From: Pseudisothecium myosuroides
Lineage: Eukaryota > Streptophyta > Bryopsida > Hypnales > Lembophyllaceae
Reading direction: 5' to 3'
Length of the DNA stretch: 64,000 nucleotides
Assembly: GCA_951799445.1 (NCBI GenBank)
Contig: OX637293.1
Span: 23,870,001-23,934,000, forward strand
The notes under the pieces are model-generated. The model had not been told where the DNA came from and ran no database searches. It saw nothing but the letters and a program-made list of their open reading frames with translations. A program made the position numbers and the translations under genes. Position 1 is the stretch's first letter. Every line of letters begins with the position of its first letter. Of the stretch, positions 1-64,000 are shown in pieces.

Positions 1-407
1 ATAATTAATTGTATGTGATGTGGAAGTCCACAAAGTATACTTCTTTCTGCTTGCATTTTGTAATATATAAAATATTATTTTGGAGTTTTTTTGGGTGAAT
101 GACCATCTTTACAGAGTTCTTACAAATGGATAGTTTTTATTTTATGCATTTATCTTTTTTTCCTATTTTTAACTAATTAAAACATCAAAATATCCATTTT
201 CTTGATATTTGACACTTTTCTGGTTCTCTTGCTTAGAAATTTTTTTAATGAATTTTCTTTGGTGGTTACCTTCATCTTAAAGATATATACATTATTCATA
301 TTTTTTTATTTAAAAAAAATTATTTTTCTAATTTTAAAGTATTGCAAAAAAAATGATGAGTACTGTGAAAATGCAACAAAATCGGCAGGTGTTTCTTGCA
401 TTCACCC
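1..407 (+). repeat. Family A terminal-inverted-repeat element, cut by the window edge
   Basis: The segment matches the second half of the complete copies at 22660-23389 and 59189-59931, including the conserved stretch around the words GTGGAAGTCCACAAAG near position 20 and the terminal TTGCATTCACCC ending at 407. The left end lies outside the window. A second copy of the sub-terminal word TGCAAAATGCAACAAATAG follows at about 411-430, so the right border may be a little further out. The short reading frame at 202-429 lies inside this repeat and I do not regard it as a gene. Confidence 0.7.
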
Positions 408-529
408 TATTGCAAAATGCAACAAATAGTACAAGTGATTGTTCCTATTTGGAAAGAAATAAACAAAATGGCTAGGAGCATGAAGACAAATCCGAATAAA
501 GTATATAAGTAAAATTAATATGTTGCTTG

Positions 530-700
530 GATTTTTCTTTGTCTAGAACCCCATATCCCTATGATAAATAGGAGAGTAAGGGATGATAGGCCCTCGGCTT
601 TATCTCCCCGTGATAAATGAGTTAAGAAAAGGTCTTATAGGTACCCACATCCTTTTCAAAGAATCGTACGAGTGACACTCTTGCATCAAACGGCTCCTTG
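530..700 (-). other. Group II intron domain V-like segment, possible organelle-derived fragment
   Basis: Read on the minus strand, 661-697 starts GGAGCCGTTTGATG and ends CTCGTACGATTC. This follows the pattern of a group II intron domain V (GAGCCGU, hairpin, ACGUACGGUUC), with one C-A mismatch in the lower stem and a loop that is not a clean GNRA. The sequence downstream on that strand (530-660) is more GC-rich than its surroundings and could be domain VI plus flanking organelle sequence. No exon could be recognised. It may be a nuclear copy of organelle DNA, or a chance match. Confidence 0.35.
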
Positions 701-729
701 CCTCCTTCTCAAATTAGTGGATGAGCCGT

Positions 730-1200
730 TAATAAAAGACAAGCAAGAAAAAAAATATACAGATTTTTGCAGAAAGGGCTTCATGGACAATTTCATTAAA
801 ACTAGTGTAGCCACAACCAAAACAAAAGTAAAAGTCATTTTTTAAACCAAAAATAACTAAAAAATCCATAACTTTCCGATCGTGGGTCCAAACACCACAA
901 AACAAAGCCCGGGCACCCCTCTTGGCCAAGGGCTTTTCAACGATACCAAGAACGTGATAATTTGACTCACAGTTCAAAAATTACATAATTTGGCATAATT
1001 TAAGATCCAAAAATAACTCAAAAATCCATAACTTCTGCACCGTAGGTCCAAACGCCACAAAACCAAGCCCGTGTACCCCTCTTCCCCAAGGGCTTTCCGA
1101 CAGTACCAAACACACCTCCAGGGGACACACGGTCCGAGAGATCTCAACATGACAAACAAACAAAACAAAACAAAACAAAACAAACAACCTGTCTTAAGGT
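730..1200 (-). repeat. Repeat D, two units in tandem
   Basis: Two related units of about 230 bp lie head to tail (about 730-960 and 960-1200). Each contains, on the minus strand, an AAGTTATGGATTTTTGAG-like word followed by TATTTTTGG, preceded by a GC-richer block with a GGGCTT word. A third copy lies in the spacer of the large inverted repeat at about 15276-15500. The three share a similar minus-strand (plus-strand in the spacer) translation around KLWIFELFL, but none has a proper start or an identifiable domain. Confidence 0.65.
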
Positions 1201-1490
1201 ATAGATGGAGATATTACTTCAAAATGGTATGAAAACAGTTCAGAACGACCAAATGTTCTAAATTAGTACATGTCTTAGATGTTGAGAATGGCACACAGTC
1301 AAAGTGGCACTTGATATACCGCCATTTTAATGAAATTGCCCATCTTTACACCTTTTACATCTTTTTCGACTTGTAGTTCCAAAATAATTTTTTATTTCGT
1401 TCTCTTTTTTTCTAACGACTCATTCCGTGGCCTCACCAATAACTTTCTGACAACATCTCACTCCTTTCGACCAAATCATGATGCATGGGC
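1201..1490. other. Intergenic stretch upstream of P450 gene 1
   Basis: No gene, RNA or repeat was recognised. Similarity to the regions upstream of the other P450 copies starts only near 1490. Confidence 0.5.
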
Positions 1491-1761
1491 CCATCTCATC
1501 ATCACTTCAAGCCTCCCAAAAGTTCTTCACTGCAAGACTCCCGAATCATGTTGCAGTGCTAGTGTGGAAAGGGTACCCAGTTCTTCCTATAAATATGGCC
1601 AGGCACAAGCAATTTGTTCAACTGTGTTTCTTAGCCCTGGACCCAAGGTACCCCTCGCCTTGCGTTGCAGATATCCAGAGACCAAAGAGAGCTTATCTTT
1701 GCTAACTTTGAGTTCATCGCCACTAAATTTCCTCTCTAGTCTCCGTCTGTGCGGCCCCCAG
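1490..1761 (+). promoter_or_regulatory. Promoter and 5' leader of P450 gene 1, with TATA box
   Basis: A TATAAATA box lies at 1588-1595. It is followed by GGCCAGGCACAAGC, which is conserved upstream of copy 2 (near 31207) and gene 3 (near 44408). Transcription probably starts just downstream. The leader ends at a conserved CAG/GTAATC donor at 1762. The 193-codon frame across this area is a chance reading, because it overlaps this conserved non-coding leader. Copies 2 and 3 lack the clean TATA sequence at the same place. Confidence 0.6.
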
Positions 1762-2492
1762 GTAATCAATTGCAGCCCTCAAATTGACTTCACACACACT
1801 CATTGCTCATTGTCAGACAATCTTGAATACATGACCTGTGTATATACTTGTCAGGAGCTCGTGAACTCCTTTGCTCTTCGCTTGTTGATCACAGATTACG
1901 AGTCAAATTGATGTGGTGAGCTTCGTGAATCTATGGTTGACCATGACGTCACTGACCACACAGCAGAAGCTCTAACTTGAACTGATTGTCCTTGATCTCA
2001 CGCTTCGAGGTTTCACGCATTACTGTGTTTGTAAAGATGGAGAATATTCTGCATAACTGCATGTAACGAGACCACACAAATTACGGTTATTCTTGCTTGA
2101 TCAAGGATGTGTGAAACGTACTACTGTTGTGTTAAGTTTCTGAAAGGGGATTAATCTGGCGTTGCCTGAGTCATGTGAAGGTTTCTGTATGTGAGTGCTG
2201 TGAGATGAGGATGGAGACGATGAGGAATGTCAGAATGAGGGTTGTCATACTCAAAGTATGTTGCTGTACTGTTTGCGGGTTCAAAGTGAAGGAGTACGTA
2301 GAGCTTGGCTATATATATAGCGAAAATGGAGAGAGGGGAGAGTATTTCAAGACCAAAGCCGTGGTTTTGAACTCTCAGTGGGAAAAGATTGTTGGTTGTG
2401 GATGCTGTTTAATGTACTCTAACCTTTCTGCAACCCTGTAATTGCCTCGTTGAGTTGATGGATTGCTTACTAGGTGAACGCTTATGATGCAG
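1762..2492 (+). other. Probable 5' UTR intron of P450 gene 1
   Basis: The donor CCCCAG/GTAATC at 1762 and the acceptor GATGCAG at 2492 are conserved in the other two copies (31633-32378 and 44572-45784). The ATG of the P450 follows 9 nt after the acceptor. Placing an intron here explains why the conserved leader and the conserved start are separated by about 730 bp full of stops. This is inferred from splice-site conservation only. Confidence 0.5.
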
Positions 2493-2501
2493 GTTAGCGA
2501 T

Positions 2502-5500
2502 ATGGCGTTGGAGGTTGTATGGCTGTTCACAGCGTTGATAATCCTGGCAACAGCTTGCATTGGAGTGTTCAAGGGCATCCTCGGTGACAATGTTCTATTC
2601 GGACGAGGACCTCGTGACCTCGTTCTTGACCGCTTGGCCAGGTTCTTCTCACTTCATCACTCACTGTTGTTTGGGTCAATGAGGGTTTCGTTCTCCCGAT
2701 GGTTGTTTTGCCTTCACAGTAGGAAACTCTGTCCCCTGGCTTTCAGCTATTTTGAGTGATTTTCTAGTAGAAGGTTAAATTTCCAATTTCAATCTTTTGT
2801 TCCATTTTTCAAGAGGATTCCACCGCACTAACTAAAGTACGGGTTGTTTGATGCCGTATGGATAAGTTCAAACATGGATTGTTTGAATGCCTTATGAAAA
2901 AGTCATGAGTTTTCACAATCTTGTTCTGTGATTGATAAAACCGTATGCAGGCTTTGATTTTTAGTTCTTAAGCATTGCCTTCGTCCGTAGATTCTGGATC
3001 TAAACATTTACTGATGGCAAAGGATCTTGTATGAGAGAAAGTTTTGCTTCCGTAACTCTTTCCGTGCTTTACCTTTGGAGACTTGCGATTAGCTAATCCC
3101 CACCATTTTCATGTCTCATTTTCTGATTGTTTGGGTGCTTAGATATGGAGATCCTTTTACCCTTTCATTGATGGGCAGAACGTGCACGGTGATCAGTTCG
3201 CCTGAAACCATCAAGTTTGTTCTTTCGACTGCCCACGCATCTTTTCCAGACGTCTATCCCGTGCAGTATAGTCGACTTCTCAGTCCGGAGAGGTTTGAGG
3301 GCAGAAGGCACCCCCAAATCAGAAAAATTATACTTTCTGCTGCCTCAGGAGATGGGGTTCAGAAGTTGGTCCCATTCATCAGCTTGTTTGCCGAGAAAAC
3401 TGTCGAATCTTGGGAGAATCAAGCTGTGGTGAACTCGGTGGAGGAGTCGCACAAGGTCAGTGTTACAACGTTCTCTTGGAAGACATTCAACGTTTATGAA
3501 CTATACTGCTCTCTTGATTATATGATTAAGTGCTCAAATTTCACCCAGTTCTTTCAAATTGTACGTTTAGCGCAAATTCTTATCGTGTGGATTTTGTGCG
3601 AAAATGGTCATCAAAGATATTGGGAAGGAGCAGGACGGCCTTCTACGTCCTCTAGCTTTCAATTCCATGATTGTAAAAATTACAATGGCTGTAATACTGA
3701 AAGTTGTTTAGGTAAAAATGCGGTACTAAGGTAGAATTTGTGCACTTGGCTTTGTGCACTATTAAGGACCGAGTGGCACGTATGAGGGTGCGGATAATGT
3801 GTCTTAGATCTGTCTTCCCTATTCTGAGAACTTGCTTGACTTAACTCGGCATAACATGCTATGTAAGTTTTTCTCTAAGTTTTTCTCTGCAATGCATACA
3901 GCTTTTAGTTTTTCTCTTCAACAGAACAGTTATGACAGTGAAAGCTCACTGTTCATTGTTAATGTTCATCATCAGATGATAATCCAGGATGATATATGTA
4001 GACTGACCCCTTTGATGGTTGTTTGAGAGATCTATCGATGATGTTACTCATACTGAAAATTTGAGCTGTCTGCAGTTTGCATTTAATGCGGGGATGCACA
4101 TTAATTGGACGAATGTCAAACCGGGCTCCGAGGAAATGGACCAGATGAGGAACGAAATCTCCCGCGTTGGAGAAGGTCTCGCGGCTTTACCCATCAATTT
4201 TCCTGGATTGACTTTCCACAAGGCGATGAAGGTGTGTTTTCCGGAGCATTTCCAGCATTTTTAGTCATTATTTAGTCTTGTAATGTTCCGGATACTGAAC
4301 CAAGTCGAACCGGAGGTTGCTGCAAAATTCGAAGACAATATTGAGTCTGCAAGTCATGAGTCGATCTTAGAATATCTTATTGTTTCCATGGAGGGGCTCC
4401 TGAACATTGCATAATATTCAGCAGAAATTAGTATTCGAGGTTGTTTGTGTGTCTGATGCACTTCTTGGTTTCATAGAGTTTGAAAACTTAAAGTAGGCTT
4501 TGATATCTTAAGTTGAGCTTCTTTGAGGGCTATATACAAATGCGTCACCCCTTTGATACATGTCTCTGTGATTTTTTGACATGACTGTAGCTTAAAAATT
4601 TCCAGCATGACCAAATTGGAATGTTGATGAACCAACTGTGTTGCCCACCTCATGGAATTGTTGAATCAGGCCAAACAAGCTCTCGTATCCCGCATTCAAA
4701 GTGAAATCTCAAGGAGGAGGAAAGCTGGTATCCAACAGGATGACATATTGAATGCTCTTATGAGCATGGGGGAGGATGAATTTCCAGATTACGATATATG
4801 TTGCGTTATGGTGATTATGATGTTTGCTGCTTCTGTTACAGTTTCTGCTTTGATTCCTTGGGTTCTAAAATACCTGGATGACTATCCAGAAGTACGAAAA
4901 CGTATACAGGTGAAATCTTGTTTTCTGATAGATTTATGATGAGATGAAAGCTTTCTAGACTTTACTAATTCCATACTATGCAAATTCTGTGTTTGTGGAC
5001 AGTTTTTTTTACTTGCTTTAAAAGAAGTATGGCTGTAAGTGATAACTGATACCTTCATTTCCTAACCTAGGTAGGGAATTGCTATTTTGCCTACAACATA
5101 ATTCAAATCGTTACAGTAAGTGTTCAGTTTATAGTCTGCATTCTATGTAAAATACTGTTATTTGGAAATTTGCACTTACCTTTAAATCTTATAATAGCGT
5201 AGTTCATTAATTGTTGATCAAGTCTATTGAATCTGTTTTTCTACTTTTAGAGTTGTCTAATGCTTTGTTCTCATTTTTGGCGTGTCACAATTGATTGAAT
5301 GTTGGTTGAAGCTCTTTTTATTCTTAAAATGGGGCAAACACCTTAATACCTTAGTTTGTAGCAGAACTTGTTTACGAATTGGTGAACAAATTTGAAGAGG
5401 TCTGGACTAGTTTTTGTGCGCAAACAATTGAGCTCAAAGTATACCAGCAAGTTAATGGGTTTTGTAGTATAACAACAAAGTTTTTCATGTTGTACATCTG

Positions 5501-8224
5501 CGGAAATTTCATTTCAATTGTGTGCATAGAGTACCTGCTCTTATGAAGGCATACACAACAAATTTTGCTTAATAATTTCTTTCAATTTTGCAAACAATTT
5601 CATTCAGGAGGAACAAGATAGTCTTCGGCAAAAGATGACTGAAGACAAGTCATTGACCTGGTTCAAGCCCAAGAGCAGCATGCCTTACACTCTACAAGTA
5701 ATTTGCTTTGGCCTATCATGCCTGTAATTGTAAATAGAAAATTTATTCATGAAATATTGCAATGATGATGATGTTTCTTCTTCAATTGTTGTTTGAATGT
5801 TATTATTGGTATTGCTTAAATTGTAGAAGTAGTTTAAGTTTGCTTTTTGTTGTAACATTCTTTAGTTACTTCATGGAATCTGAAATTTGGCAATTTTTGC
5901 TACTAATTCTACAATCATTGGGATATTGTATAGGTTATCCACGAGATCCTGAGGATTGAATTTTTTTTTACATTTCCCCGGCAAGCCACCAAAGATGTTG
6001 ATTACAATGGTAAAGGTTCCCTTCTATCACTTGTCTTCACTTGCTCTTATATGGTCAAATTTGTCAAATTAGAGAAAGGGCTCTAAACTAACGACTAAAG
6101 CGGCTTGAGATGACTTTTTCAAATTAGAAGGGGATTGGGACCCTCATTTGATCTTTGTCTTTATTGCAAATCTATATGTATCCTAGATTGTAGAGCTTTT
6201 ACCTTCAATTAGGCAACTAAAAAACCAAGCCTATAAGCATTTGAAAGTCCTAAATCTTGGCACATTGAAATCCACCAAAAGAACGAATATGAGGTTATTA
6301 ATCTTCAATTTTTATTAGTTCCTTTAAAGGATCAATTAATTTTTCTTTTGGGCTAAAATTAATTATATTTTAATTGAGCAATTGGATGGTCTAGTCTCTC
6401 AAGGACTAAAGTTCAAATTTTATTTTTTGAAGTATCAATCATAATTTAAAAAGCTAGTGTATTTAGAGCCAATAGAAGTGTGAAGGTTATTGTGTTAGGC
6501 ATTTAGTTTTGACTTCATTTTAATATCTTCTTGGTTTTTGAATATGTTTCACTTCCTCACAGGTTTAGTCTTCCGCAAAGGTTCTTATGTGTGGGCATCA
6601 GCAACTTCTCTTCATTATGATCCAAAATACTATCCAAATCCCAAGGAGTTCAATCCATCCAGATTTGTTGTATGTGCATGACCATGTTTTTACAAATGAA
6701 CCAAAAAATGCAATTTTATTTTTTGAATTTTACTGAACTATGTTGATTTGAGATTGTTCTCTTATGAAGCTTACTCTTGTGAAAATCATGTCATGTTCCA
6801 ACACACAATTTAGCTAGAATTAGTGGCATTAGTGTCTAATGACCAAGACTAATTTGGTGTATACTCTCCAATTGAAAGAAGGCATTATATCCACTAGATA
6901 ATGTTTTTAAACATTCATTTTATTTAAACTCACTTTCCTTAGGTTGGGTTGTACATTAATTATGTTTAAACTCACTTTCCTTAGGTTGGGTTGTACGTTC
7001 ATTATGTTTAAACTCACTTTTCTTAGATTGAAATAGTTTCAGTGCAGTACATATGATTATATGTAGACTTCACTCAATTTCATGCAAATGGCGGTGTTTT
7101 AAATTATCCTTATATTTGAATTTAACAAGCTATTTGCAATTTGAATCATATTTAGAAATGCCACAAGAATTTCTTTCAATTTTATTCATTTTTTCCTCGT
7201 TTCCAATTTTTTTGGATAGTGTGCAAGAAATGTTTTGTTAAGTCTAATCGTGGATTGCTGGAATTTGCTGCAGGAGAAGCCTAAGCCAAATACTTTCATG
7301 CCTTTTGGCCAAGGTCCACATTTATGCCCTGGAAGTGAACTTGCACTGACAAAGACAATGTTCATCATCCATCATCTTGTCACAAATTACAGGTTAGAGT
7401 ACAAGCATTGATTATATACATCAAAATAAATAGTAGTTTCAATAGTTTCAATGTTTGTCTTCCAATATAATGATTATGCACAATGAAATGAACACTAGTT
7501 GCAATGTTTGTTTGTTACTTCAATTGTCATTTAGAATATGAAGACTAGCTAACCTTGAGAATTGGGAGGACGTACCGATCAAGAAGATTATTGTAAATAA
7601 CATTTGTCAAGTATGTTCTAAAACTCATTTCCTTGAATTTTAAACATCTAGATTTTTGCTCAAAGGGGTCACATTGAATTGAAGGGTTATGAAATATATC
7701 CTTTTTATGAAAAAATAAAATAAAAAAGACACTAGAGAATGCTTGCTTGAATAAACTAAGCTCTAAGATCCACACTTGGTTTAATTTGTACGTGAAATGT
7801 TAGACCAATTGTGGGTCTTAAAGCTTCATTTGTCCGAGAAAATATTCTACTCGTGAAAGTAATGAGATTGTCTTGAATCTTGAGCCTACCAGTGCGATTT
7901 TGGAATCAAATTTTTTTAAACCTTTTCTGAAAACGTTCATTTGTAATATGCCACCATGCATTTTCTTTCTATATTTTCATAACCAAGGAAGTAGATGAGC
8001 ATTTGTTGTAGGTAAATTCTAATTGTGGAAGCTCTTAAGCCATGAAATAGAAAAATTTGAAATATGGTGGATGTATGTTTATGTAATTGAGGAAATTAAA
8101 ACTATGTGTATGTTATGCCTATTGCAGTTGGGAAAGGTGTGGACCTCTTAAAGGAGTGACTCAACATCCAGTTAGAAAGCTTGTAGCTTATCCAATTCAT
8201 TTGGTCAAAAGGCGTGTGAAATGA
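2502..8224 (+). CDS. Cytochrome P450, CYP85 clan, gene 1 (nine exons, intact)
   Basis: Exons: 2502-2755, 3143-3455, 4076-4231, 4670-4909, 5608-5697, 5934-6009, 6563-6669, 7274-7392, 8128-8224. They join into 1452 nt without a stop (483 residues, a usual P450 length). Every intron starts GT and ends AG. An N-terminal hydrophobic anchor (about residues 3-23) points to the ER membrane. Clan marks are LPINFPG followed by FHKAMK (end of exon 3), SLTWFKPK with MPYTLQ (exon 5), K-helix EILR (E355, R358), FNPSRF (406-411) and the heme loop [14 protein letters not shown] with Cys430. This clan oxidises terpenoids, sterols, brassinosteroids, gibberellins or ABA; I cannot assign a family or substrate. 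Two oddities: the I-helix reads FAASVTV where AGxDTT is usual, and exon 1 has no proline-rich hinge. The exon 1 donor (GA/GTGATT) is the least certain junction. Confidence 0.88.
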
Positions 8225-8640
8225 CATGTTGAATTATTGGTCTTGATTGGGAAGATATATTGTATGAGATAAGCTTTGGGGTAAGCGCCCATATTGACCT
8301 AAATATCAACCACCTTTATATGAGTACAAATAGTGAGAGAAGATATGATAAATATAGTGAGAGACAATATGATAAATATAGTGAGAGAAGATATGATAAA
8401 TATAGTGAGAGAAGATATGATAAATATAGTGAGAGAAGATATGATAAATATAGTGAGAGAAGATATGATAAATATAGTGAGAAGATATGAAAAACTATTA
8501 GCAAAGGAAGTCATTGAACATGTGTGTCATCCTATGAATCCACCATCTTATATGTTCATTGTATTATTTTCAACCTATGAATATGATGAGGCAACACAGG
8601 ACATGTGATTTCCTTGTGCAATAATGCCAATTATCCATTC
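8225..8640 (+). repeat. 3' flank of P450 gene 1 with a 24-bp minisatellite
   Basis: At 8328-8488 a 24-bp unit containing GATATGATAAATATAGTGAG is repeated six to seven times, with one unit changed to CAATATG. The homologous 3' flank of copy 2 (about 37765-37795) has a single unit, so the array expanded in gene 1 only. The rest of this flank, to about 8640, matches 37790-37930, which marks the downstream edge of the duplicated block. The open frames through the array in three phases come from its length being a multiple of three. Confidence 0.85.
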
Positions 8641-9165
8641 TGGATTACAGTGGTGACGTATGATAAGGGTAGAAACTGCAACGCCGTGTTGGCGGTATGT
8701 TGCACATGAAGCTTGAAGAGCACTCAGTCTCCACCCTATAACTTCCCAGCTTGCAATCTCTCTTCAATTGTATAAATTTTCTTGTTGCTAAGCCGTTCAG
8801 CTAAAGTTTTGCACTTGAACCTCGCTCTTCAAGCAACTCTCTGCTTTGTTTTTGCTCTGGACCAAACGGGAGGAGCCCTTCTTGTATTGACGTAAGCTAC
8901 GTCTGCACTGAATGAGAGGAAAATGAGTAGCTACTCTGAAAGCAAGCTATTGCTACAACTTTGCTGGAGTCTCTTGTACTGGAGCTTGCTGGTCCGGGAC
9001 GGAAGGGGAGAAGGCTTTGTGTTGACAATAGCTGTATCTATTGTGATTGCGAGGACGTTTGAGTAGGTTGCTATTCAAGAAGCGAGTCATTGCTTGAGGC
9101 TAACTTGTTTGCGTAGCTGCTTGTTTTTTCACCCGTAGCAGACCTCATCTCACTTTACAATATAG
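8641..9165. other. Intergenic stretch, less AT-rich, nothing recognised
   Basis: The base composition is more even than around it. Three loosely related phrases of the type GGACGAAAGGGGAGGAGGC occur here and just downstream (near 8860, 8995 and 9412). No coding frame with recognisable content was found. Confidence 0.4.
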
Positions 9166-9366
9166 AATTTAGCTACGGCCTATGATGGCAGCAATGGCAA
9201 GAGCACTCAAGTTGGAATCACACCCGAGGATCTGCACAAGAAGCGGAAGCCATCCAAAAATCCTCTGAAATGGTTCCGAGGCTCCAGTGATGGAAACGCT
9301 TCCAAGCCCAGGCCTCCCTTGGTGGTGAACAATTTCCCCTATGGCCCTCGTTTTAGTCTGTCATGA
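9166..9366 (+). CDS. Possible terminal coding exon, unknown protein
   Basis: An open frame of 66 codons ends at the TGA 9364-9366. A splice acceptor (GAATTTAG) is possible at 9172, which would make the exon 9173-9366. The translation has a protein-like composition: STQVGITPEDL, then the basic run HKKRKPSKNPLKWFRG, ending GPRFSLS. I do not recognise the family, and no upstream exon could be tied to it. It could be the 3' end of a captured or decayed host gene, or a chance frame. Confidence 0.25.
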   Translation, partial: NLATAYDGSNGKSTQVGITPEDLHKKRKPSKNPLKWFRGSSDGNASKPRPPLVVNNFPYGPRFSLS

Positions 9367-11163
9367 AGAAGCGAACACTCAGCAGCTCCATCCGCAAATT
9401 TTGCTGTCTCCGGACGAAAGGGGAGGAGGCATCACATCAATACAAGCTACAATGAGGTGAGTTAGTTCTCATGCATGGCGTTCGTTGCAACTTGAAAACT
9501 GAGCGCTCGCCCTTAATATCAAATATTCAGCTTCATCTTCAATGTAGCCACAGTGCTATGAATAGAGCTACAAAGCCTCGCAGCCTCTCCTAGCTTTTTC
9601 GCTGCACACACAAGAGGACGAAGCCTTTCGTAGGGTAACTGCTTGTTCCAAGTTAAGATGAGGGGAATTCAACTGCATCACTGTGGGAGTTCCTGAAGGC
9701 ATCAGGAAGTGCAGACAAATTTTCAGGGAATCATACTTTTGTAGTTGAGGACTCTGCTCTGCTTTGGTAGGAGCAACGTTGCTTCCAGAAGTATATTTTA
9801 AGGTTTGAGCTTTCGACCTCGTTAAATTTTGTAACGTGATACTAAAACTGTTAGGGCCTGATCCCATCTCCACGAGTGAGTGACCCGTGCAATTCATCTA
9901 CTCAATACACTTGGGTGGCCTTCAATTTGCAAGTTGAGTGCAACTATTATCACGGAGCTACATATGCTTCAGGTGATGCAAATAGTATCCTCGATCTACC
10001 TGATTAGTTATATGCAAAGCACACAAATTTGACGAGTGCAAAAAGAGAGGATTTGCGAAGAACAAGGTGGAGCATTGCAAGTAGGCAATTGAGATGGTGA
10101 GGAATCGAGTGCTTACTGGCTTGGCCGAGTATCCATTACTGATACAAGGCACATACTGTAACTGCACATCAGGACTCGGCCTGTAGAAATTTTGTAACAG
10201 AGCACTACACATGCTACAAAGTGAAAGGCGCCAAAGTCTTCGAATTTGTGAACCTTGATGCTTCATCAGATATCTCCCTTCAGTTGAGCTTGTGCTTGAC
10301 GAAGTATACAGCTTTCGCCATTTCCACTGTTGCACCAAAAGAATTTCAAGCACTAAAATATTGAAGAACTGGCACAATTTATTCCATTACCAAGTACGCA
10401 ATCATTGTCAGATAAATCCGCACGCAAACATGCCGACCAAGGATTGGATGAAAAGAAATAAAAAGATTTCGCAAATATTACATGAGCTCAAGACTGTGCA
10501 CAAAAAACCTAGCTTCTTATTCTGAGCTCATTGAACTGACTGTCATATTTTTCTATAATTCAACAAAGTTCAAGGTGGAAATTTTCACAAGCACGGCACA
10601 GGCAATGCGAATGATGAGACTCAGCATTGAACTCTTATTCACAAACCTAACAGCAATCTGTTACATATGCACAGAAACGTCTCACCTACTCTCTTGTAAT
10701 TTGTGCATTCGCCTCACTTACTCCGACTAACACCTGACTGTCCTAAATTCCCATCTGGCTTCAGTCTTCTAGGATTTTCCATCACAAGCATTTTTCTTTG
10801 GCTTGGCCGAGAGCACACTAGAGTGAACGGAGAACCGCTATTGACTATCCGCTCATCCTCAGATTATTACCACATTCTTCTTCATCTATTCATTGTAGTA
10901 AAGACCACAACATAGCAAAATCAGCACCTGGTTTGCATGAGGCAACATTGTCAGGTAAAAAATTAATCCGAAACCACAATTATGGAAAACAATAGAAGTG
11001 AACAAGAAGTTGGAGACTACATAACAGATACAATTGGGTTGACCATGCCCTCTGTCATTACCTCAAACACCCAAATAGAGTAGGGAGCTCATGAGGAGCT
11101 AATACACAAGTAAAGAATTTAATATTTAAAAAAAATCAGCCTGAATAGTTTTTTCTCACCTAC
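9367..11163. other. Intergenic stretch with uncertain open frames
   Basis: Minus-strand frames of 109 codons (9568-9897) and 139 codons (9958-10377) exist. Neither shows a recognisable domain, and the second is rich in Cys, Leu and Ser in a way typical of chance frames. No RNA gene or terminal repeats were found. The last part, 10930-11160, is plain AT-rich DNA. Confidence 0.4.
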
Positions 11164-11187
11164 TGTGTACTACTTTTCATCAACGGT
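11164..11187 (+). repeat. 24-bp direct repeat, left of the Rep element
   Basis: The block starts TGTGTACTACTTTTCATCAA and ends at 11187. It recurs at 15223-15246 with one mismatch in 24. The two blocks sit just outside and at the inner end of the left arm, in the same orientation. Confidence 0.75.
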
Positions 11188-11207
11188 CCACAAAAGAGAT
11201 TGTGGAA

Positions 11208-11222
11208 TGGCAGTTACTGCCA
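11208..11222 (-). repeat. Terminal palindrome of the Rep element, left arm
   Basis: TGGCAGTTACTGCCA gives a 7-bp stem around one central base. It starts 12 nt inside the outer end of the arm. A short hairpin next to the 3' terminus is a usual stop signal in rolling-circle transposons such as Helitrons; that role here is inferred. Confidence 0.6.
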
Positions 11223-11262
11223 CTTTACAGTACATTGTGTGACACTTTGCGCGTTTCATACT

Positions 11263-11355
11263 CAAAATTTAAGATATTACAAAGCCTTTAAAATTTCAGA
11301 TTTCACAAACTCCTGAAAATTTCAGATTTCACTAAGTCCTGGAAATTTCAGCATT
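11263..11355 (-). repeat. Sub-terminal tandem repeats of the Rep element, left arm
   Basis: Three to four imperfect units of about 30 bp each carry an AAATTTCAGATTTCAC-like core. The mirrored copy is at 19600-19692. Such repeats often serve as binding sites for the element's own protein, which is inference here. Confidence 0.6.
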
Positions 11356-11472
11356 AACAGCATCAGAAGGAAAATTGTAAGCAAAACCACTCAAAATGCG
11401 TGTTCCCAAAAAAAAAACATTTGTAAAAGTTATATGAAATGTATAAAATTTTGCATGGCAAGAACTACACTG

Positions 11473-12601
11473 TCAAGTCATTCGCAACGTCGCGGTCTCC
11501 ATACACCAGTGGAATGTACATAGCTGGACAGCTTGTAACAAGTGTGTGATGTGCTTCCGTTTCCATGATGTCATGATGAGGAAGCGGATCGTCCTGAGAT
11601 CCGTCAAGAACAATGACGTTGTTCGGTTCATGAACCGGTGGTAGTGTGGTACGTCATCTGCAAGGGAAACATCACAAGAAAGACAAATGAACTTAGCAAA
11701 GTGCAAAGAGGACTAGAAACAAAGATGAAGGCAAAGTTGTACAGAAATAGAAAACAAGGAGAAAAAAAAGGAAAAAGATAAGAGAAAATTGGAAAATACC
11801 TAGAATGTTGTACTCGTGGGTTGCACCTTCACGTGCCTCATCCAGCTCTACAGCAAGCCGCTGTTGGCCCAGGTTTGCTAAGCGAGAACCTGGGTTGGTG
11901 TGCTCGAAGAAAATTTGGGTGACATCACTCATTTCTAGGGCTTGAGGATTCATCATGCACTTCCAAAGGGAAGCGACTCTGCAAAACTCCATGCCACTCT
12001 GATGGACAAGCAGAACCCAAGAAGCAGATGGTATGTACTGCCCGGATTGGAGCATAGGCAAGAGAGTTCCTGGAAGCGTGTTGCCAAGTTGTTTTTGCAG
12101 TTTATATTTGCAGTAAGTAGCAGCTCTCTCGATGAGATTAGTATGAGTGAGCACGACCCGGTTTTTTGCAAAAGGAGTACCGTGTTTAATGTACTCCTCT
12201 ACACTTTCCTTGAGCTGTGCATCACTGACGTTTCTGTGCACACATTCAAAGTGGTCTTCTCCCTTGTCTTTGATACAGTAGCCCAGCATCCTAATGAAGG
12301 TGTGCACTCCAGTATTACAAAGCGCTTTTGTGAGGATGTGGTGTCCCACAGGTGCTTTTCTGGGATTGTCCCATTCAAGATGCTCTTTTATTTTCTTGCT
12401 GACCATGCCAGCAGAAGAGGTCAGCAGTCTGCAAATCATCTGCAAATGCAATCTGTTCATATTGCTGCCACGTTCAATTGAGCAAAGCCTGGAGATACAG
12501 TGTTTGTCCAAGAACTCTTCCATTTTTCCTATAAACTCTCTAGGAATGTCACTGCTACCGATAGAGATTGTCACATTGATGTCCATTTCTTTTGGTTGCA
12601 T
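11473..12601 (-). CDS. Rep/HUH endonuclease-like protein, left-arm copy
   Basis: Mirror image of the gene at 18354-19482, with the same translation. The main exon runs 12601 to 11800. A probable intron (GT at 11799, AG at 11658) precedes a short last exon, 11657 to 11473. Motif positions are given under the right-arm copy. The gene points outward, away from the spacer, so the two copies are divergent. A 179-codon frame on the other strand (11942-12481) is its antisense shadow. Confidence 0.7.
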
Positions 12602-12897
12602 TGGAGCCCGTATTCTGGGAGCTCTTTTAGGAGCATTTTCTGTTTCAAGATAGTTTTTTTCAACGCCGATTTTTTCAGCATTGTCTTCTGCTTTGAAGCA
12701 TAAGCATGTTTGGTAGTGTCACGAATTGAAGTCTTCATTGGTTCTTGGGAGGGGACCACATTTTCTTTGGGGTCTGCTGTCATTTGGCCTTTCCGAGCAG
12801 ACCCCTTCAAAATCTGAGACATCGGTGGTGCCAGTTCTGCAGACACGCATAGATTCATGAGAACTACACGATTAACAAATTCATGAGAACTACACAA
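12571..12897 (-). CDS. Possible N-terminal part of the Rep protein, left-arm copy
   Basis: A basic, lysine-rich frame of 108 codons overlaps the start of the main Rep frame in another phase. The Rep frame also stays open upstream of its first Met, over about 45 codons including ETENAPKRAPRIRAP. The two could be joined by splicing, or the gene may contain an old frameshift. The mirror copy is at 18058-18384. Confidence 0.35.
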   Translation of the reverse strand: MCSSHEFVNRVVLMNLCVSAELAPPMSQILKGSARKGQMTADPKENVVPSQEPMKTSIRDTTKHAYASKQKTMLKKSALKKTILKQKMLLKELPEYGLQCNQKKWTSM

Positions 12898-15199
12898 TTA
12901 ACAAAAGGAACAAGTTCAAAAAGTTGGAAGGAATAAGGCCGATGGTGCAACAAGTCGGAGCAGGTCAAAGACATACCTGCGCAAATCACTCCACCAACTA
13001 AGAACGACACCACCACCCGAGAAACAATCTTTGTCTGGACCTGCTAAGTTCCCTCGCCGTCCGAGCAAGTTGAAGACATACCTACACACGTACCTGCAAA
13101 CAGACAAAATTCACCAGCAAATCACTCCACCTCGGGGGGATTAGTGTGTAAAAAAAATAAGGGGATAGGTGCAAACACTCCAAGTATTTTTTAGGGGGGT
13201 ATTTTTTTTATTTAAAAAAAAAAACATGCTATCATTATATAATTTCCTACTTTGGATTATTAGAGAAGGGGCTTGCATACTTATAATTCTAAATTGATAT
13301 GAATAAATGATATGATAATTTAGATTAAAAAAAAATTCTACTACTGTTTTTGTCCGACATTAAATTTCTTTCAAGCTTTTTTTTCTTTCCCCCACTAATG
13401 ACTACTTACAACTAGAACTTAACAGAAAAGTGTAGTCAATACTACTATTGTATCTTCTTTAAAAATTGTCAATGACACTCATTTACTAGGAAGGTATCAT
13501 ATTATTGAATGCTATCAATTGAACTTTAGGTTTAGGTCCTTTTTACATGATTAATATGAATGATATAGAGATTGTTTTTTTATATCAACTTTACTTTAAC
13601 CTGCATTGTTTGATTCAATGTACATGTCTTCACAATATGCACAATAATATGTAAGAATTATTTCTGCACTATCATGGTAGTATGAAATCATAGTATGAAA
13701 TAGAATGTAAGAAATATTTTTGTACAATCATGGTAGTATGAAATGGTAGTATGAAATAGAATGTCCTCATTGTATTTACACGCACAATGAATGAAAAAAA
13801 ATGTGCATATCATGTCTAGTTATGGAGACACAAACAAAACTGAGCTTGTACACCTAAACTCAAACATGCAGTACTGTAATTGATGGAAAAACTAGAAAAG
13901 AATTGTAGTCTTCCACATGAGAGGGAAATGTGAGGAGAAATGCATTTCTGTAATTCAAAAAGTCCCCTACATTTTTGCACCTACATTGCAGTAGACACAC
14001 ACACTTGGATCAATGGAAATGGCCAAGAAGAACATGAACATGCAAGTACACACATGGGCAGTATACAATACATCATGCACAGATTTGAAGAGCACTGAAG
14101 CGTACGTAAGCACATGCAAAGGAGAGGGAAGTGAAATTCAATCCCACCTGAGAGCTTGTACAGCAACGTCACAGAACTCGATGGGACAGTGTAACCCAAT
14201 TACTGCTGCAAGGCTGCAGGGCCTGGAATAGGAACCGCCAATTTTCAAAATTAAATGACAGCCACCTAAAGCCAGCCAACCTCTATTGTAGAAATTAGTA
14301 AAGTCTATAAAGTTATTGAACACTTTGAATATGCCACTCACAAGGCAACAACATTTAATACTTTTGGCCAAAAAACAAATAAAAAGAGGGGTATCCTAGG
14401 TCTAATTTTTTTCTAATTGGACCTATTTTTCTATACCCTATAGTAGTTTGAAGACATGGCATGGAATTTTTGTACCCTATAGTATAAAAAACCAAATTAT
14501 AATTTTTATCTCAAATGTTTTTTAGGCACCTTATCATTTGTTCACACGTAGTTTTCTACTGCTACCGCTCACTTCCCCCTCCTGAGCACTCCACCAACCA
14601 AAAATGGCCAAGCAAATCACCCCGCATTAGTCAAATGAAGCCTCTACTCCTGGTGGTGCCCTTCCGTCAATTTAGTTTCAATTTGCGATCGTACTCCCCC
14701 TGGAACCCAGCAAACTCAAAAGGTTCGAGTTCCTAATTTTAAATTAAAAAACAGAAGCAACGAAAATAGAATCAAACCTCAACAGGTCCAAAACTTGAAG
14801 GAGTTGCTGCCGACTCCACATCCAATTGGTGTGTCCTTCAGCAGGTCCTCCAAACTTGAAGCAACAACAGAACTTAGGAGCTGCTGCCGCTCCAAATCCG
14901 ATTGGCGCCAGAACGGGAGCTCTAATTCTAAACAAGAGACCAGCCTTGATTAATAAGAAGACAAAGAGCACCGAACCCTATCTCCGTCAACATCAACGGA
15001 CAAGATATTACCATTGGGTGGAGGTCCATCCACGGTAGGCAGGTAGGTATCATTTTCAAAAAATTTAATCGACAGTCCAAAGATCCCGGATTTGTCGGCC
15101 ATTTTTTCCACATCCATCGACGGGGGCAGGGGGGTTACATATGTTTACCAATTAATCAACGGTTCTAATTCCTTAGCCCGGGGGGGGCCTTTCACAAGG
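12898..15199 (-). other. Non-coding 5' region of the Rep element, left arm
   Basis: This holds AT-rich DNA with GC-richer islands at 12916-13107 and 14744-15113. The second island has two related blocks of about 45 bp around GGCAGCAGCTCC. Several GT/AG signals could delimit leader exons, but none is certain. Frames of 60 to 77 codons here have no recognisable content. The segment 13140-13345 is related to 62575-62775. Confidence 0.45.
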
Positions 15200-15222
15200 T
15201 GTGCAACCAATTTTTGGTACAT

Positions 15223-15246
15223 TGTGTACTACTTTTCATCAATGGT
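15223..15246 (+). repeat. 24-bp direct repeat at the inner end of the left arm
   Basis: Partner of 11164-11187, with 23 of 24 positions equal. It covers the exact point where homology between the two arms stops (15226). The right arm has no such block at its inner end. Confidence 0.75.
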
Positions 15247-15726
15247 TGTGCTCTGTGTGATATCCATACCTTAAGTTTGTTTGTTTGTTTTGGTACTTTG
15301 AGATCTTCGGACCGTGCGTCCCCCCCAGTGGCGAGCTTGGTATCCTCGGAAAGCCTTCAGCGAGGAGGGGTGCACGGGCTTTACTTTATGGCGTTTGGAG
15401 CTGGAATGGGAAAGTTATGGATTTTTGAGTTATTTTTGGTTCTAAAAAATATAAAAAATTATTTTTACTTTTCTTTTGGCTGTGGCAACGGTAAAGGGCA
15501 CACTGGTAATATTTGGATTAATAGGACTGTCTAATCCTGGCATCAACTTGCTCCCGTTTGCAACCAAAAGTGTTCTCCATTACTAAAGATGGAAAGTCAA
15601 CAGAGATTCTGGAGCAGAATATCCTAGTAAAATACGAGCCACAAGACCTCGCAGGATCACATGCAAACATTCTTCAAAGTTCTAAAAATACTCGGCCTTA
15701 CTTAGCATGCCCAAACCTGAACAATC
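15227..15726. other. Spacer between the two Rep-element arms
   Basis: About 500 bp of unpaired sequence. The left half (about 15276-15500) is a copy of repeat D, whose other copies are at 730-1200. The right half (15540-15726) has no recognised content. The promoters of the two divergent Rep genes would be in the arms on either side. Confidence 0.6.
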
Positions 15727-15755
15727 ACAATGTATCAAAAATTGGTTGCACACCT

Positions 15756-18057
15756 TGTGAAAGGCCCCCCCCCCCGGGCTAAGGAATTAGAACCGTTGAT
15801 TAATTGGTAAACATATGTAACCCCCCTGCCCCCGTCGATGGATGTGGAAAAAATGGCCGACAAATCCGGGATCTTTGGACTGTCGATTAAATTTTTTGAA
15901 AATGATACCTACCTGCCTACCGTGGATGGACCTCCACCCAATGGTAATATCTTGTCCGTTGATGTTGACGGAGATAGGGTTCGGTGCTCTTTGTCTTCTT
16001 ATTAATCAAGGCTGGTCTCTTGTTTAGAATTAGAGCTCCCGTTCTGGCGCCAATCGGATTTGGAGCGGCAGCAGCTCCTAAGTTCTGTTGTTGCTTCAAG
16101 TTTGGAGGACCTGCTGAAGGACACACCAATTGGATGTGGAGTCGGCAGCAACTCCTTCAAGTTTTGGACCTGTTGAGGTTTGATTCTATTTTCGTTGCTT
16201 CTGTTTTTTAATTTAAAATTAGGAACTCGAACCTTTTGAGTTTGCTGGGTTCCAGGGGGAGTACGATCGCAAATTGAAACTAAATTGACGGAAGGGCACC
16301 ACCAGGAGTAGAGGCTTCATTTGACTAATGCGGGGTGATTTGCTTGGCCATTTTTGGTTGGTGGAGTGCTCAGGAGGGGGAAGTGAGCGGTAGCAGTAGA
16401 AAACTACGTGTGAACAAATGATAAGGTGCCTAAAAAACATTTGAGATAAAAATTATAATTTGGTTTTTTATACTATAGGGTACAAAAATTCCATGCCATG
16501 TCTTCAAACTACTATAGGGTATAGAAAAATAGGTCCAATTAGAAAAAAATTAGACCTAGGATACCCCTCTTTTTATTTGTTTTTTGGCCAAAAGTATTAA
16601 ATGTTGTTGCCTTGTGAGTGGCATATTCAAAGTGTTCAATAACTTTATAGACTTTACTAATTTCTACAATAGAGGTTGGCTGGCTTTAGGTGGCTGTCAT
16701 TTAATTTTGAAAATTGGCGGTTCCTATTCCAGGCCCTGCAGCCTTGCAGCAGTAATTGGGTTACACTGTCCCATCGAGTTCTGTGACGTTGCTGTACAAG
16801 CTCTCAGGTGGGATTGAATTTCACTTCCCTCTCCTTTGCATGTGCTTACGTACGCTTCAGTGCTCTTCAAATCTGTGCATGATGTATTGTATACTGCCCA
16901 TGTGTGTACTTGCATGTTCATGTTCTTCTTGGCCATTTCCATTGATCCAAGTGTGTGTGTCTACTGCAATGTAGGTGCAAAAATGTAGGGGACTTTTTGA
17001 ATTACAGAAATGCATTTCTCCTCACATTTCCCTCTCATGTGGAAGACTACAATTCTTTTCTAGTTTTTCCATCAATTACAGTACTGCATGTTTGAGTTTA
17101 GGTGTACAAGCTCAGTTTTGTTTGTGTCTCCATAACTAGACATGATATGCACATTTTTTTTCATTCATTGTGCGTGTAAATACAATGAGGACATTCTATT
17201 TCATACTACCATTTCATACTACCATGATTGTACAAAAATATTTCTTACATTCTATTTCATACTATGATTTCATACTACCATGATAGTGCAGAAATAATTC
17301 TTACATATTATTGTGCATATTGTGAAGACATGTACATTGAATCAAACAATGCAGGTTAAAGTAAAGTTGATATAAAAAAACAATCTCTATATCATTCATA
17401 TTAATCATGTAAAAAGGACCTAAACCTAAAGTTCAATTGATAGCATTCAATAATATGATACCTTCCTAGTAAATGAGTGTCATTGACAATTTTTAAAGAA
17501 GATACAATAGTAGTATTGACTACACTTTTCTGTTAAGTTCTAGTTGTAAGTAGTCATTAGTGGGGGAAAGAAAAAAAAGCTTGAAAGAAATTTAATGTCG
17601 GACAAAAACAGTAGTAGAATTTTTTTTTAATCTAAATTATCATATCATTTATTCATATCAATTTAGAATTATAAGTATGCAAGCCCCTTCTCTAATAATC
17701 CAAAGTAGGAAATTATATAATGATAGCATGTTTTTTTTTTTAAATAAAAAAAATACCCCCCTAAAAAATACTTGGAGTGTTTGCACCTATCCCCTTATTT
17801 TTTTTACACACTAATCCCCCCGAGGTGGAGTGATTTGCTGGTGAATTTTGTCTGTTTGCAGGTACGTGTGTAGGTATGTCTTCAACTTGCTCGGACGGCG
17901 AGGGAACTTAGCAGGTCCAGACAAAGATTGTTTCTCGGGTGGTGGTGTCGTTCTTAGTTGGTGGAGTGATTTGCGCAGGTATGTCTTTGACCTGCTCCGA
18001 CTTGTTGCACCATCGGCCTTATTCCTTCCAACTTTTTGAACTTGTTCCTTTTGTTAA
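15756..18057 (+). other. Non-coding 5' region of the Rep element, right arm
   Basis: Mirror of 12898-15199. It contains the 11-C run at about 15765-15775, the paired 45-bp blocks near 16060-16165, and related phrases GGTGGAGTGATTTGC at about 17826 and 17960, each followed by a GCAGGTA splice-like word. Leader exons are possible but not provable from sequence alone. Confidence 0.45.
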
Positions 18058-18384
18058 TTGTGTAGTTCTCATGAATTTGTTAATCGTGTAGTTCTCATGA
18101 ATCTATGCGTGTCTGCAGAACTGGCACCACCGATGTCTCAGATTTTGAAGGGGTCTGCTCGGAAAGGCCAAATGACAGCAGACCCCAAAGAAAATGTGGT
18201 CCCCTCCCAAGAACCAATGAAGACTTCAATTCGTGACACTACCAAACATGCTTATGCTTCAAAGCAGAAGACAATGCTGAAAAAATCGGCGTTGAAAAAA
18301 ACTATCTTGAAACAGAAAATGCTCCTAAAAGAGCTCCCAGAATACGGGCTCCAATGCAACCAAAAGAAATGGACATCAATGTGA
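18058..18384 (+). CDS. Possible N-terminal part of the Rep protein, right-arm copy
   Basis: A lysine-rich frame of 108 codons, in a different phase from the Rep frame that starts at 18354. Upstream of that Met the Rep frame itself stays open back to a TGA at about 18234. An intron or a frameshift between the two phases is possible. The composition (basic, Ser/Pro-rich) would suit a nuclear-targeted N-terminal extension. Confidence 0.35.
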   Translation: MCSSHEFVNRVVLMNLCVSAELAPPMSQILKGSARKGQMTADPKENVVPSQEPMKTSIRDTTKHAYASKQKTMLKKSALKKTILKQKMLLKELPEYGLQCNQKKWTSM

Positions 18385-19482
18385 CAATCTCTATCGGTAG
18401 CAGTGACATTCCTAGAGAGTTTATAGGAAAAATGGAAGAGTTCTTGGACAAACACTGTATCTCCAGGCTTTGCTCAATTGAACGTGGCAGCAATATGAAC
18501 AGATTGCATTTGCAGATGATTTGCAGACTGCTGACCTCTTCTGCTGGCATGGTCAGCAAGAAAATAAAAGAGCATCTTGAATGGGACAATCCCAGAAAAG
18601 CACCTGTGGGACACCACATCCTCACAAAAGCGCTTTGTAATACTGGAGTGCACACCTTCATTAGGATGCTGGGCTACTGTATCAAAGACAAGGGAGAAGA
18701 CCACTTTGAATGTGTGCACAGAAACGTCAGTGATGCACAGCTCAAGGAAAGTGTAGAGGAGTACATTAAACACGGTACTCCTTTTGCAAAAAACCGGGTC
18801 GTGCTCACTCATACTAATCTCATCGAGAGAGCTGCTACTTACTGCAAATATAAACTGCAAAAACAACTTGGCAACACGCTTCCAGGAACTCTCTTGCCTA
18901 TGCTCCAATCCGGGCAGTACATACCATCTGCTTCTTGGGTTCTGCTTGTCCATCAGAGTGGCATGGAGTTTTGCAGAGTCGCTTCCCTTTGGAAGTGCAT
19001 GATGAATCCTCAAGCCCTAGAAATGAGTGATGTCACCCAAATTTTCTTCGAGCACACCAACCCAGGTTCTCGCTTAGCAAACCTGGGCCAACAGCGGCTT
19101 GCTGTAGAGCTGGATGAGGCACGTGAAGGTGCAACCCACGAGTACAACATTCTAGGTATTTTCCAATTTTCTCTTATCTTTTTCCTTTTTTTTCTCCTTG
19201 TTTTCTATTTCTGTACAACTTTGCCTTCATCTTTGTTTCTAGTCCTCTTTGCACTTTGCTAAGTTCATTTGTCTTTCTTGTGATGTTTCCCTTGCAGATG
19301 ACGTACCACACTACCACCGGTTCATGAACCGAACAACGTCATTGTTCTTGACGGATCTCAGGACGATCCGCTTCCTCATCATGACATCATGGAAACGGAA
19401 GCACATCACACACTTGTTACAAGCTGTCCAGCTATGTACATTCCACTGGTGTATGGAGACCGCGACGTTGCGAATGACTTGA
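18354..19482 (+). CDS. Rep/HUH endonuclease-like protein, right-arm copy
   Basis: Main exon 18354-19155, probable intron 19156-19297 (CTAG/GTATTT to CCCTTGCAG), last exon 19298-19482. Counted from the first Met, the order matches a Rep-type HUH nuclease: a strand NVTISIG (9-15, motif I), ERGSNMNRLHLQ (43-54, motif II with His52 and Gln54), and GYCIKDKGED (107-116, motif III with likely nicking Tyr108 and Lys111). About 150 residues follow, including RVVLTHTNLIERA and GQYIPSASW, which are not a superfamily 3 helicase (no Walker A). Such proteins nick single-stranded DNA and start rolling-circle replication. Absence of a helicase argues against Helitron and for a Replitron-like element or a lone Rep of CRESS-virus ancestry. 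The last-exon frame is basic, while another phase there reads as an acidic tail, so the true end is unsure. Confidence 0.72.
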
Positions 19483-19599
19483 CAGTGTAGTTCTTGCCAT
19501 GCAAAATTTTATACATTTCATATAACTTTTACAAATGTTTTTTTTTTGGGAACACGCATTTTGAGTGGTTTTGCTTACAATTTTCCTTCTGATGCTGTT

Positions 19600-19692
19600 A
19601 ATGCTGAAATTTCCAGGACTTAGTGAAATCTGAAATTTTCAGGAGTTTGTGAAATCTGAAATTTTAAAGGCTTTGTAATATCTTAAATTTTG
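19600..19692 (+). repeat. Sub-terminal tandem repeats of the Rep element, right arm
   Basis: Units of about 30 bp around GTGAAATCTGAAATTTTC occur three to four times with decay toward the 3' end. Mirror of 11263-11355. Confidence 0.6.
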
Positions 19693-19732
19693 AGTATGAA
19701 ACGCGCAAAGTGTCACACAATGTACTGTAAAG

Positions 19733-19747
19733 TGGCAGTAACTGCCA
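19733..19747 (+). repeat. Terminal palindrome of the Rep element, right arm
   Basis: TGGCAGTAACTGCCA, a 7-bp stem around one base, ends 12 nt before the outer border at 19759. Confidence 0.6.
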
Positions 19748-19769
19748 TTCCACAATCTCAGATTGCAAC

Positions 19770-20000
19770 AATGAACGGGGAGTACCGGCATTTAGTTACA
19801 AGTTAGCCGGTTGAAGTCTAGAATTGCCTAATTGATTTCAAAATCTTCGGAAAAAACCCGATCATTTAAGAGGAAAATAAGAGAATATTTTGTATTTTCT
19901 TAAGGCGTAGCTGAGAATATACTCCAAACAACCGGTTGGTCCACGAAAATTTAGGATCTTAGTTGGCTAAAATAAAGTTTCTCCCCGGACTGTGCATTGC
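19770..20000 (-). mobile_element. Mutator-like miniature element, copy 1
   Basis: The inverted counterpart is at about 39970-40190. The ends read ATGAACGGGGAGTACC and, at the other side, CTCCCCGGACTGTG. Imperfect flanking words GATTGCAAC and CATTGCAAA would fit a 9-bp target duplication. The left end abuts the outer end of the Rep element at 19759. Confidence 0.55.
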
Positions 20001-20099
20001 AAACATTCTTCATCCAAAAAGAGAGAGACAGTAACGGCATATCAACTTTATAAATCTTGAAATGCAGGTGGGCATTGATATCAAATGAGACAGTTAGGG

Positions 20100-21078
20100 T
20101 TAACCCCTCAAGGCCTAAGGCCTGTTTGAGTTCAAATACATTATTTTTTTTGAAGTGTTATAAATCTAAATGTCACTAAGTTATAGAGATCTCAACCGTA
20201 CAGTCTTGTAGTGTACGTGTTGTAGATGACGTGGATCAAATTTGGAGTCATTTGGCCACGTAGATTGCAAGATTATAATGTTTTAGTGTTGAAAAAGAAT
20301 GCTGAAATTTTGCTAGAAACACATTTGGAGGTGAAATTTGATTTCTAAATCTACTTAAATGAAAAACTTTAAACTATAAAGTGATTCAAAACCAGAAAAA
20401 AAAAACATTGGTGGAAAAAAATATCATTGAATTGACTCTTTGTGTCTACAAAATGGCTTGCAAATGTAAAAAAAATAGCAAGAAAAGTTGCAAAAAACGC
20501 AACTAAGGTTGAACCTCCTTCTACTAGAATGTTTCTCAGTCACTCATAATTTTTTGGATTGCTATGAAATTTTAGCCACACAAACTAGACTAGTATGCGC
20601 AACTTTTCCAAAAACTTTTATTGAAATCAAACATTGTATGAAAAAGAAATAAGTCGCCGAAGTTCACTGTAATCCAAAAATGTCAGGGTTTTGAACTTTG
20701 AATTGCTCCCAAGCATTCAAAACAACTTGGATTGACATGAAAATTCTACCACAATAACTAGAGTTCAAAGGAAATATAACCCAATAGATTTTATTGAAAA
20801 AAAAACATTAGATGAAGGGGATACAAGCCCCCGAAGTTGCAGCCTTCAAATACAGTTTGAGGACCTCAAATTGAACCTGTGAACTTTGATTGGCCTCCAA
20901 GAAATCAATACATCTTGGATTGATTTGAAAATTTTACCACATAAACTAGAAGAGAGAGTGCAAATTTTCCAACAAGTTTTATTGAATTCAGACATTGGAT
21001 GCAAAAATTACAGCACTTTGAATTGGACTTGAAACTATGTGAGGACACTTTTGGTCCCCTTAGGCGATGAGGGGTTAA
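20100..21078 (+). mobile_element. Family B element bounded by TTAA, copy 1
   Basis: The ends are TTAACCCCTCAAGGCCTAAG and its approximate inverse CCTTAGGCGATGAGGGGTTA, so the terminal repeats are about 20 bp and the flanks are TTAA on both sides. The interior matches 29709-30676 over its whole length. There is no transposase frame. TTAA target sites are typical of piggyBac and Kolobok elements. Confidence 0.7.
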
Positions 21079-21365
21079 CCACGAGGACTGTGTCCAACAA
21101 CATGTAATGCCAATGCAGGAAAATTTCAAAAGTAGGACAAACACAATGTTATATTCAAGATACTACGTTGAATATTGAAAAGCTTCTATCTTTTGAAGGT
21201 TACAATGTAAGTTTCAAGTCAACTTTTGATAGAAGAATCCAAATTTGAAGTGTTTTAACTATTTGAAAGTTAATTTTCTGATTTACAAGTTTAAACTACT
21301 AAAATCTAGAAAACAATAAGTAAAAACTAAAAGTCTAGGTAGTATTAAGTAGGTAGGTGTTTTCA

Positions 21366-22154
21366 TTAACCCCTAAATGCCCAAGCCTTTCCAAGTGTGT
21401 TTTGAATATAAAAGAAGAGCATGGACTTATAGTTATCCTCAATGAAGCAAATTGTTTGTTTGTTTTCAAAATCTAACCATATAGATGTTTAAAGAGATTG
21501 CTTATTAGCATGCATACTAATTTTGAAGGTGAAATTGCATAGAAATTGTGAGATTATAACAAGCGAAATGTATCAGTATGTTTTCTATTTTTAATATGTT
21601 GTCTCTCCCCACAATGTTTCATAAATTTGCATATAAAAGTTTTTGCGATTTGGAGATGACATGAACAACTACAAATAGTGTTAGCTCACTAAATTGCAAT
21701 TTGATTTCACATAAAAAACTATCAAATTCATTACACAATCTACCTTGCAATTGTGAAAATGCAATTTCTTTTTATAAGTAGAAATTGCAAATGACTCCAA
21801 ATCAACACTTGCATGTTTAAATTTTCAACGGCAAAAATCATGAAAACATTTTGTTCTTTCTATTGGAACCATTTTCTAAGCAAATGGATAAGTACAATTT
21901 TTTAGATCTCAAATCAAGTGGAATTGTTAAGCTTTGCTCAAAGCTAGGAAATCAAGTAAAATTCATTTGCTTTATTTTTCTACTAATGGTATATATGTGC
22001 CTTAAAATGAAGATGTCTCAAAATCAAATATTTACTTCTTTCACTAAAAAAATAAAAGCTTTCAATAATTACCCTTCAATTTAACTGCCTACACCAAAAT
22101 GAGTCTAAAATTTTGAATCGACCATGTATGGCCAATTGATCAATTAAGGGTTAA
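21366..22154 (+). mobile_element. Family B element bounded by TTAA, copy 2
   Basis: Starts TTAACCCCTAAATGCCCAAG and ends AATTAAGGGTTAA. The terminal match is shorter than in copy 1 and the interior is different. No coding content. Confidence 0.5.
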
Positions 22155-22659
22155 ACCTCCAAAGTTGAACCAAAATTCAAACTCATATTTAAAATCACAT
22201 AGATCAGACTTAAAGGTTTCCAAAATTATATTACACTCAAAAAATAGGTAAAAATTGAAGACAATAGGAAATGATGAAGTTTGGTGGTTAAAAAAGTTAA
22301 TTTTGGATGAAAATTGTCAATTGAAAGTTCATTTAATTTGAACTATGGAAATGTTAATTTTTACTTATAGGTTAGGAGAAAACATTGGATGAAGTATTGA
22401 AAATGACTTAATAAGAAAAATTCATCCACCCACAACTTTTGCTTAGAATGTCTAATTTTGACATTTTTTACCATTTTGGGATGGTAAAAGCATAATCTAC
22501 AGCTTTGGATAGTTAAAACTTGATTTTAGTAGCTTTATTTCTTAAGTTTAGAATTTTGGCTTGAATGGATTTAAAACAATCAAAATTGCTAATTTTTGCA
22601 TTCTAGATACGTTTCCTCTGAGATTTGAAACACTTAGAGCTAATAGGGAGAAAAGACTT
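22155..22659. other. Intergenic AT-rich stretch
   Basis: Nothing recognised apart from general AT-rich sequence. It lies between two transposon copies. Confidence 0.4.
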
Positions 22660-23389
22660 GGGTGAATGCAAGAAACACCTGTACTATTTTGCATCACACT
22701 CCGCATTTTGATTTGTTTCTTGGTTATAACTTTTGCGTTTTGGCTCCAAATGATTCGAGATTTACAATTGAGGTACTTATGACTATTGTATACCTTTACT
22801 TAATTTTTTGTAATTTAAAAAAATATTTTACCATCCAAAAATGGGCCCCAATTTCATGTCACACTTGCCAATTTGGAGGGTTTTAGTACTATTTAGTGCC
22901 AAAAAAATGAATTTTGAGCTAAAATTTGGAGGAGATGGTCTTCTCGTAGACTTGTAGCTAGTGTCCAAAGGAAACCTAAAAATAATTAATTTTGTGTGGT
23001 GTGGAAGTCCACAAAGTGTACTTCTTTCTACTTGTATTTTGTAACATATAAAATATTATTTTGGAGTTTTTTTGGGTGAATGACCATCTCCATAGAGTTG
23101 TTACAAATTAAAAAAATCATTTTTTGTATTTGCTTTTTTTCCTATTTTTAACTAATTAAAACATCAAAATATCCATTTTCTTGAGATTTAACACTTTTCT
23201 AGTTTTCTTGCTTAGAAAAATTTTCTATGCATTTTCTTTGAACGTTACCTTCATTTTAAGGGTGTATACATTATCCATATTTTTTAGGGTTTTTAAAAAT
23301 TATTTTTCTAATTTTAAAGTATTCCAAAAAGGAAATCATGAGTACTGTGAAAACGCAACAAAATTGGCAGGTGTTTCTTGCATTCACCC
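22660..23389 (+). mobile_element. Family A element, complete, 4-bp target duplication
   Basis: It starts GGGTGAATGCAAGAAACACC and ends GTGTTTCTTGCATTCACCC, which are inverted repeats, and is flanked on both sides by ACTT. At about 730 bp and without a coding frame it is a non-autonomous element. Confidence 0.75.
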
Positions 23390-23860
23390 ACTTGTCCATT
23401 TCTTAGAAATTCAATTTAACAACATTTAGATACCCACTTTAGATCTTGCAATCCAAAACACTGAGAACCCGGTTGTGCATGTTTTATACGAAGGATGGAG
23501 ATAAAATGTTTGCACGAGCCTGCAAGACTATGAAGTGTGTGCATTGTGATTAATTGCTTCCAAAGCATCTTTGCATATTTGGAGGTTATTAATTGGAGCG
23601 CCAAGCTTGTGATAGAACTTCTTATTTGTATTTGCATTCTTCTTTGTTTTGGGTTGCCTCCACCCTTCAAGACTATGCAGTGTGTGCTTTGTGAAAAATT
23701 GCTTTACGGTAGGTATGGATGGAGAATTAATCCATTGTAATATAATTTTTTGTTTTCTAATTTTCCATCTTGATTTTTTAGTGAAAAAGTCAAAATGTTC
23801 TAACATCATAGTATATAACAATGTTATTGTGTCAAATTAAATTTAGAAAAATAAAAAAAA
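23390..23860. other. Intergenic stretch with a weak internal duplication
   Basis: Two blocks around CAAGACTATGAAGTGTGTGC (about 23523) and CAAGACTATGCAGTGTGTGC (about 23668) are imperfect direct repeats. No gene was recognised. Confidence 0.45.
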
Positions 23861-24496
23861 CATGGTTATAGGTCAAAGTTTATATTGCTATAAATTATTG
23901 GATTTTTTTAATTTTCCAAAATTTTCAGTAGAAGAAGAAATTTCAGTTGATAATCTGCATTTCATTAGTTGGACTCAAATTCCAAAACCATAATCTCTAT
24001 GTCTAAAATTCGCATTTAGAGTAAATAACAAAAAATGGTCAAAATTTAATACAAGGTCATAGAAAATTTTACTACTTTGGAGTAGTCCTTTTGTAGATTA
24101 AGTAACTACATGGTCTTCACCCTTAATAAGGTGTAGTGAACATTTTCTATCCTTTGGACGACTTCATCTGAGTCTGTAAGATGGAAGAGAATGTTCATCC
24201 AATATTTTTTTTGAAAGTCGCTTGAGTCCATTTTTAGTGAATAATATTGCAAATTCATATATTATGATATTATTGATTTTCCAAAAGAAGAAAATGCCTT
24301 ACCCATATATTGTACTTGACCATTTTTTGCTATGTACTACAAATGTGAATTTTAGAATTAGAAATGATGTTTTCTAAATTTGTGTCCAACTAATGAAATA
24401 AAGATTATCAACACTAGTTTCTACACCAATTAATAATTTGAAAAATTCTTAAATTCAATGTTTTATAGCTTTATGAATTTTGGGCCTATAACCATG
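23861..24496. mobile_element. Fold-back element with long inverted arms
   Basis: The left arm (23861 to about 24060) starts CATGGTTATAGG. The right arm (about 24290-24496) ends CCTATAACCATG. The arms are imperfect inverted copies of about 200 bp, sharing for example TTTCATTAGTTGGAC and CAAAAAATGGTCAA. The centre is single-copy and no target duplication was identified. Confidence 0.6.
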
Positions 24497-25338
24497 GTTT
24501 GTTTGAATGTCCAATTTTATAGTGATACTATAATTTTGGCTTATATGATGATGTTATACAATATAATATACGTGTGTGGGAAAATTTTCAGATTTTTTTA
24601 TTATACTTTATATTTGATATGAATTTCTTTCATGTTTTTCTTGAATGAGCCATGATAGTTTGAAATTGTTTTCCAAAATTTCCAAAATTTTATAACTTGT
24701 AATGGATATATAATTTCACCATTGAAAAATAAATATAAAATTTTCATTCATTACTAGTTGCAAATGGCAACAAAATAAGTGATGGGCAATGAGTTTAAAA
24801 ATCATTGGTCATAGGGGTGGTCCTATAGAGGTTAACCCAATAAGGATTGGTCGACCACTTTCTGGTCAGAATTGACACTTTTGCATTAGTAGCCAGATTT
24901 TTAGAATGAATTTGGATACAAACGAAAGAGGATGAGTGTGGGGAATTAGGAACTAAATGCATTGAAATAAGAATCAAGACAATGTGTGCTTGCATGTAGT
25001 TCTAGAACTAGTTGAAAAAACAAACAAAATACAAGCTGAAAATATTGAAAATCAATATGAAAATCAATGCAAAATTTGTCATGCATTTACTGGGGAGCTT
25101 CAAGCATTCACGTCAATTCCATCGATATAATTAGATCCCCGCAATGCATCATGATTTGATATTTTTTATATTTAGCTTGGGACCAAAAAACATCCTACCC
25201 GCCTCCAAAATCAACCACAATCCTTAATAGATAAAAGCAATTGGCAATACACCTATGAGTTCCTTGATGCAATAAAGAAAACTATTTCAATCACAATGAT
25301 GTATTGTATATGGATGTGCAAGCAAAGGATACAATATT
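24497..25338. other. Intergenic AT-rich stretch
   Basis: No gene, RNA or terminal repeats recognised. Confidence 0.4.
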
Positions 25339-26641
25339 CACTATAAGAAATTCACATTTTGGGTTTTGTTTTACGACTAACGCGTCATGTCCGATAAAAC
25401 ATGAAGATGTCAAAGGACATCTGGACCGACATGGTTGATTTTTGTGGACATTGCGGAGAACGTTGGCACGTTATTGTAAATCCAAGTTGATGTTATCATT
25501 GATGCTGACGTTTTATTTGACATGACTGAAGACATACTGATGTTTTTTAGGATGTCCAAGAAAACATAGAATGCCACGTTAGTAAGTAGATTCATTTTGA
25601 CTATGGATAAATTAGTAAAAATTACTCTGGTCTATGATAAAATGTTGACCGTATGTGAAAAATTTAGGGGAAGGGCAGCTACAGGGCATGCTTTGTAAAA
25701 AAAGGAAAATGGATGGATGTGCACCATGGATGAAAAGAGATGGTCTTTATACAAGTGGGGTGGTAGGAAGTGAAACAATCCATATAGGATATGTAAAGCA
25801 AGAATTCTATTCAATGTAAAATGTCTGAAACAACATGATCTAGATGTCTGAAATAACATTGAGATGTCTGAAAGAACATTAAGACGTCAAAAACAACATC
25901 GAGACTTACAATGGTTAAATTCTCATATTTAAGTTATTCCATGTTATCTTTTGTCTCACCATGGATAGACAATGGATATAAATAAGAACTCTCTATTAAC
26001 TTTCAATGAAGTTTAAATCCTTCATTTGGCCATCAAAATTTTTCTTAATGTTAGATGGTTAATTTTTTTTAAATCTTGTTGAATTCAACAATTTTTCTTG
26101 TTTATTTTATTTTTTATTTAAAAATAATAATAATTATCTTCTATTGACCTTGTCCTATGGATATAGTAAATATTAATTGGTGTTTCAAAAAACGTCTAGG
26201 CATCAAAATTGATGTTTCAAAAAGCAGTATTATAATTCTTCAACAACCGAGTCAACAACATAAAAGTGTGCTGACAAGGCATGCCACATCAGATATTGGT
26301 AGGTCCTTGTCACTTTTTCCCGAATCCACATCACAAACCATGTCAGCAACAAATCGGATGAAAATTTTTCCTATGTGATACTGCCCACCCATGTGGTGTT
26401 TACATGGAGCTGAGCTATCTGCCAAATGGCGCACCGTGGAGACCTTCAAAGAGTACGTCATGAGTGATGTCAAAAACAATGAGGCCAAATTGAACATGTT
26501 TTTTGAGATTTCATGACGTTTTTTGCCCATCCATTATAACAAATTTTAGGTGACATCTAAACAACTAATTCCTTCCACGTGAAAATGAATGTTGTGTCGC
26601 TTTTTTTCAGATGTAAAAAAAAACTCGATTTTCTTACAGTG
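25339..26641 (+). mobile_element. CACTA-type element, non-autonomous, 3-bp target duplication
   Basis: Starts CACTATAAGAAATTCAC and ends GATTTTCTTACAGTG, with ATT on both sides. CACTA ends with a 3-bp duplication define the En/Spm superfamily. The interior carries short sub-terminal repeats of the type GATGTC/GACATC (25407-25560 and 25840-25905). At 1.3 kb, with no transposase, it is a deletion derivative or a miniature form. Confidence 0.82.
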
Positions 26642-27835
26642 ATTATATAGTGGAGGGATATAGACATATAACAGGCCTATTTGTGCTATGGTTCAAAGAA
26701 TTTTGCATAATGTAAAATGTAACAAAAAAAGTATTTTTTGGCATGCATGATTTTTATTATGTTCTTATACAATGCCAATCAAATATATCAAATTTGAATT
26801 TGAAATAACAAAATTTTTACTTTGGATGAATTTTTGAAGTCAATTTTCATAGTTTAACATAATAATTCATTAAAAGCAAGTGGTGATGAAGTTTTTTTAA
26901 TTTGATTGCAGAAATATCTAGGAAACATCTATCCATACATCAATTTTCTTTGATAAGCATCCCCCAAAAAGTTTCATTATTCCTTCTCTAATCTCTAAAA
27001 ATTTCAATGATGGGATGACAATGCCTAAGTTATGTAAATTTCTATTTTTTAACTAAATTTTTCTATTTTCCCCTCACACTATAATCAATTTTGTACATTT
27101 TATTATGATGTTAAAATTACTTAACCAAAATCTTGTTAAAAGATAGAGATAAATATTTTACATAATTTGGGCATGGTCAGCCCAACATTGAAATTTCTAT
27201 AGAAAAACATCTAAGACTCTTTTGGATGTGCTTGTTGAAAGAAAGATGTGTGTACATGGATGTTTCCTACATATCTCTACAATCTAAATTTAAAAATTCA
27301 TCACTAATATTTTTCAATCAATCATTATGTAAAAGTCATGAATATTAAATGAAACAATTCACCAAAAATAGAGTTCTGCTTTTTCAAAACTGAAATTTGG
27401 TATTGTGTAAGAATTGAATGTTTAATTATAGGAGACAAAATACGTCAATTGTATTCTATATTATGCAAAGAAAATTGAATGGTACAAATGGGCATGTTGT
27501 ATCTTTATGATCTTCCATTGTACAAAAGCTTTGGATTAAGGAGTTTTTTGGGGGTGAATTTTCACTAAAAAATGATCCAAAATTCTTTTAAGGAAAATTT
27601 GGCAAAATATTCTTTTTTTTTAGTAGATGAAATCGCAAATGCTACCAAATCTTCAAACAATATCGCTCTATCTTAGATGCATGTACACTCTTTGGGATGA
27701 ATAAATAAATTTTCATCCCGAGTTTCATCCATATGTTGCAAATTTCATCCATTTTTGTAGATATAAATAGCTTCATCACTTCAATGATTATTGCTTTTTG
27801 CATTGCCTAAAATAAATTTTAAAAAACAATCATTA
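26642..27835. other. Intergenic AT-rich stretch
   Basis: Nothing recognised. Confidence 0.4.
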
Positions 27836-28575
27836 TATTTTTGCAAGAAAGGGGTTTTATTTTTTGTAGCATTTTGCACAATATTCATTTTTTTTTGGAG
27901 AGTACTTTATAATTAAAAAAAAAAATTTAATACAAAAAATTTATTTAATGTATACACCTTTAAGAAAAAGGTACACTAGGAAGGAAAAGCATAGAAAATT
28001 TTTTTGAGTAGGAGAACTAAAAAAGTGCAAAATCTCACGAAAATAGGTACTTTCACTGTAGTTTCACATTTTTATTTGTAAAAAAATAGGAATTCAAAAA
28101 ACATACATATATATAAATTGGACATTTGGAAAGAATTTATAATGAAGAAATTTCACCAAAAAAATTATCTTAGAACCATCTTCAATGTTCAAAAATTGCA
28201 CGCAATGGGAGTGTTGTTTGCACTTATGTGGATGACATAAAATAATATAATTTTAGATTTTCTTTAATTGGTAGATATGTGCTTTTCTACTATGCAAATA
28301 AACCATGAAAATTTTAGCTCCGCATTATTAAATTTAGGAACTTTTATCGTAGTAAAAACTCTAAGCCTCATAGTGTGACAAATAAACAAAAATGATTTTT
28401 AGATATAAAATGTTTTTTTTTATTTCAAAAAAATGAAGGATCTAATTACCATCAAGTTAAACATCTCCAATAAAAATTTCAATTTCATGAGGTTTACGCT
28501 TCAAAAGTTATAGAGGATGACAAGAAAGTCACTCTCTTTGTATTGGTAAATAGGACTAGCCTTTTTTGCAACGAC
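27836..28575. mobile_element. Family A-related element, first of an adjacent pair
   Basis: The ends resemble TTTTGCAAGAAAGGGG and TTTTTTGCAACGACCC. The interior shares with the next element a block around GAACCATCTTC and CAATGGGAGTG. The borders are approximate. Confidence 0.45.
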
Positions 28576-28633
28576 CCTTGGGGTTGGATTATATGGGACC
28601 AATGGATTTTTTTTGGCAATTTGTCGTCAAGTT

Positions 28634-29355
28634 GGGGTCATTGCAAGGAAGGGTGTTCAAAAAGTGTGGCATACTCGTTTTTTCTTTTGGGAGTACTTTA
28701 AAATTAGAAAATCAATTTTTAAAAAATGTAAAAAATATGTTTAATGTATACACCTTTAAGAAGAAGGTACCCTAGGAAGGAAAAGCATAGAACATTTTTC
28801 TAAGTAGGAGAATTGAAAAAACCCTAAATTTCATGAAAATAGAACTATTCACTGTAATTTCACATTTTAATTTGTAAAAAATAGAAAAAACAATTATAAA
28901 AAAAACTAAAAACTGGCCATTTAGAAAGAGTGATGAGATTTCACCAAAAGATCAATCTTAGAACCATCTTCATTGTTCAGAAATTGTGCACAATGGGAGT
29001 GCTGTTTGCACTCATGTGGAGGACACAAAATAATATATTTTTAGATTTCCTTTGGTAGAAATATGCTTTCCTACTATGCAAATAAACCATGAAAATTTCA
29101 GCTCCAGATCATTAAATTTGGGGACTTTGAACATAGTAAAAATCCCTAAACTTTACATTGTGATAAATTAACAAAATTGATTTTTAAATATAAAATGATT
29201 TTTTTTTAATTTCTAAAAAAATAAGGGATTTGATTACCATCAAGTTAGGCATCTCCAATAAAAATTTCATTTTCATTGGATTTGTGCTTCAAAAGTCATA
29301 GAAGATAACAAGAAATTGTGACGAGAAATAAGACCATCCTTTCTTGTAATGACTT
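28634..29355. mobile_element. Family A-related element, second of an adjacent pair
   Basis: Starts GGGGTCATTGCAAGGAAGG and ends CCTTTCTTGTAATGAC, with terminal inverted repeats of about 18 bp. The interior is about 80 percent like the preceding element in the same orientation. Block TATACACCTTTAAGAAGAAG is also found, inverted, in complete family A copies. Confidence 0.5.
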
Positions 29356-29708
29356 TTGCACCAAATTAATGGGCCCTACACCAAGCCCGCAAAACAAATA
29401 GCACTAAAAGGGTGGAAAATTGCCAAAAAACTTCAAATTAAAAAAAATCTTGGATGAAATCACCAAATTGTGGATGAAAACTGAATTATGGATATTATAT
29501 GATATGTGCTAATGTGATATTTTCACTCCAATATGTAGATGACTGTTGAAATTTGGAGCACCACTATACCATTCAATATCGCCACTTTGGCACTTCATTA
29601 AAAATGAAAAAAAAACCCTTGTATGGGACAACTTGGAGCCTTCCATTGTTTAGACCACATGCTTGAGGAGGAACTAATTTTTTTGATGTGGTGTGAAGAT
29701 AGCTTAAT
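29356..29708. other. Intergenic stretch
   Basis: No gene or repeat border recognised. Confidence 0.35.
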
Positions 29709-30676
29709 TTCTAAAAGCCCAAGGCCTTTTTGAATTCAAAAACACCATTGCTTTTGAAGTGTTATAGATCTAAATGTCACTTGGTTTAGGGTTAGTTTTG
29801 GGTTTAGGAATCTCAACCATACAATTTTATAGTGTATGTTTTGTAGATGACGTGAATCAAATTTGGAGTCATTTGGCCATATAGATTGCAAGATTATAAT
29901 GTTTTAGTGTTGAAAAAGGATGCTGAAATTTTCCTAGCAACAGACTTGGAGGTGAAATCTGATTTTTGAACCTACTCAAATGAAAAAATTGAAAATAATA
30001 AAGAGATTCAAAACTAGCAAACAAACACATTGGTGAAAGAAAATATCATTCAATTGACTCATCGTGTATGCAGAATGGCTTTGAAATGTCAAAAATAGCA
30101 AGAAAAGTTGCAAAAAATACATCTAAGGCTAAACCTCCTTCTACTAAAATGCTTCTTAGTCTCTCATAACTTTTTGAATTGAAATGAAATTTTAGCCTCA
30201 CAAACTAGAGAGAATGTGCAATGTTTTCAAAAAAGTTATTAGAAAATGACACTTTATGAAGAAAAAACAAGCCACCAAAGTTTGTTGTAATCCAAAAATG
30301 TCCGGATTTTGAACTTCAAATTGCTCTCAAACATTCAAAACAACTTGGATTGACAAGATTTTTTTTTTACAATAACTAGACTTCAAGGGGAACACAACCT
30401 AACAAATTTTATTGAAAACTAACATTGGATGAAGGAGATACAAGCCCCCAAAGTTGCAGTCATCAAATGCAGTTTCGTGAACTCAAATTGAACCTACAAA
30501 CTTGGATTGGCTTCTAAAAATTCATTACATCTTGGATTGATCTGAAAATTTTATCACACAAACTAGAAGAAAGAGCTCAAATTTTCCAACAAGTTTTATT
30601 GAATTCGGACATCAAATGCAAAGTTACAACACTTTGAATTGGACTTGAAACTATATGAGGACACTTTTGGTCCCCT
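29709..30676 (+). mobile_element. Family B element, copy 3, right end lost
   Basis: Direct-repeat partner of 20100-21078 over about 960 bp. The left end reads TTAATTTCTAAAAGCCCAAG, and the right end stops at GGTCCCCTGCGGCG without the expected TTAA, so it is truncated. It has an extra piece near 29780 absent from copy 1. Confidence 0.65.
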
Positions 30677-31086
30677 GCGGCGTTTACGGGTTTAGTGTGT
30701 TTCGTCACGGTGTGAGGAGACATCCTTGCTTGACTGCAGCTGTTTACAGTACGTCTGTGCTGTGAATTGTGAAGGAATGGACAATTACCCAATGATTTTC
30801 CAGTGTATCGTAACACGTAGCATATTTCCATTTCTGGACTGGAAGTTCAAGGGCAGAAACTTACTTTGTTTACAGTGAGGAAATTCGTCGAACCTGCCAT
30901 CACGTCCAAAAGTACAAGAGCACACCAGAAACGCGCGAGGAAACTCCGAAAATCACTTCCCGCCAGTCAGGAAAACGTTGCTCCAGGAGATTGATTATGC
31001 ATTAATTTCTCCCGGCTTAACTCGGAACCCGTCCACACTCTGAAGTATTATTGCTTATAAACTTTACAAAACACTATTAGTGATTG
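30677..31086. other. Intergenic stretch upstream of P450 copy 2
   Basis: Base composition is more even here. No gene recognised. Similarity to the P450 upstream regions begins at about 31087. Confidence 0.4.
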
Positions 31087-32387
31087 ACCCATCTCATCAC
31101 TTCAAAAGTTCTTGTAATGAATGAAAGACTCCCCCAAATCATGTTGCAGTGCTAGTGTGGAGAGGGTACCCAGTGCATCCTATTCAGGAATGTTATATGC
31201 AGCAGGCCAGGCACAAGCAATTTTTTCAACGGTGTGTGTTTCTCAGTCCTGGACCCAAGCTAGGTCCCTTCCGTTGCAGTCGTTGAGTTCATCGCCACTA
31301 AATTTTCTCTCTATGGGAGGGGGCTGTAAAAGCGATCTGTCTCTAAAAACGATCTGGTAGATTTTGCCTCTAACATGTATCAGGAGTGTACATTTCAGGA
31401 GGGGATCGCTTTTAGAAACCACTGTGTTTTCAACTTCAAAAATTCATAACTAATTCCATGAATGTCCAAAAAATATGAAACAACTTGGGTTAGATGCCAA
31501 TTCCATTTTTCTTACCACATAAGTTTACTGAAAATTGTTCTGAGGAGTTTAGCTTCCCCCAAAATGCAAATCAGCTGGTAAAGGGTCGCTTTTACAGCCC
31601 CTTCCCATAGTATCGATCTGTGCGTCACCCAGGTAATCGATCAGGCTGCTGGACTTATTCAATTTGCAGCTCTCAAATTGATTTCACAAACACACTCATT
31701 ATCAGATAATCTCGAGCACATTATCTATGATCTTGTCGGAAGCCTGTGAACTCCTTTGTTCTTCGCTTGTTGATCACAGATTAATACTCAAATTGATGTG
31801 GTGAGTTTCGTGAATCATTAGTTGACCATGACATTGACCACACAGACGATCCTTTCGAACGGCAGCACTTCAACTGATTTTCCTTGATGTCGCGCTCTGG
31901 GGTTTCACGCATTGCTGTGTTTGTAAAGATGGAGAATAGTCAGCATAACTGCATGCAACGAGATCTCACAAAATGCGGTTATTCTTGCTTGAATGATGTA
32001 TGAAACGTTCTACTGTTGTGTTAAGTTTCTGAAAGGAGATTATGGCGTTTTCTGAGTCATGGGAAGGTTTCTGTATGTGAGTTTTGTGAGATGAGGATTC
32101 ACATGATGAGGAATGGAATGAGAGTTGCCACATTCGGAATACGGGGGAATGTTGCTTTACTGTTTGGGGGTTTGAAGTAGAACATTACTTAGGGTTTGGC
32201 TATGGCGACAGTGGAGAGACTGAGAGGGGAGTATCTGAAGCGGAGCCGTGGTTTTGAACTCTCAGTGGGAAAAGATGGTTGGTTCTGGAAGTAGTTTACT
32301 GTAGTTTAACCTTTCTGCAACCTGTACTTGCCTCGTTGAGTTGATGGATTGCTTATTAGGTCAAGGCTTTGGATGCAGGTCAGCGAT
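31087..32387 (+). promoter_or_regulatory. Upstream region of P450 copy 2, with 5' UTR intron
   Basis: Homologous to 1490-2501 and 44320-45793. The TATA position is altered (no TATAAATA). The 5' UTR donor CACCCAG/GTAATC is at 31633 and the acceptor GATGCAG ends at 32378. A miniature element (31312-31609) splits the leader. The part 32171-32455 is identical to 45577-45861 and reaches into exon 1. Confidence 0.55.
31312..31609. mobile_element. Family C miniature element in the leader of P450 copy 2
   Basis: Starts TATGGGAGGGGGCTGTAAAA and ends TTTTACAGCCCCTTCCCATA, inverted repeats of about 25 bp with a possible TA duplication. The sequence CTCTCTAG that it interrupts is unbroken in gene 1 (near 1733) and gene 3 (near 44543), so both empty sites are in the window. 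Confidence 0.75.
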
Positions 32388-35300
32388 ATGGCGTTGGAGG
32401 TTGTATGGATGCTCACAACGTTGATAATCCTGGCAACAGTCTGCATTGGAGTGTTCAAGGGCATCCTCGGTGACGGTGTTCTATACAGACGAGGAACTCG
32501 TGACTTTCTTCTTGACCGCTTGGCCAGGTTCTTCTCACTTCATCAGTCACTGTTGTTTGGGACAATGAGGGTTTCGTTTTCCCAATGGTTGCTTTGCCTG
32601 CACAGTAGGAAACTCGGTCCCCTGGCTTTCAGCTATTTTGAGTGATTTTCTCAGTAGAAGTTTAAATTTCCAATTTCCATCTTTTATTCCATTTTTGAAG
32701 AGGATTCCACCGCACTAACTTAAATACTTGTTTGATACCGTATGGATAAGTTAAAATATGGATTTTTGAATATATTATGAAGAGGTCATGAGTTTTCACA
32801 ATTTTGTTCTGTGAGGGAATAAGACCTTGTGCAGGCTTTGATTTTTAGTTGTTAGGCATGGCCTTGGTCACTAGATTCTAGATCGTCACATTTACTCATG
32901 GCAAAGGATCGTGTATGAGAGATTGAAGGAATCATTCTCTGACTGTTTGGGTGTTTAGATATGGAGATCCTTTACCATTTCATTGATGGGCAGAACGCAA
33001 ACGATAATCAGTTCGCCTGAAGTCGTCAAGTTTGTTCTTTCGACTGCCCATGCATCCTTTCCAGACGTCTATCCAGTGCAGTATATTCGACTTCTCAGTC
33101 CGGAGAGGTTTGCGGGTAAAAGGCACACCCAAATCAGAAAGGTTGTACTCTCTGCTGCCTCAGGAGATAGGCTTCAGAAGCTGGTCCCTTTCATCAGCTC
33201 CTTAGCCGAGAAAACTGTCAAGTCTTGGGAGAATCAAGCTGTGGTGAACTCGGTGGAGGAGTTGGAAAAGGTCAGTGGTACAACGATTTCTTGGAAGACA
33301 CTCAACGTTTATGGACTGTAATGCTCTCACGATTATATGATTATTCGCCCAGATTGTTCACCCAGTTTGTTCCATGTCTCCGTTAAGCGCAAATTCTCAT
33401 ATTCTTAGCATGTGGTTTTGCGCAAAAATGGTCACCAAAGAGCAGCACTGCCGTCTATGTCCTGTAGCTTTCAATTCCATGATTGTGAGAATTACAATGG
33501 CTGTAATATTGAACGTTGTTTTGGTAAAAATGCGATAATAAGGCAGATTTTGTGCACATGGCTTTGTGCACTTTTGAGGACCGAGGGGCACATACGAGGG
33601 TGCGGATTATGTGTGTTAGAAATGTCTTCCCTATTCTGAGAAATTGTTAGACTTGATCGACTCTCATTTTAAATCGACATAACATGCTGTGTATCGTTTT
33701 TCACTAAATTTTTTTCTGCAATGCTTACAGCTTTTAGTTTATCTCTGAAAACAGAACAGAAAGCTCACTGTTCACTGTTAGTGTTCATCTTCAGCAGATA
33801 TTCCACGCTGATATATGTAGACTGACACGTTTGATGGTTATTTGATGGATTGATGAAGGTACTCATACTGAAAATTTTTGAACTGTCTGCAGTTTGTGTT
33901 TAATGTGGCAATGCACATTATTTGGAGGAATGTCAAACCGGGCTCGGAGGAAATGGATCAAATTAGGAACGAAATCTCGCGCCTTACAGAAGGTCTGGTG
34001 GTTTTACCCATCAATTTTCCTGGATTCAGTTTCCACAAGGCGATGAAGGTGTGTTTTCTAGAGCATTTCCAGCAAAATTTCCAGAATCGCATATTATATC
34101 CGTAGGTTGCTGCAAATTTCGAAGACAATATTGAGTCTGCAAGTCACGAGTCGATACTAGAATATCTTTTGTTTCCATGGAGGGGCGATTCAAGTTGCAA
34201 CTAGCTCATGAACTTGCTCATAATAATCACCAGAGATATAAATATTCGAGGTTGTTTGTGAGTCTAATTATGCACTTCTTGGATTCACAGAGTTTGAAAA
34301 CATAAATTAGGCCTCCATATTTTAAGTTGAGCTTCTTTGAGGGCTACAGTACATACAAATGCTTCACCTTTTGGATACATGTCTCCGTGTTTATTTGGCA
34401 TGACTCTAATTTAAAAATTTCCAGCATGACAAAATTGGAATGCTGATGGACCAACTCTGTTGCCCACCTCATTGAATTGTTGAATCAGACGAAGCATGCT
34501 CTCGTATCCCGAATTCAAAGTGAAATTTCAAGGAGAAGGAAAGCTGGTATCCAACAGAATGATGTACTGAATGCTCTTATGAGCATTGGGGAGGTTGAAT
34601 TTCTGGATTACGATATCTGCTGCATTATGGTGATTGTGATCTTTGCTGCTTCTGCTACAACTTCTGCTTTGATTCCTTGGGTTCTAAAGTACCTGGATGA
34701 CTTTCCAGAAGTAGGCCAACGCGTACAGGTGAAATCTTGTTTCTTTGATAAATTGATGATGAGATGACAAGCTTTCTAGACTTTTCTATGCAAATTCTGT
34801 ATTTGTGGACTGTTTTTTTTCACTTGCTTTGAACAAGTATGGTTGTAAGTGATAACTGATAACTTCATTTCCTAACCTAGGTAGGAAATTGGTACTTTGA
34901 CTGCTACTGGAAGATAAAACTTGGGCAGATGATGGGGAAAGGTTTGAACAATGCAAGGTGACTCAAATCTGGAGGAGGGTTGTGCGAGAAAGTGGTTTGA
35001 CAGCACCTACTTGCCGCTAGTTCCTGTGGCTTAATACTGTCAATGACCGTCTCTTATGACCCTCCTTCGGATTTGAGTCACCTAGTACGTTTCTGTCTTG
35101 ATTTTTAGTTGTTAGAGATTAGATCACCACAATGACAATTGGTCCTTCAAAGATCCGTGACTCAAATCGTAACAGTAAGTGTTGAGTGTTTCGAGTCTGC
35201 ATTCTATATAAAATAGTGTTATTTGGAAGTCTGCACTTCCCTTCAAATCTCATATTAGCTTACTTACTATTTCATTTCATTCAGGACGAACAAGATTGCC

Positions 35301-37658
35301 TTCGCCAAAAGATGACCGAAGACAAGTCATTGACCTGGTTCAAGCCCAAGACCAGCATGCCTTACACTCTGCAAGTAATTTGTTTTGGCCTATGCCTGTA
35401 ATTGTAAATAGAATATTTATTCATGAAATATTGCAATGGTGATGATGTTTTTTCTTCTTCAGTTATTGTTTGACTGTTTTTGCTGGTATTGCATGAATTG
35501 CGGAAGCGGCTTAAACTGTTGTTTACAGCAGTATCCTCTTCTCATTTCATGGAATCTGAAATTTGGCGATTATTGCTACTAATTCTGCAATCATTGGGGT
35601 AACCTATAGGTTATCTAAGAGATCATCAGGATTGAATTTCTTCTTGTATTTCCCTGGCAAGCCAACAAAGATGTTGATTACAATGGTAAAGGTTCCCTCT
35701 CATCACTTGTCTTGACTTGCCTCATATATGTTCAAATTTGTCACATTAGAGAAAGGGTTCTAAACTAACAATTAAAGTGGCTTGAAATAACTTTCTTGAA
35801 CTAGGAGGGGGTTGAGACTCTCATCTGATTTTTGTCTTTATTTCAGATTTATATGTATTCTAGATTTTAAAGTTTTTAGGTTCAATTAAGCAGCTAAAAA
35901 ATCAATCCACTGAGCACTTGAAAGTACTAAATTTTGGCACATTGAAATTTGCCAAAATTACAAATATGCGGTTGTTATTCCTCAATTTGTACTAGTTCCT
36001 TTAAGAATCAATGATTTTCTATTTGGGGCTAAAATCATTGTTAGTAGAGTATTTGGAAGGTAGTCTTTCAAAGACTAAAGTTTGAAAGTTACTTTATGAA
36101 GTATTAATTGAAATTTAAAATGCTATTGTGCTCAAAGTCAACAGGGTTGTGAAGTTATTGTATTAGGCATTTAGTTTTGACTTTGTTTAGATATCTTTTG
36201 GTTTTTGAATATGTTTCACTTTTTCACAGGTCTAGTCTTCCGCAAAGGCTCTTATGTGTGGGCATCAATAACTTCTTTTCATTTTGATCCAAAACACTAT
36301 TCAAATCCCTGGGAGTTTGATCCATCCAAATTTTTTGTATGTGCACCATGTTTTTACAATCCAAGAACGCAATTAATTTTTTGAATTTTTAAGTTGACTA
36401 GACCTATGTTGATTTGAGATTGTTCTCTTATGAAACTTACACTTGTGATAGTCATGTTATATTCAAACTACGTAGTTGACACAACTTGGCTAGAATTGGT
36501 GGCATTAGTGTGTAATGACCAAGTTGGTGGGTATTCTCTAGTTGTAAGAAGGCATGATGTCTACTAATGGTTCCATGCGTTCATTATGTTTAAATTCATT
36601 TTGCAATTAGAACCATATTCAACAATGCCACAAGAATTTATTTTCAAATTTCTTTAGTTCTCTTCATACCAAATGTTCTACTGAATCTAATCTTTGACTA
36701 CTGAAATTTGGTGCAGGAAAAGTCTAATCCAAATGCTTTCCTACCTTTTGGCCAAGGTCCACATCTATGCCCTGGAAGTGAACTTGCACTGACAATGACA
36801 ATGTTCATCATCCATCATCCATCATCTTGTCACAAATTACATATTAGAGTACAAGCACTAATTATGCACATTGAAATGAACAATAGTTTCAATGTTTTCA
36901 TTGTTTGTCTTGCAATATATTGATTATGCACAGTGAAATGAACAATAGTTCTAATGTTTGTTTGTTATGTCAGTTGTCATTTAGAACACAAAGACTAGCT
37001 AACCTTGAGAATTGGGTGGTCAAGAAGATTATTGTACATAATGTCAAGTTTTAAAACTCATTTCCTTGAATTTTGAACATCTACATTTGTGTTCAAAGGG
37101 GTCACATTGAGTTGAAGGGTTATGAGTTTTATTCTCAGCATTTTTGAACACCCAAATTAAGACATTAGAGAATGCTTGCTTGAATAGACTAAGCTTTAAG
37201 ATCCACACTTGGTCTAATTTGTATATGACAGGTTAGAGTGGTTGCAGATTTTAAAGCTTCATTTGTCTAAGTAAACATTCTACTAGCAAGAATAACATGA
37301 CTAACTTGAAACTTGGCCTAACATTATGATTTTGAAATCAAATGTTTTTTAAGCCTTCCTTGAAAAAGTTCATTCGGGATGCATTATTGTGCATTTTTCT
37401 TCTACATTGTAATAACCAAGGAAGTAGATGAGCATTTACCCATAGATAAATCCTAATGCTGGAAGTCTTTAGGCCTTGGAATAGAAGAATTTGAAATATG
37501 GTGGATATATGTTTGTATAATCGAGGAAATTGAACTTATATGCATTTTATTTGTATTGCAGCTGGGAAAGGTGTAGACCTGACAAAAGAGTGATACAATT
37601 GCCAATTAAAAAACTTGTAGATTTTCCAATTCGTTTAGTCAGAAGGTGTATGACATGA
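32388..37658 (+). pseudogene. Cytochrome P450, CYP85 clan, copy 2 (inactivated)
   Basis: All nine exons can be placed: 32388-32641, 32959-33270, 33893-34048, 34489-34728, 35285-35374, 35610-35685, 36230-36336, 36717-36842, 37562-37658. Damage: exon 2 is 1 nt short (CCTTTACC near 32970 for CCTTTTACC), which shifts the frame; codon 35616-35618 is TAA two codons after the exon 6 acceptor, just before the Glu of ExxR; exon 8 has a 7-nt duplication in the CATCATCCATCATC run near 36815; the exon 8 donor GT has become AT. The I-helix reads FAASATTSA, and the heme loop [10 protein letters not shown] is still present. The protein would stop soon after exon 1, so this is a recent pseudogene. Confidence 0.88.
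34956..35083. mobile_element. Miniature inverted-repeat element in intron 4 of copy 2
   Basis: Starts AGGTGACTCAAATCTGGAGG and ends CGGATTTGAGTCACCT: terminal inverted repeats of about 24 bp in a 128-bp unit. The orthologous element is in gene 3 at 48480-48614, and gene 1 has none, so the insertion came before the split of copies 2 and 3. Confidence 0.7.
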
Positions 37659-39102
37659 GAAGTTGAATTATGAGTCTCAACTGGGTAAAGGTATAGTATG
37701 AGATAAGCTCTAGGACAAGCACTTATATTGATCTAAATAGCAACCACCTTTGTATGAGCATGAATAGTAAGAGAAGATATGATAAATCTTTAGAACAGAA
37801 AGTCATTAAACATGTGTCATCTTATGAATCCACCATCTTATATTTTCATTGTATTATTTTCAACATGTGAATATGATCATACAACACAAGACATGTGATT
37901 TCTTTCTGCACTACTTATCTCAATTATCCTTTTTTATTATAATTGTGACCTATGATAAGGGTAATTTGATTATTAGTAGAATCAAGTAGAAATTGATTTG
38001 ATTTGTAGTTCATGTAGTTAGTATGAAGTAATGCATAAACAAGAGGTATTGCAATTTCATAATACATGTTGCAATCTTTACATATTTCACATATAAAGAA
38101 AAGTGCAATCCTCAAGGTGGATTTTTTTCAACTATCTAGGAATAGTAAAAGACCTCAAATTTTCAATACAAGATGTGGGTATACAACTTGTGACCATTAA
38201 GAAGAGCAAGGTATCTATCCTCTTCCATTCCATTATAAGTAACTAGAGATGGGATACCAAAATTCAAAAAGCACATCCTTTGTATTGTTCCTTATTGCAA
38301 TGGTACTAGTCCATGTGTTTCAAACAAAAAACAAACAAACTCAAGAAGCACAAGAACCCATTGTTCAAGATCAAATGCTACTAAATTTATTCCAATTCAA
38401 CAGATGTATTTCCTAAAGGTCAATTGTCCCATGATTGAATGGACAAGTGAAAATCGGAGTAGGTTTCAATGAAGTCAATTTTGGTCAAATTTTCACACAA
38501 AATGTGAACATGTATTCTCTTAGTGGAAATATTATTTTTTCCTAATTGGGGGCCTAAATCAAAAGTTATGCTACCTTGAACCTTTTGGGCAGCTTGGGCA
38601 ATTTGGGCAATTTGGGCATCTTTTGCAAAAACACTCAACAAACTTTGAAATTTTGCATGTATGCATTTAATAAAATATGGCATAAAATTTCCCCCCCCCC
38701 AAAAAAAACAAATTTTAGTTGTCAAATCATATTCTAAGACAAGTCAAACTTTGTTAGCTATGTAGAGGTGGTAAGTTTCAAGAAAAAACATTTTGTTCTA
38801 ATGTCAAGCCCTATTATTTTGCAATCTATGAAGTCAAAGTTCTTGAATTTTTTTGACATATTCTAAATGTTTGTCTTTAATACTTCACAATTGGAATTTT
38901 AAATATAAAACTTCCTCATTGTGCAAGAAATCATCAAGAAATGACTAATATATTGCCAATTCACTTAATTACCTTGCAATGCAAAGTGATTTTAGAGTAA
39001 GTTAAACTCCATATTTGCTTCTGAAATTTTTCATGAATGAACCTAACATCACATACTTATAATGGTCAAAATCTACATGTCATCACATGCAGTACTTATA
39101 AA
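37659..39102. other. 3' flank of copy 2 and intergenic DNA
   Basis: Up to about 37930 the flank matches that of gene 1, with one unit of its minisatellite. After that no gene was recognised. A run of ten C followed by A residues lies at about 38691-38708. Confidence 0.5.
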
Positions 39103-39327
39103 AGGTAGAAATGTCTTCCCTATTCTGAGAAATTGTTTGAATTCACTCTCATTTTCAATCGACATAACATGCTATGTATGGATATTCACTAAATTTTCTT
39201 ATGCATTGCATACAGCTTATAGTTTATCTCTAAAATCTGAACAGAACGTTCACTGTTCATTGTCAGTGTTCATCTTCAGCAAAAGTTCCACGCTGATATA
39301 TGTAGACTGACACCTTTGATGGTTAAC

Positions 39328-39906
39328 TTAACCCTGGAGCGCTCCGACATCCATTTTCTGGACGATGAACAGATTCAGATCCTTGTTTCTGTCTCATTCT
39401 TGCTTGGATGAAAGTCATCCTAATTTTTGGTGATACTTTATCAAGTTGTTGTCCTATCCATCGGTTGGATTTGGTGTTACTAGAGTATATATACATTTCT
39501 AAAATTACAAATGTGGAAGTATGTCAAGTGGTCAATTTGCATTGACTTGAGTTCAAAACTAGATGTGCAAAAATGAGGTCAAAGATGTAAAGGTCACAAA
39601 AATTTCAAAAAATCACCAAATGAAGAGAACCTTATTTCAAATACATTCCAACAAGTTTTACTCAAAAAATGATAATATTTTACTTGCAATTGAATTTAGA
39701 AGGAATTCTGAAATTTTCTTTTCAAAATTTATAGAAAAAGATTGGTGATAGCATTAGTAGATCTAACTGTATGGATAGAATTTAAAAATCAAAATCTATA
39801 GCTTTTATTTGTATACCAATTCCAAAATATTCTTCCAAATTGTAGTTTATAATGGTTTTTCTCAAATCGTCAATTTTGGAGATGAATCCAGACATTTAGG
39901 GGTTAA
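39328..39906 (+). mobile_element. Family B element in intron 2 of P450 copy 4
   Basis: Starts TTAACCCTGGAGCGCTCCG and ends AGACATTTAGGGGTTAA. It interrupts a sequence that is continuous in copies 2 and 3 (GGTTATTTGATAGAT). A related truncated copy is at 44683-45192. Confidence 0.65.
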
Positions 39907-39963
39907 TATTTGATAGATGCATAATGGTACTCGTACTGAAAATTTGAGTTGTCTGCAGTTTGT

Positions 39964-40592
39964 ACTAAAACACAGTCCGGGGAGTATTTTAGCTCAACCG
40001 GCTAAAATCCTACAATTTCTCAGACCAACCAGTTGTTTGAAGCATTCTCTCGGCTAGGCCTTTAAAAAAAAGAATATTCTTTGATTTTCCTCTTAAATGA
40101 TCGGTTTTTTTCCGAAGATTTTGAAATCAATTAGGCAATTCCTAATTTCAACCGGTTAACTTGTAACTAACTGCTGGTACTCCCCATTCATTGTACTAAA
40201 AGCAAGCGGCCTCTTCAAATCGACCCTGTATTTAAGTCTGAAATGGACATTAGGTGATCCTTAAATGGACCTCTCAAGCCATTGAGAGAATCGAGAGAAA
40301 AGCATTATTTATTGCAAGAGCCAATCATTGGCCTTCATTTACTCAAATCACTTTAGAAATTGCAAGTGGTCAGATTTTGGAAGACCTAGGGTCACAAATA
40401 GGTGCCTACAACAGTTTTCTTTGAAAATTCATAAGTAATTTAAAAATGATTCAAAAAATATGAAACCACTTGTGTAACGTTCCACATCCATTTTTCTTTC
40501 TCTGAAAAATCATCCAAAAATATTTTTATTCATGGAAACCTGTGAAAAAGGCAGATCAGCCTTTAAATGGTCGCTTTTAGGCCATATTACCT
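39964..40592. mobile_element. Family C-related element in exon 3 of copy 4, itself interrupted
   Basis: It splits exon 3 after TTTG. Its interior (40380-40560) shares CATAAGTAATT and ATATGAAACCACTTG words with 31312-31609 and 40699-41108. A Mutator-like miniature element has landed inside it near its left end. Confidence 0.5.
39970..40190 (+). mobile_element. Mutator-like miniature element, copy 2
   Basis: Inverted counterpart of 19770-20000. It starts ACAGTCCGGGGAGTA and ends TACTCCCCATTCAT. The word GTACTAAAA is present on both sides (39962-39970 and about 40193-40201), a 9-bp target duplication as expected for Mutator-like elements. Confidence 0.7.
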
Positions 40593-40698
40593 TAATTTGG
40601 CAATGCACATTATTTGGAGTGATGTTGAATTGGGCTTGGAGGAAAAGGACCAAATTAGAAATGAAATCTCCTGCATTAAAGAAGGTCTGGTGGTTTTA

Positions 40699-41108
40699 AG
40701 GTAGGAGGTTGTAAAACAGAGTGGGCATTTAGAATGGACCCTATAAATGGCTGGGAAATGGACATGAGTTGGTTCTGAAACTGACTAGTATAGTCATTGA
40801 ATAAATCAAGGAAACAAGCATTTTTAATTGTAAGAGCCAATCATTCTCTTTGCTTTCCCCATTTTGATTTAGAATTGCAAGTGAACCGTTTATGAAAGAC
40901 CTAGGGTCACAAATAGGAACCTATGACCCAACTCGTTTGAAAATTCATAAGTAATTCAAAAATGCTCGGAAAAATACGAAACCACTTGGGTTAGATTCCT
41001 CATCAATTTCTCAATGTCTGAAAAATGAGCTAAAAATATTCCCATCCAAGGAAATACATGAAAAAGGGGGACCAGCCCTTAGATGCTCCATTTCTGAGCC
41101 TCCTACCT
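40699..41108. mobile_element. Family C element in exon 3 of P450 copy 4
   Basis: Starts AAGGTAGGAGGTTGTAAAAC and ends GAGCCTCCTACCTT. It interrupts GGTTTTA/CCCATCAA of exon 3, with TTA-like bases on both sides as for PIF/Harbinger-type elements. No coding content. Confidence 0.7.
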
Positions 41109-41537
41109 TACCCATCAAGTTTTCTGGGATTAGGTTTCCTCAAGGTGATGAAGGTGTGTTTTCCAGAGGATTTCCAGCCTTTTTAGTCATTTGTCTCCTA
41201 ATGATCCCAATACTGAACCAAGTAACGTAGAACCGGAGGTTGCTGCAAAATTTGAAGACCATATTGCAACTTGCAACTTGCTCATGAACGTTGCATAATA
41301 TTCACCTGAGACATTAATATTCGAGGTTGTTTGTGAGTTTAATTATGCACTTCTTGCTTTCACAGAGTTTGAAAACCTAAATTATGCTTAAGTTGAGCTT
41401 CTTCTTTGAGGGCTATAATATACAAATGCTTCACCTTTTTGATACATGTCTCTGTGATTATTTGACATGACTCTAGCTTAAAAAATCCAGCATGACAAAA
41501 TTGGAATGTTGATGAACCGACCACCTCATGGAATTGT

Positions 41538-43109
41538 TTTGTATTTTGAGTATTAGCTCACAATCCTTTTGCTTTTGGAGCTCTTTCTTGAAGGATGTAG
41601 TGGTCCCTTCTAGTTTTAAATTGCGTTTTCGTGTTTTAGGAAGTTTAGTCCCCCAAAATTTTGCTTTCTTTTGGTTATTGGTTTTCGTACTAACTCCTAA
41701 GGCTAGCCAAATTCTTGCAAGGCTGTTAGCTAGGCCCTTTAGAGCTTGCTTTTTGTTTGTTAAGTGATCTTGCACAAGCTCCTTGTATAGGAATCTTTGA
41801 TATAGAGGAATTTCCCTAGAATTTAGACTTGCAAATACTTAGTTGTTGGGTTTGGATGTTTTTGGGTTTAGATTTGTTGTTAAGAGATCTTGTACAAGCT
41901 CCTTGTGTAGGAATCTCCAATATGGAGGCATCTCCTTGGAGTCTAAACTTGCAAACAATTATATGTGGGATTTGGGTGTTTGGATTTAGTCTTTTCTTTG
42001 TTGTTGTCTTCCATTTATTGCTATATTATCCCTTTATTCTTTCATTCTAACTATTGTTTTTTTTTGGTACTCCGTATTGTTTTTCTTTATTTGCGTGGTT
42101 TTACCTCATACAACAAAGCTTTGACTTTTGTACTAACTCTCCTTTTAATATGTCTTGTGTCATTTCTCCCTGTACAACAAAGCCGTGAACTTTGTACTAA
42201 CAATTAGTTTGTATTTGTAGCTAAACTGTAAACTACAACAAAGCTTTAACTTTCGCACTAATATCGAGACTAACATTCTTTTTATATTTTATCTGGTTTC
42301 CCCTCCTATGGCAAAGCTTTGACCTTTGAACTATGTCTTAATTTTCATTATGGGTTCTAATGTTTCTTATAGTTAGTGTGTCCTTCCAAGCCATGACGAC
42401 CAAGCTTTGATTCTATAGTATTAATTAATTAGCTTCCTTCCTATGAACCAAGTTTTTTTATTATGTAGAGTTTATTTAAGTGTAGTGTTTTAGTTGATTA
42501 GCCAAAGGTACCCGCTTATTAGGCACTTGGGGATGCAACCCATTCCCAATCACCTACCATTTTGGTAGCATAGGGTGCCCTCTTTCTATGCAAGGAGAGA
42601 TGAGTAGTAATCAATTATGGCGCAGTTGTGGTGCATTAAAATTGGCTACAAGTCTCTCAATATTGCCACTAGTCCTTGGTCAGTTTTGTTTCTAGCCCGT
42701 GGTCCGAAAATAGCAAGCCTTATATCACCAGTATGGGAGGAATCTTCCGTTGCAAAATTTGTGGCAATTTTGTTTTGAGAAAAAAAAATTGAAAAATTAT
42801 GGAATCCTTCCAAACTGTATTTCTGCATACAAAAAAAAAATCCCGTTGAAGAAACCCACACTCCGCATTAGAAGAAATTTGAGGGCTCTAAGAGCCTGCA
42901 AGTTATCAGGCCCTAGGAATGCCTTGGGAGCAGTAATCTAACGTGGCCAAGACTGTGCCACGTCAGAAAATAATAAAAGATTAATTTTTTCATAATTTTT
43001 CTATAATTTTTTTAATATATTTAATATTTTTTAAATATTTTTTAATATTTTGACTGTTCCCAGCTGCAGGAACAGCCTGAAACGGCCCTTTTCACATGTT
43101 ATTTCAATA
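41538..43109. other. Repeat-rich intergenic region of unknown origin
   Basis: At 41759-41995 a 120-bp unit (GTTAAGTGATCTTGC, then CAAGCTCCTTGT) is duplicated in tandem. From 42108 to 42400 the phrase ACAACAAAGCTTTGAC recurs four to five times at 60-76 bp spacing, each followed by a variant of TTTTGTACTAAC. The latter looks like the leader of a retroelement or an old tandem array, but no primer-binding site, LTR border or protein was found. Confidence 0.45.
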
Positions 43110-43790
43110 GGGGAGATTGAAATATTAAATATATGTCACACATGCGGTTTTGGTGGTTGTTATTACTATTGAGTACCTTTTTTGAAGAGTTACCATTGTC
43201 AAATTTGGTAGGCTAGCTCTTCTATTTAATAGAAATACACCTTCTCAAGAGAGGGATTTCCAAAAACATATTCCAAGTGTGTTTTTCATTGATCTAAAGT
43301 TTATTATATTTAGGTTGAATTTATATTGAATTAAAAATGTTTTTTTAGTTTTAGCATTGATCTTCCTACTTTGCTCTTAGTTGGCAACAATGGCCACTTT
43401 CAAAATAAAAATTTCAAGTTCACTTTTTAATTTTTAAAAATAAAAATATAGAAGTCTAATTTTCTAGCGTAAATTGCAACTTGTGGCTCAAAATAGCACT
43501 TTAGGGTACACAGAAAGACTCAATAGTACGGATGAAGGCCCGTACAGTACCTCCAATCTGCCAATGTCAATTGTTTTTATGGCAAATTAAGTATTTCCAT
43601 CCGTTCTTGTCATCCAATGATGATCATCACATGTTGTCAGAATAATAGATTTGAAATCCAATTGGCCATTCAGATTTGATATTCCATGTCCTCAATAGTA
43701 CTAAAAGTGATTTGTAGTACATAAAGTACTAAAAAGCTAAAAATAAAAAAATGCAACAAAAAGTACAAGTATTTTTTGCAATCATCCTAA
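43110..43790 (+). mobile_element. Family A element, decayed copy
   Basis: Shares with the copy at 53050-53781 (inverted) the words CGGTTTTGGTGG and ACTATTGAGTACC, and ends TTTTTTGCAATCATCC, the family A terminus. The left end is lost and the interior has an unrelated piece. Confidence 0.5.
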
Positions 43791-43974
43791 ACCCTTGTTG
43801 AAGTGTGAATAGATCCTTGTTAAAGGGTGGACTGACATATCTGCTCCCCAAATGCATTGCCATCATGATAAAGGGTTGCTAAGATTGTGGTAATAGGTGG
43901 GACACTGATGCAAATGGGAAGGTCGTGTAGGTGGTGAAATTGGGTGGATGGCGGTATTGGGTAGTTCTACTTCA

Positions 43975-44305
43975 ACTCCAAATGTTCTTGAATATACAAA
44001 TCTCTCTTCAAGCATCACCACTACGTCATCTCATCATCACTTTAGGCCCGTCGTCTAACTCCAAATGTTCTTAATGTACGGATCTTGCTTCAAGCATCAC
44101 CACTGCATCATCTCATCATCACTTCAAGCCGTCCATTTTGACTCCAGATGTTCTTGAATGTACACAGATCTCGCTCTAAACATCACCATTGCATCATCTT
44201 ATCTTCCTTTCAAGCCTTTTGTTTGATTCCAAATGCTCTTAATGTACAGATCGTGCTTCAAGCATCACCGCTACATCATCGCATCACCACTGCAGACCTG
44301 CCGTC
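43975..44305 (+). repeat. Tandem repeats upstream of P450 gene 3
   Basis: Four imperfect units of about 80-85 bp, each with TCCAAATGTTCTT, a GTACAGATC word, CTTCAAGCATCACCAC and CATCATCTCATC. Only the last part of one unit has a counterpart upstream of gene 1 (near 1495), so the array grew at gene 3. It ends directly before the conserved promoter block. Confidence 0.75.
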
Positions 44306-44319
44306 TCACTTAATTTAAA

Positions 44320-45793
44320 AGTTCTTGAATGAAAGACTCCCTCAATTCATGTGACAGTGCTACTGTAGAAAGGGCCCAGTTCTTCCTGTAAAGATCTACA
44401 ATCCATGGCCAGGCACAAGCAATCTCTTCAACTGTGCGTGATTCTCAGCCATCGACCCGAGGGTGCCCCTCGCCTTGTGTTGCAGAGAGATGAAAGAGAG
44501 CTTATCTTAGCTAAACTTTGATCTTAACGTCACTAAATTTCCTCTCTAGTTTCCGTCTGTGTGGCACCCAGGTAATCAACTTGCTGGATTGATTTAGTTT
44601 GCAGTTCTCAAATTGATTTAACACACACTGATTATCAGACAATCTCGAATATATTATCTGAGTACTTGTCAGGAGTTTGTGAAGAAAGTCATCCTATTTT
44701 ATGGAGATACTTTATCAAGTTGTTGTCTTACTGAGTGGTTGGATTTGGTGTTACCAGGATACATAATTTTTTTAAATTACAAATGTGGAAGTATGTCAAG
44801 CGGTTGACCAAGCCAAAATTGCAGTGACTCTAATTAAAAATTGGATTTGCAAAAATGAGGTCATAGATTTTTAAAACACAACAATTTCAAAAAATCATCA
44901 TGTCAAGAGAACCTCATTTCTAGTCCATTCCAACAAATTGTACTCAAAAAATGATCATAATTTGCTTGTAAATAATCAAATTTAGAAGGAATTTTGAAGT
45001 TTCCTTTTCAAAATTTATAAAACAATATTGGTGATAGCATTGCTCAATCTAACCGTATGGATGGAATCTAAAACTCAAATTCTACAACTTTCATTTGTAT
45101 ATCACTTCCAAAATATTCTTCCAAACAGTACTTTGTAATGATTTTTCTTAAATCATCAATTCTAAATAACACCCTGTACATTAAGGGGTTAAAACCCAAA
45201 TTGATGTGGTGAGTTTCGTGAGTCAACGGTTGGTCATGACATTGACCACACAGTCGATCCTTTAGGAAGCTCGTCAACTGATTTTCCTTGGTGTCACGCT
45301 CTGGGGTTTCACGCATTGCTGTGTTTGTAAAGATGGAGAATAGTCAGCATAACTGCATGCAACGAGACCACACAAAATGCGGTTATTCTTGCTTGATCAA
45401 TGGTGTCCGAAACGTAAAGTTGTTGTGTTAAGTTTCTGAAAGGAGGTTATGGCGTTAACTGAGTCGTGTGAAGGTTTCTGTATGTGAGTTTTGTGAGATG
45501 AGTATGCACAGGATGAAGAATGGAATGAGAGTTGTCACATTCGGAGTAGGGCGGAATGTTGCTGTACAGTTTGGGGTTTGAAGTAGAACATTACTTAGGG
45601 TTTGGCTATGGCGACAGTGGAGAGACTGAGAGGGGAGTATCTGAAGCGGAGCCGTGGTTTTGAACTCTCAGTGGGAAAAGATGGTTGGTTCTGGAAGTAG
45701 TTTACTGTAGTTTAACCTTTCTGCAACCTGTACTTGCCTCGTTGAGTTGATGGATTGCTTATTAGGTCAAGGCTTTGGATGCAGGTCAGCGAT
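44320..45793 (+). promoter_or_regulatory. Upstream region and 5' UTR intron of P450 gene 3
   Basis: Homologous to 1490-2501 and 31087-32387. The TATA position reads CCTGTAAAGATC, so the box is weak or missing. The 5' UTR donor CACCCAG/GTAATC is at 44572 and the acceptor GATGCAG ends at 45784. A truncated family B element lies in the intron. Confidence 0.55.
44683..45192 (+). mobile_element. Family B element, left-truncated, in the 5' UTR intron of gene 3
   Basis: Matches 39410-39906 (for example TTTATCAAGTTGTTGTC and GGTTGGATTTGGTGTTAC) and ends at TTAAGGGGTTAA. The TTAACCCTGGAG left end is missing, and some host sequence present in copies 1 and 2 (CTCCTTTG and the next bases) was lost with it. 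Confidence 0.65.
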
Positions 45794-48700
45794 ATGGCGT
45801 TGGAGGTTGTATGGATGCTCACAACGTTGATAATCCTGGCAACAGTCTGCATTGGAGTGTTTAAGGGCATCCTCGGTGACAGGGTTCTATACAGACGAGG
45901 ACCTCGTGACTTCCTTATTGACCGTTTGGCCAGGTTCTTCTCAATTCATCACTCACTGTTGTTTGGATCAATGAGGGTTTCGTTTTCCCGATGGTTGCTT
46001 TGCCTTCACAGTAGGAAACTCCGTCCCCTGACTTTGAGCTATTTTGAGTGATTTTCTTAGTAGAATGTTAATTTCAATTTCCAACTTCTTTTTCCTTTTT
46101 GAAGAGGATTCCACCGCACTAACTAAAAACACTTGTTCTTTGATACCATATGGATAAGTTCAAACATGGATTGTTTGCATACCATATGAAATAGTCATGG
46201 ATTTTCACAATTTTGTTCTGTGAGTGACTAAAACCGTGTGCAGGCTTTGGTATTTAGTTGTTAGGCATTGCCCTAGTCCCTACATTCTGGATCGTAACAT
46301 TTACTCATGGCAAAGGATCTTGTATGCGAGAAGGTTCACTTCCTTCACTCTCTTGAAGCTTTAACTTTAGAGACTTGCAATGTGCTACTCCCCACCATTT
46401 TCATGTCTCATTCCTTGATTGTTGGGGTGTTTAGATATGGAGATCACTTTACCATGTCATTGATGGGCAGAACGTACACGGTGATCAGTTCGCCTGAAAC
46501 CATCAAGTTTGTTCTTTCGACTGCCCATGCATCTTTTCCAGACGCCTTTCCCGTGCAGTTTGTTCGACTTCTCAGTGCGGATAAGTTTCAAGGTGAATGG
46601 CACCCCCACATCAGAAAGATTTTGCTTTCTGCTGTTGCAGGAGAAGGGCTTCAGAAGCTGGTCCCTTTCATCAGCTCCTTGGCTGAGAAAACTGTCAAGT
46701 CTTGGGAGAATCAAGCTGTGGTGAATACAGTGGAGGAGTTGGAAAAGGTCAGTAGTACAACTTTGTCTCGGAAGTCATTTGAACAGCATTTATGGACTTC
46801 TGCTCTCTTGATTATATGATTATGTGCTCAAAATTTACCCAGTTTGTTCAATGTGGGCCTTAAGCGCAAATTCTTATCATGTGGGTTTTTGCACAAAAAT
46901 GGTCATCACAGATATTGGGAAGGAGCAGGACAGCCGTCTACCTCCTCTAGCTTTCATTTACATGTTAGAATCATAATGGCTGTAATATTAAAGGTTGTTT
47001 AGGTTAATTGCAATTGTAAGGTAGAATTTGTGCTCATGGCTCTGTGCACTTTTAAGGACGAAGTGGCATGCATGAGGGTGCAGGTTATGTGTCTTGAAAA
47101 TGTCTTCCCTATTCTGAGAAATTGTTTGAATTCCCTCTCATTTAAAATTGACATAACATGCTATGTATCGTTATTCACTAAATTTTTTTCTGCAATACTG
47201 CGTCTAGTTTTTCTCTTGAGCAGAACAGTTCTGAAAGCTTACTGTTCATTGTTAGTGTTCATCTTCAGGAGATGTTCCCGATGATATATGTAGACTGTTC
47301 AACAGATGTTCAGATGTTCAGCAGAAGTTCCCCTTCAATGGTTATTTGATAGATCAATGATGGTACTCATACTGAAAATTTGAGGTGTCTGCAGTTTGCG
47401 TTTAATGTGGGGATGCGCCTTATTTGGAGGGATGTCGAACCGGGCTCGGAGGAAATGGACCAAATTAGGAACGAAATCTCCCGCGTTTCAGATGGTCTCG
47501 CGGCTTTACCCATCAATTTTCCTGGATTCGGTTTCCACAAGGCATTGAAGGTGTGTTTCCTACAGCATTTCCAGCCTTTTTAGTCATTTGTCTTCTAATG
47601 TTCCATATACTGAAAGAGGTAGAACCGGAGGTTGCTGCAAATTTTGAAGACAGTATTGAGTCTGCCAGTTGTGAGCCGATCTTAGAATATCTATTGTTTC
47701 CATGGAGGGGTGATTCAAGTCGCAACTTGCTCATGAACATTGCATAATATTCACCTGAGATTTTAATATTTGAGGTTGTTTGTGAGTCTAATTATGCACT
47801 TCTTGGTTTCACAGAGTTTGAAAACATAAATTAGGCTTCCATATCTTGAGTTGAGCTTCTTTGAGGGCTATATACAAATGTGTCGACCCTTTGATACATG
47901 TCTCCATGTTTATTTGACATGACTCTAGCTGAAAAATTCCAGCATGAGAACATTGGAATGTTGATGAACCAACTGTGTTGTCCACCTCATTGAATTGTTG
48001 AATCAGGCCAAACAAGTTCTTGAGTCCCACATTCAAAGTGAGATCTTGAGGAGAATTAAAGCTGGTATCCAACAAGATGACATATTGAATGCTCTTATGA
48101 GCATTAGGGAGGTTGAATCTCCGGATTATGAAATATGTGGCATCGCGATGGGAATTCTGTATGCTGCTTATGCTGCAAGTGGTGGCTTGATTCCTTGGGT
48201 TCTAAAATACCTGGATAACTATCCAGAAGTACGCCAACGCGTACAGGTGAAATCTGTTTTTCAATAAAGATTGATGATGAGATGACAAGCTTTCACAAAT
48301 TCTGTATTTGTGGACAGATACAAATACAAATTTTTTTCACTTGCTTTACACAAGTATGGTTGTAAGTCATAATTGTTACCTTCATAGGTAGGGAATTGAT
48401 ACATTGACTGCTACATAATTGCTACTTTTGACATGGAAGATAACACTTGGCAAATGATGAGGAAAGGTTGGAACAGTGTGAGATGACTCGAATCTGGAGG
48501 AGGGTTGTGTGAAAAAGTGGTTTGGCAGCACCTACTTGCCGCTAGTTCCAGCGGCTTGGTAGGTACTGTCAATGGCTGTCTCTTATGACCCTCCTTCAGA
48601 TTTGCAGAGTGACCTACTGTACATTTGTCTTGATTTCTAGTTGCTAGATATTAGATCACCACAGTGCTAATTGAGCCTTCAAAGATTTGTAACGCAAATC

Positions 48701-50984
48701 GTAACAGGAAGTGTTCTAAGTATAGAGTCTCTACACTATGTAATATAGTGTTATTTGGAAGTTTGCACTTTCCTTCAAATCTCATATTAGCATACTAATT
48801 TCATTCAGGAGGAACAAGATTGTCTTCGGCAAAAGATGACTGAGGATAAGTCACTGACCTGGTTCAAGCCCAAGAGCAGCATGCCTTACACTCTACAAGT
48901 AATTTGCTTTGGCCTATGCCTGTAATTGTAAATAGAAAATTTATTCATGAAATAGTATGATGTTTTCTACTTCAGTTATTGTTTGAATGTTATTGTTGGT
49001 ATTGCTTGAATTGCCGAAGTGGTTTAAGTTGCTTTTTGCTGTAATATGCTTCAGTTATTTTATGAATTCTGAAATTTGTCAATTTTTGCTACTAATTTTA
49101 CAATCATTGAGGTAATGTGTAGGTTATCAATGAGGTCTTGAGGATTGAATTTCTTACCATATCTCCACGGCAAGCCAACAAAGATGTTGACTACAATGGT
49201 AAAGGTTCCCTCCTATCACTTGTCTTCACTTACTGTATGGTTTAATTTGTCAAATGAGAGAAAGGGCTCTAAACTAGTGATTCACATAGCTTGATATGAC
49301 TTTGTTGAACTGGGAGGGGTTTGAGACCGTCATCCAGTCTTTGTCTTTATTATAGATCTATGTGTATCCTATATTTTAGAGCTTTTAGGTTCATTTAAGC
49401 AACTAAAAAATCAACCCTCTAAGCCCTTGAAATTCCTAAATTTTAACACATTCAAATTTGCCAAAATTACAAACATGAGGTTATTGTTCCTCAATTTCTA
49501 CTAGTTCCTTTAAGAATCAACTATTTTCACTTTTGGGCTAAAATCATTTTGAATTCAATTGAGTAATTGGAAGATACAATTTCTCAAAGACCAAAGTTTG
49601 AATGTTATTTTATGAAGTATTAATCACAAATTAAAAAGCTAGTGTGCTCAAAGCAAATAGAAGTATGAAGGTAATTGTGCTAGGCATTTAGTTTTGATTT
49701 TTTTTAGATATCTTTTGTTTTTTTAATATATTTCACTTCCTCACAGGTTTACTCTTCCGCAAAGGTTCATATGTGTGGGCATCAGAAACTTCTCTTCATC
49801 TTGATCCAAAATACCATTCAAGTCCCCGAGAGTTTAATCCATCCAGATTTGATGTATGTACATCCATATTTTTACAATCCAAAAATGGAATTATTTTTGA
49901 GTCTCAAGTCAACTAGAACTATTTTGATATGAGATTGCTTAGATCTCAAACATTTGCCGAGTCTAATCTTGGATTGCTGGAATTTGTTGTAGGAGATGCC
50001 TAAGCCAAATACTTTCCTACCTTTTGGCCAAGGTCCACATTCATGCCCTGGAAGTGAATTTACATTGACAAAGACAATGTTCATCATCCATCATCTTGTC
50101 ACAAATTACAGGTTAGAATACAGACATTGATTATACACATTGAAATGAATAAGAGTTTCAATGTTTGTCTTCCAGTATACTGATTATAGACAATGAAATG
50201 AACAATAGTTCCAATGTTTGTCTTCCAGTATATTGAGTATGCACAATGAAATGAACAATAGTTCCAATGTTTGTCTCTTATGTCAATTGTCATTTAGAAC
50301 GTGAAGATTACATATTGCAGACTAGCTACCTTGAGAATTGGAAGATGAAGAAGATTATTGTATATAATGTCAAGTTTTACAAGTCATTTCCTTGAATTTT
50401 GAACATGCAGATCTCTATTCAAAGGGATCACATTGCCTTGAAGGGTTATGAGTTTTGTTCTATTCTTGAATAGCTAAAAAAAGACGCAAAAGAATGCTTG
50501 CTTGAATGGACTAAGCTTTAAGACCCACAACTGGTCGAATTTGTACATGACAGGTTAAACCAATTGTAGGTCTTAAAGCTTCATTTGTTTGAGTAGGCAT
50601 TCTACTAGTGAGAGTAATACAATTGCCTTAAAACTCAAGCTTAAATTACAATTTTGGAATCAAATTTTCTTAAACCTCCCTTGAAGAAGTTCATTTGCAA
50701 TGTACCACTATGCATTTTTCCTCTTTACTTTCATAACAAAGGAAGTATCATAGATGAGTATTTGTCTTTAGATAAATTTTGATGGTGGAAGTCTTAGGCC
50801 TTGGAATAGAAGAATTTGAAATATAGTGGATGTTTGTTTGTGTATTTTGAGGAAATTGAAATTATGTGTATGTTATGCCTATTGCAGTTGGATAAGGTGT
50901 GGACATGACGAAAAAGTGACACAATATCCGATTAGGAAACTTAAAGGTTTTTCAATTCGTTTGGTCAAAAGGTGCACGACATGA
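45794..50984 (+). CDS. Cytochrome P450, CYP85 clan, gene 3 (nine exons, intact)
   Basis: Exons: 45794-46047, 46435-46747, 47395-47550, 48007-48246, 48809-48898, 49123-49198, 49747-49853, 49993-50111, 50888-50984. The exon sizes equal those of gene 1 (254, 313, 156, 240, 90, 76, 107, 119, 97) and join into 483 codons plus a stop. Present: an N-terminal membrane anchor, LPINFPGFGFHKALK, K-helix EVLR (E355, R358), FNPSRF, heme loop FGQGPHSCPGSEF with Cys430. The I-helix reads YAAYAASGG where AGxDTT is expected, so both the acid and the conserved Thr are replaced. The last exon has lost some basic residues compared with gene 1. Substrate unknown. It is either a diverged enzyme or a gene early in decay with its frame still open. 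Confidence 0.86.
48480..48614. mobile_element. Miniature inverted-repeat element in intron 4 of gene 3
   Basis: Same position and type as 34956-35083. The ends are AGATGACTCGAATCTGGAGG and CAGATTTGCAGAGTGACCT, more worn than in copy 2. Confidence 0.65.
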
Positions 50985-51333
50985 GAAGTTGAATTTTTAG
51001 TTTCACTAGGAAAAGGTGTTATATGAGATAGAATAAGCTTTGGGATAAGCAAGTGAAAAAAGATTACAACACATCTAGCATGTAATGCTTGGCTACTGTA
51101 TAAGTAAATCATTAATCTAGACATGCCTATTGCTCGATTAGAAAAAATGGTTCAAGGCAGCATAACTTTTGATCCAGGTACTCGGTCGGAAAAAAAATTA
51201 TATTCCTACTAAAGAGATATAAGTTTATACCTTTTTTGAAATTTTGTGAACATTCGACCAAAATTGACTTCATAAGAACCTACTTGGATTTTCAATCACT
51301 CTTTCAATGGACAATTGGCCTTTAAGGGGTTAA
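50985..51333 (+). mobile_element. 3' flank of gene 3 and partial family B element
   Basis: From about 51130 the sequence matches the right half of 58063-58613 (AAATTATATTCCTAC, then AAGAACCTA) and ends GGCCTTTAAGGGGTTAA at 51333. The left end was not found. Confidence 0.5.
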
Positions 51334-51839
51334 AACTTCATCTACTAATTTCTATCAATCTTTAACTCTAAATCAATTTTTCTTTGGAATATGGGACTTT
51401 GGCTTTAATACATATTTTTTAATTTAACCTTTTTTGGATGAATTTACTATTTTTCATCCATTTTTATTACAAGACTTCATCCATGTATATCTCTTTTGTT
51501 TTTTAAAATCTATTTTATAAGTTTAATATGTTTTTGAAAATATTTAGAAATCATCTACGAGGATCTTAGAATAATCTTGGAATTTAAACTACTTCTAAAG
51601 ATTTGAATTGAGCTTGAAAATTCTATTTTGTAGTTGACATTTAAAACAAAAGAGATTCATGGAAATGGTTTGCTAAATACATATCTCGGAATTGTTTTCT
51701 TCCAAGAAATGCTCAAAAACCGCCTTAGGACCTTTTTCAATCACCATCTTTGTAATGTCAAAGTGTGATTTTAGAACCTTGTTTTTCTTTTTTGCCCTCC
51801 GCTTAATCAAAGGGAAAAGGTGACTCTAATTCACTACTA

Positions 51840-52467
51840 AGGCTTTTATTAGAATTTTTTGTCTTGATTTTATCAAATCTCATATTTTTCAGAAATTTTA
51901 AAAAATTATTTTATATTTGAAAATCATTAAAATAATATGTCACGTTTTGAGTTTTAGGGATTTTGAGTACTATAGAGTCCCAAATTTATTGATCTAGGTC
52001 TGAAATTTCTATGATGTATTCCCATAGTAGGAAGTCATATTTCTACCAAGGGGAATTTAAAAATATTATACTTTATATCCTCTACATTGATGCAAAGAGG
52101 GCTCCCTTGCACGCTCAATTTTGAACATTAAAAATGGTTTCAAGACCATTATTTTGGTGAAATCTCTTCACCATGAAGTCTTTATAAATGGAAATTTTTA
52201 GTTTTTTTGAAATGTTTTTTTCCTATTTTTTACAAATTAAAACGTCCAAGTATCTATTTTTTGGCAATTTTTCAGTTTTCTAGTTCTCCTATTTAATGAA
52301 TTTTTTGGGGCTTTTCCATAATAGAATACCTTCTTTTTATAGGTCTTTTCATTGGTCTTATTTTCATATTTTTTTAAGAATGTTTTTCTAATTTTATGAA
52401 TATTCCAAAAAAAGGCCCAAAATTGCGAAAGTTGTCCAAAAACAAGAGGTCTTTCTTGCAATGACCC
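51840..52467 (-). mobile_element. Family A-related element, inverted relative to 28634-29355
   Basis: Ends TTTCTTGCAATGACCC at 52467. The interior on the minus strand matches the elements at 27.8-29.4 kb (TTTCACCAAAATAATGG, GAACCAT-like words). The left border is approximate. Confidence 0.45.
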
Positions 52468-52980
52468 TAGTACCAAAGTCAGTGAGTGGACTAATACAAT
52501 AATTTTTCCCTAGTTGACTAAGAAATAATGTCTCTTACGTCTAATATTTCCTTAGGAATTTTCTAATGACTTTCCTATGCAATTATCTTTCTTTTGTTTT
52601 TTTGGTACAAGAGTCAATGATGGTAATGAATTATATATTATGGTTTGCAAGTCAACGCTAATCTGTAGTTTGCTACTTTCAAATTCTCTAATTCTAATCC
52701 TATCCTTCTTTGCAGATGGTTATACTTTGATCTTAATTGTTCACTAGTAGAAAACTCAACGTCCAAATCAACATAAAACTGTTGTTTTTTTCTGTTGACT
52801 TGGTCGCGTTGATCATCAACTGAAATCTGTTGATTATTTCTGTTGATTTGGTCAATTTCAAGTTTTAAAAAAAATAATAATTAATTAATTTTTTTGGCTG
52901 TCCAAAATTTCCGGGCAGCAGAAAAGAATTTTTTCACACTGCCCGGAAATTTCGGGCAGCCCTAGCGGTCACCCGCCGCC

Positions 52981-53040
52981 CATGGGATTTGAATCCAAGA
53001 CCTCGGGCTTGGTAACCAAACGATCTAACCAACACACCAT
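52981..53040 (-). other. tRNA-like segment in the outer CACTA element
   Basis: On the minus strand GGTGTGTTGGTTAGATCG resembles an A box and GGATTCAAATCCC a B box, spaced as in a tRNA gene. No complete acceptor stem is formed. Probably a tRNA-derived module carried by this CACTA family, since the nested relative has one at the same place. Confidence 0.5.
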
Positions 53041-53049
53041 ACTTGTAAT

Positions 53050-53781
53050 GGGTGATTGCAAGAAACACCTGTCCTATTTGTTGCGTTTTACTACAATACT
53101 CATGAATTTTTTAGGAGTACTATTTAAATAGAAAACTAACTTTTAAAAAATTTAAAAAATATGGCTTATGTATATACCTTTAAAATGAAGGTTTTCACCA
53201 AAGGAAATTCATAGAAAGATTCTCTAAGTAGGAGAACTTGAAAGGTGCCAAATCTCAAGAAATTAGGACCTTTGATTCAAAAATTACTTTAAAATAGTAA
53301 AAATAAGTAAATACAAAAAAAAAACTGGCCATTCTTAAAAACTTTATATAGATGTTCAATCAACAAAAAATCGATGAAAATAATATTTTATTTGTTTCAA
53401 AATGCAAGCAGATGGAAGCTCACTTTGTAGACTTCCACACCACGTAGAATTAATTATTTTTGAAAATCCTTCGGTGAAAAGTTATACTTCTATATAAGGA
53501 ACAACTCCATATAATTTTCTTGATGTACCTTTTCAAAAAAGGTACTCAATAGTACTAAAAACCTCCAAAACCGCAAGTGTGACATCAATTTTGGGCCTAT
53601 TTTTGGTTAATAGACTATTTTTAAAAATTACCAAAAAATCAAGGAAGTTGTATGATAGTCATGAGTACCTTCCCTAGAAATATCAAGTCATTTGGAGTTA
53701 AAACACTACAGTTATCGCCAAAAAACAAATCAGCCCACGACGTGTGACACAAAATAGGACAAGTGTTTCTTGCAATTGCCC
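53050..53781 (-). mobile_element. Family A element, complete, in the outer CACTA element
   Basis: Starts GGGTGATTGCAAGAAACACC and ends GTTTCTTGCAATTGCCC, flanked by TAAT on both sides (4-bp duplication). It splits the sequence between the tRNA-like piece and the fold-back hairpin, which is unbroken in the inner CACTA element. Orientation is opposite to 22660-23389. Confidence 0.75.
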
Positions 53782-53849
53782 TAATCATATGTGAAATGTA
53801 TATATGTTTTTCTTACTTATTCATTTAGAATTTTGTATTATCAAACTTG

Positions 53850-54194
53850 GCAGACTTTGGCGTCCATTTAGACATAGGAAAACAACTTTTTTCAAAAAAC
53901 TTTGAACTAAAAAAAGTTGGTAAGTCAAGTTAAGTTTCATCTCCAAAAATCCGTTTGAGATTTGGAGACTCCAATCAAAAGTTATGGACAAATTTCAAAG
54001 AGGATGTTTGAAAATGTCAAAGAAAATGTCCCTTCCAACCCCTCTCTGAAATTTGTTCATAACTTTTGATTGGAGTCTTGAAATCTCAAACGGATTTTTG
54101 GAGATGAAACTTAACTTGACTTACCAACTTTTTCTAGTTCAACGTTTTTTGAAAAAAGTTGTTTTCCTATGCCAAAATGGCCACCAAAGTCTGC
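53850..54194. repeat. Fold-back hairpin in the outer CACTA element
   Basis: Two arms of about 170 bp meet near 54022 almost without a loop: GCAGACTTTGGCGTCC at the left end, and GGCCACCAAAGTCTGC at the right end. Inner words such as CCGTTTGAGATTTGGAG and its inverse are shared by both arms. Related to 55185-55543. Confidence 0.75.
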
Positions 54195-54837
54195 TGAGTT
54201 TTAGAAAAAAAAAAAATGCGAATGATTAAGTAAAAAAAAGTTCATTGTACGTAGTATTTGAACCCCGATGTTTAAACTCCTAAAGGACCAAATGGCGTTT
54301 TTTTGGCAACATAGCAATAATTGTGGGCATGCAACTTATTACAAATGGAATTTTTCTTGTTTTTCTTTAAAATTTTCACATAACATGTGGTCAAAGAGTA
54401 GCTTCAAGCTAGCCGCAACAATTTTTGTAACTTTTGATACATAATTAAAAGTTATTGCATGACATATAGTTTTAATTGCTTGGTGGGCAACTCGGGCAAC
54501 TAAAAAGAAATTGTTTTCTTAAGAATAAAAAATTTCAACTTCGTTTCCTAGATTTATATTTACTTGAAAAGCTTAGAATCATTTCATTTGTACTAACACT
54601 ACTAGAAACATCGTGACCAAAAGAACTAAAATTCAACGAAAAAATGTTGATTTTTTAGTCATTTACGGAGCGTTGTTTAGGACAAAAATTAACTAAAAAT
54701 TGTTGTTTTCTTTCTCTTTTTTTGGACAAATAGATAATAATAATAATTCTTTTTTTATAAATAATTTTTAAGAAAAACTTAATTTTTTTAACTGCCCAGA
54801 TTTTCAGGGCAGCATAAAAAATATTTTTTTTATGCTG

Positions 54838-55045
54838 CCCTACTATAGGGTAGGGCCACCTAGGCGGGGTGGGCAGCACCACCTAGGCAGCCCTGCCACC
54901 TCGGCGGGCGGGCAGCGCTACCTAGGCAGCCCTGCCACCTGGGCGGGCGGGCAACGCCACCTAGGCAGCCTTGCCACCTAGGCAACTCTGCCACCTAGGC
55001 GGGCGGGCAATGCCACCTCGGCAAACCGCCACGTGGGCGAGTGCT
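54838..55045 (+). repeat. GC-rich minisatellite in the inner CACTA element
   Basis: About four units of about 48 bp made of GGGCGGGCAGCGC, CACCTAGGCAGCC and CTGCCACC. It is strongly GC-rich in a region that is otherwise AT-rich. It follows a 20-bp hairpin of GGGCAGCAT and its inverse near 54810-54840. Confidence 0.75.
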
Positions 55046-55109
55046 GCCATAAGGGTTTAAACCTTGGACCTCGTGGTTGAGGTCCAAGGTCCTAACCACT
55101 ACACCATGC
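55045..55109 (-). other. tRNA-like segment (tRNA-Gln-like head) in the inner CACTA element
   Basis: On the minus strand the order is GGTGTAGTGGTTAGGAC (A-box-like), a 7-bp hairpin GGACCTC...GAGGTCC where the anticodon arm would be, and GGTTTAAACCC (B-box-like). The first part resembles plant tRNA-Gln. The anticodon loop and acceptor stem are not functional. Confidence 0.5.
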
Positions 55110-55184
55110 ATTGCTTCAAGTGTTTATATTGAATGTTGAATTCTATATATTTTGTTCTTCTAATTGATATTTGATTTGATTTGT

Positions 55185-55543
55185 GAAGTCAGCAGACTTT
55201 GGAGGCCATTTAGACATAGTAAAACAACTTTTTTCAAAAAACTTTGAACTAAAAAAAGTTTAATAATCAAGTTAACTTTCATCTCCAAAAATCCGTTTGA
55301 TATTTGGAGCCTCCAATCAAAAGTTATAGACAAAATTCAGAGAGGATGTTTGAAAATGTCAAACACAATGTCAATTCCAACCCCTCTCTGAACTTTGTCC
55401 ATAACTTTTGATTGGAGACTCCAAATGTAAAACGGATTTTTGGAGATGAAATTTAACTTGTTTTTCCAACTTTTTTTAGTCCAAAGTTTTTTGAAAAAAG
55501 TTCTTCTACTATGCCAAAATGACCGCCAAACTCTGCTGACTTC
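55185..55543. repeat. Fold-back hairpin in the inner CACTA element
   Basis: Starts GAAGTCAGCAGACTTTGG and ends CTCTGCTGACTTC, with arms of about 170 bp. Similar throughout to 53850-54194, so it is part of the CACTA family rather than a separate insertion. Confidence 0.72.
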
Positions 55544-56012
55544 AAAAAACACCAAATTGTGAATAATTAAGTTAAATAAAAAAAACTCTAGAATGAACAT
55601 AGAATTCCATTGGATCTAATTGTCAACAATCTTGTTGAAAGTGTGGATAAAAAATTTCAATCCCATTGAATCTAATTGTATTGGCTGCCCGGATTTGCCC
55701 GTTCATAGAAAAATGACTTTTTCAAACATAATTTTTTAATTGCAACTGCATATAAATTACTTTGAAATTTTTTAGGAATTGAGCAAGTAGTGAAATACAC
55801 TTTGAGTAAAGATTTCACAAGAATTGTATTCAACAAATTTATATTGCACTTGAATGGACCTGCCTAAGAATAAAAAATGACTTTAAATTATGCCCTAAGG
55901 CCTTAGGGTGTTAATTTGTTATTCGACATCATTATATCGACCCTATCTTAGTGCTATGGTACAAGAACATTCCAAAATCTTTCAATATTTTACAAATGTA
56001 TTATGTAGATTT

Positions 56013-56160
56013 CAAAGATTCCACGAGATTCCACAAGATTCTACAAGATTCCACAAGATTCTACAAGATTCCACAAGATTCTATAAGATTCTACAAGATT
56101 CCAAAAAAATTCCAAAAGAATCCAAAAGATTCTAAAAAGATTTTAAAAAGATTCTTGATT
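56013..56160 (+). repeat. AAGATTCCAC tandem repeats, inner CACTA element
   Basis: About a dozen 10-12 bp units alternating AAGATTCCAC and AAGATTCTAC, decaying into AAAAGATT to the right. Equivalent to 56840-56935 in the outer element. CACTA transposases bind sub-terminal repeats of this sort. Confidence 0.75.
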
Positions 56161-56839
56161 CCCTGAAATTCTGTTGATTTGGTCTTTGTTTTACTAGTAT
56201 TATTCATTACACTACTCAAATCAACAGAAAGGTTTACACAATTCTGTTGATTTTCACAGAAAGTTCAAAAATCAACAGAAATGGTCATTCTACTACCTCA
56301 AATAACAAAAATTTGTTTTTTTTTTGTTCATTTGGTCATGGTTTTCTAGTAGTGTAAGAAGAAAGGTATGAGGAGTTTTATTTTCTAGGCAATTAAGAAA
56401 TTTCTACTCAAAAATGAACTTTGAAGTCTTTTATTTAATTCAATTTGCAATATTTGCAAAAAAACAAAACCATTGAATGTAGATTATTTATTACAACATT
56501 ACAAACATTAGCATTGGAATTTTTCAATTGTGTTACTAAATTGTTAACAATTTAATATTTTAAATCATATTCTAATTCTTTTTTTATAAATATGGAATAT
56601 TTTTTGTTGAAATATTTTTTATTTATTTCCAACTTATTTCTTCAACATATTATGGAGAGTAACAAGTTGTAGGATCCACACATTTTTGTCCAAAAAGTTT
56701 GTAATGAAAGATGAAATCTAATTAATTATTTGAGAAGGGTTGAAAATACTTTCTTTTTGAAATCTAAGCGACATAATCTTACAATTGGTAAGGCTTTTAA
56801 TGTGTTAACCTTGCCCTGTTACAATGAAACAAAAACATT

Positions 56840-56935
56840 CTAAAAGATTCTAAAAGATTCCCAAAGATTCTATAAGATTCTATAAGATTCCTAAAAGATT
56901 CCATAAGATTCCAAAAAGATTCCAAAAAGATTCTA
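56840..56935 (+). repeat. AAAAGATTC tandem repeats, outer CACTA element
   Basis: About nine units of 10-12 bp (AAAAGATTC, ATAAGATTC variants) in the right sub-terminal region. Confidence 0.7.
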
Positions 56936-57138
56936 GATTCCTTGAAATTTTGTTGATTTGGTCATTGCACTATCCAAATCAACAGAAAGCGGTTGGTCAT
57001 TTTGTTGGCTTTCATAGAAAGTCCTTACACTGTTCTGAACAACAAAAATGAAAAGAAATCAGTTGATTTTCTGTTGATTTGGTTGTGGTTTTTCTACTAG
57101 TGGTTGCACTTCTTCATTCTATTTTTCCTTCTTCTCTC

Positions 57139-57256
57139 GACTTTTTCCTCTACTTCTTCTACATTTTGATTGCCCTTATTGCTTACTAACAATCCTTCAA
57201 ATTTGCTAGCTAGCAACAAGGGCAATCAAAATGTAGAAGAAGTAGAGGAAAAAGTC
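57139..57256 (+). repeat. Perfect 39-bp inverted repeat with a 40-nt loop
   Basis: The left arm, 57139-57177, starts GACTTTTTCCTC and ends GATTGCCCTT. The right arm, 57218-57256, is its exact inverse. The loop is 57178-57217. The structure lies 37 bp right of the outer CACTA element. It could be a small-RNA precursor, or a very small fold-back. Confidence 0.7.
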
Positions 57257-57394
57257 CTCAATTGGATTCGCCATGCTAAGGTGGAGAAGTTCAATTCTAT
57301 AATGCAAGAAGGGAAGTTGAACCCTAATCTAGTTATATTTTAACAACACAAAGGTGTTTTTTTTATACCCAACATTTGTTTTGTTTTGCCATAC

Positions 57395-57640
57395 TACTTG
57401 TGCACTGGCAGCTCCTTGCACTGGGGCCTCCTTGTGTTTGACCAGCTTGGATCTTCTAATGGGCTCATGGCCTTGGGCTTGCTCTGGCCATCCAATGGAT
57501 TCAAGCCTCGAGCTTCTCTCGCCGTTCAATGAACTTAATTAGGTCCTGGAACTTTCTCTAGCCATCCGATGAGCTCGCGGCCTCGGATTTGCTCTAGCCA
57601 TTTGATGGGCTTGGGGCCTCGGTTGCTGGCAGCATTTTTG
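57395..57640 (+). repeat. Degenerate minisatellite, about 60-bp units
   Basis: The phrase GCTCTAGCCATCCGATG followed by GGGCTTGGGGCCTCGG recurs three to four times with changes. The region is locally GC-rich, and its open frames on both strands come from this composition. Confidence 0.55.
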
Positions 57641-57754
57641 TTTTGGACTGTAGCAGTCACTGTGCAAGGAATACATGCTGGTCCTTCCAAAATTAGACCT
57701 CTGTGTATGAGCCACGATACTAGAGTCTGGCACTTAAACGCCCCCAAAAAAACC

Positions 57755-57910
57755 CTGGTTGCTGGGGTACTGAATGAACGGCCTATTTAGAGCTAAATAC
57801 AATAAATTGGACTACTAGGGCTAAATGAATTGGGTTGCTAGGGTGCTAAATGAACGGTTGTTGGGGGTTAAATGAACTGGATTCTAGAGGCTTAATGAAT
57901 TGGGCACTCC
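57755..57910 (+). repeat. Tandem phrases GCTAAATGAACTGGG
   Basis: Four to five units of 28-37 bp, each with TAAATGAA followed by TTGG or CGG. No other content recognised. Confidence 0.55.
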
Positions 57911-58062
57911 AAATTACTATATTAGATTAACTAAAATATAAGAAAGCAATTGGTATAGGAGCCAAGACTTTGCTATGAGCGAAGTTGAGAGTGACAAAGT
58001 TTAAACATAGGTCATTACAATAATTCTCAAATAAAGGCTGAGAAGGTTTAAGCTTCTATGTA

Positions 58063-58613
58063 TTAACCCCTAAAGGACCAAGGCCATTTTTTGTCAAAAA
58101 ACACTCAAAACTACCATTCTACTACATTAATTCAAGAATTTTTTTAAAAATCTAACCATTGAATCTTATACTTCACTTGTTTGAGATCATGTGGTAAAAA
58201 TTTCATCAAATTTGACCATATGGATAGGAAGATATTAGCATTTAAAGTTGGACAAAAAGTTTTTTCTCAACGGATGTTTACATTGCCCCCAAAACAAGAT
58301 TGTCTATAACTTTCTCATTGCTAGTTCAGATAGAATGAAGAAAAGCTTCACATGTAGACATAAATTATTTAAAAAATTATTTTGACTTTTTGTGATTTTG
58401 TTTGTGCTACCCGCTAACCTCCATTTTTGCCTTATTGTACTATAACTTTTGCTCCCAGACACTGATTGAAATAAAAATTATATATCTATAAAGGTCACAC
58501 AGAATTGCATATCTTCAAAAAGTTTTAAAAACATTCACTTCTAATTGAGACAATAAGAACCTATCCAGATCCAAATTGTTCTTCAAGGAGACAAATGGTG
58601 CTTTAGGAGTTAA
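58063..58613 (+). mobile_element. Family B element bounded by TTAA, copy with both ends
   Basis: Starts TTAACCCCTAAAGGACCAAG and ends GGTGCTTTAGGAGTTAA. 551 bp, no frame. Its right half is related to 51130-51333. Confidence 0.65.
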
Positions 58614-59188
58614 AAGAAAAGAGACTAGAAAATGTGGCAATAGTATAGCCAAAGCTTTGCCCTGTTTTTGGAAACCAAAAAAATACTAAGCAATTTTGAA
58701 AGGGACAAATTAATATGGTTTGGTGTACAAACACTCAAACCATTCAACACCAACACTTGTAGAACTATGCACTCCATAATCTCTAGGGGAAGTCCAAGAA
58801 GGAATCCCACCAAAGAAATATATAAGAGAACCAAAGACAAGACAATAGAAGGCCCCCACAACTAGCATCACCAAGGTGCGGGGGGGGGAGACTTGTCTCT
58901 AAGGTTAGTACAAGGGTTAGTATACAAAAACTAGTACAAATAGTTAGTACAAAATAAAATGTAATAACACAAGAGCGTGGAAGATTTGAAGGGACTCCAA
59001 TTTCCTTTAAAACTAGCTTCAAAAATACCAACAATAGAGCAAAAAATTTGCTCCTAAAGCACCAATTGGCAAGTTTAGGGTCAATAGCCATAAAATCTAC
59101 TAAAATGGATCGAACGGAAACAAAATACAAATAAGGGGTGGTTTGAGAGGGAGAAAAATGCCCTTATATATATTTTTCTAAAGGCATT
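58614..59188. other. Intergenic stretch
   Basis: No gene recognised. A run of nine G occurs at about 58880. The minus-strand frame of 115 codons (58783-59130) is hydrophobic and has no recognisable domain. Confidence 0.35.
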
Positions 59189-59931
59189 GGGTGATTGCAT
59201 GAAACACTTGTACTATTTTTTGTCACACGTTGCATGCTGATTAGTTTTTTGGCCATAAATTTTGCACTTGAACTCCAAATGACTCAAAATTTATAGACAA
59301 GGTATTCGTGACTATTATACACCTTGTCTAATTTTTTGGAATTTTTAAAAAATATTTTACTATTTAATAATAGCCCCCAATATTTTGTCACAAATGCCAA
59401 TTTAGGGGGGTTTAGTACTATTTAATACCCATAAAAACGAATTTGGAGCTGAAATTTGGTAAAAATGGTCTTCTAGTAGATTTGTAGCTATTTTCCAAAG
59501 GAATTCTAAAATACTTAATTTATGTGGTGTAGAAGTCCACAAAGTGAGCCTCTTTCTACTTGCATTTTGAAACATGTAAAAAATTATTTTGGCGTTTTTT
59601 TTGGTGAATGACCATCTTTATAGAGTTCCTACAAATAGAAATTTTTTATTTTTTTAATTTAATTTTTTCCGATTTTCTACTAATTAAAACATCAAAGTGT
59701 GTTTTTTCTAGCAATTTGGCACTTTTCTAGTTCTACTACTTAGAGAATTTTTTTAATGAATTTCCTTTGGTGGTTACGTTCATCTTAAAGGTGCATACAT
59801 TGGTCATATTTTTTTATTTTCTTAAGAATTTATTTTCTAATTTTAAAGTACTCTAGAAAAAATCACGAGTACTATTCTCGGTACTATTGCAAAATGCAAC
59901 AAGTAGTACAAGTGTTTCGTGCAATCATCCC
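59189..59931 (+). mobile_element. Family A element, complete
   Basis: Starts GGGTGATTGCATGAAACAC and ends GTGTTTCGTGCAATCATCCC. The interior is colinear with 22660-23389. The flanks (CATT and ACTC) do not match, so the target duplication has decayed or one border was rearranged. Confidence 0.7.
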
Positions 59932-59937
59932 ACTCCT

Positions 59938-59959
59938 CTTTCTCTCTCTCTCTCTCTCA
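59938..59959 (+). repeat. CT dinucleotide microsatellite
   Basis: An uninterrupted run of about ten CT units directly after the family A element. Confidence 0.85.
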
Positions 59960-62570
59960 AAATATTTTGACCTATAATGATGGTGTCATTATTTTATGCT
60001 ATCATCAAGAAGCACTTATAGAAACCCTCCTGGTTGTGACTAATTGTAGCCGGGTTTGTACAAACCCTAACCATGAAATCATTAAATAACAAATCATATT
60101 CTTGCACAAACTGGTGGTTGTAAAGGACGCGAAGGGCTTAAGTACAAAGTAGTGCCACCACCACTCTGTAAGTCCTTGCATGGGAGTACACTCATGGTTT
60201 TATATGGAGTTTAACACCCCATTTAGTACTCAAAGTCACCTCTCCCACCACTATCTAGAAGACAGATGAATGGTCAGCAGAAGCTTGACTTGAAGACCAC
60301 CTGTGCTTGCTGAACACCTTGAGGAGCTTGTTCATAGTCCAACAATCAACCCGTAGTGCAATCTTTTACAATTACACTTGGTAGCTGGTTGACTGAGCAC
60401 TATTGCTACCTAGGGAACAGTGTGTACAGAATCTGCGTTTTGTACAATGGCTTCATCACAACATCACGGAGCTCCTTTGGGCAACTTCAAAGAATAGGTT
60501 TTTACACATGAGAGAAGTTTTTTACTTGCATGAAATGTTCCTTAAGTTGTTTGGAAGTTCATGCTTATCTTGCTTTGATTTTTTGCTTGAAACTAGCGAC
60601 AAGGATAACAACTAGGAACGCTCTGAAGACACCTCACACACGTAAACTAACACACTTTTTGTCTGTTGGCTTGCATGGGCATAGATGAGGAGCATTCCCT
60701 CCAACTTTTTGCCAAAATTTGGATGGCGAGATCACCACTCTCTTGAATCCTCTACTCCTTGAGCTTTTATATTGTGATATGTAGAATGCTTAGGGTGCAA
60801 CTTTGTGTTTTTGACGTGCTGGCTTTGGTTTCATGACTCATCGAGAATACCTTGTGTTCTCGCCCTGGATCTTTGTTGTATTTATATCATTGGAACCCTA
60901 AATTTTTGAGCAACCCTATCTGTCACACGGCTCTAAGGGTTTGAATTTCTCATGACTGTCAAGTTCTTGTTTACAATAAGAATCTACGTTGGTTTGTGAA
61001 GCTCACAATGTCAATGTCATTGCGATGTATTGTCCCCACCCTCCCTCCCGGCAGGGGTGAATATGGGATTATATTCAAAATACCTCAATATACTTAGTTC
61101 TCTTTGCTTTAACATGAACTCTAGTAGTTCTTGTCAACCGTATCTTTACGACAATTTGTTTCTCTGCATAAATTTGAATCTGGTTTGTATTGTACTTCCA
61201 ATTATTGACATGTCTATCACAATGCTTGGAATTTTTTGAAACTGCCCAATACTGGGGTGTCAAGTACTCTACCTCTCTCTTTCTTACCTATGGTAAACTA
61301 AATTCTACTAGTTTTAATCTAATTTTTGGAAATTTTCTATTTCTACATTTGTCTAAATATCTAACTTTTAAAGAAGGACTCTAAATCACAAACGGATTGC
61401 ACCATTGGCTTCAAAAAGCCATTTTTAGTCTACGGAACCCTCCTTTATTGTCCTAAATAGTTGCAAAAGCTAGCACAAAGTTCAAATAGAAATGGAATAA
61501 AATCCAAAACTTGGAGGTTACCTTCTCTAAAAAATTTGACTAGCCTATGTTATTTGGAAGGTATGTGGGAATAAGAGAAGACCCCGCTTGGGCCTTGTTC
61601 CAATTTTGTATGTTCCCGGAACATTAGTCAACTCCATGAATATTTCTCAATTTCACCGGAATCAAGACTAAAATCTCGCCAATTCAAGTACCTATTGGTG
61701 TTGGAATGCCTTGAAACTTTTTTGGGCACATGATTAGCATAGAATAAAATAACCTAATTTTTAGTGAGACTTTATTGCAACTTGGATAATTTTTAGGAAT
61801 TTTCCATCGTTGGTTTAAGTGGTTGTCCAGAAAAGGATTTGCTATAAGTTGAAGATTCTAGAATTATTTATAGAACCTCTCGTAGAATCCCATAAAAAAT
61901 TTGCAAGCTCATATTTTTACTTTACACCTCCAAAGAAGGAGATTGAATTCCCACTTTTTCCTTTAATCATCGGTGATCGGGAAATCTTTGACATGGGAGG
62001 AATCTTTGCAAACTAAATTGTTGTTAGATTTTTGGCGTGATTTCAATCTCCAAATACCCTATTTTGTAGTGGATGCCCTCCTCTTGTACATTGTGAGTTT
62101 TTGAACTCTGAAAAGTTAATAATTAGGTTAATAATTAGGAAATGACTTAGGGCTTCTACTATGGTTCCTTCAGACCATTTTAGCTATGAATTCTTACATT
62201 GATAAGTAGGGTTAGGCATTTTGGGAGGTATTTATAAAATATTCTATACTTTTACCAATTATGGATTTTTAACTTATATACATGATTGCAGGATTTTGAG
62301 GCATTTTACATGTTTTGCTCTATTACAAACCAAATATTATATTGATATATAACATACCTATTTTCATTTAACACTTCTTTTGTAGATTTTGTTGTATAAA
62401 ACGTAAAGAAAATGGAGAAAAAATGAAAAAAAACTATGAGCCCCAAGATACAAATTAGGAGCTTACATACTTGCAACAATACTTTTAGCCGTTAATTTTT
62501 CTTATCAATGACTAAAATTGTTCCACTACATATTTTTATAGTATCCAACATTTAAAACTTGGGGGTGTAG
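59960..62570. other. Intergenic region without a recognisable gene
   Basis: The first 1 kb (60000-61030) is less AT-rich and looks transcript-like, but I found no consistent frame, splice pair or repeat border. The frames of 60-70 codons between 60403 and 62016 have no recognisable content. Confidence 0.35.
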
Positions 62571-62574
62571 TTTG

Positions 62575-62775
62575 TGAAAAAAATAAGGATATAGGTGCAA
62601 ACTTTAGGTAATTAATGGGGGGGTATTATTTTTTTCTATTGTTTATTTTGCACTTTATCATTATGTAATTTTCTAATTTGGCTCATTAAAAAAGGAGCAT
62701 ACATTAATTGTAATTCCCAATTGCCATGAATATATCATATGCTATATTAGTTAAAAAAATTTGCACTACTCACAA
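62575..62775 (-). repeat. Diverged fragment of the Rep element
   Basis: Colinear with 13140-13345 (left arm): GTGAAAAAAATAAGGATATAG, GGGGGGGTATTATTTTTT, CACTTTATCATTATG, AAAAAAGGAGCATACATTAA and ATGAATATATCATATG have counterparts in the same order. Divergence is high. Nothing of the Rep gene itself is present. Confidence 0.6.
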
Positions 62776-63269
62776 TTACAAAATTTGGTGTAGGATTTAG
62801 GATTCACAATTAAGGGGCTCTTAACTCCTTAGCGCTCCAACGTCTAGAAATCCATATCTAGTTTAACAAAGGTCTAAAAAATATGAAACAATTTGGATTA
62901 GATGTCAATTTCATTTGTCTTTTAAGAAAAAATTATTAAAAAATATTTCAAGAAATTCAAACCGTATACCAAGAAGAATAAAAATATAAGCAAAACATTA
63001 GAATTTCATGTAGATTGAGTAGAAGCCATCTTTGACAAAAATGCTTTGTTCCAAGACAATTTTTTAGAGAAAAGTAATGCTTGTAAAAACAGCAAATAAA
63101 GGCTAAAAATGTGAGCCCTAGCTGAAGAGAAAAGATTCAAGCAATTGTGCAATTTCAAAGCTTTGTAATCATGCAGTCTAAAAGCATTTTCAACTTTCTA
63201 TGAGATATAGAGCCCTTTGTGAAGAAATCAGCATGTACATAGCAAGTACAAACAATGTATGAGGTTCAA
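62776..63269. other. Intergenic stretch with a family B or C remnant
   Basis: TTAACTCCTTAGCGCTCCAAC at about 62820 resembles the family B end at 39328, and ATATGAAACAATTTGG at about 62880 a family C interior. No second end was found. Confidence 0.4.
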
Positions 63270-63440
63270 GCACTCAAAACAACCATCTCCAATAAAAATT
63301 AAAATTTAAAGATTAAAGTTTAAAGTTCTAAAATATTATTGCACTCAAAACAACCATCTCCAATAAAAAATTTAATTTAAAGATTAAAGTTTAAAGTTCT
63401 AAAATATTATTGCACTCAAAACAACCATCTCCATAAAAAT
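63270..63440 (+). repeat. 71-bp tandem repeat, about 2.4 units
   Basis: The phrase CACTCAAAACAACCATCTCC begins at 63271, 63342 and 63413. Between them are nearly identical AT-rich blocks. Confidence 0.8.
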
Positions 63441-64000
63441 TTCAAGTTCGTGCAAGTCATGCTTCAAAAGTTATCTTGAAGGAAAGCTCCGTCACTTTCT
63501 ATGTGATGCAAAATAGTACCATATTTCTTGCAATTGGTACCGCAATATTTTAGCACAATCTTTTACATTGCATGAAAAATTGTATATAATGTAATATTAA
63601 CTATCAGTCTATTAAGTGGTATTTAAAAAAATTCATAACAAAGTCCAAATGATTGTTTTTGGAAGAAATTTTTTTGTATATATTAAAGTGTACATGCACT
63701 TCAATAAGTGGAGATTGTAGAGTGGGATGTATTGGTCATGAGAGACAACAAGTAGTTTGGTGCAGAATTGATTTGTTTGAATTTTGTTATAAAATGTAGG
63801 TGTATTGTATTTCTTGCATTCTTCATTAATGCCAAATGTTGTGTATGATACCATAGTCAATATGTACAATGAAATCCAAAGTTTACAACTATCATGCCCT
63901 TTATTAATATTCACCCCTCCAAGCTTATCTTTAGTGCTTTGGTGGCAGATTGCTTCTAATGAAACCAAAGGTCATGATCTTCGAATACTACATATGCCAT
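63441..64000. other. Intergenic stretch to the window end
   Basis: The minus-strand frame of 111 codons (63633-63968) has no recognisable domain. Nothing else seen. Confidence 0.35.

Follow-up and report, generated by a model that had tools for sequence, protein, structure and literature searches.

How two nearly identical Rep-bearing elements came to lie head to head is the question raised by a 64,000-nucleotide stretch of the Pseudisothecium myosuroides genome (hereafter the window; G000:C7:23870001-23934000 in a 388-Mb assembly). Self-BLAST of the window recovered arm A (11196-15226, 4031 bp) and arm B (15726-19759, 4034 bp) as an inverted pair with 99.901% identity over 4034 columns (15726-19759 against 15226-11196) and a 499-bp spacer (15227-15725), confirming the first-pass annotation of a near-perfect pair of 4.03-kb arms around some 500 bp. 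The remaining repeats of at least 500 bp in the window are 75-91% identical, and some short tandem repeats reach 93-97%, so the arms are indeed far more alike than the other repeats, as had been remarked. Base-by-base alignment of the arms showed one substitution and a 3-base difference in a G/C run at 15180 (8 versus 11 bases); the run had already been noticed, whereas the base change, a C in arm A (15217) and a T in arm B (15735) when read in Rep sense, had been missed. Both differences lie less than 50 bp from the spacer, and the match between the two arms breaks off at the same element positions, outside which the flanks differ.

Replitron identity of the two arms

The features of the arms are as follows.

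11196..15226, minus strand: arm A, complete Replitron copy of 4031 bp with a minus-strand Rep, its 5' end toward the spacer, empty site on C2
15726..19759, plus strand: arm B, complete Replitron copy of 4034 bp with a plus-strand Rep, its 5' end toward the spacer, empty site on C2
15218..15226 (arm A, minus strand) and 15726..15734 (arm B, plus strand): 5' terminal CACAATGTA
11231..11239 (arm A, minus strand) and 19716..19724 (arm B, plus strand): subterminal direct repeat CACAATGTA near the 3' end
11693..12601, minus strand: Rep open frame of arm A, its protein identical to that of arm B
18354..19155, plus strand: stretch of arm B that codes for Rep, containing Replitron_HUH and Replitron_C, the frame remaining open to 19262
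19156..19297, plus strand: predicted GT-AG intron of Rep in arm B, 142 bp, with a putative last exon at 19298-19482
19733..19747, plus strand: 3' hairpin TGGCAGTAACTGCCA of arm B
19753..19759, plus strand: seven 3' bases CAATCTC in arm B, present in both arms and absent from both targets

The 302-aa frame of arm B, which is the same in arm A, matched PF21859 Replitron_HUH (E 2.3e-21, 76.9 bits against a cut-off of 28.5) and PF21860 Replitron_C (E 7.1e-7, 30 bits against a cut-off of 27), bearing out the earlier assignment to a Rep-type (HUH) element. The HLQ and YCxK motifs are both present, and Y108, C109 and K111 are invariant in 19 aligned Rep sequences (the window protein and 18 of the 21 relatives from a protein search); some relatives (P0001, P0007, P0016) lack the first H of HLQ. 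Because the ATG at 18354 is a valine codon in the related copies on C3 and C5, the true start of Rep probably lies upstream. The structure model of Rep (pLDDT 58.7) has a ferredoxin-like N-terminal part, and Foldseek with this low-pLDDT model listed circovirus Rep and ISDra2 TnpA amid many unrelated ferredoxin-like folds; neither appeared in the VIA-align top 50, and the fold search is unspecific. Searching by sequence for a solved HUH protein yielded one weak, unrelated match. No relatives of Rep were found in viral contigs, and no Rfam or tRNA matches were obtained.

Replitrons were described in 2023 (Craig 2023, via review PMC10741241). The arms resemble them in an HUH nuclease with Replitron_HUH and Replitron_C and in the absence of terminal inverted repeats, no inverted word of at least 8 being found between the first and last 200 bp of the element. 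Read in Rep sense, the 9-bp CACAATGTA stands at the 5' end of the element and again 44 bp before its 3' end, a length within the short direct terminal repeats (5-11 bp) expected of Replitrons, and the native length without a nested element, about 2.6 kb, is likewise fitting. A difference is the subterminal position of the second CACAATGTA, which precedes a hairpin. Similar end motifs, matched by a loose pattern, occur at many other Replitron loci of the genome. CAATCTC follows TTCCA, the last 3' bases common to four subfamily members; the copy on C5 has the first three of the seven bases and that on C3 none. Each arm is a complete Replitron.

The ancestral site on C2 and the two junctions

The locus has an old paralog on C2 (37954050-37955250; L073, L074), in which the left flank, the outer spacer parts and the right flank form one continuous stretch, the matching pieces being 84-89% identical to the window. 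Both arms, the MITE (19769-19994) and the dispersed repeat (15258-15510) are all missing from this segment, on which the insertion points of arms A and B are 238 bp apart. As C2 holds the outer spacer parts contiguous without the arms, they are old host DNA, and the segment serves as an ancestral reference that gives a before-and-after view: one ancestral empty segment, and two near-identical insertions with unlike junctions. The arms are separate insertions into older DNA. A second MITE copy in the window (39984-40194), considered as an empty site, does not extend as an empty site would.

11164..11187: target duplication of arm A, outer copy, 24 bp, keeping the base found on C2
15223..15246: target duplication of arm A, inner copy, with one derived mismatch, its first four bases coinciding with the arm end
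15227..15725: spacer, ancestral at 15227-15257 and 15511-15725 (on C2), with a dispersed repeat at 15258-15510 that is not on C2
19769..19994, plus strand: hAT-like MITE, its 3' duplication CATTGCAA being the ancestral target on C2 and its 5' duplication cut by arm B

The arm A target is present once on C2, which has all but seven of these bases, and twice in the window (20-24 bp including CACA, with one mismatch), and 15 bases at arm A, CAATCTCTTTTGTGG, do not occur in the C2 target, seven of them being common to arm B. For arm B, the ancestral site on C2 reads AATCACATTGCAAAC, and the element entered at CACA^TTGC with a duplication of 0-1 bp. The MITE is older than arm B, because arm B cuts its 5' duplication while its 3' copy equals the ancestral target. 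In the wider MITE family (best 40 of 197 candidates scored, 30 read), 19 of the 30 copies carry exact 8-bp duplications. Two other readings of these junctions were discarded. The first took about eight bases past each 3' end as fold-back filler (P 0.008 for a random 8-mer), and the bases at arm B proved to be the target duplication of the MITE; the second proposed a 15-20 bp duplication at arm B (P 0.0015), a 49-base filler and a later MITE, and C2 shows both the repeat and the 49 bases to be ancestral, and the MITE to have come first.

The first-pass annotation had entertained a single event, namely a very recent inverted duplication or a head-to-head product of rolling-circle transposition. 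Near-perfect mirror symmetry favours such an event, as does the finding that, of the Replitron places scored with the Rep part as query (40 of 59 candidates), no two apart from the arms lie within 200 kb of each other. The continuity of flanks and spacer ends on C2, the unlike junctions (a duplication at A, none at B) and the exact stop of the repeat at the element ends together exclude an inverted segmental duplication of one insertion and a one-step head-to-head product, which makes a single event the least probable of the accounts considered. Head-to-head rolling-circle pairs, an apparently exotic product, need no further explanation here: the locus is a well-resolved, ordinary insertion pair of a known, little-studied transposon group.

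Helitrons are also HUH elements and encode a RepHel protein with a helicase. Like the arms, they carry a hairpin near the 3' end; the three arm frames searched against Pfam gave no match to a helicase. Two adjacent Helitrons have been reported from maize (PMC2267711), head-to-head according to its abstract and head-to-tail according to its text, a case in which two elements inserted side by side in separate events; those neighbours are dissimilar to each other, whereas the arms here are near-identical.

Mis-assembly, in which one real copy was falsely mirrored, has also to be weighed. Foldback reads are a known long-read artefact and, according to PMC12870357, may contain some 2 kb between their mirrored segments, so the spacer alone does not exclude this origin. 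Several observations speak against it: the two 2-kb outer flanks are unrelated (best match E 0.11), the spacer is not palindromic (best inverted self-match E 3.9), the arms differ at two places, and both junctions fit the independent empty site on C2. An artefact would require complete copies to fall precisely on two ancestral sites, with some 20 bp of target duplicated at one of the two. Judged from the assembled letters, it is very unlikely.

CACA stands at the junction in four of the five copies examined (A, B, C3 and C10), the evidence being the duplication's second copy for A, C3 and C10 and the empty site for B; the fifth copy, on C5, has TATA, with its 19-bp repeat 37 bases upstream. 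Six more 5' ends found with a loose motif carry, before ATG, TACA twice and GACA, AACA, CCCA and TGCA once each, so that CA alone recurs, in a motif that itself favours CA. Upstream of CACA, A has a repeat of 20-24 bp, C10 one of 26 bp without mismatch and C3 one of 14 bp with a single mismatch, the last with a score at the 99% level of chance, and B has none; comparison with an empty site covers A and B. Target duplications of Replitrons are given as 2-8 bp in review PMC10741241, a range not treated here as defining, from which both the 20-24 bp of arm A and the 0-1 bp of arm B differ.

Common descent of the arms: local hop or gene conversion

Both arms carry the same nested element.

13132..14586: nested high-copy element in arm A, 1455 bp, with an exact 9-bp duplication CACTCCACC on both sides
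16369..17823: corresponding nested element in arm B, its position derived from that in arm A by symmetry

Given its 9-bp duplication and its inverted ends, this element may be Mutator-like. Its terminal branch is 4.6% in a tree with five relatives; the Replitron copy on C3 does not contain it, and that on C5 shows no match to it. With arm A as genome query (best 40 of 420 candidates scored), the two arms alone were near-identical, followed by the copies on C3 (92% and 87%) and C5 (83-88%). A third Replitron copy with the nested element, which at full length should rank high, was not found among these 40, nor was a genome-wide burst of the arm copy found among the scored candidates. In the three-way alignment of arms, C3 and C5, 72 of 1869 sites are changed in the arms alone, indicating that the arms share a long private history; the branch leading to the arms since the C3 split amounts to 3.85%. 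Within the Rep stretch, the private changes comprise 8 synonymous and 21 non-synonymous ones and no stop, and the stretch compared has one stop each in C3 and C5.

The shared nested element, the private changes and CAATCTC, which is common to both arms and found in neither target, imply that one of the arms is the source of its partner or that both descend from a single source now lost. Since a third copy was not found among the scored candidates, a local hop is the simplest account. We therefore favour, with a probability of roughly two in three, a pair made by two separate insertions of one Replitron lineage in opposite orientation and about 240 bp apart, one arm being likely the product of a local hop of the other that is too recent for substitutions. 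The divergence of the arms, one substitution in 4031 sites (95% interval 6e-6 to 1.4e-3), is far below the 3.85% of the arm branch, so recency explains the near-identity directly. With C in C3, C5 and arm A, the T of arm B is the derived state, which is compatible with either arm as parent.

The hop may have proceeded as follows. Rep, an HUH nuclease with HLQ and YCxK, would nick the 5' end of the element beside CA/CACA, and the strand would be copied and then joined at a CA/CACA target, while the 3' end would be set by the hairpin and a few bases of read-through would have carried CAATCTC along. A broader proposition, which we put forward tentatively, is that Replitrons hop over very short distances, with one arm descending directly from its neighbour some 240 bp distant, joining at CA/CACA, 3' read-through as a tag of parentage, target duplications from none to about 26 bp, and inverted neighbours that are then perhaps kept alike by gene conversion.

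Palindromic arms can be homogenised by gene conversion, and such palindromes, like the pair here, are large inverted repeats with nearly identical arms; the first-pass annotation had named very recent copying and continued correction between the arms as two options, and this pair of options is upheld. Under the second, the insertions would be old and the arms held identical by conversion between the inverted copies, the nested element having perhaps been copied from arm to arm. Two observations pointing this way run contrary to a recent local hop: the 20-24 bp duplication of arm A has one mismatch, as against one difference in 4031 sites between the arms, and the substitution lies 10 bp from the arm edge (P about 0.005). 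Both arm differences, moreover, fall within 50 bp of the spacer edge, where conversion reaches least. The mismatch and the edge substitution give a hint of older arms kept alike by conversion, although they are single sites and were noticed post hoc. Fisher tests of duplication against arm mismatches (P 3e-4 and 0.019) were withdrawn, as they had counted the MITE duplication cut by arm B and the refuted arm B duplication.

On the other side, arm B postdates the MITE and no finding points to a great age for it, the Rep stretch is free of stops in the arms as opposed to one stop each in C3 and C5, and the seven shared 3' bases require a common source regardless. Here, in contrast to the palindromes kept alike by conversion, each arm is a transposon insertion in its own right, with its own junctions, and we consider conversion possible but rather unlikely as the main cause of the identity. 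On the preferred reading of two insertions with a local hop, the locus holds a young 4-kb inverted pair that could feed hairpin RNA or rearrangement.

Other Replitrons and neighbouring features

A member of another Replitron family on C10 (L059; C10:10766055-10766855 plus flanks) is flanked by a direct repeat of 26 bp that is exact and has CACA at its end; about 19 bases separate the element's 3' end from the repeat. Eight places (L062-L066 and L068-L070, on C217, C123, C49 twice, C6, C105, C10 and C7) carry a Replitron-like Rep with 69% identity to that of the window; their surrounding sequence is 99.3-100% identical through the 3.7 kb fetched, two places differing by one 78-bp tandem unit more or less, and Rep contains stops in L062, the one member read. 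As the homology fills the fetched sequence, a larger repeated unit may be involved. A Replitron relative with 40% identity (L001, 2638-3436), the sole genome_contigs match, lies on a 5-kb contig that is binned in a Cyanobium MAG and is probably a eukaryotic contaminant.

Within the window, the spacer repeat at 15258-15510 (roughly 250 bp) is related to 837-1169 and has many partial matches genome-wide. Three diverged copies (about 78-91%) of a region with cytochrome P450 exon matches occupy 1904-8353, 31781-37787 and 45189-51030, one of four frames scoring above the PF00067 cut-off and three just below, and the Replitron pair sits between the first two. Further along, 53807-54239 and 55180-55551 (about 430 and 370 bp) are long, mutually related palindromes with 84-85% self-complementarity, possibly foldback elements, and a 118-bp palindrome at 57139-57256 is 87% self-complementary.
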